IMG/VR virus record: IMGVR_UViG_3300033149_007081
Location: 1 to 34,317 of that record
DNA length: 34,317 nt
Origin: a virus
Direction: 5' to 3' (one strand)
The notes under the pieces were generated by a model. The model saw only the letters and a list, made by a program, of their open reading frames with translations. It did no database searches and had not been told where the DNA came from. A program made the position numbers and the translations under genes. The number at the start of each line of letters is the position of its first letter. Position 1 is the stretch's first letter. Positions 1 to 34,317 of this stretch are shown here, piece by piece.

Positions 1-1
1 G

Positions 2-289
2 AGGCTTAAAGAGCATCATCCCGAACTATTCGAACGAGCGAAGGCCTATGAAAAAGTAGAAAATGGGCGTGCTTATACGTGGGTTGATGGGCGTTCACTA
101 AGAGATATCGAGAATATTAAGAAGCGTTATGATGTACCCTCTATCGCCTCGCCGGCTTCCGATAGCCTCACTCTTCCATCTCTCATCGCCCTTAAGAACT
201 CCACCTGTTTTCTCAAATCAATCAGCATCTCTCACCCACGGGCCACCTATACAGAACAGCTCGTCTCCGCCTCTGAGACCTGCACATGA
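2..289 (+). CDS. C-terminal fragment of a PAPS reductase-like protein (partial)
   Basis: The frame is open from base 2 to a TGA at 287-289. The first ~46 residues (…HPELFERAKAYEK…TWVDGRSL…IKKRYDV) resemble the C-terminal end of phage PAPS reductase/adenine nucleotide alpha-hydrolase-like proteins; this is recognised by eye only. After about position 132 the reading becomes Ser/Leu/Thr-rich and lies antisense to two small leftward genes, so the last ~50 residues may be an artefact of a lost stop codon. The catalytic part is outside the window, so activity cannot be judged. Confidence 0.45.
   Translation, partial: RLKEHHPELFERAKAYEKVENGRAYTWVDGRSLRDIENIKKRYDVPSIASPASDSLTLPSLIALKNSTCFLKSISISHPRATYTEQLVSASETCT
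127..228 (-). CDS. Small Cys-array protein 16, truncated (33 aa, no Cys module)
   Basis: ATG at 228, TAA at 127-129. It reads MLIDLRKQVEFLRAM… and keeps the family N-terminal helix motif, but stops at …EAIEGTS before any cysteine. Its start overlaps the stop of the upstream paralogue by 11 nt, the same overlap seen elsewhere in the array, which supports a real start. It is the distal end of the array and lies antisense to the 3' part of the rightward gene. It is either a decayed copy or a helix-only variant. Confidence 0.6.
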   Translation of the reverse strand: MLIDLRKQVEFLRAMRDGRVRLSEAGEAIEGTS

Positions 290-436
290 CAGACAGATAC
301 ACCTATCCGGGCACGGGATGACCCGAGTAACCACAGTTGGCACTGCCTCCGGTTCCCCACTTGGGTGGACTTCAATGTAGCCGTCTCGACTCAACCGATT
401 GAGAATAATCGTCTGTAGTCTCAGATCAACCGCCAT
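218..436 (-). CDS. Small Cys-array protein 15 (72 aa)
   Basis: Starts MAVDLRLQTIILNRL; a second ATG one codon upstream (439) is possible, but 436 gives the recurrent 11-nt overlap with the preceding stop. The Cys module is unusually dense: I-P-C-x3-C-x-C-x2-C followed by A-G-L-R-G and F-C, so it has five cysteines rather than four. The function is unknown. Confidence 0.7.
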   Translation of the reverse strand: MAVDLRLQTIILNRLSRDGYIEVHPSGEPEAVPTVVTRVIPCPDRCICLSCAGLRGGDELFCIGGPWVRDAD

Positions 437-647
437 CATCTTCTATCCATTTCTCATCAATACAGTAAAGGCTGTCTCCTTTCAAGCCAGCGCAGTTGGT
501 TTCCGTAGGGCATCCGCAACAGGGAGTCAGTCTGGTGACAGAGATTGTGACTCTGTTAATGCTCATAATCTCGGTGATGTCAATCCACACTCGCCCCCGT
601 CGGTGGAATGAGTTGATTATTGTCGCCTGCAGTCCTAGATCAATCAT
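426..647 (-). CDS. Small Cys-array protein 14 (73 aa)
   Basis: The start is set at the ATG beginning MIDLGLQATIINSF, with GAGGTGG a few bases upstream. An in-frame ATG at 659 would add only MRWW and is not needed. The Cys region reads L-T-P-C-C-x-C…N-C-A-G-L-K-G…Y-C. It overlaps the upstream paralogue by 8 nt. The C-terminus is acidic (…WIEDDGG), and those codons also carry the coupling region of the next gene. Confidence 0.7.
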   Translation of the reverse strand: MIDLGLQATIINSFHRRGRVWIDITEIMSINRVTISVTRLTPCCGCPTETNCAGLKGDSLYCIDEKWIEDDGG

Positions 648-867
648 CCACCACCTCACTCAGGCAAACCCACCACTCATACCGCCCTTGCCTGTATGTG
701 CACCCTCTCACCTGGGGGCAGGAAGCTCGCCAGCAGTCCGGCCCCCGGCACGGCTTGATCCCACCGATCTGCACCTTCTCCCCTAGGGCGGTCATTATCT
801 GAACATGGCCACCACGCTTGACGAAAGCAGCCACTATTTCCGCTTGAGCTCTAAGATTTACTCTCAT
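640..867 (-). CDS. Small Cys-array protein 13 (75 aa)
   Basis: MRVNLRAQAEIVAAFVKRG opens the protein; Asn replaces the usual Asp at position 4, as in the right-hand block. The Cys module is K-P-C-x4-C-x4-C-P-x-V-R-G, then a fifth Cys, then WWVCL near the end. GAGGG precedes the ATG. The gap to the upstream gene is 3 nt. Confidence 0.75.
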   Translation of the reverse strand: MRVNLRAQAEIVAAFVKRGGHVQIMTALGEKVQIGGIKPCRGPDCWRASCPQVRGCTYRQGRYEWWVCLSEVVDD

Positions 868-870
868 CCC

Positions 871-1089
871 TCAAAGCCATTCCGAAAGCCTATCCCTCAG
901 ACCACAAAGCCCGCGAATCTTCAATCCGCTGCAAACGAAGGAGAGACCGCCACATTTTGTGCTTGGGCAGAGATGAATCGCACCTACCGTGTATCGTGGC
1001 CGGCTCAGCCACGAGGGAGCCGTTATCACCAGAAACTTTTCTTTATGTAGTTTTGCCAACACTGCTACTTGCAGGGAAAGATCAATCAT
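871..1089 (-). CDS. Small Cys-array protein 12 (72 aa)
   Basis: Begins MIDLSLQVAVLAKLHKEKF. The Cys module is H-L-C-x4-C-x6-C-S-G-L, with a fourth Cys in G-L-C-G-L instead of the usual W-x-C. It ends DRLSEWL. It is separated from the upstream gene by 3 nt. This is a divergent but complete member. Confidence 0.7.
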   Translation of the reverse strand: MIDLSLQVAVLAKLHKEKFLVITAPSWLSRPRYTVGAIHLCPSTKCGGLSFVCSGLKIRGLCGLRDRLSEWL

Positions 1090-1092
1090 CTC

Positions 1093-1290
1093 TCATCTTC
1101 CCCTCTCATAAGGGCAGAGCGCGATCATTCCTAGCTCACCATACATGGCAATTGGCGCAGGGCATTCCTTCCGACCGATGGGACAGAGAACATCCCACGG
1201 GCACCTTATAAGCCCGAGCCAACAATCGGTGTCTTTGAGTTCCAAGACACGTTCGGCTAGATACCTGAGATCTATTCTTCTTCTACCCAT
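1093..1290 (-). CDS. Small Cys-array protein 11, divergent (65 aa)
   Basis: The start is taken at MGRRRIDLRYLAERVLEL; an upstream in-frame ATG (1317) would extend it by nine residues deep into the preceding gene. IDLR is kept but the following Gln is lost. Four cysteines remain (I-R-C-x5-C-x6-C … A-L-C-P). The start overlaps the preceding gene by about 19 nt. It is one of the most divergent members. Confidence 0.6.
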   Translation of the reverse strand: MGRRRIDLRYLAERVLELKDTDCWLGLIRCPWDVLCPIGRKECPAPIAMYGELGMIALCPYERGR

Positions 1291-1520
1291 TCCCGCAAAC
1301 GTCTCCAAGTCAGGCACCGTAATCTTCGACTTTCCTGTTCTTTTCCTTCCAGCCCGCTACATTTAGGCTCAGGACACCAGGAAGATTCAGGGCAGGGCAG
1401 GACGATGCTTCCTATCCTTCTTATTATTGTACCACCTCCAATGCGGGAAGTGCGTAAAGAAATAGTATGCCCACAATGTAGTCGGTGTATCACAACAGCT
1501 TGTAGTCTCAGGTCGATCAT
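1272..1520 (-). CDS. Small Cys-array protein 10 (82 aa)
   Basis: The ATG at 1520 (MIDLRLQAVVIHRLH) overlaps the preceding TGA as ATGA. A longer open frame to 1607 exists but lies inside the upstream gene. The Cys module is L-P-C-x5-C-x4-C-S-G-L followed by L-R-C-L, and the tail is basic and acidic (…RRLREWVEEE). It is the longest member of the left block. Confidence 0.75.
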   Translation of the reverse strand: MIDLRLQAVVIHRLHCGHTISLRTSRIGGGTIIRRIGSIVLPCPESSWCPEPKCSGLEGKEQESRRLRCLTWRRLREWVEEE

Positions 1521-1732
1521 TTCAAGTTCTCCCTCGTGAGGCACCACAACTTCATGACTCCCCGCTCTGCCCCCACCAGACCAGCGCAATGATGCGCAGT
1601 CGGGCAACTATTGATATTCCCGCATAACCAGATGACCTGGGTAGCCATCGCCGCCCCATCAACGTAGGCAACCACGGCACCTTTGTGGGATAGTTTAGAG
1701 ATAACCTCTGCTTGCAGTCTCAGGTCGATCAT
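1517..1732 (-). CDS. Small Cys-array protein 9 (71 aa)
   Basis: MIDLRLQAEVISKLSHKG is close to the family consensus. The Cys module is W-L-C-x5-C-x5-C-A-G-L-V-G, then L-W-C-L. Its first 38 nt lie within the 3' end of the upstream gene, the longest overlap in the array. Confidence 0.75.
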   Translation of the reverse strand: MIDLRLQAEVISKLSHKGAVVAYVDGAAMATQVIWLCGNINSCPTAHHCAGLVGAERGVMKLWCLTRENLK

Positions 1733-1937
1733 TTTCCTTCTCTGCTGCGCAACAGCATAGTCTGTTCTTGGCGAATGACCAAGCGAGGAGGTGGCTACAC
1801 AGCGCAGTGCAGGCAGGAGAGCGGCAGATTGTGACTCTCCTGACTCTTTCCCGATAACGGCTTAGTGGGGAACGTAGTCGTAGCTCGTCACGGCTCAACC
1901 TGGCTAGGATTTCGCTTTGCAATCTCAAGTCAATCAC
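1695..1937 (-). CDS. Small Cys-array protein 8 (80 aa)
   Basis: Starts MIDLRLQSEILARLSRDEL. The middle is very Arg-rich, followed by T-I-C-x4-C-x3-C and a C-C-C cluster in place of W-x-C. The C-terminus (…ENDRPETASRGYL) runs 38 nt into the next gene and has no family match, so a small frameshift near the 3' end is possible. Confidence 0.65.
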   Translation of the reverse strand: MIDLRLQSEILARLSRDELRLRSPLSRYRERVRRVTICRSPACTALCSHLLAWSFAKNRLCCCAAEKENDRPETASRGYL

Positions 1938-2139
1938 TATTTCTGCACCCCGCCCAAGCCAAGCATATCATCGGCCCCTTGTCCGTTTTGCCAACTAGCT
2001 GGAGGGCGCAACCTGCACACCTCGCGCAGCAGGGCCAGAGTTCACTCACCAAGTAGCCCATCCCGATAATAGTAATGAGTATCGATCCACGGTGCTTGAA
2101 AGAGCTAAGGAACTCAGCTTGCTGTCTCAGATCAACCAT
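1930..2139 (-). CDS. Small Cys-array protein 7 (69 aa)
   Basis: Starts MVDLRQQAEFLSSFKHRG. The Cys module is compact: W-P-C-C-x2-C-x2-C-A-L-Q-L-V-G, then M-I-C-L and one more Cys. The C-A-L-Q-L element is shared with the next gene upstream, so these two are probably the most recent duplicates. Confidence 0.75.
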   Translation of the reverse strand: MVDLRQQAEFLSSFKHRGSILITIIGMGYLVSELWPCCARCAGCALQLVGKTDKGPMICLAWAGCRNSD

Positions 2140-2157
2140 TACTGTCTACCTTTACCC

Positions 2158-2355
2158 CTATCCCTCCAGACATATCCACCACTCCCGGTGCTCACCCGTA
2201 AACCCGCGTAATTGCAAAGCGCAGTTGGGGCAACGGGTCTGACAAGGCTTGATCTTAGAGACAGGGAACAGGTCGCCTCCAGCGGATATCGTCAGCCTTC
2301 CCTTCCACCGATCGAACAGATGAAGGAATTCGGCTTGTTTGCGTAGATCAATCAT
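2158..2355 (-). CDS. Small Cys-array protein 6 (65 aa)
   Basis: Starts MIDLRKQAEFLHLFDRW; ATGA overlap with the upstream stop. Cys module K-P-C-x3-C-x2-C-A-L-Q-L-R-G, then WWICL, and the protein ends three residues later. It is a short, clean example of the family. Confidence 0.8.
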   Translation of the reverse strand: MIDLRKQAEFLHLFDRWKGRLTISAGGDLFPVSKIKPCQTRCPNCALQLRGFTGEHREWWICLEG

Positions 2356-2576
2356 AAGACGATTCGTTCACGTGTGAGACACCACATGGCAAACCACTCG
2401 CTTTCAATTCCCCGCAGCTCGGGGCAGGGGCGGTCCCTGGAACAAATCTCTCTCGAGTGGCAGGGACGCACGCGATCAATTTCCCTTACCTCATTCGGTC
2501 GGGGGAAGATAAGCAATCTGCCATTCTTGTGAAAAAGGCTCAGGATTTCTGCTTGTGATTTCAAGTCAACAATCAT
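2352..2576 (-). CDS. Small Cys-array protein 5 (74 aa)
   Basis: Starts MIVDLKSQAEILSLFHKNG. Cys module R-P-C-x5-C-x5-C-P-E-L-R-G, then M-W-C-L-T-R-E-R. It is close to the left-block consensus and overlaps the upstream gene by 11 nt. Confidence 0.8.
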   Translation of the reverse strand: MIVDLKSQAEILSLFHKNGRLLIFPRPNEVREIDRVRPCHSREICSRDRPCPELRGIESEWFAMWCLTRERIVL

Positions 2577-2811
2577 CTCTTATTAACCTCTCTTCTGTGA
2601 TACACCATCTCACAGGCCAATCGCCGCTCTCAACTCCCCTCAATCTTGAGCATTTGTCCACTCCGATACATCCGCCCGACTTTCTCCTGCAAAGTTCAAT
2701 CCGCCTCACCACGCTCACTCTTACGTTAAGCAACATAGGAATACGCATTACAAGGGTGCCATTACGATGGAAAGAGCTCAGGATTTCCGCTTGTAGCTTG
2801 AGATCAACCAC
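2566..2811 (-). CDS. Small Cys-array protein 4 (81 aa)
   Basis: Starts MVDLKLQAEILSSFHRNG and shares the EILS-FH-NG stretch with the next gene downstream, suggesting a recent duplication. Cys module E-L-C-x6-C-x5-C-S-R-L-R-G, then R-W-C-I; it ends in an extra Cys. It overlaps the 20-codon upstream remnant by 8 nt. Confidence 0.8.
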   Translation of the reverse strand: MVDLKLQAEILSSFHRNGTLVMRIPMLLNVRVSVVRRIELCRRKSGGCIGVDKCSRLRGVESGDWPVRWCITEERLIRDDC

Positions 2812-2866
2812 ACCACAGCCCCCCTCCCTGCTCTTCGTCTATTACCTGTAACCTGAGATCGGTCAT
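2804..2866 (-). CDS. Miniature small Cys-array protein 3 (20 aa, internal deletion)
   Basis: ATG at 2866, TGA at 2804-2806. It reads MTDLRLQVIDEEQGGGLWCG: the family start MxDLRLQ is joined directly to the family end L-W-C, with about 45-55 residues missing between. It keeps the ATGA overlap with the gene upstream and an 8-nt overlap with the gene downstream. It may matter mainly as a relay for translational coupling. Confidence 0.6.
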   Translation of the reverse strand: MTDLRLQVIDEEQGGGLWCG

Positions 2867-3090
2867 TTTACCTTTGGGAATAGTGTATGTCGGTGTACAC
2901 ACCACGCGGTGCCCCATCCTCTCTCAATCCCCAGCAGCTTTGGACACGTCTCTGTCCTGGAGCAACCGCCGTACCAACAAGGTCGTATGTGCTCTAGTTT
3001 CACCACTTCGCCAGGATAAGGACAGATTAATATCTTTCCCTTATCCTGAAACATTTTTAGAATCTCCACCTGCCGTCTCAGATCAATCAC
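2863..3090 (-). CDS. Small Cys-array protein 2 (75 aa)
   Basis: Starts MIDLRRQVEILKMFQDKG. Cys module R-P-C-x4-C-x5-C-P-K-L-L-G, then A-W-C-V. The tail is basic. Both ends show 4-nt ATGA junctions, typical of tight coupling. Confidence 0.8.
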   Translation of the reverse strand: MIDLRRQVEILKMFQDKGKILICPYPGEVVKLEHIRPCWYGGCSRTETCPKLLGIERGWGTAWCVHRHTLFPKVK

Positions 3091-3290
3091 CTAATACACC
3101 ACCACACCTTCCACCTCTTGTCGAGTCCTACCACTCTCGGACAGGTGATGGTGTCGCACAGTCTACCTCTGCACGGCTCAATCCGACCGGCTGTGAGCAA
3201 CCCCCGACCACCACCTGGAGTACGAACGGGGATACTAGAGCCCGAACGGAAAGAGTGTAGGATCTCCACTTGCCGTTTTAGGTCAACCAT
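3087..3290 (-). CDS. Small Cys-array protein 1, first of the left block (67 aa)
   Basis: The start is the ATG at 3290 (MVDLKRQVEILHSF), preceded by a GAGGAGG SD. A longer open frame to 3410 overlaps the VWA gene out of frame and is rejected. Cys module E-P-C-x4-C-x4-C-P-R-V-V-G, then WWCI at the very end. It begins 17 nt after the VWA stop codon and so is in the same operon. Confidence 0.8.
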   Translation of the reverse strand: MVDLKRQVEILHSFRSGSSIPVRTPGGGRGLLTAGRIEPCRGRLCDTITCPRVVGLDKRWKVWWCIR

Positions 3291-3307
3291 TTCCCCCTCC
3301 TCTCTCC

Positions 3308-4540
3308 TCACCTCTTTGTATACACCACCTTCCCATACCCCGGCACCTGCTCCTTCCTGTCTCCAAAGAACACCACCAATAGCGGGTACCCAGGGCTCTT
3401 CTCCGGCCACGGCCCCTCCGCGTCGGTAAAGATAACGGTAAATGCCGGCCTGTACTCCCTCGCCTGTTCGAGGACCGGCCGGAAATCCGTGCCGCCATAC
3501 CCCTCCCTCCTACCCCAGTTCTCCTTTACATCCTCCACCGTCCGTAGCTCCACTACCCCCTTCACTTCCGTGTCAAAGGCCATCCCTACCAGCTCCACTT
3601 CCGTTCGCCTCAGCATGGAACACACTTCCCCCACCGCATCCCGGTAGTTCTCATCACTCATACTTCCCGACACGTCATTCGCCACAACCCCCTTCGCCTT
3701 GTACATGGTCCTTCTCCCCGGGACTACCCAAGGCAGCTTCCGGTTGCGTTTGTCCCAGGTGGTATAGCGATAACTGCGAATGGAATTAGAGACAAACTGA
3801 GCGAGTACTCGCTGCCAGGGTACCTCTCCCGCGGAGAACCAGTCAGAGAAAAACTGTACCAAGTTCCCCGGGATGTTCCCCGCCATACGCTTGTACGCAC
3901 GCTGGACAATCTCCCTCACCTTCGCCCGTTGCTCCAGGGTCATGGGTTCAGAGGGGAGGGAGTCACTCACCCGCACGGTGACCTCCTTGCCGTTCTTCAA
4001 ACGAACGGTGTAGTCTTCTCCCGCCTCGATGTCGTCTGGGTCCACTTCCTCCCATTCGCCATCGTCCTCGTCATCCTCACCGCCCCTCCCCGCTCCTTCA
4101 GGCACATACTGGAGATATTGCACCCAAGTGAGGTTTTTGGGCAGGCCGAAGAGGGACGGGGTGACGGGCACGCCCTTTACCGATCGGAGCGGCTCCATCT
4201 CCAGCAGGTTTTCGTTTATCGCCAAGTCCTGGGCGATGTTCATCCGCATCCTATCCCTCGTTTGTTGCACGGTATGCTGCAGGAGTACATGCCAGATCTC
4301 ATGACAGAGCAGCGTCCGGGTCACCTCGTCGGAGCAGGAGAGCCAGGCGTAACGGGAGAAGGTGATTTCAGGGACGAGGTCTTTGGCGATCCATACCTTC
4401 GCTAACCACTTCGCTTTGTTTTTGTGGTGGAGATAGTACCGCGCCTCCACAGCAAGCTCTCCTAGCAAGGGCTGTTCGGCAAGGAGGTATTTGATAATGT
4501 CAGTTAGTCTCTTACTATTTTTTATCCTTTCTCCGCACAT
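3308..4540 (-). CDS. DUF2201-type VWA protein with putative metallopeptidase domain (410 aa)
   Basis: The N-terminal ~150 residues carry an HExxH-type motif, HEIWHVLLQH (about residues 80-89), typical of the DUF2201_N putative metallopeptidase domain. An acidic linker (about 153-175) follows. A C-terminal VWA-like domain has the MIDAS motif D-V-S-G-S (about 289-293) and a later F-T-D-A-E-G acidic loop. COG3864-type proteins with this layout usually pair with MoxR ATPases, and one lies immediately upstream here, overlapping by 26 nt. The likely role is an adaptor or chaperone with the ATPase, acting on an unknown client. ATG 4540 is chosen because GGAGG sits 8 nt upstream; a GTG three codons earlier is possible. 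Confidence 0.85.
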   Translation of the reverse strand: MCGERIKNSKRLTDIIKYLLAEQPLLGELAVEARYYLHHKNKAKWLAKVWIAKDLVPEITFSRYAWLSCSDEVTRTLLCHEIWHVLLQHTVQQTRDRMRMNIAQDLAINENLLEMEPLRSVKGVPVTPSLFGLPKNLTWVQYLQYVPEGAGRGGEDDEDDGEWEEVDPDDIEAGEDYTVRLKNGKEVTVRVSDSLPSEPMTLEQRAKVREIVQRAYKRMAGNIPGNLVQFFSDWFSAGEVPWQRVLAQFVSNSIRSYRYTTWDKRNRKLPWVVPGRRTMYKAKGVVANDVSGSMSDENYRDAVGEVCSMLRRTEVELVGMAFDTEVKGVVELRTVEDVKENWGRREGYGGTDFRPVLEQAREYRPAFTVIFTDAEGPWPEKSPGYPLLVVFFGDRKEQVPGYGKVVYTKR

Positions 4541-5792
4541 TCCCTCCACCTCCCTTCCGTGTCTTCTCCTCTCCTCCCTTTTCCTTTTCCTGTTCCTCCC
4601 CTTCTTTCTCTCCCTTTTCCTGCTCCTGTTCCTCCCCCTGTACCTCCTTCGCTATCGCCTCGTTTCCCAGGATCTCCTTCACTGTCTCATCATCCCCTGC
4701 GGCAGTGAAGAGCTTAAACCACACGTCATAATACCCGTCTTCCTGCCGCGCTTTCTCGAAGACGGTAAAGAAGTAGCGGTAGGCGATCTCAGGGGGCAGG
4801 TCGTGGGTAAACTCCAGTATTTTGGGGATGGCCTTTATCACCTCGTCGTTATCCGCATACAGGAGTCCATCCACTGCCTTGAGTAGCACGTGATTGTCTC
4901 CCGCTTCCCGGAACTGCCTTACCTTCTCCCGCGTCCTCTTATCGTATTTCAATATCTCCTCCACAGGCAGCTCTTTCATCCTGTCCCGGTAGTACTGATT
5001 CAGCTCAATGGCGGTGCTAAAGTCCAGCATTGAGGAACACTTGGAGAGAAAGAGATCCAGCCTCCCCTCCTCTTCCAAAAAGTAGAGGGCTTGGGAGAAC
5101 TCCTCAATCATCCTCCCCGCATTCTGGTCTTTGTTGAAATGGTTCGGGTTGCGGGCGAAGAACTGAGATACTACCGGGTGGATTCTCCGCCGGCCGTTAT
5201 TCCCGCTCGGACCCTTGCCCCATTCCAACAGTTCATCGAGGGTAAGCTCCATCGGATAGATCTTGAACCGAGTGCGGAGAGACCAGTCAGAGAGGAGGTC
5301 GCTCACCTGGTAGTCTCCCGTGTCCTCTGGGTTGCAGGCAGCCACCAACACCCATTTCTCGGGGAGGGGGTGTTCGTGTACCTGTCGCTCGTGGAGAAGC
5401 TTATGAAGTAACTGTTGACTGGCGTCTAGCCTCTGCCCGCGGTTAATCTCATCAAAAAACACCAGTGTCCACTCGTTCTCCCAGTCCAGTCTCCACCAGG
5501 AGGGGAGGCGATACACCATCTGCCCCCGACTCTTATCGATATCAGGGAACCCGGCTATTTCTCCCTCGGGCATTTCCGAAATGCGGTTCGTGATGAGCCT
5601 GCCCTGGAAGAGATCCACCATGACGGAATGAGCAAGATCCCACTGCATCTGGGTCTTGCCTATCCCGTGAGTACCCACCAGCAAAGGCACCAGCCTCGGG
5701 GGGCGATCACCTTTTTCAATAGCCCTCACGTACTGGAGAATGTCCAGCACCAGGTTATCTCTCGCTTCACGGTAACTGAGTTTTGTTTCCAT
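4515..5792 (-). CDS. MoxR-type AAA+ ATPase (425 aa)
   Basis: Walker A is G-T-H-G-I-G-K-T (residues 40-47), Walker B L-V-F-F-D-E (about 110-115), and a sensor-1 Asn lies in A-A-C-N-P-E-D (about 154). The pattern fits the MoxR/AAA_5 clade, whose members act with VWA partners to remodel or activate target proteins. The last ~60 residues are a highly charged Glu/Lys/Gln low-complexity tail. ATG 5792 is preceded by GGGAGGAG; an upstream GTG-type frame to 5840 lacks an SD. It lies between the two blocks of small Cys genes and is co-transcribed with them, making the Cys proteins candidate clients or regulators (inference). Confidence 0.88.
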   Translation of the reverse strand: METKLSYREARDNLVLDILQYVRAIEKGDRPPRLVPLLVGTHGIGKTQMQWDLAHSVMVDLFQGRLITNRISEMPEGEIAGFPDIDKSRGQMVYRLPSWWRLDWENEWTLVFFDEINRGQRLDASQQLLHKLLHERQVHEHPLPEKWVLVAACNPEDTGDYQVSDLLSDWSLRTRFKIYPMELTLDELLEWGKGPSGNNGRRRIHPVVSQFFARNPNHFNKDQNAGRMIEEFSQALYFLEEEGRLDLFLSKCSSMLDFSTAIELNQYYRDRMKELPVEEILKYDKRTREKVRQFREAGDNHVLLKAVDGLLYADNDEVIKAIPKILEFTHDLPPEIAYRYFFTVFEKARQEDGYYDVWFKLFTAAGDDETVKEILGNEAIAKEVQGEEQEQEKGEKEGEEQEKEKGGEEKTRKGGGGNVRRKDKK

Positions 5793-5858
5793 CTCATGCT
5801 CCTCCCTTCTGTTCTTTATAGTGGCTTCTTCACACACCACCGGTGTACTCTTGCTAGA

Positions 5859-6089
5859 TCAATCATACCAGCCCCACCTCACTACAGCAAAGAGCCAACC
5901 GAGGCCCACTGGCCGGAGTATACACCCTCTCGCTCGTCGGCAGTTGTTCGGATAGAACGCACATGGTCGGAATAGATCGCCTGCCTTCTTGGATTGATAC
6001 ACAACCACGCCTGCTAGCATGATAGCAACTCGGCCACCGTGAGCGAGATGAGTACAGGTCTCCGCGATTTTTGCAAGGTTGATTGTCAT
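5859..6089 (-). CDS. Right-block Cys protein E (76 aa)
   Basis: ATG at 6089 (MTINLAKIAETCTHLAHGG) with ATGA overlap; a longer frame to 6191 lies over the previous gene. It has R-P-C-x6-C-x5-C, but the final W-x-C is replaced by R-W-G-W, so the fourth Cys is missing. It ends 66 nt before the MoxR start. Confidence 0.7.
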   Translation of the reverse strand: MTINLAKIAETCTHLAHGGRVAIMLAGVVVYQSKKAGDLFRPCAFYPNNCRRARGCILRPVGLGWLFAVVRWGWYD

Positions 6090-6319
6090 CCTATTTCCAC
6101 CGCCCCCATGCAGGTTCGCCAGCGGTTCCCTGCCTGCAGTACTGTGCACCCGACACAGTAGAGGCTGGAGCAGGAGGGATAATGGCGGCATGGATATATT
6201 TTGTCGCCCCTTTGTATATGTCGGTACCAGCTTCCGTCGCGCGAGAGGAGATAACGAACCTGTTTTCCCCTTACTACTGCCGCACAGAGCACGGCTATCT
6301 GGCGCAAATCAACTCTCAT
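6086..6319 (-). CDS. Right-block Cys protein D (77 aa)
   Basis: ATG at 6319 (MRVDLRQIAVLCAAVVRG) is chosen to match the family start; an in-frame ATG at 6349 would add ten residues. The Cys module reads Y-P-C-x4-C-x4-C-x2-C, with a final T-C-M-G instead of W-x-C. It overlaps the upstream gene by 11 nt. Confidence 0.7.
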   Translation of the reverse strand: MRVDLRQIAVLCAAVVRGKQVRYLLSRDGSWYRHIQRGDKIYPCRHYPSCSSLYCVGCTVLQAGNRWRTCMGAVEIG

Positions 6320-6551
6320 CGCATATGCACCAACACCCCCACGGCTCATTTGGATCGTCCAGCCGGCGATACCCCCGCAACTGAAGGCGGCAACTCACTG
6401 CACAAGCCGAGAAGACTCCCCCGCTTCGGCACGGTTGTACGTAATCCAAGTGAAGCCGGTAGGTAAGCACCTCGCCCATGCTTTTGAACTTCACTGGCTG
6501 CCCTCTCGCAACGAGCACGCAGACGGCAGCCACTGAACGGAGATCGATCAC
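6309..6551 (-). CDS. Right-block Cys protein C, GTG start (80 aa)
   Basis: The family motif VIDLRSVAAVCVLVARG begins at a GTG (6551) preceded by AAGGGAG. That GTG overlaps the upstream TGA as GTGA, mirroring the ATGA junctions. An ATG at 6575 is eight codons upstream inside the previous gene. Cys module Q-P-C-x7-C-x3-C-x-L-Q-L-R-G, then C-W-C-I-C. Confidence 0.7.
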   Translation of the reverse strand: MIDLRSVAAVCVLVARGQPVKFKSMGEVLTYRLHLDYVQPCRSGGVFSACAVSCRLQLRGYRRLDDPNEPWGCWCICDES

Positions 6552-6793
6552 AGCAACTCCCTTATACACCACCATTCTTCATCTACTATTCGGCCGTTCA
6601 ACCTGCACAGTCTATCATATCCATGCAGTTGGGTCTGGCATCCCCGCTCGCATTCCGGCGCCCATCTCCGGCGGCACGGGAGAACCGCCCCGAACACGCG
6701 GGAACCTGCCTCCCCCGTAGCTCGGCAGAAATACACTCGCTTGTGGCGTGAGATTAAGAGGCAGACGGCTGCTACTTTTGCCAAATCAATCAT
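6548..6793 (-). CDS. Right-block Cys protein B (81 aa)
   Basis: ATG at 6793 (MIDLAKVAAVCLLISRHK). Cys module L-P-C-x7-C-x3-C-Q-T-Q-L-H-G, then a charged stretch and E-E-W-W-C-I. It is the member most like the left block at its C-terminus. It overlaps the upstream gene by 8 nt. Confidence 0.75.
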   Translation of the reverse strand: MIDLAKVAAVCLLISRHKRVYFCRATGEAGSRVFGAVLPCRRRWAPECERGCQTQLHGYDRLCRLNGRIVDEEWWCIRELL

Positions 6794-6935
6794 CTTCAAT
6801 ATCCAATGATGAACAGATTGGCGCCAGGTGGCACGGGATGAGCCGGACCTCATTCAAGCCGTCTAGAGCGATTACGCTGTACCCCGTTGCCAGTTTAGAA
6901 CAGGTGTCGGCCATCTTTGCGAGGTTAACCGTCAT
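6786..6935 (-). CDS. Right-block Cys protein A, truncated (49 aa)
   Basis: ATG at 6935, TGA at 6786-6788. It reads MTVNLAKMADTCSKLATG and reaches only L-I-P-C-x5-C before ending SSLDIEDD. It therefore has the N-terminal half plus the first two module cysteines. The stop of the upstream membrane-protein gene directly abuts its ATG. Confidence 0.65.
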   Translation of the reverse strand: MTVNLAKMADTCSKLATGYSVIALDGLNEVRLIPCHLAPICSSLDIEDD

Positions 6936-7067
6936 TCACTCGCCCCCGTCCTCACCAGTTGTCAGCAGGTACAGGACAGCACCGATTACCATTGCCAGGA
7001 ACCAGTCAATCTTACTCCCTTGTGCAAAGGCCACCCCGATCAAAAAACCAAGCACGAGATACAACAC
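6936..7067 (-). CDS. Tiny two-helix membrane protein (43 aa)
   Basis: A frame from GTG 7067 (or an inner GTG four codons later) to TGA 6936-6938 reads …YLVLGFLIGVAFAQG, a short charged turn S-K-I-D, then WFLAMVIGAVLYLL and an acidic tail TTGEDGGE. The two hydrophobic segments suggest a membrane hairpin. An AGAGGGG element lies upstream. It directly precedes the small Cys array, so a role in anchoring or export is possible but unsupported. A holin-like function cannot be excluded. Confidence 0.5.
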   Translation of the reverse strand: MLYLVLGFLIGVAFAQGSKIDWFLAMVIGAVLYLLTTGEDGGE

Positions 7068-7091
7068 CCCTCTTCACCCGCCCCCGTCCAG

Positions 7092-7108
7092 ATACCCCTC
7101 TAGGGTAT
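7092..7108. other. Perfect 6-bp hairpin
   Basis: ATACCC, five-base loop, GGGTAT. It lies in the otherwise unassigned 7068-7178 gap. No T-run follows on either strand, so it is not an intrinsic terminator. Confidence 0.3.
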
Positions 7109-7178
7109 AGGGGAGACAGGGAGCGGACAGAGAAGGGAGGGAACCCTGCCTGCTCCTGTGGTCTGTCTCCCCGAGCTC

Positions 7179-7354
7179 TCATAAGGTACTCTCTACTCGG
7201 AGGTGGTATTTCTCCCATTTGCTAACCGGAAAACTCCCTCCCCTCACAAACGCCAGTACCGCCCCGCTACCAACCCGGGCGATGCGCTTTACCCTTTCAT
7301 GCGGCCGGAGCGGGTGTCGATTACCCGGTACCATTTACCCACGCGGATTGCCAT
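7179..7354 (-). pseudogene. Small basic protein, apparently frameshifted
   Basis: ATG 7354 with a good SD (GGTAAGGGG) gives MAIRVGKWYRVIDTRSGRMK and then hits TAA at 7289-7291. A -1 change near 7295 joins it to an open frame ending at 7179, which reads RVKRIARVGSGAVLAFVRGG and then …VSKWEKYHLRVESTL. The combined ~58-residue product looks like one coherent small protein; the alternative start in the second frame (ATG 7334) gives a much less protein-like N-terminus. The run GAAAGGGTAAA is not a canonical slippery heptamer. It may be a real frameshift, recoding or a sequence error. Confidence 0.4.
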
Positions 7355-7367
7355 TGCCCCTTACCTC

Positions 7368-7898
7368 TTACTCCATTGAAAACGTCATTACCAAGGCATA
7401 ATAGCCACCCTCTCCCTTAAACTCTACCATATCACGGAACACCCGTGCTTGAAGAGGCTCCTGGCAGCTAAGCACATCACAGAAGTAACGATACTGGAGA
7501 CTGAGCTTTTTAGGGAGGGCTCGGACCACATTGGTATAGGCTTTGTCATACTCGATCGGGGTATTGCCCCTGCTTATCTCTTCCAGTGGCACAACCGCCT
7601 TTGGCTCTCCCTCTGGAATCACGTGCTTCCAATCCGGGAATTCGGCTGAATCTAGCTCACTCTTCACCAGTACCACCCGGGTGGCCTTGTTCTGCACAAT
7701 CTCCCACAGGCAGCCTGACTCCGCCTCCAGCTCTTGCAGAGTGTAGACGTGGAGCCTGTGGCCGTCAGTGGCGACCACCTTGCCCTCCTCACTGAAGAGT
7801 AGCTTCTGTGTCACTGGGTATTGGCCACCGCATGCTTTGAGAACCCAGCGGATGCCAGAGAAATCGCTGTGACTGCTTGTGAGGTCGATCTTTTCCAT
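7368..7898 (-). CDS. DnaN-like half-length sliding-clamp-fold protein (176 aa)
   Basis: Two hallmarks of DNA polymerase III beta clamp domains are visible: V-V-A-T-D-G-H-R-L (about residues 41-49) and F-P-D-W-K-H-V-I-P (about 88-96), matching the usual ATDGHRL and FPdy..viP motifs. A bacterial clamp is about 370 aa with three domains; this protein is less than half that. It could be a phage clamp that oligomerises differently, or a decoy for host clamp-binding proteins. GGGAGGG precedes the ATG. Homology is judged by motif only. Confidence 0.6.
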   Translation of the reverse strand: MEKIDLTSSHSDFSGIRWVLKACGGQYPVTQKLLFSEEGKVVATDGHRLHVYTLQELEAESGCLWEIVQNKATRVVLVKSELDSAEFPDWKHVIPEGEPKAVVPLEEISRGNTPIEYDKAYTNVVRALPKKLSLQYRYFCDVLSCQEPLQARVFRDMVEFKGEGGYYALVMTFSME

Positions 7899-7946
7899 TG
7901 CTGTACCCTCCCTTCCGTTATTCTTTTCGCTATTATTTTGCGGGCT

Positions 7947-8264
7947 TTACGGCCAGTCGTAGACCTGCACGACAAAGGTGCGCCAGCCGGCCTCCTCGAT
8001 CTCCTCTCTGCTAAATTCCCGGGCCTCCTGAGCCCGGAAATTGGGGATAACGCAAAAAAGCGTATCCCCATCCCCGAGGGATACGCTTTCTCTGTTAAAC
8101 TGGACCTCCCGACCCAACAGGACCGAGAGGATCTTTGCGGTTACCTCATGCCCGACAATGCTCTTGGCATCGCGAGGGATCCGACCAATGGCAATGGGAC
8201 TTACCACCGCCATGGTCTCCCTGTCCAGCATCATGGGGCTAAAGGTCGAGCTGAGATACCTCAT
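7947..8264 (-). CDS. acrIII-1: Viral ring nuclease, anti-CRISPR AcrIII-1 (DUF1874), 105 aa
   Basis: ATG 8264 follows AGGAGGAACAAAG; a longer frame to 8426 overlaps the next gene and is rejected. The start MRYLSSTFSPMML matches the YLANAFS-like strand of DUF1874 proteins. S-I-V-G-H-E-V-T-A-K-I-L then matches the family's IGHE/DxTxxxL motif. Compared from memory with SIRV1 gp29, H39, R58, R77 and E80 fall on H47, R66, R85 and E88 with one constant offset. The family degrades cyclic tetra-adenylate, the second messenger of type III CRISPR, and so shuts off ancillary nucleases. It lies in the presumed early leftward operon, as expected for counter-defence. Confidence 0.82.
   Translation of the reverse strand: MRYLSSTFSPMMLDRETMAVVSPIAIGRIPRDAKSIVGHEVTAKILSVLLGREVQFNRESVSLGDGDTLFCVIPNFRAQEAREFSREEIEEAGWRTFVVQVYDWP
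8043..8089 (-). terminator. Intragenic terminator-like hairpin with competing alternative, inside acrIII-1
   Basis: On the transcript, AAAGCGTATCCC (8089-8078), a 9-nt loop and GGGATACGCTTT (8068-8057) form a perfect 12-bp stem running into U residues down to 8054. Just downstream, GCGTTATCCCC (8053-8043) can pair instead with GGGGATACGC, which would break the first stem. This is the layout of a terminator and an antiterminator, but it lies in coding sequence. Confidence 0.45.
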
Positions 8265-8283
8265 CTTTGTTCCTCCTCCCTCT

Positions 8284-8493
8284 CTAGGGCCGCTGGGTGG
8301 ACAGATAAGCTGGGTCGTCATTCTTGACCCGCCTGACCCGCCACCCCAGCGGGTCAAAATTGGTTTCATTTTGATCGAGTCTCGCTCGTCTCCGGGCCAG
8401 CTCCTCTGCCTCCTTGTAACTGGCAACCACCATGTAAGGGAGCCAGCCGTCCCTGTCCCGGATTTCCATTACCAAAACGGTTGCTTTGTCCAT
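8284..8493 (-). CDS. Small hypothetical protein (69 aa)
   Basis: ATG 8493 is preceded by AGGGAGGAAAAGGAA. The protein begins with a short beta-like stretch (ATVLVMEIRDRDGW), followed by Y-M-V-V-A-S-Y-K-E-A-E-E-L-A-R-R-R-A-R, a basic amphipathic helix. No family is recognised. It ends 19 nt before the acrIII-1 start, so the two are probably co-translated. Confidence 0.7.
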   Translation of the reverse strand: MDKATVLVMEIRDRDGWLPYMVVASYKEAEELARRRARLDQNETNFDPLGWRVRRVKNDDPAYLSTQRP

Positions 8494-8621
8494 TTCCTTT
8501 TCCTCCCTTCTCTCGCCCCCGTCCCTGATCCGCCATTCGAGACCAGAAGCACAGGGGGTGGTGATAAAGAGACCGCTGACTGGGGTGAGGCTTGCTCAAG
8601 GCGCAAACCCCGCCAGAAAGC

Positions 8622-8786
8622 CTATCCGCGCACCTTATTCAGGGATCTCATGGAGAAGTGGCCATTGTACCAAGACGGCCGCATAATGAGCAGCTGCCCA
8701 TTGTGGTAGTGTAGCGGAAAGAAAAACCTGAGCCAGGCTATCTTGGAATGCGACCATAGAGCTTTTGAAGTTTCCCGTAGTGTCAT
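8622..8786 (-). CDS. Small basic aromatic-rich protein (54 aa)
   Basis: ATG 8786 follows AGAAGGGAGGGAAGAG; an upstream ATG at 8825 lacks an SD and overlaps the attenuator-like element. The sequence (MTLRETSKALWSHSKIAWLR…) is rich in Trp, Phe, His and Arg with one short hydrophobic stretch. No family is recognised. The 128 bp between this gene and the next (8494-8621) shows no convincing gene. Confidence 0.55.
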   Translation of the reverse strand: MTLRETSKALWSHSKIAWLRFFFPLHYHNGQLLIMRPSWYNGHFSMRSLNKVRG

Positions 8787-8812
8787 CTCTCTTCCCTCCC
8801 TTCTATGGTAAT

Positions 8813-8856
8813 AAAAAAAGGCCACCAGGTGAGTACCCGATGGCCTGTGGGTACTC
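8813..8856 (-). terminator. Terminator with mutually exclusive antiterminator (attenuator-like)
   Basis: On the minus strand, AGGCCA (8846-8841) pairs with TGGCCT (8824-8819), directly followed by U residues to 8813: an intrinsic-terminator layout. A second perfect 8-bp hairpin, GAGTACCC (8856-8849) with GGGTACTC (8838-8831), holds AGGCCA in its loop and so would prevent the terminator. It sits between the first gene of the leftward operon and all the rest. Confidence 0.5.
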
Positions 8857-8899
8857 TCCCCGGTAGCCTTAACGTCCCGTTTCGGCTTTCTGGAGGCAG

Positions 8900-9394
8900 C
8901 TAGAAGCTAATCTCTCTTGCTACCTCCTTTTCGGCATCCCGCCGAGCTTTCTCTACAAATTCCCCGAGGGTCTTTCCCCTGGGGAGCTTGTATATTGTGA
9001 TCAATGCGACCTCTCGGTCGTATTGACCACTCACATACTCGTGGCCCTGCTCCTGGAGGACCACGTATCTGATAACGTCCGCCACCCCGAGGCGGTCAAT
9101 CGCCTCGAGGATAGTCTCCCCGGGTTTATCCACCGGTTCTTCGTGGATATAGTTACTCCGCCATTCAAATCTCTGGTGGACCACATTCTTCATAATCTTT
9201 CCACTATTGAGAACGAAATGAACTTCGTCCTCAATGTGGATGTCCACCATAGAGCCAGTGTGGATCTCCACCACCGGCTCCAGGTGACGGAGAACTACTT
9301 CGTCCAGGCGCTTGACCTGGACGTCTTTCCATGGCTTCAAGTCGTGAAGCCACGGAAATTCTCTCAAATATGATACTCTCTTGAATCTGTTCAT
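8900..9394 (-). CDS. Hypothetical protein, first gene of the leftward operon (164 aa)
   Basis: ATG 9394 follows GAAGGGAGAG. The protein is charged and His-rich in the middle (VVEIHTGSMVDIHIEDEVHF), with strand-like alternation, then a helix-rich C-terminus ending KARRDAEKEVAREISF. No family is recognised. It is the promoter-proximal gene and lies upstream of the candidate attenuator, so it may be expressed more strongly than the rest of the unit. Confidence 0.75.
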   Translation of the reverse strand: MNRFKRVSYLREFPWLHDLKPWKDVQVKRLDEVVLRHLEPVVEIHTGSMVDIHIEDEVHFVLNSGKIMKNVVHQRFEWRSNYIHEEPVDKPGETILEAIDRLGVADVIRYVVLQEQGHEYVSGQYDREVALITIYKLPRGKTLGEFVEKARRDAEKEVAREISF

Positions 9395-9462
9395 TTTCTC
9401 TCCCTTCTGCTACCGGGAGAGAGCATATTCAATTTTCAAAGAGCAATCACTATCCTATACCT

Positions 9463-9490
9463 ATCCTACCACGTTTTCCACAAATGTCAA
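9463..9490 (-). promoter_or_regulatory. Leftward sigma70-type promoter
   Basis: TTGACA on the minus strand (9490-9485), a 16-bp spacer and TAGGAT (9468-9463); a second TAGGAT-like hexamer lies at 9457-9452. It reads towards the 9394 gene and would drive the whole leftward unit. Confidence 0.6.
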
Positions 9491-9522
9491 GCACAAATTT
9501 TAATAATCTGTTGTAAATGCAC

Positions 9523-9536
9523 AAGTGTTAACACTT
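9523..9536. promoter_or_regulatory. Perfect 14-bp palindrome (operator candidate)
   Basis: AAGTGTTAACACTT is a perfect palindrome 33 bp upstream of the leftward -35. It shares GTGTTAA with the next palindrome, suggesting two sites for one dimeric regulator. Confidence 0.5.
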
Positions 9537-9546
9537 TCCGCTTGGG

Positions 9547-9565
9547 TGTTAAGTAATACTTAACA
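9547..9565. promoter_or_regulatory. 19-bp inverted repeat (operator candidate)
   Basis: TGTTAAGT-AAT-ACTTAACA, with two perfect 8-bp arms, sits 10 bp beyond the 14-bp palindrome and just before the iteron array. Confidence 0.5.
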
Positions 9566-9569
9566 GGTG

Positions 9570-9694
9570 GATGACACGATAGGAGAGATTAGTGACACGA
9601 TTGGGGGGTAGGGGAGAGGTGACACAAATCCGGGTATTGGTGACACGGTCGGGAGAGGGGAGAGAGGTGACACGAGTTTTGAGATTAGTGACAC
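9570..9694 (+). repeat. Six TGACAC iterons with alternating 21/27-bp spacing
   Basis: [AG][AG]TGACAC occurs at 9570, 9591, 9618, 9639, 9666 and 9687, all in the same orientation. The start-to-start steps are 21, 27, 21, 27 and 21, so three pairs repeat every 48 bp. Bases after the core vary (CGAT, AAAT, GGTC, GAGT, ACTC). This fits cooperative binding by an initiator or a regulator; iterons near a divergent promoter are common at phage origins. Confidence 0.8.
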
Positions 9695-10112
9695 ACTCGG
9701 GAATATGGCAATGTAGGAGTACTACAGAGTAGGACTGGGGCGGGGGAGAGAATTGGTAAGATGTATGACATATGATGTAGTACGGATGAGAATAGTGGGT
9801 AGTGCCGGTTATAGATAGTGAGTAGTGTATAAAATTTAGTAATAGGTAATGGGAGGGGGGAAACAATCCCTCTCTCCTGGAGACAGTGAGACTACTAAAC
9901 ATTTGTTTAGTGGTTTGCGGTAGGGGTACGGCCAGGGACGGATCCGGGCCGCCGGTGGCTGTCTCACAATCGCTCGGATTTGAGACAGAGGAGACCGGAG
10001 ATCGATGATAACTAGCTGAAACCATTAGCTTTCCTTCGATTTTACCGGCCGGATTGCTTAGGAGTCCCAACCCCCCAGGCCCCGTCAAATTGACGTTATA
10101 TGCACCACTTTG

Positions 10113-10270
10113 TCTTCCCCCCCCTCTTCTCTCCCCTCTCCCCATCACCCCTCTTCTCTCCCCCTTCTCCTCCTCACTACCTTCCTCTCTCCTCTCCCCT
10201 TCTTCCCCTCCCCCCTCACTCCCCCCTTCTCACTCCCTCCTCCCCACTACCTCTCTCCACATAACCCACC
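10113..10270 (+). repeat. 158-nt G-free, pyrimidine-rich tract
   Basis: The plus strand has no G over 158 nt and consists mostly of CCCC/TCTC runs with rare A. The complementary strand is a polypurine run. Such tracts can form triplex or quadruplex structures and can stall or direct polymerases; here it lies just upstream of the rightward promoter. Confidence 0.7.
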
Positions 10271-10341
10271 GTACCACTCTACCTACCTCTCCCCCTCCCC
10301 AAGGCAACCACCTGATACCATTACCCTTCCTCTCTTTCCGC

Positions 10342-10370
10342 TTTACTCCCGTCACAAACTACTATATACT
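10342..10370 (+). promoter_or_regulatory. Rightward sigma70-type promoter
   Basis: TTTACT (10342-10347), a 17-bp spacer and TATACT (10365-10370), 31 bp upstream of the first rightward ATG. The -35 match is moderate. Confidence 0.45.
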
Positions 10371-10401
10371 ATTAGTAAGTAGCGACTAGTGGAGTGGGGT
10401 G

Positions 10402-10689
10402 ATGGCCAAACACAGGGTAGGATTGGAGGTGGGCAACGGCGATTCCGTCTGGGGCAGCCCGGAGACGATTGACTACCTCCGCCAAATACTTGAGGGCGTT
10501 GAGACCTCGCTGAAACTGTGGGATGACGAGTGGGTACACGGCAGGGATGACACCCTCAAGAGGCTGCAGGAGAGACTGACAGAGGGAGAGTACTGGAAGC
10601 GCAGAGGGAGGATGGCGGAGGGAGTGCTCAAGAGGGCGATGGGGGAGGAAGTGGTGGAGAAACTGCTGAAGGAGGAGAGTGACGGGTGA
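10402..10689 (+). CDS. Hypothetical charged helical protein (95 aa)
   Basis: ATG 10402 with GGAG 7 nt upstream is preferred to the adjacent GTG. The protein is mostly helical and highly charged after residue 25 (…LKRLQERLTEGEYWKRRGRM…), with a possible coiled coil. No family is recognised. It is the first gene of the rightward unit. Confidence 0.6.
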   Translation: MAKHRVGLEVGNGDSVWGSPETIDYLRQILEGVETSLKLWDDEWVHGRDDTLKRLQERLTEGEYWKRRGRMAEGVLKRAMGEEVVEKLLKEESDG

Positions 10690-10885
10690 AGAGGCGAGGA
10701 GGGAGACCGTGACCACTGACGAGAAACTGACTGCAATCATCTATTACCAGCGGGTGATTGCGGACCTGCTGGAGAGATTGTTAGTATTGGGGGCGGGCGA
10801 GACGACACCTATTGTTGAGTGTCACCAGAAATATAGAGAAAAACTGGCTTACGACATGAATATCCCGGAGTGGGTGAGATCGTGA
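10679..10885 (+). CDS. Hypothetical small helical protein (68 aa)
   Basis: GTG start with AAGGAGGAG immediately upstream; it overlaps the previous stop by 11 nt. A helix IIYYQRVIADLLERLLVLG is followed by a charged C-terminus. No family is recognised. Confidence 0.55.
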   Translation: MTGEEARRETVTTDEKLTAIIYYQRVIADLLERLLVLGAGETTPIVECHQKYREKLAYDMNIPEWVRS

Positions 10886-10927
10886 CACTACACACGAGAC
10901 GTTCTTCCACAGAGGAGGCTGTGTGGC

Positions 10928-11035
10928 ATGTGTCTAGCCAGAATAAACCAGAGAATCCGTCCTGTGCGGGTAGGCTACCAAAAGGGTAACGTGGAATACT
11001 CAGACTGGCTATCCAGTAAAAAGAGCTGTAGGTGA
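10928..11035 (+). CDS. Small basic protein (35 aa)
   Basis: ATG 10928 is preceded by AGAGGAGG at a good 9-nt spacing, and the frame ends in TGA at 11033-11035. It is Arg-rich (MCLARINQRIRPVRVGYQKG…) and ends SSKKSCR. An alternative 35-codon frame starting at GTG 10882 overlaps the previous stop but lacks an SD. Confidence 0.45.
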   Translation: MCLARINQRIRPVRVGYQKGNVEYSDWLSSKKSCR

Positions 11036-11065
11036 TCCCTGCGGTTGTTACTGGCGGGTTGGACA

Positions 11066-11926
11066 ATGCCTAGACTCCGCTCTCCTATACGCTGGTTCGG
11101 CGGTAAAGGAAACATGGCAGGGAAACTGCTTCCCCTCGTTCCCCAACACCTGATCTATGTGGAGGTGTTCGGCGGGGGTGCATCCCTCCTCTTTGCCAAG
11201 GAGCCGGCGAAGGTAGAGGTGTATAACGATCTTGATTCCGGGCTTGTCAATTTTTTTCGGGTTCTGAGGGACCCGGAGCAGTTCGCTCGTCTCTACCATT
11301 ATGCCTCTTTCACCCCCTATTCACGAGAAGAGTTCTATTACTGTCGGGACACATGGAAATCCGAGAAAGACCCCGTGATGCGTGCGTATAAGTGGTTTGT
11401 GGTAGCAAGGATGTCATTCAGCGGCGCGTTCGGACGGAGCTGGAGCTTTGCAAGATCACTATCCAATAGAGGGATGGCCGATACCTGCTCGAAATGGCTC
11501 TCCACTCTTTCCATGCTCCCCCTCCTCCACGAGCGGGTTATGCGGGTACAGATCGAGCATAGTCCTTTCCAGAAGGTTATTCCCACCTACGACACCCCTG
11601 ACACGTTTTTCTACCTGGACCCGCCGTACATGCCGGAGACCAGAAGTGGCGGTAAGTACAGCCACGAAATGACTAAGGAGGATCACCGACAACTGCTATC
11701 GATCATCCTTAACTGCCAAGGCAAGATAATGATCTCGGGTTATCCCAACGAGCTCTACGATACAGTGCTCAGTGAATGGCGCAGGAAAGAGTGGAAGACT
11801 GTTTCTCATGCTACTGCTAAGATGCGAGGAACGGGTATACTGGGGGAGGGGGCGGCCCTCGGGAAACAATCGCGAGTGGAGGTGATATGGATGAACTACA
11901 GCGAGGAGGTCACATGTGGAGGCTGA
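11066..11926 (+). CDS. D12-class adenine-N6 DNA methyltransferase (Dam-like, 286 aa)
   Basis: The D12/Dam family layout is clear: WFGGK (about residues 10-14) and the SAM-binding loop VEVFGGGASLLF (about 32-43) near the N-terminus, and motif IV DPPY (185-188) after a variable recognition region. The enzyme would methylate adenine in DNA; the target sequence cannot be read from the sequence. No restriction gene is beside it, so it is probably an orphan phage methylase protecting the phage from host restriction. ATG 11066 is chosen; a TTG at 11045 would add seven residues. Confidence 0.88.
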   Translation: MPRLRSPIRWFGGKGNMAGKLLPLVPQHLIYVEVFGGGASLLFAKEPAKVEVYNDLDSGLVNFFRVLRDPEQFARLYHYASFTPYSREEFYYCRDTWKSEKDPVMRAYKWFVVARMSFSGAFGRSWSFARSLSNRGMADTCSKWLSTLSMLPLLHERVMRVQIEHSPFQKVIPTYDTPDTFFYLDPPYMPETRSGGKYSHEMTKEDHRQLLSIILNCQGKIMISGYPNELYDTVLSEWRRKEWKTVSHATAKMRGTGILGEGAALGKQSRVEVIWMNYSEEVTCGG

Positions 11927-12033
11927 GGACCCACCAGTATGGCGCTTCTTTAGCTGTTCTGACCACTCTTGGGGAACTGGGAGCGTGTATCCTAGCTCTC
12001 ACCTCACTACTTCTCCTTTACGAGGGTCCGTAA
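11914..12033 (+). CDS. Tiny single-span membrane protein (39 aa)
   Basis: ATG 11914 has a near-perfect SD (GAGGAGGT) four bases upstream and overlaps the 3' end of the methyltransferase. A basic N-terminus (MWRLRTHQYG) is followed by one long hydrophobic segment (about residues 11-35) and the stop TAA, whose last base begins the next ATG (TAATG). Possible roles include holin-like or regulatory membrane peptide; nothing decides between them. Confidence 0.55.
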   Translation: MWRLRTHQYGASLAVLTTLGELGACILALTSLLLLYEGP

Positions 12034-12482
12034 TGCCCCGTCCTAAATCCCCCATCACCCACCGCCACCAAGCCATCCTCCGCTGTTACCAGTCCGGCAT
12101 GCCCATCTCCGCCATCCTCTCCCGCTTCTCCATCTACCCGGTCCAGCTCTACCGCCTCCTCCACCGCATAGAGAAGGAAACCGGCGAAAGGGTCATTCGC
12201 TCCTCTTCCCGCCGCCTCTACACCTGTGTCAACTGCGGCCGGGTCGTTCCCCGCTATCCCTCTCAAGCCCACCTCACCCGCTTCTACTGTTCCCGCGAGT
12301 GCTGGCTCTCCTCCTCCCGAGTCTCCGTCCCCTGCGCCTTCTGCCACCGCCCGGTCACCATCCGTCGCGGCGACCTGAACAAGAAGCAGCGGTTTTTCTG
12401 TGACAGGTTGTGTCGGGAGCTCTACTATGCGGACAGGAGACTGGATAAGGAAGACGCGGAGAGAGCGAAGAGGGAGTGGTAA
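12033..12482 (+). CDS. HTH plus double zinc-finger DNA-binding protein (149 aa)
   Basis: ATG 12033 follows GAGGGT and overlaps the preceding TAA. The N-terminal ~45 residues look like a helix-turn-helix of recombinase/transposase type (…RHQAILRCYQSGMPISAILS…). Two Cys4 fingers follow: C-V-N-C … F-Y-C-S-R-E-C and C-A-F-C … F-F-C-D-R-L-C. The FCS.EC-type finger is also seen at the N-terminus of the endonuclease at 23309. It is probably a regulator or a remnant of a mobile element's DNA-binding part. Confidence 0.65.
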   Translation: MPRPKSPITHRHQAILRCYQSGMPISAILSRFSIYPVQLYRLLHRIEKETGERVIRSSSRRLYTCVNCGRVVPRYPSQAHLTRFYCSRECWLSSSRVSVPCAFCHRPVTIRRGDLNKKQRFFCDRLCRELYYADRRLDKEDAERAKREW

Positions 12483-12594
12483 TACCCGCTACCATTGGAT
12501 GAGATTATTCACTATCAGTGAGGGATGGTAGACTCGTCACTCGTCACTCGCCACCTATCACTCATCACTTACCACTCACTACCGACTAAACCAG

Positions 12595-12628
12595 ATTATA
12601 AGTATACACTAACGTGTATACTTATAAT
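12595..12628. repeat. Perfect 15-bp inverted repeat, 4-nt loop
   Basis: ATTATAAGTATACAC-TAAC-GTGTATACTTATAAT. It is AT-rich and has no following T-run, so a protein-binding or cruciform site is more likely than a terminator. Confidence 0.7.
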
Positions 12629-12640
12629 TATATATATAGA

Positions 12641-12674
12641 GATATAGAATACTATGTTAATAGTATTCTATATC
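12641..12674. repeat. Perfect 14-bp inverted repeat, 6-nt loop
   Basis: GATATAGAATACTA-TGTTAA-TAGTATTCTATATC, 12 bp after the previous inverted repeat. The two together make a paired structure. Confidence 0.7.
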
Positions 12675-12790
12675 GGTTATATAGTACCTAGGGACCAGGG
12701 TCCAATGTCCCAACAGCCCCAGGGGACCAAGGAAAAAATGAATGATTTTGATAAATATTATACATTACTAGAGACAGGTGACCTAACTAC

Positions 12791-13018
12791 CTGAAATCAC
12801 TAACTATGAAATTTTTTCATAGTACCCGCCCGTACAAATCAAAAAACGCCGAATTTTAATCTTTACGAGTTTTACCGTAAGTCTGGAGATGACCGAAATC
12901 ATTGAACAATCCCGAAATCATTTTGTGTAATATTTAGAGTACAAAACAACAGATACAAACTTTTCGTAAAAATCACCCTGTCAAAATTTTGACGAATGAG
13001 GATAAGTACCTGAAATCA
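12791..13018 (+). repeat. Four CYGAAATCA direct repeats with interleaved palindromes
   Basis: CTGAAATCA at 12791 and 13010 (both within TACCTGAAATCA) and CCGAAATCA at 12893 and 12912. Between them lie the palindromes CTATGAAA-TTT-TTTCATAG (12804-12822) and GTCAAAATTTTGAC (12980-12993). Confidence 0.55.
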
Positions 13019-13083
13019 TTCAAACCACGTTTTTTGCATTTTGTATAATTTTTTATCGCCGTGGCAGAAAAACATTTGGGTCA

Positions 13084-13138
13084 GTGGTCCCTGGTCCCCT
13101 GGTCCCCTGGTCCCCTTGGTCCGGTGGTCCCTTGGTCC
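13084..13138 (+). repeat. TGGTCCC tandem repeats
   Basis: GGTCCC recurs about seven times, mostly at 8-9-nt steps (TGGTCCCC units), ending in the more degenerate TTGGTCCGGTGGTCCC. A shorter inverted match, GGGACCAGGGTCC, lies at 12691-12703. Confidence 0.6.
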
Positions 13139-13226
13139 CGCCATATATATATATATCTATACCTTCTCTTTGTCTCCTCTTTTCCGGCTATATATATACA
13201 TATATGTAAGAGAGCCAAAAATTCCC

Positions 13227-13255
13227 TTGACTTCCCGCTGAAACCGGTCTATACT
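13227..13255 (+). promoter_or_regulatory. Strong sigma70-type promoter of an apparently leaderless transcript
   Basis: TTGACT (13227-13232), a 17-bp spacer and TATACT (13250-13255). The ATG of the next gene starts 7 bp after the -10 box, where transcription is expected to begin. Confidence 0.7.
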
Positions 13256-13261
13256 ACAAGT

Positions 13262-13468
13262 ATGAAGTTTTTGACAAGGCTCAACAAATCAGCAGTGAGC
13301 GTGAATATATGGGAGAATGACGATGGGAGTAAGGTATTCAGGATGCAGAGAGGGTATCAGAACAGCGAGGGTAAATGGGTGAGTTCCCCCTATTTTAAGG
13401 AGAGGGATTACGAGGTGGTGCTTGAGCTGATGGTTCAGCTAGGCAAGTTCATAGGAAGGAGCGGATAG
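13262..13468 (+). CDS. Small conserved-looking hypothetical protein (68 aa)
   Basis: MKFLTRLNKSAVSVNIWEND… has three or four beta-strand-like segments with aromatic residues (VFRMQRGYQNSEGKW…SPYF) and a C-terminal helix. This resembles small phage proteins found beside replication genes, but I cannot assign a family. Frames extending upstream run through repeats and are rejected. There is no SD between the promoter and the ATG. Confidence 0.65.
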   Translation: MKFLTRLNKSAVSVNIWENDDGSKVFRMQRGYQNSEGKWVSSPYFKERDYEVVLELMVQLGKFIGRSG

Positions 13469-13797
13469 TGTCACTGCCTAAGCGAGTGGTGATTTGCGGT
13501 ATCCCTTACAAGATCCTGTATGTGAAGAAGCGCTCGGAGGTAGATGGTAACGAGCAGACCCCGCTGGTAGGGCAGATCAACTACTGGACCCGCGAGATAC
13601 GACTCCTTGATACCGGGCAGCCCGTAGAGGACGTTTGGCAGGAATTATGGCACGAGGTGCTGCACGGGATACGCCTGGCCATGAAGCTCGACGAGAGGAG
13701 GCTGGGCAGCGAGAATGAGCTGGATCTACTGGCTGTAGGCATAAATGATGTGATTTTCCGTAACAGGTGGTTGAAAGAGAAGTGGCAGAAGCGATAG
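13468..13797 (+). CDS. Zincin-like phage metallopeptidase (109 aa)
   Basis: GTG start overlapping the preceding TAG by one base. The core W-H-E-V-L-H-G-I (HExxH, about residues 59-66) is a zinc-peptidase motif, and E-N-E-L-D-L-L-A-V-G follows at the spacing where a third ligand is found in IrrE/SprT-like small zincins. The N-terminal strands include Y-K-I-L-Y-V and I-N-Y-W-T-R-E-I. Substrate unknown. Confidence 0.65.
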   Translation: MSLPKRVVICGIPYKILYVKKRSEVDGNEQTPLVGQINYWTREIRLLDTGQPVEDVWQELWHEVLHGIRLAMKLDERRLGSENELDLLAVGINDVIFRNRWLKEKWQKR

Positions 13798-13813
13798 GAA
13801 GGAGGAGACGGAG

Positions 13814-14020
13814 ATGGCCGATGACAAGATACAGGTAACCTGCAAGTCATGCGGGTATACCTTTCTCAGCCGGGCAAAGTACTCCACCACCTGTGCCGTG
13901 TGTGGTCACGGGATAGTCATCCCTCGTCGGCTGAGAGATCCGAACTGGGTAGACGGGAGGAAGGGAAGATGGAAGGTAGTCCGCGTCAGGGTAGACGAGC
14001 AGTCGCCTACTGCCGGGTGA
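13814..14020 (+). CDS. Zinc-ribbon protein (68 aa)
   Basis: ATG 13814 follows GGAAGGAGGAGACGG. Two Cys pairs, V-T-C-K-S-C and T-C-A-V-C-G (about residues 9-34), form a classical zinc ribbon; the C-terminus is basic and rich in Arg/Lys. It overlaps the start of the recombinase by 52 nt. It is probably a DNA/RNA-binding accessory protein. Confidence 0.6.
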   Translation: MADDKIQVTCKSCGYTFLSRAKYSTTCAVCGHGIVIPRRLRDPNWVDGRKGRWKVVRVRVDEQSPTAG

Positions 14021-14588
14021 GCAAAGAAGACCGTCTCGGCAAAGGGGTGAGCGTGGAGGTACAGGTAGAGAAGGCGGAGCAGTAATAATCACCGATGAGG
14101 GCCGCTCGGGAAAAGACTGGAACAGAGAAGGTGCGAGGGAACTGCTGGAGAGACTGGATGAGTTCGACCATCTCATAGTGTATAGGCTCGACCGGCTGTC
14201 CCGCTCCGCCTTGGATCTACTTGATATCTCCAACCACCTCCAAGCAAAGGGTGTGCAGCTCCACTCCATCTGTGAGAGCATCGACACCTCCACGGCAGTG
14301 GGGAAGCTGTTCTACGGGTTCCTCGCTCTCTTTGCCGAGTTCGAGCGGAACAGGACGGTTGAGCGCACGAAGGAGGCGCTGGACTACAAGAGAGACAATG
14401 GCGAATGGGTAGGGAGGGTGCCGTTCGGGTGGACTCTCGCCAATGGCGGTCTGGTGGAGAACATAGAGGAGCAAAAGAGAATAGAACAGGCAAGAATGTT
14501 GCGAGAAAAGGGGGAGAGTTGGAGGTACATATCACGAGTACTGAATGTGGACAAGATGACTATCAAGAGGGCAGTGGAGAGAGGGTAA
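13969..14588 (+). pseudogene. Serine recombinase (resolvase/invertase), frame-broken
   Basis: ATG 13969 follows GGGAGGAAGGGAAG. The first frame gives R-R-A-V-A-Y-C-R-V-S-K-E-D (catalytic Ser) and ends at TAA 14083-14085 after …VEVQVEKAEQ. The family sequence resumes one frame back as VIITDEGRSGKDW…, then Y-R-L-D-R-L-S-R-S and a C-terminal HTH (…SWRYISRVLNVDKMTIKRAV) ending at 14588. About 10-15 residues normally found between these parts are missing as well. As written, no full-length enzyme can be made. It is a small recombinase of about 205 aa, without the large C-terminal domain of integrases. Confidence 0.7.
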
Positions 14589-14590
14589 GG

Positions 14591-14788
14591 GTGGAAAAAG
14601 AGACGTACGAGATGGAGTATACATGCTCTAACTGTGAGTTTACTTTCACGCGGGACGTTTGTCGCGGGGATAGGGCGAAAGGTCGAGGTGGTGAATGTCC
14701 TTACTGTGGGGCTGAAGATACTGTGTGGCTTCCTTTTGGGTACCGTAGGCCATGCCCTTCTCTTGAGGGGACGGTGACGGGTAAATGA
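14591..14788 (+). CDS. Zinc-ribbon protein (65 aa)
   Basis: GTG 14591 with AGAGAGG upstream gives VEKETYEMEYTCSNC…; an ATG seven codons in is an alternative. Cys pairs C-S-N-C and C-P-Y-C flank a basic stretch with one extra Cys. The end is Pro/Arg-rich. Function unknown; it starts two bases after the recombinase stop. Confidence 0.5.
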   Translation: MEKETYEMEYTCSNCEFTFTRDVCRGDRAKGRGGECPYCGAEDTVWLPFGYRRPCPSLEGTVTGK

Positions 14789-14803
14789 CAGGGGGAACGA
14801 AGA

Positions 14804-15085
14804 ATGGTAAAGGTTAAGGAATTGAAGTTTAGGCCACATCCTGCCGGCGTCGGGGGCTTACGGGCTACTGCGGAATTCGGAAATGGTTATAAGGCGAGTG
14901 TAGTTACTGGCTCTCTGTTCTACACTACCCCCGAGCGCCCTTACGAGATAGCTGTACTACACGAGGATAAGATTGTTTATGATACCCCAGTGACAGCTGA
15001 TGTCTGTGGCTACCTTACAGAAGAAGAAGCGGATGAGGTGTTGAGGCAGATTGAAGAGTTACCCGAACGCAAAAAGCGTGAGTAG
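14804..15085 (+). CDS. Phage hypothetical protein (93 aa)
   Basis: MVKVKELKFRPHPAGVGGL… contains A-E-F-G-N-G-Y-K-A-S-V-V-T-G and Y-E-I-A-V-L-H, then D-T-P-V-T-A-D-V-C-G-Y-L, a strand-rich pattern I have seen in unassigned phage proteins. The C-terminal helix is acidic then basic. No function assigned. Confidence 0.7.
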   Translation: MVKVKELKFRPHPAGVGGLRATAEFGNGYKASVVTGSLFYTTPERPYEIAVLHEDKIVYDTPVTADVCGYLTEEEADEVLRQIEELPERKKRE

Positions 15086-15203
15086 GTTCCGCTGGTGCGA
15101 ACTCCACCACCAATGGATTCCCGCAGACCCCAGGGCGTGCGAAAAGAGGCGGGTGAAATCGTCCAATGTCTGCAAAGCCTGCAGAAAGGAGAGAGGAGAG
15201 TGA
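15078..15203 (+). CDS. Small Cys protein (41 aa), possibly truncated
   Basis: GTG 15078 overlaps the previous stop. The sequence ends V-C-K-A-C-R-K-E-R-G-E with two further Cys before (W-C, A-C-E), like the small phage zinc proteins that start with a Cys4 module and continue into a basic helix. The same frame continues past the TGA as AYFDKWFRE, a second stop, then …ISLSAREIARQTGRREGSQQ, which looks like that missing helix. It may be a gene broken by two stops. Confidence 0.4.
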   Translation: MSRFRWCELHHQWIPADPRACEKRRVKSSNVCKACRKERGE

Positions 15204-15334
15204 GCCTATTTCGACAAGTGGTTTCGGGAATAGGGAACATCCGCCTTCAATTCCCGCAAGATCTCACTCAGTGCCCGGGAGATAGCAAGGCAGACGGGAC
15301 GCAGAGAGGGCAGCCAGCAAAAACATGGAGGTAA
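15200..15334 (+). CDS. Candidate small protein (44 aa), uncertain frame
   Basis: GTG 15200 overlaps the preceding TGA (GTGA) and has GGAGAGAGGAGA directly upstream, which favours translation. The product (VSLFRQVVSGIGNIRLQF…) is not recognised. It competes with the readthrough frame of the previous gene for the same DNA. Confidence 0.3.
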   Translation: MSLFRQVVSGIGNIRLQFPQDLTQCPGDSKADGTQRGQPAKTWR

Positions 15335-15337
15335 GAG

Positions 15338-15442
15338 ATGGCGAAATGTCCAGGAGGTAAGATCAGATCCAAGGGTAAAGGCAGAGGACTCGGCAAGGGT
15401 AAAGGCAGAGGGCCGATAGGGATACCCGTGAAAAGGAAGTAG
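15338..15442 (+). CDS. Tiny Gly/Lys/Arg-repeat protein (34 aa)
   Basis: ATG 15338 follows GGAGGTAAGAG. The product is MAKCPGGKIRSKGKGRGLGK followed by GKGRGPIGIPVKRK. Two DNA copies of AAGGGTAAAGGCAGAGG encode the KGKGRG units. It is very basic and probably binds nucleic acid; similar peptides occur just upstream of terminase genes in some phages (from memory). Confidence 0.55.
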   Translation: MAKCPGGKIRSKGKGRGLGKGKGRGPIGIPVKRK

Positions 15443-15480
15443 ACTGCATTGATACGTGTTGCCATGGTTCACGTAGTAAA

Positions 15481-17082
15481 ATGACCAAGTTCAAAGATCT
15501 CGCCCGCAGACTGGCCGAGCGTGAGGAGTTCCGCCAAAAGAACAAGCTCCTCTTTATGGAACTCTACCGCCCGGAGCCGCGCAAACCCAAGGAGCTGCGT
15601 TTTACCAAGATGCAGACAAAGATGTTGCTCTGTACTCGCGCGGATGATCCGGGACAGCTCCCCCACAGGATGATAATAAGAGGCAGCAACAAGCAGGGGA
15701 AGACTGCGGGGGTAGTGATCCGCGCTATCTGTTTCGCCTGTGGCAAACAACCGTTTCTCCCGCCTGATCACCCCCTTTATGATCTCACCAAATTCGTCCC
15801 TGTCCCGTGCGGGATACTGGTAATGGGTGAGGAGCTCGTCCAAGCGGTAAAGTACAAGCTGATTCCGGAGTTTAAGAAATGGCTGCCCGACATTTGCAAG
15901 TACAGGACCTACCGCAATCCTCAGGGTGTGGAGACGGAGATCACCATCCAAACAGGCTTTGAGGGGGAGCCTATCGGCTCTCGTATATTCTTCCGCGCCT
16001 ATGGCCAAATCCCCCGCACGTTTGAAGGTGTAGATAGCCACGTTAATCTCTTCGACGAGCCTCCGCCACAGGATATTTATACTCCTGTCCAGCGCGGTCT
16101 AGTCGCTACCGAGGGCTATTCGATGATAGCTATGACCCATGTCAACGAGCCTTGGTTGCGACCTCTCGAAAAGGAATCCATCGACATGGGCGGCCCGGAC
16201 AAAGACTTCCGGGTGATCAAGACGGGTAGTATTTGGGAGAACCTGGTCGAGAAGGGCGGCTTTCTCACCAAGTCCGCAATCGAGCGCTTCATAAAGGAGG
16301 TGAAGGCTACCGAACCTCACAACTACGGCCCGCGGATCTTGGGCGACTCCATGCTTACCGGCCAGACGATATTCGGCATGTTCCGGGATGAACCTCCCTT
16401 TGTCGTGCCGGATTTTGAGATCCCCCGGCATTGGACATGGTGGGAGGGAGTGGACCCGGCCGATACCAAAGACACAATCTGGGTATTCGTGGCGGTGAGC
16501 CCTTACGACATCACCATCAATGGCCAGCGCGCTTACCGGTGCTTTGTGGTGGACTATTTCCGCTTTCCTCCGCGGGACAGCATCACTGATATAGCAGACG
16601 CGGTTAAAAAGCGCAGACTGGAACTGGGCTATGAAAAACCCTATGCGATAGTACTCGACCGCAAGCACGGTCGCCGTATCCAAAAGGCGGAGAAGCACAC
16701 CGACCGCCGCACGTGGGAGGAGATGCTGACTAACGTCGGTATAGGGTATATTGAGCTTGCCGACCAGAAATCAGGTGATGTGGAGACGGGACAGAAGATC
16801 ATCAAAGAATACCTCAAACCGCAGTTCTGGAAACTGGAGGACCGCGACGTGCCGGGGTTGGTGTTTCTCAATCGCTGTCACTCTCGCGGTGCCGGCCCGG
16901 GGCCTATCGAAGCGATGGAGAATTACCGCTGCAAGCGGGGTAGCAATGAGCCCATGGACGACGAGAACAAGGACGTGGTGGATGCGCTGAGGTATGTGAT
17001 GATGAAAATCCCCAGTTATGTGGACCCGGCGTTTCGGGTGCGGGAGGAATACGTACCTGTCAGCAAGCATACGGGGCACTAG
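15481..17082 (+). CDS. terL: Terminase large subunit (533 aa)
   Basis: The N-terminal ATPase has Walker A G-S-N-K-Q-G-K-T (68-75) and Walker B H-V-N-L-F-D-E (187-193). The C-terminal RNase H-like nuclease has an acidic strand W-E-G-V-D-P-A-D (D325), A-I-V-L-D-R (about 390) and a late D-V-V-D-A-L-R-Y. It packages DNA into the procapsid by ATP-driven translocation and cuts it. Normal length for the family. No small-terminase gene could be recognised upstream. Confidence 0.92.
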   Translation: MTKFKDLARRLAEREEFRQKNKLLFMELYRPEPRKPKELRFTKMQTKMLLCTRADDPGQLPHRMIIRGSNKQGKTAGVVIRAICFACGKQPFLPPDHPLYDLTKFVPVPCGILVMGEELVQAVKYKLIPEFKKWLPDICKYRTYRNPQGVETEITIQTGFEGEPIGSRIFFRAYGQIPRTFEGVDSHVNLFDEPPPQDIYTPVQRGLVATEGYSMIAMTHVNEPWLRPLEKESIDMGGPDKDFRVIKTGSIWENLVEKGGFLTKSAIERFIKEVKATEPHNYGPRILGDSMLTGQTIFGMFRDEPPFVVPDFEIPRHWTWWEGVDPADTKDTIWVFVAVSPYDITINGQRAYRCFVVDYFRFPPRDSITDIADAVKKRRLELGYEKPYAIVLDRKHGRRIQKAEKHTDRRTWEEMLTNVGIGYIELADQKSGDVETGQKIIKEYLKPQFWKLEDRDVPGLVFLNRCHSRGAGPGPIEAMENYRCKRGSNEPMDDENKDVVDALRYVMMKIPSYVDPAFRVREEYVPVSKHTGH

Positions 17083-17171
17083 GGAGAGAGAGAGAGGAGA
17101 AAGGAGGGGGGGGGGAGAGAACGGTATAATAGTTACAAAAATAGTAGAGTAATTACCCACGGGGGAGAGGA

Positions 17172-17372
17172 ATGGATTTTGTTTACACACGTCAGCCAGG
17201 GGTGCCGGGCAGCCTGCGTCAGGTCTCAGAAGAGGAATTACTGGAGATCGACGACGGCTACGTGATCCTGACCGCGGGCGAGATGAGGGAACTACTCACT
17301 GAGCTCCACCGTTTGAGAAAACGCAGTCAGATAAACCCATTTCCGTGTACTACCTACAGGAGGGAAAAATGA
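17172..17372 (+). CDS. Small hypothetical protein (66 aa)
   Basis: ATG 17172 follows GGGGGAGAGG. Acidic middle helices (SEEELLEIDDGYVILTAGEM) and a basic C-terminus. A TATAAT at 17125-17130 lies in the purine-rich gap before it but has no recognisable -35 partner. No family recognised. Confidence 0.6.
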   Translation: MDFVYTRQPGVPGSLRQVSEEELLEIDDGYVILTAGEMRELLTELHRLRKRSQINPFPCTTYRREK

Positions 17373-17731
17373 GGAAGGTACTGGCCATTATCGCTGTTCT
17401 GCTCTTTGTGTTCTCTTTCTCTGTCTACGCCGCTGAGGAGAAAGACCCGCTCCATCTCCGTCTTGAGCTTCTGGAGACTCAGATCCAGAATCAGGCTGAG
17501 ATGATCAACAGCCGCGACAAGGACATCCAGCGGATAAAACTCGAACAGCAGCTTATCAGATACAGATTGAAAGAACTGGGGGATCAGTTGGCGGTACTCG
17601 TTAAGGATCTCCCCACTGATGAGCTTGACCGGTTGGCAAAGCGTTACAGGAGGGAGAACAGGAGATTGGAGTTGCAGATAGTAAATGCGGAGCGAGCAGA
17701 CAGGAAACAGGAGAAAGGAGAGAAGAGATGA
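17369..17731 (+). CDS. Secreted coiled-coil protein with signal peptide (120 aa)
   Basis: ATG 17369 follows ACAGGAGGG; an upstream ATG (17345) lies inside the previous gene. MRKVLAIIAVLLFVFSFSVYAAEEKD is a clear Sec signal peptide with cleavage near A-A. The rest is a continuous charged coiled coil (…ELLETQIQNQAEMINSRDKD…). The outline fits a periplasmic spanin-like or envelope protein, though its place between terminase and portal is unusual for lysis genes. Confidence 0.65.
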   Translation: MRKVLAIIAVLLFVFSFSVYAAEEKDPLHLRLELLETQIQNQAEMINSRDKDIQRIKLEQQLIRYRLKELGDQLAVLVKDLPTDELDRLAKRYRRENRRLELQIVNAERADRKQEKGEKR

Positions 17732-17949
17732 AAGAGATTGAGTTTGGAAAAGCAGTGCCGTATGATATCGTTATCAAGCCATCACACAACAAGGGGTTTG
17801 TAGTGAGGGTGGGTTGTGCTAGGTTGGTTTTCACTGACCCCCACGAGCTAGTCGACGCGCTGAGGGAATACCTGGAGGACCCGGAAGCGGTTGAGAAGAG
17901 ATATAATACCAGTGTTGGTGGAGTAGTGTCGGAAGCGCGCAGTGCTTGA
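17728..17949 (+). CDS. Small hypothetical protein (73 aa)
   Basis: ATGA overlap with the preceding stop and GGAGAGAAG upstream. MKEIEFGKAVPYDIVIKPSH… suggests a small beta-rich N-terminus; a helix (H-E-L-V-D-A-L-R-E-Y-L) follows. No family recognised. Confidence 0.65.
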   Translation: MKEIEFGKAVPYDIVIKPSHNKGFVVRVGCARLVFTDPHELVDALREYLEDPEAVEKRYNTSVGGVVSEARSA

Positions 17950-17975
17950 CACCCCCTCCTCTGATACAGTACACT
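17946..17975 (+). promoter_or_regulatory. Sigma70-type promoter upstream of the groES-like gene
   Basis: TTGACA (17946-17951), an 18-bp spacer and TACACT (17970-17975), 31 bp before the ATG. It starts just inside the end of the preceding gene. Confidence 0.55.
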
Positions 17976-18006
17976 TTCAATAACCACTCACACCGGAGCT
18001 TATCGT

Positions 18007-18324
18007 ATGCCGAGACGTATGGATGAATCCCTCATGCCTCCGAGTTACCTGATCGATCCGATCAAGGACAAGGTGGTAGTCTATAAAGACGCCGCACCCG
18101 AGCAACATGGGGTGATAATAATCCCCGAAACAGTTCGAGACCGCGAGATCATCCTCACCGGTCGTGTCGCGGCGGTCGGCCCGGACGTCACCTCCCTCTC
18201 TCCGGGCGATTACGTCTGTTTCGGACAGTACGCCGGCACTCAGGTGAAAATAGACGACGAGACTTACCACGTGATGCTCGAAAAGGACATCCACGTGGTT
18301 CTCAGAGAGCGCAAAAAGGAATAA
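18007..18324 (+). CDS. GroES/Cpn10-like co-chaperonin (105 aa)
   Basis: The Cpn10 pattern is clear: I-K-D-K-V-V-V-Y at the N-terminal strand, a mobile-loop region ending G-V-I-I-I-P-E-T, G-R-V-A-A-V-G-P-D, then S-P-G-D-Y-V-C-F and Y-A-G-T-Q-V-K-I-D-D-E-T-Y. It would cap the host GroEL, as T4 gp31 does, to fold capsid or portal subunits. The I-I-I-P stretch fits the mobile loop's hydrophobic contact. It starts its own promoter unit and lies directly before the portal. Confidence 0.82.
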   Translation: MPRRMDESLMPPSYLIDPIKDKVVVYKDAAPEQHGVIIIPETVRDREIILTGRVAAVGPDVTSLSPGDYVCFGQYAGTQVKIDDETYHVMLEKDIHVVLRERKKE

Positions 18325-18325
18325 G

Positions 18326-20152
18326 ATGGCAACTCCCCCTCCTCCCTCTTTTCTTGAAAAGACCAAAGCCTCACTCCAGAAGAAGTTTGACGAATCGGCG
18401 AAGGTGGTGAATACGCTGGCCACTGACTGGGACAAGTGGATGAACCTCTACCGCCACATCATCAAACAAAAACACCACAGCTGGGAGAGTAACCTCATCG
18501 TCCCCAAACCCTACTCCCTCATCGAGACCTTCACTCCTCATGTTCTCAGCACGGTCTTCGGCCCGAGGGAGTTTATCACTGTCCGCAATCCGGCGCTACC
18601 CGAGGACGAGCTCCGCCAGTTTAATAAGTGGCTCGTGTGGTTCCTCCTCAGCAAGATGAAGATCTACATGCGGGCGATGGAGCTCTTCAAAGGCAGTCCA
18701 ATCTACGGCACAGCCTACCTCAAGCTGTACATGCGTCGGGGCATCCCCGCTCTCGGTTATGTCCGCCCGCATGATTTCTACTGGGACCCGCGGGCGACGG
18801 AGCCGGGCGACGTCGACAGTCTCGCTTGGTGCTTCCACAAAATCCCCAAGAAAGACTTGGGTGATCTGGAAAGGGCGATGGTGCCGCGGGTGGAGATGAA
18901 GACAGGGGAGATGGTGATTGTCACCGAGCCCTACCCGGAACTGGTCCTGGATCCGTTGTATTTCAACCTCAATCGTGTCTGGGAGAAGCATATCCGGGAC
19001 AGCGGCACTGAGGTGGAGGAGGCGGGGGCAACCACCAACATACCCTCCCTCGATCTTCTCGAATACTGGGGCGAGATAGAAACCACCTTCGGCACGTACG
19101 ACGTCAACCGTAAGCATTACCGTCCTGGAAGATACGAGGAGTACGTGGTTACCGCCATCCTCAAAGGAGATATGATAGAGGATATCATCCGCTGTGAACC
19201 CAGCACCTTCTATTATGAAGATCCCTACGAGGGACGGAAATACCTCAAGCCTTTCGTCGCTTCCCTCTACACGCTCGTCCCCGGCCAGTTCACCGGTCAG
19301 GGTGCGATCCAGCCGGTGGAGTCGCTCATTGAAGAGAGGAAAGAGCACCATGACCTGTACCTGGACGAGCATAAACGGTCAGTAATGACCATCCTCAAGG
19401 TCCGCGAGGCGTCGCAGCTTACCAAAAAGGATCTGGAGTTTCGGCCTTACAACATCTGGTACATGCGCAACTTGGGGGATGTGGAGTTGGTCAAATCCCC
19501 CGAGGTCAACCTCCAGGCATTCCAGTATATCGATGCGTTACTGGACAGAGAGATCGACCGCACTCTCGCTATGTCCTCTATCTCCCAGGCGGTCCCTTAT
19601 ACCAAGCGTCAGACATTCGGCGAGATCCGCGCGCTGATGGGAGAGCAGGTGAAGCGGTTCAGTGTTTTTCTGCAGATGGCCGACCACATCACCCTCCGCC
19701 CGCTGGTATTCAAAACCCTCGTCCTCATGCGCCAGATGCCACAGATTCTCGCCGGGCAGCCGTTCCAAATGCCGGAGGGGGATTATGTGGTACCGCCCGA
19801 CCTCCTCACCGAGCGCACCCATGTGTCGTTTGCCGCTACCGGCACGGAACCGGAAGGGAGTAAGTACGCAAAGGCGGATATCTGGCCGCGGGTACTGAAG
19901 GCGATTGCCGATGTGACGATGGCTACCGGAGGCAAGTACGAGCTCGTGCTTTCCGAGATCATTCAGGAGTTCGAGAACCTCTACGATATCAAGGACCCGC
20001 AGAGGTTTGTGAGAGAGTCCCGCCCGAGTGTTCCTCTTGACGCGCTGATGGAGGCGACGCCACCCGAGTACAAAGAGGCGATGCAGGCGGTGATCCAGCA
20101 GGCGATGGCGTTACTCCAAGCTGAGAAAGAGATGGCGAGGGAGCAGAGATGA
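18326..20152 (+). CDS. Portal protein (608 aa)
   Basis: Size, position (after terminase, before scaffold and capsid) and motifs such as S-L-I-E-T-F-T-P-H-V-L-S-T-V-F-G near the N-terminus, W-E-I-E-like stem residues and a long Gln/Met-rich C-terminal helix (…AVIQQAMALLQAEKEM…) fit a phage portal. It forms the dodecameric DNA channel at one capsid vertex. ATG two bases after the groES-like stop, with AAAGGA upstream. Confidence 0.82.
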   Translation: MATPPPPSFLEKTKASLQKKFDESAKVVNTLATDWDKWMNLYRHIIKQKHHSWESNLIVPKPYSLIETFTPHVLSTVFGPREFITVRNPALPEDELRQFNKWLVWFLLSKMKIYMRAMELFKGSPIYGTAYLKLYMRRGIPALGYVRPHDFYWDPRATEPGDVDSLAWCFHKIPKKDLGDLERAMVPRVEMKTGEMVIVTEPYPELVLDPLYFNLNRVWEKHIRDSGTEVEEAGATTNIPSLDLLEYWGEIETTFGTYDVNRKHYRPGRYEEYVVTAILKGDMIEDIIRCEPSTFYYEDPYEGRKYLKPFVASLYTLVPGQFTGQGAIQPVESLIEERKEHHDLYLDEHKRSVMTILKVREASQLTKKDLEFRPYNIWYMRNLGDVELVKSPEVNLQAFQYIDALLDREIDRTLAMSSISQAVPYTKRQTFGEIRALMGEQVKRFSVFLQMADHITLRPLVFKTLVLMRQMPQILAGQPFQMPEGDYVVPPDLLTERTHVSFAATGTEPEGSKYAKADIWPRVLKAIADVTMATGGKYELVLSEIIQEFENLYDIKDPQRFVRESRPSVPLDALMEATPPEYKEAMQAVIQQAMALLQAEKEMAREQR

Positions 20153-20442
20153 TAGACGAGGAGAAATCTCTGGAGAATGCCCGGTACCTGCGGGATCTGG
20201 TATTCGACAGCCAGAAAACACAAGAGCTAGTCAAATTGCTCCTCGGTATCCTTGAAGCGGAGTCAGTCCGCACACTGGTAGAGATGGGTGATGGCCACGG
20301 TCGTCACGATCCTCCCTTTACCTATGCCGACTACGTCTACCGCAGTGGACTCGTACAGGGGCTTAAGTATTTAGAGAAAGAGATCAACTGGCAGATTCAC
20401 CGTGCTGATGAGGCAGACAGACGAGACAGCGAAAAGGAATAG
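20149..20442 (+). CDS. Hypothetical protein next to the portal (97 aa)
   Basis: ATGA overlap with the portal stop. All-helical and acidic (MIDEEKSLENARYLRDLVFD…) with a central G-D-G-H-G-R-H-D loop and a late helix (…LVQGLKYLEKEI…). Such proteins often follow phage portals; role unknown. Confidence 0.6.
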   Translation: MIDEEKSLENARYLRDLVFDSQKTQELVKLLLGILEAESVRTLVEMGDGHGRHDPPFTYADYVYRSGLVQGLKYLEKEINWQIHRADEADRRDSEKE

Positions 20443-20611
20443 CTCTCCGATCCTCAGCGGCTGGAAGGAAATCGCCGCCTATCTGAGGATATCCCCGAGA
20501 TATGCTATGAAACTCCGAAAAGAACACGCATTACCTGTCACTGATGTCGGTCGTATCTTCGCCCATAAAGAGCAGCTTGACGACTGGGTGAAGAAGAACC
20601 GCGATCGTTGA
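20408..20611 (+). CDS. Small HTH (excisionase/MerR-like) DNA-binding protein (67 aa)
   Basis: S-G-W-K-E-I-A-A-Y-L-R-I-S-P-R-Y-A-M-K-L (about residues 16-35) is a helix-turn-helix as in excisionase-type proteins; the wing V-G-R-I-F-A-H-K-E-Q-L-D-D-W-V follows. An upstream GTG (20402) is possible. It overlaps the previous gene, is followed by a terminator, and lies beside a promoter with a perfect palindrome that it might bind (inference). Confidence 0.65.
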   Translation: MRQTDETAKRNSSPILSGWKEIAAYLRISPRYAMKLRKEHALPVTDVGRIFAHKEQLDDWVKKNRDR

Positions 20612-20635
20612 TCACTACCCTCCTTTCTGTATCGG

Positions 20636-20669
20636 CCGCTTGCTACCTCCCGGCAAGCGGTTTTTTTTT
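20636..20669 (+). terminator. Strong rho-independent terminator
   Basis: CCGCTTGC (20636-20643), a 9-nt loop, GCAAGCGG (20653-20660), then nine T. It ends the portal unit and insulates the capsid promoter. Confidence 0.92.
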
Positions 20670-20710
20670 GCATTTCGCATCTCTTCACTACTACATACAT
20701 AGCCAGAATC

Positions 20711-20739
20711 TTGACACACCCCAATATCTAGTGTATACT
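20711..20739 (+). promoter_or_regulatory. Strong sigma70-type promoter for the capsid unit
   Basis: TTGACA (20711-20716), a 17-bp spacer and TATACT (20734-20739): an almost consensus promoter. Confidence 0.8.
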
Positions 20740-20750
20740 ACATTGTAGTA
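20736..20750. promoter_or_regulatory. Palindrome over the -10 box and start site (operator candidate)
   Basis: TACTACA-T-TGTAGTA, perfect 7-bp arms, overlapping the -10 box and the expected transcription start. A repressor here would block the capsid promoter. Confidence 0.55.
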
Positions 20751-20759
20751 CAATGCCAA

Positions 20760-20811
20760 GGACTCCGTGATAAAAGCTAAGGGTAGAATGGCTGAGTGGA
20801 GTCCTCTACCC
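20760..20811 (+). promoter_or_regulatory. Structured 5' leader, possible pseudoknot
   Basis: Two perfect 7-bp pairings interleave: GGACTCC (20760-20766) with GGAGTCC (20798-20804), and GGGTAGA (20781-20787) with TCTACCC (20805-20811). They share no bases, so they could form a pseudoknot or act as alternatives. The element lies between the transcription start and the scaffold gene. Confidence 0.45.
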
Positions 20812-20835
20812 TCACGAAGAAGAGGAGAAAGAACA

Positions 20836-21684
20836 GTGGAAGAAGAAACGGGCGTAAAAGAGGAAGGCAAGGCGACGCCGGACCCTGCCGAAGCGGGCGT
20901 GAAAGACCCATCGACGCCGGGTGAGGTGGAGTTCAAAGAGGACGAGGCAAAGGAGCTGGAAGGCAAGAAATGGGTGCCCCTCGAAGCGGTGATAGCCGAG
21001 AGGAAAAAGCGTCAGGAGCTCAAGGGGGAAGAGAAACCTCCCGAGGAGCCCGCAACTACCCCCGCCTTTGACTGGGACGCGATTCTCGGCACGGGTAAGA
21101 CCGAAGAGAAACCCACGGCGACTGCTGCCGAAGCCGCGCCATCTGCTACCGACCAGACGAAGATGCTAGAAGACTGGGTGAGGGAAAACATCCAGGAATA
21201 CCCCATACAGACTCTTGCTTATGTCTTCAATCTCTTCGAAGCGCAACGGAACCAGATGAGGCGGCAGGCGAGGCAGTTTGTGGGGGATGAATATGACAAG
21301 CTCCCTATCCACAATGTCTCTGACGAAGAGGTGGTCGCCCTCCAACAGAACCCGGAGGCAATGCGGGCTCTCCTGGCGGCGGTGAAGTACAGGAAGACCA
21401 CTTCCTCTTCCGAGCGCGAAAAGGGGAATAATTCCCCCTTTGCTGCACGGGAGCAAGAGCTGATCGAGGAAGGCCGCAGGAAGGCCCTTGAGGAACTCGC
21501 ACGGGCATCGGGCACAGCCGGTGAAGGCCCAGCCCCCTCCAGCGCCGCGACCGAGGAGATCTTTGAACTCGACGAGCAGGGCAAGGAGTACGCAAGGCGG
21601 AGAGGGATAACCGATCCGAAGGAACTTGCGGAATTTGCCAAGCTCTACAAAGCCGAAATAGAACGGCGAACGAATATGAGGTAA
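20836..21684 (+). CDS. Capsid scaffolding-like protein (282 aa)
   Basis: Very acidic, Glu/Lys/Pro/Ala-rich and mostly helical, between portal and capsid: the profile of a scaffolding protein. A central segment (…MLEDWVRENIQEYPIQTLAY…) and a C-terminal helix (…KELAEFAKLYKAEIERR) are the most ordered parts. The start is uncertain: GTG 20836 has GAGGAG upstream; an ATG at 20788 and a GTG at 20767 lie inside the structured leader and give a basic N-terminus. Confidence 0.65.
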   Translation: MEEETGVKEEGKATPDPAEAGVKDPSTPGEVEFKEDEAKELEGKKWVPLEAVIAERKKRQELKGEEKPPEEPATTPAFDWDAILGTGKTEEKPTATAAEAAPSATDQTKMLEDWVRENIQEYPIQTLAYVFNLFEAQRNQMRRQARQFVGDEYDKLPIHNVSDEEVVALQQNPEAMRALLAAVKYRKTTSSSEREKGNNSPFAAREQELIEEGRRKALEELARASGTAGEGPAPSSAATEEIFELDEQGKEYARRRGITDPKELAEFAKLYKAEIERRTNMR

Positions 21685-21690
21685 TGAACA

Positions 21691-22110
21691 ATGCCGAGAA
21701 AGCAAACCCCGAAGGTAGGAGTGGTGGATTTCACCGCACCGGATATTTTCCATGTGGCCAACAAAGATCCGAAGTTCTACTATAGACACGCTCTGGATGA
21801 CCCGCTGGTAGTCCAGAAGTGGAAGAAGTGGGGCTTCGAGGTGGTAACCGGCACGCAGTCATCCGGTGAGGAGGGGGAATCGCCGGCTAATCTTGCCGAC
21901 CCCGCAGATTCCGGGTTCGTGAACATCCCTGGTCATGTTCTCATGCGCTGTCCGAAGGAACTCAACGATAAGCGCCGCGCCCACAACTGGGCAAAGTTCG
22001 AAGCGTTGAAGGAGCGTGAAGAGGATAGGCTGGAGGAAGTGGCCCGAACCATCCGGCGTCTCGGAGGGAGATTCGGCAGACTGGCCGAGACTCTTGCCCG
22101 GGAAGAATAA
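21691..22110 (+). CDS. Hypothetical virion-associated protein (139 aa)
   Basis: MPRKQTPKVGVVDFTAPDIF… then P-K-F-Y-Y-R-H-A-L-D-D and a G-H-V-L-M-R-C-P-K-E-L; the C-terminal third is a charged helix (…EREEDRLEEVARTIRRLG…). This outline occurs in phage proteins placed between scaffold and capsid (from memory). Function unknown. Confidence 0.65.
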   Translation: MPRKQTPKVGVVDFTAPDIFHVANKDPKFYYRHALDDPLVVQKWKKWGFEVVTGTQSSGEEGESPANLADPADSGFVNIPGHVLMRCPKELNDKRRAHNWAKFEALKEREEDRLEEVARTIRRLGGRFGRLAETLAREE

Positions 22111-22124
22111 GGAGGTAAAGCCAG

Positions 22125-23266
22125 ATGGCTATACTGAGGACCAATCTTTCCAACCTCATGAAGGTGGACCTTGATCGGGTTCTCTTCGAGGCTTGGAAGA
22201 CTCTGCCGTACGAGCAGATCCTCAATACCCTCTTCAATGTAAGCACGTCCACCAAGAAAGAAGAGAAGAACCAGACAGTCGGCGGGTTTGGGCTTGCGAC
22301 AGTGAAGGAGGAAGGCGAGGATCTGACCGAGAAGCAGTTCAAGGAAGGTTACCAGACAACCTACACCCACAAGACTCTCGGGTATTATACCGCCATCTCT
22401 CTCGAAGCGAGGGAAGACGAGCAGTATGGGATCATCAAAAAGGCCCCGAGAGCCATGGCGAGGTCGGTTGACGCAACCATCAACTACTACATGGCGCGGA
22501 TCTTCGGGTACGCGAACTCCACCACCAACGGGAAGGAAGCACGCAGGTTGACCTGAGCGCGACTTCCCTCTGGGCGGGGATTACCGCTTTCAACGAGATG
22601 CTTGACGATGCGGGGAAACCCATCGCCAACACACCGCGGTATTTGGTGGTTCCTCACCAGAGTCAGCAGCAGGCAATCGAGTTGCTGTATTCGGAGAAGT
22701 TCCCCGAGTCGGCTGAAACTTTCGGCCCCAGGACGGCGAGTGCGTGATGAATAAGCGCTGTACTGGAAAACCCGGTGAAATCAGGGAACACCTCAGTGAC
22801 GAGGCAATCCTGAGCCAAGCCCGCTGGGAAACTAGTGGGAAGGTGCAGAGACTAGAGGACGAGGCTAAGGGAAGCTCCTATGCCGGTAACTCCTCCACGA
22901 GCGCCGGGTACGGTGACGCACACCGTAATGATATAGTCCGAGCTGCATAGCGATATGCAGAAGTGGGGGATAAAGAGCCCTCACGGTAACACACTGGAAA
23001 ATGCGATCAACGCTCTCCGTAAGGCGGTCAACCTCGAACTGGTTGTCTGGAAGTACTGGCTCGGGAGCATCGATTCTGACTGCTGGTTCCTGGTCGCCGA
23101 CAAGAACGCATCTGATGACCACCCGCTGAGGTTCTACTGGAGAATGCGGCCTCAGACGGAATCCGACAACGACTTTTTCTCCAAAGATTTCCTCTACAGC
23201 TTGGTCATGAGGATGTCGCTCGGGTACGACGATTGGCGTTTCCTGTATGGATCGATGGGCAGTTAA
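22125..23266 (+). CDS. Major capsid protein, intron-interrupted and frame-broken
   Basis: Exon 1 begins MAILRTNLSNLMKVDLDRVLF, has L-G-Y-Y-T-A-I-S-L-E-A-R-E-D-E-Q-Y-G and D-A-T-I-N-Y-Y-M-A-R-I-F, and hits a stop at 22554-22556. The capsid sequence resumes in the -1 frame at about 22535 as GSTQVDLSATSLWAGITAFN and runs to …ETFGPRTASA at 22745. Related capsids (from memory) carry about 18-20 residues (…DG..LFS..HP…) at this point, so a deletion plus frameshift is likelier than a simple slip. A group I intron (22746-22985) follows. Exon 2 resumes NTLENAINALRKAVNLELVV and ends G-S-M-G-S. The spliced sequence is about 300 codons. Confidence 0.75.
22746..22985 (+). ncRNA. Group I intron (about 240 nt, likely IA type)
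   Basis: The conserved core is visible. P3 is CCCGG/CCGGG (5' strand near 22770, 3' strand near 22907). P4 is TCAGG/CCTGA, in ATCAGGGAAC and AATCCTGAGCCAAG. P5 is CCTC/GAGG and P6a CCCGCT/AGTGGG. P7 is GACTA in GTGCAGAGACTAGA with TAGTC in GATATAGTCC. P8 is ACGGTG/CACCGT. P9 is CTGCATA-GCGA-TATGCAG (22943-22960) with a GNRA loop, and a P9.2-like stem GTGGGGG/CCCTCAC lies at 22963-22984. P1 pairs exon GCGT with GCGC, placing the 5' site after T22745; a terminal G at 22985 keeps the capsid frame. No ORF of its own. Confidence 0.85.
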
Positions 23267-23308
23267 ACCTAATAAAATCAATGATTTAGCTCAGTTCTTG
23301 GTGAGAAA

Positions 23309-24019
23309 ATGCTCTGTAAGTTCTGTGGTAAAGAGATTCCAAACGTCAGCAAACGGGGTAGGCCGCGTTGCTACTGTAGCGTGAGATGTCAGAGGAAATA
23401 TGAGTATCGGCAGAGGCGGAAAAGTATTCTTGCCGATATGAAGCAGAAGTACTATGACAATCACGAGGAATACCTGCAGCGTGCGAAGTACTTCCGTGAT
23501 GCTAAGGGAAAGAATCTCAAGTCAGACAAAATCATGTCCGATCTGGAGCGTGGATATGTTGCGGGTTTGTTTGATGGTGAGGGCACGATTGGTATGATTG
23601 TAGAGGGGAGGAAAGAGAATGCCTGCGGCATCCGGTTCTCCCCGAATGTGGTAATCTACAATACCAATGTGGCGCTGTTGAGCAGGGCTCGGGAAGCTAT
23701 GGGCAACGGCGCGATCTATAGCCACGATAGCGGGCGCAATGGACATAAGCGCTCCTATGCGTTACGTCTCACGGCTAACCAAATCCGGCATGTCCTACCT
23801 CAGATAACGGGCGTTCTAGTCGCAAAAAGAGAACAAGCAGAGCTTTTGCTTGCCTATTTGGAACTGGCTGAATCGGGTGTTCGCACTGCCCATCTGTACG
23901 AGCGCTTCGTCGATATTTACTGGAGACTCAGCATTCTCAATGCGCGGGGAAAGGTTACTTATTTCCCTCGGGCTTCGATTGAGAACAAGTTGCAGTCTAT
24001 TGCTGAGAGAGCTTCGTAA
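23309..24019 (+). CDS. Free-standing LAGLIDADG homing endonuclease with N-terminal zinc finger (236 aa)
   Basis: An N-terminal finger, C-K-F-C-G…C-Y-C-S-V-R-C (about residues 3-31), precedes a basic linker. The LAGLIDADG motif Y-V-A-G-L-F-D-G-E-G (about 83-92) is followed by the usual …SYALRLTANQI… strands. With one motif it would act as a dimer. It lies outside the intron, directly after the capsid gene it interrupts. It is visibly richer in A/T than its neighbours, as expected of a recent arrival. Confidence 0.82.
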   Translation: MLCKFCGKEIPNVSKRGRPRCYCSVRCQRKYEYRQRRKSILADMKQKYYDNHEEYLQRAKYFRDAKGKNLKSDKIMSDLERGYVAGLFDGEGTIGMIVEGRKENACGIRFSPNVVIYNTNVALLSRAREAMGNGAIYSHDSGRNGHKRSYALRLTANQIRHVLPQITGVLVAKREQAELLLAYLELAESGVRTAHLYERFVDIYWRLSILNARGKVTYFPRASIENKLQSIAERAS

Positions 24020-24216
24020 TGACTGTCAAGATCTGGCCCGGAACAGGGCGATTGAAAGACTACAACAGCCCTCTCCAAGTCTGTGCGATCTGTGGGCGCG
24101 GGGTGTATGAGTCGGAGGGTATCCACAGGGACGGCAAGTGGTATCACTCCGAGACCTGCTATGACCCGCCCCAGGAGCAGGCTGCGCAGAGGAAGGTATT
24201 CGGGCCGAGGAGGTAA
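24019..24216 (+). CDS. Small zinc-finger protein (65 aa)
   Basis: TAATG overlap with the endonuclease stop. C-A-I-C-G-R-G-V-Y-E-S-E-G and G-K-W-Y-H-S-E-T-C form a LIM-like half-finger. The C-terminus is basic. It may be an original capsid-module gene, now separated from the capsid gene by the endonuclease. Confidence 0.55.
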   Translation: MTVKIWPGTGRLKDYNSPLQVCAICGRGVYESEGIHRDGKWYHSETCYDPPQEQAAQRKVFGPRR

Positions 24217-24218
24217 AG

Positions 24219-24758
24219 ATGGCTAACAAGGATTTTCCCCGTGGATTGCGCCCCCTGCGGCAGCTCAGCGGGGGCAAGATCCCGATGCACGCATATTGGA
24301 AAAAGGGCACTACCACGGCGATCTTCGAAGGCGACCTGGTGGTGCTTCAGGGCGCCGACAGCCGCGTGCTGAGACTCGCTACCACCACCGGTAGCGACGA
24401 CGTGATAGGGGTCGCTGCCAACTACGTGGCGGCCGGAAGCGAGGGCTCCACTGTCTGGGTGTACGATGACCCGTTTACCGTGTTCGGAGTGCAGACAGAC
24501 GGGACCACCGACACCGACTACACGGACGCGGTCGGTTCCGTAGCGCCAGCGATAGTGGCTGCCGGGAGCACGAGCACCGGGCTGTCCGGGGTGGAGATCG
24601 ACTCCAGCGCGATCACCTCTACCGGGACCGCCTCGAACAACGTGTTCAAGATCATCGGGGTGGTTCCCGACGTGGACAACGATGCTTCCTCCTCCCACGT
24701 GGAGATGGAAGTGTTGGTATTCAAGCACTTCATGAACAACAGGAGTGCGAGCGTATAA
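24219..24758 (+). CDS. Capsid decoration/stabilisation-like protein (179 aa)
   Basis: Position after the capsid and composition (Gly/Ser/Thr/Val/Asp-rich beta protein) suit a head decoration protein. The N-terminus MANKDFPRGLRPLRQLSGGK is followed by G-D-L-V-V-L and V-I-G-V-A-A-N-Y-V, features shared with capsid-cement proteins in several phages (from memory). GAGGAGGTAAAG precedes the ATG. Confidence 0.6.
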   Translation: MANKDFPRGLRPLRQLSGGKIPMHAYWKKGTTTAIFEGDLVVLQGADSRVLRLATTTGSDDVIGVAANYVAAGSEGSTVWVYDDPFTVFGVQTDGTTDTDYTDAVGSVAPAIVAAGSTSTGLSGVEIDSSAITSTGTASNNVFKIIGVVPDVDNDASSSHVEMEVLVFKHFMNNRSASV

Positions 24759-24764
24759 AGAGCG

Positions 24765-24811
24765 GGGGAGGGTAAGGGATGGTGGTATCTCTCTTTCCCT
24801 GTACTCTCCCC
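24765..24811 (+). promoter_or_regulatory. Long hairpin covering the ribosome site and start of the next gene
   Basis: GGGGAGGGTAAGGGA (24765-24779) pairs with TCCCTGTACTCTCCCC (24796-24811): 15 pairs including one G·U, with one bulged G. The 5' arm holds the SD and the first base of the start codon of the glycosyltransferase gene, so its translation could be gated. Confidence 0.5.
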
Positions 24812-25515
24812 GAGGTTTTGTCCGTGTCTGACTGGTTTAAGGACTGCAAGCTCTGTATAGGCATCACGGCGAACCATGAGCAACTCCACAAACCCCTGCT
24901 CTTCAATATCTTCGCCTTGGAGAAGCCGAGGGAGTTCATGGTTTTGTGGATGCGGATATGGAACTCCCTAACGATACCGTGCCGAAGCTGCTGAGACACG
25001 AGCAGCCGGTGGTGAGCGGTCTCTACCACATAAAGAGTTATCCCTTCAGTCCTATTGCCGGCTGGAATGTGCAGGTGGAAGGCGGGATAGTCGGCCGCGT
25101 GAACGGCCACGGGAAAATGTGGAAAAAGGACTACTGCCCGCTGCCCAAGAACAAGCTGGTGGAGGTGGACTGGTGCGGTATCGGTTGCCTGATGGTCGAT
25201 ATGAAGGTGTTCGACAAGATCCCCTTTCCCTGCTTTTGGGACGACTGGGACCGGGAAAAGGGCACCAGGGAGCGTGGGCACGATCTGGTGTTTTGTGACA
25301 CAGTGAAGGCATATGGGTATCGGGTGTTTGTTGATACCAGCGTGAGGTGTGGTCACAGGGTGCTCTTCACTATTGATCCGCTGTTCATAGAGGCGTTTTA
25401 CCGCAGCGGTATGGCGGAGACTGTCAAGCAGATCCTTGACGAGGAGGGCGACTACACCAAGCACAGCCACAGGGCTTGGAAGCGTAATTACCAGTCGGTA
25501 TCGGCAACTGGGTAA
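24779..25515 (+). pseudogene. Glycosyltransferase family 2-like protein, frame-broken
   Basis: ATG 24779 opens MVVSLFPCTLPEVLSVSDWF… and reads through K-L-C-I-G-I-T-A-N-H to …FALEKPREF near 24940. The GT-A-type sequence then resumes in a different frame as H-G-F-V-D-A-D-M-E-L-P (the DxD-containing strand) and V-V-S-G-L-Y-H-I-K, ending at 25515. About 20-25 residues usually found before the DxD strand seem to be missing too. A restart at ATG 24946 could make only the C-terminal part. Phage glycosyltransferase-like proteins may modify virion or host surface sugars. Confidence 0.6.
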
Positions 25516-25613
25516 GGGAGGGTGAATCCGGGCACGGGACCCGGCCTATTCCCTCCGGCAGACAGGCTACTACCACCGGCCTGTGTGTCCCTATAAGCAA
25601 AGGAGAGTGACTG

Positions 25614-26510
25614 ATGAGTCTCACGAGATTTCCCCATGGCATCTCCAGTTTCGGGATGCCTATTCTCGGCAGTGGTGCGGAGAAGTTCGTCACCACCGGG
25701 TCAGTGTACTTTGTGCATTCCACTGGCAGTAACTCCAACTCTGGTACCGATCCTGATCACCCCCTTGCCACGATTGACTATGCGATCGGCAAGTGCACCG
25801 CGGACAAGAAAGACCTGATATTGGTGATGCCCGGCCACACCGAAAGTGTCGCTACGTCTATCACAGCGGATGTGGATGGAATCAGCATAATCGGCTTGGG
25901 CAATGGCGACAACCGGCCCACTATCACCGGTACGGCGGCTACGGACGACGTTACTGTAACCGGCGACGACGTGCTGATCGACAATCTCAAGTTCAAACAT
26001 TCCACAGCCAACTGTACCGCTATGGTGAACGTGGCCGGGGCCAACTGCACGATCCAGAACTGCCATTTCGAGCAGGGGCAGTATGCGGTTCACGGGATTA
26101 CGGTCACGGCTACTGCAGCGGAGCTGAAGATCATCAACAACGTGTTTGAGGTGACGGCGAACGGTCCTGATGAGGCAATCGATATCGAAGGTACGGTGGC
26201 CAGGCTCTATGTCGGCTACAACATCTTCAACGGAATGACCACGACCAATTCCTGGGACGATGGGGCGATTGTCAGCGGTTCAGCTCATACCGACTGCTTG
26301 ATCGAGTTCAACCGGATCATGTACCTTCCGGCCAACAAGGGCGGGATCGAGTTCACCGCTGCTGCTACGGGATTGATCCAGTATAACATAATCGGCGGGG
26401 GCACGCTGGGCGAGATGATCGATCCCGGCTCCTGCCTCTGCTTCGAGAACAGGGAAGCGGATGCGGTTGACGAATCTGCGCGACTCTTCCCGACGACGAC
26501 TGCAAGCTAA
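25614..26510 (+). CDS. Right-handed beta-helix virion protein (298 aa)
   Basis: The N-terminus (MSLTRFPHGISSFGMPILGS…) resembles unassigned phage capsid-region proteins. After G-T-D-P-D-H-P-L-A-T-I-D-Y-A-I, a start typical of pectate-lyase-like folds, come repeated short strands with N and C ladders (…NCTIQNCHFEQG…, …LKIINNVFEV…, …CLIEFNRIMYL…). There is no signal peptide, unlike the later beta-helix protein. It could be a spike or decoration protein. Confidence 0.65.
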   Translation: MSLTRFPHGISSFGMPILGSGAEKFVTTGSVYFVHSTGSNSNSGTDPDHPLATIDYAIGKCTADKKDLILVMPGHTESVATSITADVDGISIIGLGNGDNRPTITGTAATDDVTVTGDDVLIDNLKFKHSTANCTAMVNVAGANCTIQNCHFEQGQYAVHGITVTATAAELKIINNVFEVTANGPDEAIDIEGTVARLYVGYNIFNGMTTTNSWDDGAIVSGSAHTDCLIEFNRIMYLPANKGGIEFTAAATGLIQYNIIGGGTLGEMIDPGSCLCFENREADAVDESARLFPTTTAS

Positions 26511-27137
26511 GTGAAGGTATCGCGGCTCTGCATTGGTTATCCTTGGTCCAGCCCATTCCTCCTGACCCGGACGGTGGATAATTATCTCTCCCTCCAGCGC
26601 CCACCGAATTCCTTCTGGGTCAGGGGGGATGGCTGGTCCCCGGCACGGCGCCACAACGACATCTGCGAGCAGGCACTTGCTGGAGGTGCTTCCCATATTC
26701 TCATCCTCGGGCCGGACCAGGAACACCCGATAGACATGATCCCGAGGATGATAAAAAGGGTAGAGGAAGACGGCTGTGATGTGATCGCCGCACCTGTACC
26801 GGCGAGAGTAGATACCGAAGACGTAGCGAGAGGAGAGTGTGGCGCGTGGATAAAGTCGGGTGCGGGTTACGAGCGGGTGGATCTTGACTCCGGTGACCTC
26901 CTGCCCATTTCCTTCATCGGCTCCGGTGTCCTGCTTTTTCCTTGCTCCGCTCTTTCCCTCATTCCCCAGCCGTGGTTCAGAGACGCGATAAAGGATTTCC
27001 GCACGTGGGAGAGAATGGCGACTACAGACACGGCGTTCGTCGCCGCCCTCTCCGCCTATGCGAGGCTTTCGATCTGGGTGGACACGACGATAAAAGTCAC
27101 TCACCTGGACGTGAGGAGTGTCAGAGATGGCGATTGA
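26511..27137 (+). CDS. GT-A fold glycosyltransferase-like protein (208 aa)
   Basis: GTG start directly after the previous stop. R-H-N-D-I-C-E-Q-A-L-A-G-G-A-S-H-I-L-I-L-G-P-D-Q-E-H-P follows the family 2 pattern, with the DxD replaced by D-Q-E. D-V-I-A-A-P-V-P-A and G-S-G-V-L-L are consistent with the same fold. It is probably a relative of the broken gene at 24779. Confidence 0.55.
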   Translation: MKVSRLCIGYPWSSPFLLTRTVDNYLSLQRPPNSFWVRGDGWSPARRHNDICEQALAGGASHILILGPDQEHPIDMIPRMIKRVEEDGCDVIAAPVPARVDTEDVARGECGAWIKSGAGYERVDLDSGDLLPISFIGSGVLLFPCSALSLIPQPWFRDAIKDFRTWERMATTDTAFVAALSAYARLSIWVDTTIKVTHLDVRSVRDGD

Positions 27138-27414
27138 CAAAACAGGTCGTACTTGGGCTATCCCGAGTGCGGATGCGAGCACGAGCACGCCGGTCTGGAA
27201 CGATCGAGTGCTGATAAAGAAGCTCTCCTGGCTTAGCCCGCAGACCTCGGGGGACGATGTGATAGTGAAGGACACCGAAGGTCGTGTGATTTGGCAGAGA
27301 AAGGCCCAAGCGGTGGGTGATGGTATCCTCTACACGTTCGACGTGGACAACTGGCACAAGGGGTTGCTTGCTCACACGATCGACAGCGGTACTCTCTACG
27401 TGGAGATAGGGTGA
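27127..27414 (+). CDS. Small virion-associated hypothetical protein (95 aa)
   Basis: ATG 27127 has GAGGAG 8 nt upstream and is preferred to GTG 27118. Beta-rich sequence (…RVLIKKLSWLSPQTSGDDVI…, …GTLYVEIG). It resembles small phage proteins near the tail genes but is not assigned. Confidence 0.55.
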   Translation: MAIDKTGRTWAIPSADASTSTPVWNDRVLIKKLSWLSPQTSGDDVIVKDTEGRVIWQRKAQAVGDGILYTFDVDNWHKGLLAHTIDSGTLYVEIG

Positions 27415-28565
27415 TGAAAAGGATAATCGGACTTCTGCTCGGGGCGGTACTGGCCCTTGCTCCGGTGACGGCAATTACCGACGAGGCACCGGTGGTGATA
27501 AAGGTTCAGGAGGAGGACGGCTCTCCCTCCGGCTGGGTGTACGGGCTCAAGGTGACAAACGGCCAGCTTACCATCAATGCCGACGGGACGGCGAGTCTGA
27601 ACTTCGGTACGGCGACGGGGGACATTTCCGCAGTCGGTGACGGGGCGTCGGGGGCGGTGTTTACGGCTGACGGAGCCGGCAATACTCTGTACTTTGAGGG
27701 ATCTACCGCCGACGATTACGAGATTGCTCTCACTGCGGCCGACCCGGGTGCGGATTACACGATCACCCTTCCCGCGACTACCGGTACAGTATATGTGTCG
27801 GGGGGTACCGATGTCTCGCTGGGGGATGGCGGGACCGGCGCGAGTCTGAGTGACCCGGGCGCGGACAAGATATTGTTTTGGGATGATTCGGCGAGTGCTG
27901 TGACCTGGCTCTCTGTCAGTACAGGGCTGTCGGTAAGCGGCACGGATCTCACCGCTTCTCTCGGAACGGCGGTAGATACGAGCGAAATCACCGATGACAC
28001 GATACTGGCCGCTGACCTGGACGCCACAAACACGGAAGCCGATAACGATATTGTCACCTATGACTCGGCATCCGGTGGATTTACCTTCAACATCCCATCC
28101 GAGATCATCACCGCTGGCACGAATCTTTCCTGGTCGGGGGCTACCCTCAACGTGGATGATGCGTTTTTGGTGAACAATGCCAATGACGTGACAACCGGCA
28201 CCATCACCATGGCAGGGGTGATACTGGAGGGAGGTACTTACGACACTACCCTGCAAGCGGGCACTCCCACCGCCTCTGTCACCTATACTCTCCCGGGTGC
28301 GGACGGAACGAGCGGGTATCTGCTCTCCACCAATGGCTCCGGCACTCTTTCCTGGTCTCAGGTGGGGGATTCGGCAATCGCCGCAGGAGCAGTGGACGGG
28401 GGCAGCGGAGGGGAGATAGCCGACAACACCATAGATGCGAACGATCTGGCGGCCACCCTCACCTTCGCTGATGGAGATCTGATAAATCTCGGCGGCATCA
28501 CCATGTCCGCCTCCACCGACGAAGGACTGGTACGACGCAGCCTCGAATTCGATCAAGGTATATGA
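27414..28565 (+). CDS. Fibre-like protein 1 with signal peptide (383 aa)
   Basis: TGATG overlap with the preceding stop. MKRIIGLLLGAVLALAPVTA is a Sec signal peptide. The mature part is Gly/Ser/Thr/Asp-rich with tail-fibre features (…ITLPATTGTVYVSGG…, …FWDDSASAVTWL…, …YLLSTNGSGTLSWSQVG…). About 125 residues (27801-28175) are repeated in the next gene at ~83% identity. A signal peptide on a fibre-like protein is unusual. Confidence 0.7.
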   Translation: MKRIIGLLLGAVLALAPVTAITDEAPVVIKVQEEDGSPSGWVYGLKVTNGQLTINADGTASLNFGTATGDISAVGDGASGAVFTADGAGNTLYFEGSTADDYEIALTAADPGADYTITLPATTGTVYVSGGTDVSLGDGGTGASLSDPGADKILFWDDSASAVTWLSVSTGLSVSGTDLTASLGTAVDTSEITDDTILAADLDATNTEADNDIVTYDSASGGFTFNIPSEIITAGTNLSWSGATLNVDDAFLVNNANDVTTGTITMAGVILEGGTYDTTLQAGTPTASVTYTLPGADGTSGYLLSTNGSGTLSWSQVGDSAIAAGAVDGGSGGEIADNTIDANDLAATLTFADGDLINLGGITMSASTDEGLVRRSLEFDQGI

Positions 28566-28575
28566 AGGAGGCTGG

Positions 28576-31140
28576 GTGAGCATTTCGGGAGGTACCGGCG
28601 CACCTACAGACGCGAAATACGTGGTTTACGATACACTGAACGGTACGCTTTCCGGGGAGATGCTACTCGCTGGCAGCGCCGACGGAATTGATCTCTCCGC
28701 CTATTCCGCAAACGGCACCTTGACCATCTCTTTCGATGCGACAGAGGTGGGTACTGAGACTTGGGGAAGCGGTTCCGCTATCACCTGGACCTTTGACGCT
28801 TCGGCAGGGACGGACGCGGCGATTACCTTCGGCGATGGAGTGGTGAATGTCTCCGCCGGTACTCTCCAGCAGGGGGGAAACGCAGTCTACTATTCGGGAG
28901 GGACGGATGTAACACTGGGAGACGGAGGGACGGGGGCAAGCCTGGGTGACCCTGGTGCAGACCGGATTCTTTTCTGGGACGACTCGGCAGGGGCGGTGAC
29001 GTGGCTCACTGCCGGCACGGGACTGACCGTCTCCACAACCACCATCTCCGCGGACCTCGGCACGGCAATAGACACGAGCGAGATTACCGACGACACGATA
29101 CTCGCTGCCGATCTCAACGCAACTAATACCGAGGCGGATAATGACATACTCACCTATGACTCTGCCTCGGGTGGATTCACCTTCAACACTCCCTCGGAGA
29201 TAATCACTGCAGGTACCAATATCTCCTGGTCCGGCACGACACTGAATGTGGACGATGCCTTCATCATTAATAGTGGTGATGACACCACCTCCGGGGAGAT
29301 ACAGTTTGCTGATCAGAAAGGCCCGGGGTGGGGGAGTGATAATGACTGGAATTCGCTCTATGATGAGACCACCGATGACAGGTTGGAGTTCGTCCATACC
29401 GCCGGGGCTGGAGCGGACGTCTACTGGGATCTCAACGATAACGCGGCAGACTCCACCTTTACCATCACCAATACTGACTCCACTTATGAAGCGAATGTAG
29501 ACATAGAGGGAGACTTGACGGTTGGGGGCACCCTTACCGTTAGCGGTGGCACCGAGTCCTTTATCGACTTCACTTCCAACGGCTCCTCTCCTTCCGGTGC
29601 GGGCACAAACAGCATCTACGTGGTCTCGAATGTCTTCAAGCTTAAGGAAGGTGGCTCCGAAAAGGACATTGTCACTCCAGGGGACTCAGTGACTTGGTCG
29701 GGTGCGACCCTAGATGCGAGTGGAGTAACTAACTTCCTCATCCCCTATGGTACCTCGGCGACGGCGGATGCGGCGGGGGAAATAGCGATAGATTCCGACG
29801 ACGAACAGTTTCAGCTTGCCTTCGGTGCGGGGCCGACGGTGATCAAGTTTGATTTTACCGGTGATTCCAACGGTTATGTGCTGAAGAGCAACGGCTCTGG
29901 GGTGTTTACCCTCCAGGCGGACGCAACTGGTGGCTCTCCGACGTGGGATACGGTGGGAGATCCGGTAGCGGATGCGAGTATCAGCCACGATGCTGGGGAG
30001 GAGACAAGTTTCATATACGGGGGTAACTTCACTACAGGCAGTCAGTTTTTGATCCATCAAACTGGCGGTGATCCCAGTGGCGGTATTCTCTTTGAGGTGA
30101 AGGCGGACGATAGCAACGTCACTGTGGCGCAGTTCGGAGATGGTACCAACGTGTGGAAAATAGCTCAGGATGGGAGGCTCTCCAATTTTGGAGGTGCTGA
30201 TCTCAACTTCGCCGCTGCCTCCGATCTGCTGATAGGCGGCTCCCAAATCTCCTCTGACGCACTCTCCGATGTCGCTTCAATAGCCATGCTTGACGAGGCA
30301 GAAACGATCTCTGCTGACTGGGATAATACCGCCAACCCTTGGGCGGATAATGAGGTATCGGATACAATCACTGTCGGCTCTGGGGGCTCTGTAGATGATG
30401 CCGCAATACCGGCGGGGGTGACGAGAGACACGGAATGGGATACGGAATCCGAGGTGGAGACGGCTTGGGGGAGTGTGAATATCCTCCTTGAGACTGAGAT
30501 AGATGCAAGCTCGGAGTTGGCGGCGATTATGGATGACGAGACGGGTTCCGGTGCGCTCGTGTTCGGTACTTCCCCGACTATCAGTGGTGCGACACTGAAC
30601 GGCAATACCGACGCGAGTGGCGGCGATTTCGCTCTTCCCACCGTCGCGGCTGGCCCTGCTGCACCCGATGCGGATGGGGAGATAGAGCTTGATTTCGCTG
30701 ACGGTTCCGTGGTTGTGCAGTGGGGTAACAACCATGCGGAACTGGCAAGCTCCACCGACGTGGTAATAGGCAAGCTCATCCATTCCTTCGCTGCAACGGT
30801 ATTTGACCCGGACACGATCCAAAGCACTATCGACCAGATTCCCCTCAAAGCGATAGAGAGTTCCGAGTTTCCTCACGGGATAGTCATTACCGACATCTAC
30901 CTCAAAACAGACGCGTCCTCCACTTATTCGGTGGACGTCGAGAACTGGGATGACCCGACTACCATCAATGCTTCCAACGGGACGATTGATACCATTGCCA
31001 CCAGCTCCAGTTCGGAAGTTCAGGAGGACACGATCACCTACGCGACAATAGGCGCAGGGCAGATCATCATGCTTGATCTCCCCACTACCGATATCAATTG
31101 GTTCTACATTCAGGTAGAGTATTATGAGCCGATTGCTTAA
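28576..31140 (+). CDS. Fibre-like protein 2 (854 aa)
   Basis: GTG 28576 with AGGAGG upstream. Long beta-rich Gly/Thr/Ser/Asp protein with shared segment S-G-G-T-D-V-T-L-G-D-G-G…L-N-V-D-D-A-F (28897-29271). A long C-terminal part includes …VIKFDFTGDSNGYVLKSNGS… and a final beta domain. No signal peptide is seen, unlike its partner. It is a probable receptor-binding or side fibre. Confidence 0.7.
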   Translation: MSISGGTGAPTDAKYVVYDTLNGTLSGEMLLAGSADGIDLSAYSANGTLTISFDATEVGTETWGSGSAITWTFDASAGTDAAITFGDGVVNVSAGTLQQGGNAVYYSGGTDVTLGDGGTGASLGDPGADRILFWDDSAGAVTWLTAGTGLTVSTTTISADLGTAIDTSEITDDTILAADLNATNTEADNDILTYDSASGGFTFNTPSEIITAGTNISWSGTTLNVDDAFIINSGDDTTSGEIQFADQKGPGWGSDNDWNSLYDETTDDRLEFVHTAGAGADVYWDLNDNAADSTFTITNTDSTYEANVDIEGDLTVGGTLTVSGGTESFIDFTSNGSSPSGAGTNSIYVVSNVFKLKEGGSEKDIVTPGDSVTWSGATLDASGVTNFLIPYGTSATADAAGEIAIDSDDEQFQLAFGAGPTVIKFDFTGDSNGYVLKSNGSGVFTLQADATGGSPTWDTVGDPVADASISHDAGEETSFIYGGNFTTGSQFLIHQTGGDPSGGILFEVKADDSNVTVAQFGDGTNVWKIAQDGRLSNFGGADLNFAAASDLLIGGSQISSDALSDVASIAMLDEAETISADWDNTANPWADNEVSDTITVGSGGSVDDAAIPAGVTRDTEWDTESEVETAWGSVNILLETEIDASSELAAIMDDETGSGALVFGTSPTISGATLNGNTDASGGDFALPTVAAGPAAPDADGEIELDFADGSVVVQWGNNHAELASSTDVVIGKLIHSFAATVFDPDTIQSTIDQIPLKAIESSEFPHGIVITDIYLKTDASSTYSVDVENWDDPTTINASNGTIDTIATSSSSEVQEDTITYATIGAGQIIMLDLPTTDINWFYIQVEYYEPIA

Positions 31141-31360
31141 TCTCATTCTCATCATCACCTTGCTTCTGCTCTCTTCCCACCTTAGCGCTGGGTCACGGGC
31201 TATCCTAGGTGTTGCAGGTGGCCCGAGGTCGGTACTCACTATCGACTATGGTGAACCGGTAAAAGGCATTGCCGAAGGAGACTATTTTGTCCTGAAGGTA
31301 CTTAAGGTGAGAGGGAGCAAGGTGGATTATGGTTTTGTGAGACTGGAGGTTGAGGAGTGA
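31124..31360 (+). CDS. Small exported protein (78 aa)
   Basis: ATG 31124 overlaps the previous gene by 17 nt. MSRLLNLILIITLLLLSSHLSAGS is a clear signal peptide or membrane anchor. The remaining ~55 residues look like a small beta domain (…GPRSVLTIDYGEPVKGIAEG…). No family recognised. Confidence 0.6.
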   Translation: MSRLLNLILIITLLLLSSHLSAGSRAILGVAGGPRSVLTIDYGEPVKGIAEGDYFVLKVLKVRGSKVDYGFVRLEVEE

Positions 31361-32145
31361 GAAAATTCTACCCTGTGTTGTTGGTTTTCTCTCTTTTTGC
31401 ACTCCTTGCAGTTCTCCGCCCTCCTGTATCGGGGGAGGTTATCGCTATCATCCGTGCCCCAAGCGCTGGTGGGGGGGGCGACTACTGTGACTCCTGTACA
31501 CCGGGTGACCCCACAGACATCTTCTGCGAAGACTTCGAGGGGACGGGATACAACTGCTCCTGGTCGGAGACTATCGGCACGGGTGGGAGCATTGACGAAG
31601 ACGCGACCATAGACAGCAATTTCACCTGTTCTGACTTGGGTAGTGAGGCACTTGAGGTAAGCGTTGGGGCAGATGCGAATACCACCTACACTGTTCATGA
31701 TACCGGTTCCGCCTATAGCGTCTTCAAGATCAAAATGTACTTGGTGGTAACTGCGGCGAACTTCGGAGGAACTAGCCAGAACGAGATAGTGGCGAGTCTT
31801 ACTTCCGCAGCCGGCACCGGGGACAGAATGGTTGATATCTATCTGAATACCGATGCCAGTTCTAATCTGAGATTCAGGTTTAGCTACTACTATGGCTCTG
31901 AGACAGCGTACAGCTCCACAATCTCAACCGGTACCCAGTACGAAATATACATCTCCTGGGATAGCGGGAATAATCTCACGATAGACTTGAACGGAACCAG
32001 CGTCGTCAACGACAACACGCCGGGCTCCGGTACTATCAGGTATGTTCAGATAGGCAGATTGTTTGGGGCATCTGAGCGGAGTTGGACTATCCAGTGGGCA
32101 GCAATGGGAGCAGATGATGATACGGAACCGTCTGATTGCTCGTAG
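31357..32145 (+). CDS. Exported LamG/concanavalin-like protein (262 aa)
   Basis: GTG start overlapping the previous TGA (GTGA). MRKFYPVLLVFSLFALLAVL… is a signal peptide. F-C-E-D-F-E-G-T-G-Y near residue 60, then long strands such as Y-S-V-F-K-I-K-M-Y-L-V-V and Y-E-I-Y-I-S-W-D-S-G-N-N-L-T-I-D-L-N-G, fit a concanavalin A-like carbohydrate-binding fold. Confidence 0.6.
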   Translation: MRKFYPVLLVFSLFALLAVLRPPVSGEVIAIIRAPSAGGGGDYCDSCTPGDPTDIFCEDFEGTGYNCSWSETIGTGGSIDEDATIDSNFTCSDLGSEALEVSVGADANTTYTVHDTGSAYSVFKIKMYLVVTAANFGGTSQNEIVASLTSAAGTGDRMVDIYLNTDASSNLRFRFSYYYGSETAYSSTISTGTQYEIYISWDSGNNLTIDLNGTSVVNDNTPGSGTIRYVQIGRLFGASERSWTIQWAAMGADDDTEPSDCS

Positions 32146-33709
32146 TCTGTTCTTGCTTGTAGTGTTTGCTATCGCTATCGCGCCGGGGGCGGCGGTCGCA
32201 ACCACCTACTACGTGGACAATTCAATCGCTGATTGTGCGGGAACCTATAACCCAGCTACCCGGTCCTGTACGGGTGGCAGCTATACCTCCTATGATACCA
32301 TTGCTGAAGCGGAATCTGCCATGTCCGGCGGGGATACCGTCATCATTCGCGGAGGTACATACAACGAGCGGGTGACCATTGACCAGTCAGGTTCCGGCGT
32401 TGGAAGCGAGACCACCTTTGAGGTGTATGCTGGGGAGACGGTCAATATGGGTGGATCGTCTCAGAGCGGCGGGTTTGTGATTAACGCAAGCTACGTGAAG
32501 GTAGACGGCAACCGGACTGGGACGAGTGACGGTCTCATAATCACAAATCAGCCGGGAACGTGCGGGTGGTCCAATGCGGGTATCCAGATAGACGGTGACT
32601 ACGTGATCGTCCAGGAATGCAATATTGTCGAGTGTGAGCGATACGGGCTCAAGACCAGCAACGATTCGGATCACTGTACTATCAGCGATAACTACTTCGC
32701 CAGAAACGGCCTTTGTGCCGCCGAGATCCACGGTACCTATAACGATATTCTAAGAAATGAGGTAGTGGATGGGAGGACCGAGGCGGACTATGGCTGCACA
32801 TCCTACGACGCTGACGCATTCCGGTACCATGGGACGAATCTCACCTTTGCGTATAACTACATCCACGGGTTCGACTACGCCAACATCTATTCCGGCGATA
32901 GCCCCCACATAGACGCTTTCCAGACATTTGACGGTGGAGCGAGTGACCCGGAGGGGGATTACTGCACTTTCGAGTACAACTATGTGGACTTCTACGATGT
33001 AGTATGTTCCTGGTCTCAATGTGCTGACGATGGTGCTCACGGGGTATTCATGAGAGCGGAACAAGACGCTGATCACATAGTCGTGCGTTACAATCTCTAC
33101 TTTGGTATGGTCTTCATCAACTCCAGCTCCGACGACCATGACTGGGAAGTTTACGGCAACACGATAATAGGCAATCCCGGAGTCTGCTCTGAGAATGGCA
33201 GAACACTCGGTACAAACTGCTGGCCCACTGCGATACAGTTGCATCACTCCATTGGCTCCGATATCGTGAAGAACAATATAATGACGGACTTCGACGGTAC
33301 CCATACCAACTTCCTTGATCACGACGGTAATGCGTCTCTCTCTTCCGACGGGAATATCACCTATGATGCCGACGGTAGCGATGTTTACTGTACGGGTACA
33401 GACAACGGAGACTGCAAAGGCGGACTGAACCAGTATGATACCGATCCGGGGCTGGTCGATATTGACCCAACCGGCGGTATGGATGTGAGGCTCAGCGCGG
33501 GTTCAAATGCTATCAACTCAGGGGCGACGATTGGATCGTCCGGGAATCAGGATGATGGTATTGACCCATCTGTAGCGCTTTCTAGCTGGCCCGACTCGGT
33601 GACGATTCTGGACCAGGACGACTACGGTTCGGGTTGGGAGATAGGGGCATATCTGTATTCGGGGCGTAAGATGGTAGGTGTAACAATCTCAGGAGCGACG
33701 GCAAAATGA
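32117..33709 (+). CDS. Exported right-handed beta-helix protein (530 aa)
   Basis: ATG 32117 with GGGAG six bases upstream (an ATG one codon earlier is possible). MIRNRLIARSLFLLVVFAIA…A-V-A-T is a signal peptide. The mature protein begins T-T-Y-Y-V-D-N and has G-D-T-V-I-I-R-G-G-T-Y-N-E, the usual start of a parallel beta-helix, followed by many N-x-I/V turns. Proteins of this type bind or cut polysaccharides. Confidence 0.75.
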   Translation: MIRNRLIARSLFLLVVFAIAIAPGAAVATTYYVDNSIADCAGTYNPATRSCTGGSYTSYDTIAEAESAMSGGDTVIIRGGTYNERVTIDQSGSGVGSETTFEVYAGETVNMGGSSQSGGFVINASYVKVDGNRTGTSDGLIITNQPGTCGWSNAGIQIDGDYVIVQECNIVECERYGLKTSNDSDHCTISDNYFARNGLCAAEIHGTYNDILRNEVVDGRTEADYGCTSYDADAFRYHGTNLTFAYNYIHGFDYANIYSGDSPHIDAFQTFDGGASDPEGDYCTFEYNYVDFYDVVCSWSQCADDGAHGVFMRAEQDADHIVVRYNLYFGMVFINSSSDDHDWEVYGNTIIGNPGVCSENGRTLGTNCWPTAIQLHHSIGSDIVKNNIMTDFDGTHTNFLDHDGNASLSSDGNITYDADGSDVYCTGTDNGDCKGGLNQYDTDPGLVDIDPTGGMDVRLSAGSNAINSGATIGSSGNQDDGIDPSVALSSWPDSVTILDQDDYGSGWEIGAYLYSGRKMVGVTISGATAK

Positions 33710-34089
33710 AAAGACTACTGCTTCTTACAATCGTCATTTTCTTTTTCATCTCCTTCACCTTCGCGCAGTCTCCACCCTACGTGAAGCTGGCGTGGGACTC
33801 AAGCAGCGAGGCGGATCTCGCCGGGTACAAGCTATATATAGGCACTTCCACTCGACGGTATTCCGCCACCTTTGACCTGAAACTGGCTGATCTCCCCGAT
33901 CAGTCCAATCCTCAGTGGGAGGTGAGCTACCCGGGTTTCAAGAACGGTGGCACGTTTTACTTTGCCGTCACTGCTTATGACTTAGCAGGCAACGAAAGCG
34001 GTTACTCGAATGAGGTGAGCTATACCTTTACCGATACCACTCCCCCTGCCATTCCTCTGAACCTGACACTCGTTGAGGGGGGTTCTTGA
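33706..34089 (+). CDS. Exported fibronectin type III protein (127 aa)
   Basis: ATGA overlap with the preceding stop. MKRLLLLTIVIFFFISFTFA is a signal peptide. One FN3 domain follows: V-K-L-A-W-D-S-S-S-E-A-D-L-A-G-Y-K-L-Y-I-G … Y-F-A-V-T-A-Y-D-L-A-G-N-E-S-G-Y-S-N-E-V. A Pro-rich tail begins another strand (T-T-P-P-A-I-P-L-N-L). Confidence 0.8.
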   Translation: MKRLLLLTIVIFFFISFTFAQSPPYVKLAWDSSSEADLAGYKLYIGTSTRRYSATFDLKLADLPDQSNPQWEVSYPGFKNGGTFYFAVTAYDLAGNESGYSNEVSYTFTDTTPPAIPLNLTLVEGGS

Positions 34090-34094
34090 GAGCG

Positions 34095-34317
34095 ATGAAG
34101 GTGCTTGACGATTTCCTTGCTCCCGCGGTTCTCCTCATGGCTTGGCTCGGGTCTTTCGAGTGGAGACTGCGGAACAAATGTGATCACCGGTCGCTTGATT
34201 ATTTGAAGGCGCAGATGGCCAGGATGGAGTCGCATCTTTGGGATATCATGCAGGCGCAACACATAAAGCCCAGTGTGGAGCCGCCGGAAGAGATAAAGAA
34301 TAATGGCAAAGTGCGAG
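34095..34317 (+). CDS. Membrane-anchored helical protein (partial, 3' end outside)
   Basis: ATG 34095, open to the end of the window (74 codons). A short hydrophobic stretch (F-L-A-P-A-V-L-L-M-A-W-L-G) precedes a charged helix (…LDYLKAQMARMESHLWDIMQ…) and a Pro/Glu tail. It could be a lysis-accessory or tail-associated membrane protein; no family recognised. Confidence 0.5.
   Translation, partial: MKVLDDFLAPAVLLMAWLGSFEWRLRNKCDHRSLDYLKAQMARMESHLWDIMQAQHIKPSVEPPEEIKNNGKVR

Follow-up and report, generated by a model that had tools for sequence, protein, structure and literature searches.

A tandem array of small cysteine-rich paralogues around a MoxR/VWA gene pair in a phage genome: a candidate repertoire of binding proteins

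The window analysed here comprises the 34,317 nucleotides of the IMG/VR record IMGVR_UViG_3300033149_007081 and carries, on the minus strand at positions 127-6935, a genuine tandem family of small Cys-rich proteins in two blocks that flank a MoxR/VWA pair. The array is located in the leftward non-structural block, while the genes for terminase, portal and capsid run the opposite way. Upstream of the first leftward gene sits the best sigma-70-like promoter candidate of this block (TTGACA-16-TAGGAT, 9463..9490, minus strand), a consensus match only that scored 10/12 in a consensus scan.

All members of the array are encoded on the minus strand and are given here in the direction of the genes, with the E-value obtained from an HMM from which the respective copy was held out. 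The upstream block starts with the C-terminally truncated c21 (6786..6935, 49 aa, E=0.018) and continues with the full copies c20 (6548..6793, 81 aa, 7.6e-11), c19 (6309..6551, 80 aa, 3.9e-10) and c18 (6086..6319, 77 aa, 6.7e-7), followed by c17 (5859..6089, 76 aa, 3.5e-4), which is full-length but diverged, with three Cys in its module, and by c22 (5816..5866), a 16-aa remnant of the N-terminal motif (MIDLARVHRWCVKKPL) recognized by sequence reading. Behind the MoxR/VWA pair, the downstream block consists of the full copies c16 (3087..3290, 67 aa, 7.6e-16) and c15 (2863..3090, 75 aa, 2.4e-16), the 20-aa remnant c14 (2804..2866), read from the sequence as the N-terminal motif fused to the terminal WC without the middle part, and the full copies c13 (2566..2811, 81 aa, 4.4e-19), c12 (2352..2576, 74 aa, 3.6e-18), c11 (2158..2355, 65 aa, 1.7e-13), c10 (1930..2139, 69 aa, 3.3e-12), c09 (1695..1937, 80 aa, 7.9e-7), c08 (1517..1732, 71 aa, 1e-11) and c07 (1272..1520, 82 aa, 1.6e-13). 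These are followed by the strongly diverged c06 (1093..1290, 65 aa, E=11 and thus not significant), placed by its position and its IDL motif, by the full copies c05 (871..1089, 72 aa, 4.2e-8), c04 (640..867, 75 aa, 1.6e-12), c03 (426..647, 73 aa, 5.9e-11) and c02 (218..436, 72 aa, 2.7e-9), and by the last copy of the array, the 33-aa N-terminal fragment c01 (127..228, 4e-4), which overlaps a convergent open frame (2-289, plus strand).

The original prediction had described 21 genes sharing an N-terminal motif and a C-terminal Cys module. All 21 frames are present on the minus strand with the proposed boundaries and the family is real, but only 17 of the paralogues are full-length (65-82 aa); one further copy is diverged, and four are fragments, including the remnant c22, which had been overlooked as a 22nd member. 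A complete Cys module is absent from c01, c14 and c21, and c06, c14 and c22 are not significant individually and were assigned via position and N-terminal motif. The junctions are mostly overlaps of 4, 8 or 11 nt, as predicted, and exactly so in 15 of 20 cases.

To establish kinship between the copies, the leave-one-out HMMs were used to search the six-frame ORFs of the window, 1128 in total. They recovered all 17 full copies (E 3.5e-4 to 4e-19) as well as c01 and c21, and the best non-member never fell below E=0.024. Pairwise BLASTP, which is independent of any profile, linked ten copies at E<1e-3. Judged by these sequence comparisons, the kinship of the copies is far beyond chance. Adjacent copies are more alike than in shuffled orders (p=5e-5; p=0.0055 for the downstream block alone), and this resemblance between neighbours means that the array grew by local duplication. 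The fragments c01, c14, c21 and c22 reflect a fast birth and decay of copies, some of which are dispensable.

Measured among paralogues and not orthologues, with the array known from one genome, pN/pS is lowest for the N-terminal helix (0.58), followed by the Cys part (0.74) and the middle region (0.93), compared to 1.02 for shuffled sequence. As the first two values lie below the shuffled null although synonymous sites are close to saturation (pS ~0.74), the copies have a long history in which they were maintained, and their frames are under constraint at the protein level. In the middle region, pN/pS hardly departs from the null, and misaligned residues rather than diversification could account for this value. 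This near-neutral segment, together with the four fragments and the one strongly diverged copy, would also fit a mostly non-functional amplification, in which a duplication-prone segment produced copies that largely drift and only one or two of them matter. However, 17 copies remained open and retained at least three Cys and the helix motif in spite of the near-saturated synonymous divergence, and a phage genome would hardly keep 7 kb of drift, so that we regard this explanation as very unlikely.

What has been retained is a scaffold of i) the helix motif DL-x-x-Q-x-E, ii) four Cys and iii) one Gly. Nearly invariant are D/N4, L5, C39, C51, G56 and C66, and Q8 is conserved in 13/13 copies of the downstream block. 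In contrast, divergence has been free in three segments, one linking the helix to the first Cys, one forming the loop among the first Cys residues and one leading up to the last Cys, with an entropy of mostly 2.3-3.5 bits at residues 22-35. At least four Cys occur in 16 of the 17 full copies (three in c17) with a spacing of roughly C-x(3-8)-C-x(1-6)-C-x(8-18)-C, the ranges depending on the Cys chosen in copies with extra Cys. In the originally described Cys module, the terminal W-x-C is loose, because W directly precedes the last Cys in about half of the copies. A comparison with classical zinc ribbons revealed no paired CxxC knuckles, the typical spacing being C-x4/5-C-x4/5-C-x14-C. The putative four-Cys site probably holds a metal ion, which may be zinc or part of an iron-sulfur center.

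Using the paralogues as sole input, AlphaFold2 modelled c12 with a mean pLDDT of 86.7 (84.7-86.7 across five models), while the upstream block, modelled separately, reached a pLDDT of 45, too poor for use. The predicted mini-domain consists of a small SH3/Sm-like barrel that bears the N-terminal helix and includes the four conserved cysteines. This fold assignment is weak: the structure matches are mostly SH3/Sm-like barrels (Sm proteins, Hfq, the WYL domains of DriD and PafBC, Rof, tudor), yet Foldseek E-values are at least 2 and Z-scores peak at 4.1 for the DriD WYL domain, followed by 3.9 for Hfq and 3.5 for Rof, and a Z below 8 may signify nothing beyond a common arrangement. The dominance of such barrels suggests that the copies could act like Hfq, Rof or WYL proteins as Sm-like regulators that bind RNA, ssDNA or Rho and steer host or phage transcription, and it is in line with this idea that Rof inhibits Rho chiefly via its N-terminal helix (PMC11018626), the most conserved part here as well. 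Nevertheless, apart from the low scores of all structure matches, none of the 17 members matched the Pfam models of Hfq, ROF or WYL at E up to 10, and 17 strongly diverged copies are unneeded for one regulator. By prediction, the copies may share with the small barrels of Hfq, Rof/YaeO, Sm and WYL proteins a succession of helix and short strands that form a barrel, but they differ in their four-Cys site, variable segments and tandem arrangement and in having no sequence match. Rof and Hfq are not known to have a four-Cys module, and a regulatory role of this kind appears unlikely to us.

The two large proteins of the array are ordinary members of the phage AAA plus zincin-VWA pair. The first is a MoxR-type AAA+ ATPase (4515..5792, minus strand, 425 aa; phrog_1297 E=3e-32, Pfam AAA_5 E=8e-4, under its cut-off) with Walker A GTHGIGKT and Walker B LVFFDEINR. 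It adjoins, on the upstream side, the gene of a zincin metallopeptidase domain fused to a VWA domain (3308..4540, minus strand, 410 aa; phrog_1314 E=7e-50), in which a DUF2201_N zincin (PF13203, E=4e-16) is joined to a DUF2201 VWA (PF09967, E=3e-20) and both HEIWHVLLQH (HExxHxxxxH) and the MIDAS motif DVSGS are intact. The pair, which is intact and whose presence had been correctly predicted, lies within the gene string of the array, with gaps of 23 nt before the AAA gene and 17 nt after the VWA gene. Domains, motifs and gene order are the same as those of the pairs in Schitoviridae (N4 genes 24/25), AR9 (g028/g029) and the Thermus phage phiFa.

As MoxR/VWA pairs form chaperone-cochaperone couples (PMC7824862, PMC7159879), the Cys copies could be their adaptors or clients, with the constant helix docking to the AAA or the VWA protein and each variable barrel presenting a different target, which would be unfolded or be cleaved by the zincin domain. 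The intact motifs, the position of the pair inside the array and the same gene string, and the helix as the most constrained part, as expected of a docking element, argue for this arrangement, although packing on the barrel also explains the helix conservation. Against it, an AAA partner lies next to a VWA relative (≤6 kb, same strand) in 75 of 80 IMG/VR loci, in 69 of them upstream, while none of the 80 loci has the Cys family or at least four true same-strand tandem small paralogues; an "array" of 11 at locus L072 turned out to be a repetitive region read in several overlapping frames. Phages that lack such Cys proteins also have the pair as a core module, e.g. N4-like phages (PMC4193335) and AR9. 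Because the pair is widespread and elsewhere occurs without the array, the link between both comes down to adjacency on one contig; the search for recurring arrays beside MoxR/VWA genes that had been proposed yielded none in the 80 loci, leaving the suggested functional tie unsupported, and the pair is possibly a mere neighbour. Hence, we consider adaptors or clients rather unlikely, and quite unlikely the specific version in which about 17 adaptors with one docking helix each deliver a different host protein to the MoxR/VWA-zincin pair, the set having been extended by tandem duplication. Highly improbable, in our view, is that the copies are virion or assembly parts, i.e., many versions of small subunits with a structural or decorating role that the pair would process: a part in virion assembly has been proposed for the MoxR-vWA pairs of jumbo phages (PMC7824862), but the array lies in the non-structural block opposite to terminase, portal and capsid, and its strong copy divergence would be unlike repeated virion subunits.

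Searches for relatives agree with the prediction of an unclassified family. Pfam, PHROGs and NCBIfam (17 members) and PADLOC (a subset) gave nothing credible, and a profile search of PDB sequences found no credible relative, its match to Rho GTPases (E≥0.3) being rejected as noise. By sequence profiles, none of the libraries consulted classifies the family, and no well-known class matched. Neither of the two outcomes named beforehand as contradicting the prediction, a match to a well-known class or frames without constraint, was observed. Using tblastn with single copies and the consensus against phages (INPHARED) and plasmids, we obtained only noise at E up to 10, and the motif-scan matches in IMG/VR (8) and GTDB contigs (16) were all chance according to the HMM, with the reservation that such scans demand the exact motif and diverged relatives can escape. 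The profile search, which finds 17 places in the window, gave no match at E<0.02 in 54 phage or viral records, six single genomes and 793 bacterial genomes, the latter from two phyla and not chosen by host. With terminase, portal and AAA as bait, no useful close relatives of the phage were retrieved from IMG/VR. A restricted distribution is common for genes directed against the host, and that of the Cys family counts in favour of a diversified repertoire.

Taken together, we give about an even chance to the reading of the array as a phage-made, diversified repertoire of small metal-stabilised binding proteins. An ancestral gene for a domain of 65-80 aa with a predicted helix and small beta barrel and a four-Cys site was duplicated head to tail repeatedly, the scaffold being kept while three segments diverged, so that every copy may expose a surface of its own. 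The copies would be co-transcribed at the distal end of the leftward operon, where the 4-, 8- or 11-nt overlaps would allow translation by stop-start coupling; in consequence, all of them would be made together, probably early. Individual copies would then most likely bind distinct components of the host or of defence and block them. Against this reading stand the dispensability of some copies, as seen from the fragments, the near-null pN/pS of the middle region and the low pLDDT of the upstream block. Among the roles originally listed, a diversified effector or binder set fits the combination of constraint and diversification, whereas client or adaptor functions derive from adjacency.

In this context, archaeal viruses can carry multiple uncharacterised Acr paralogues, and their clusters of early anti-defence genes, e.g. 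in SIRV2 (PMC11065993), likewise contain several small, fast-evolving genes. Most of those early genes, however, have an early promoter of their own and come from mixed families (PMC11065993), whereas the array is made of one family in more than 20 consecutive positions of one gene string. The MoxR-vWA ternary conflict systems (PMC7159879) also combine MoxR and vWA with additional variable components nearby, but they are cellular and have large partners such as VMAP. Neither VMAP nor another large third component was found beside the pair, whose neighbours are Cys copies (VMAP-M2 reached a noise-level E=0.16 with one member).

It is extreme for a single phage to have about 20 diversified copies of one small domain side by side. 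Should these copies bind different host factors, the array would provide a ready-made panel of natural binders of host or defence proteins, directly expressible and screenable as a set since each copy is below 85 aa. In that case, it would also illustrate how a phage can widen its panel when a constant scaffold, stabilised by metal, is duplicated in tandem.

The window is an entire IMG/VR record, a linear phage fragment of 34,317 bp, with rightward genes for terminase, portal, a capsid-like protein and tail proteins, and leftward genes over about 1-9.4 kb. The terminal part of the leftward block is the array of small Cys-rich paralogues (c01 to c22). In upstream to downstream order, it consists on the minus strand of c21-c17 with the remnant c22 (6935-5816), the AAA ATPase (5792-4515), the zincin-VWA protein (4540-3308) and c16-c01 (3290-127); the AAA-VWA pair thus divides it into two sub-arrays. 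A candidate promoter-like site (9490-9463, minus strand; a consensus match only) precedes the first leftward gene. Upstream of the array, the same block includes a STIV B116-like gene (7947-8264, minus strand; PF08960, E=3e-10; phrog_5063), whose family takes its name from a protein of an archaeal virus. The plus strand carries a GroES-like Cpn10 gene (18007-18324; PF00166, E=4e-15) between terminase and portal, and a serine resolvase fragment (14178-14588), whose Pfam match begins at profile position 70/145 and whose N-terminal half is therefore absent or in another frame. The region 22125-24016 (plus strand) combines a capsid-like gene (Phage_capsid_4, E=1.5e-5) with two elements behind it, a group I intron (22705-22960; Rfam RF00028, 86.8 bits) and then a LAGLIDADG-like ORF (23309-24016), probably representing a capsid gene interrupted by an intron with homing endonuclease. 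Two consecutive tail-fibre-like ORFs (27411-31140, plus strand) have long near-identical repeats in common, e.g. DTSEITDDTILAADL.

The original prediction of 21 paralogues is well founded for the 17 full-length copies. Using leave-one-out profiles, built from the remaining copies and searched against the window's full set of 1128 six-frame ORFs, 17/17 were recovered (E 3.5e-4 to 4e-19), together with the fragments c01 (E 4e-4) and c21 (E 0.018), and the best non-member was never below 0.024. The strongly diverged c06 and the fragments c14 and c22 had no significant match individually among these ORFs, and are assigned provisionally from position and an IDL/TDL start motif. Independently of any profile, BLASTP among small ORFs linked ten copies. 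Overlaps of exactly 4, 8 or 11 nt, said to join most copies, occur at 15/20 junctions; the other five differ. Between copies, pN/pS is 0.58 in the N-terminal part and 0.74 in the Cys part, compared to a shuffled expectation of 1.02, which together with a nearly saturated pS (about 0.74) indicates protein-level constraint on old copies. The middle region, where the alignment is uncertain, lies near this expectation (0.93). Neighbouring copies are more similar than under random orders (p=5e-5; downstream block alone p=0.0055), and similarity is higher inside each block (63.0 and 64.7) than across blocks (37.1), so the array grew through local duplication. The fragments are a sign of copy loss still ongoing. 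The last of them, c01, overlaps a convergent plus-strand frame (1-289, open at the contig start), which matched nothing in family searches and is possibly the 3' end of a gene that cut the array short where the two join.

No credible match to the Cys family, and hence no well-known class, was found in Pfam, PHROGs, NCBIfam, PADLOC or PDB sequences. The same applies to tblastn against INPHARED and plasmids, to exact-motif scans of IMG/VR and GTDB contigs, which strongly diverged relatives would escape, and to a profile search of 54 viral records, six single genomes and 793 genomes of two phyla. As the identical profile search marks 17 places in the window, it evidently works, and by sequence the family appears unique within the phage, plasmid, contig and genome searches made.

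An AlphaFold2 model of the full-length copy c12, with the 17 paralogues as the only alignment (mean pLDDT 86.7, pTM 0.72), predicts a helix (residues 5-18) and five strands (21-23, 31-33, 35-38, 54-57, 64-66); for the upstream block alone the model was unusable (pLDDT 45). Structure matches of c12 are each insignificant (Foldseek E at least 2; top Z 4.1), and nearly all are small SH3/Sm-like barrels, including Sm proteins, Hfq, WYL domains of DriD and PafBC, Rof and tudor domains, to which class we tentatively assign the copies. Since Rof, a small Sm-like protein, blocks Rho mainly via its N-terminal helix (PMC11018626) and the N-terminal part is also the most constrained in the copies, they might be Sm-like regulators acting on nucleic acid or Rho, which we consider improbable. 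Near-invariant positions are D/N4, L5, C39, C51, G56 and C66, with Q8 invariant within the downstream block and residues 22-35 highly variable. In the model, C39 follows strand 3, C45 lies in a loop, C51 comes before strand 4 and strand 5 carries C66, the four plausibly forming a four-Cys metal site. The usual spacing, C-x4/5-C-x4/5-C-x14-C, has no paired CxxC knuckles and so does not match a classical zinc ribbon; an iron-sulfur site is possible.

The MoxR/VWA pair is an unremarkable phage module whose motifs are intact, and it is also present in AR9, Pseudomonas phage LY218 and Thermus phage phiFa. Genes 24 and 25 of N4 belong to the core of N4-like phages (PMC4193335), and a role in virion assembly was proposed for the jumbo-phage pair (PMC7824862). 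The window gene for the zincin-VWA protein (3308-4540, minus strand) belongs to phrog_1314, a family labelled "HNH endonuclease", as are many phage records; contrary to this label, what the family's members match is a fusion of zincin metallopeptidase and VWA domain. Among 80 IMG/VR loci located using a VWA alignment, 75 have an AAA gene on the same strand within 6 kb, and neither the Cys family nor a comparable array occurs in any of them. It is chiefly this result that speaks against the proposed built-in client or adaptor relation. That the copies are adaptors for the MoxR/VWA-zincin machine is hence unlikely, if somewhat less so than a role on Rho; a relation specific to this phage alone is possible. 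On another viral contig (L041:50-884, plus strand), some 9 kb away from the VWA gene, three tandem small paralogues overlap by 4 nt; they do not match the Cys family.

Best phage matches of the D12 adenine methyltransferase (11045-11926, plus strand) include the Thermus phages Lalka27b, Lalka27a and phiMa (37-40% identity), and the VWA relative with the best coverage is from phiFa, which hints at a possibly thermophilic host; the Cys family was found in 0/6 Thermus phage records searched.

With a scaffold that stays fixed while certain segments vary, many diverged copies, translational coupling and a narrow distribution, the array best fits a repertoire of binders. Each copy would present variable segments on the scaffold, and coupled translation would deliver them jointly, the likeliest targets being host or defence components in early infection. 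The idea of a diversified effector set thereby gains from constraint and variable segments, with host targeting as its conjectural part. Archaeal viruses have clusters of small anti-defence genes that act early and in part have paralogues (PMC11065993). The general kind is therefore known, whereas the Cys family and its scale are new.
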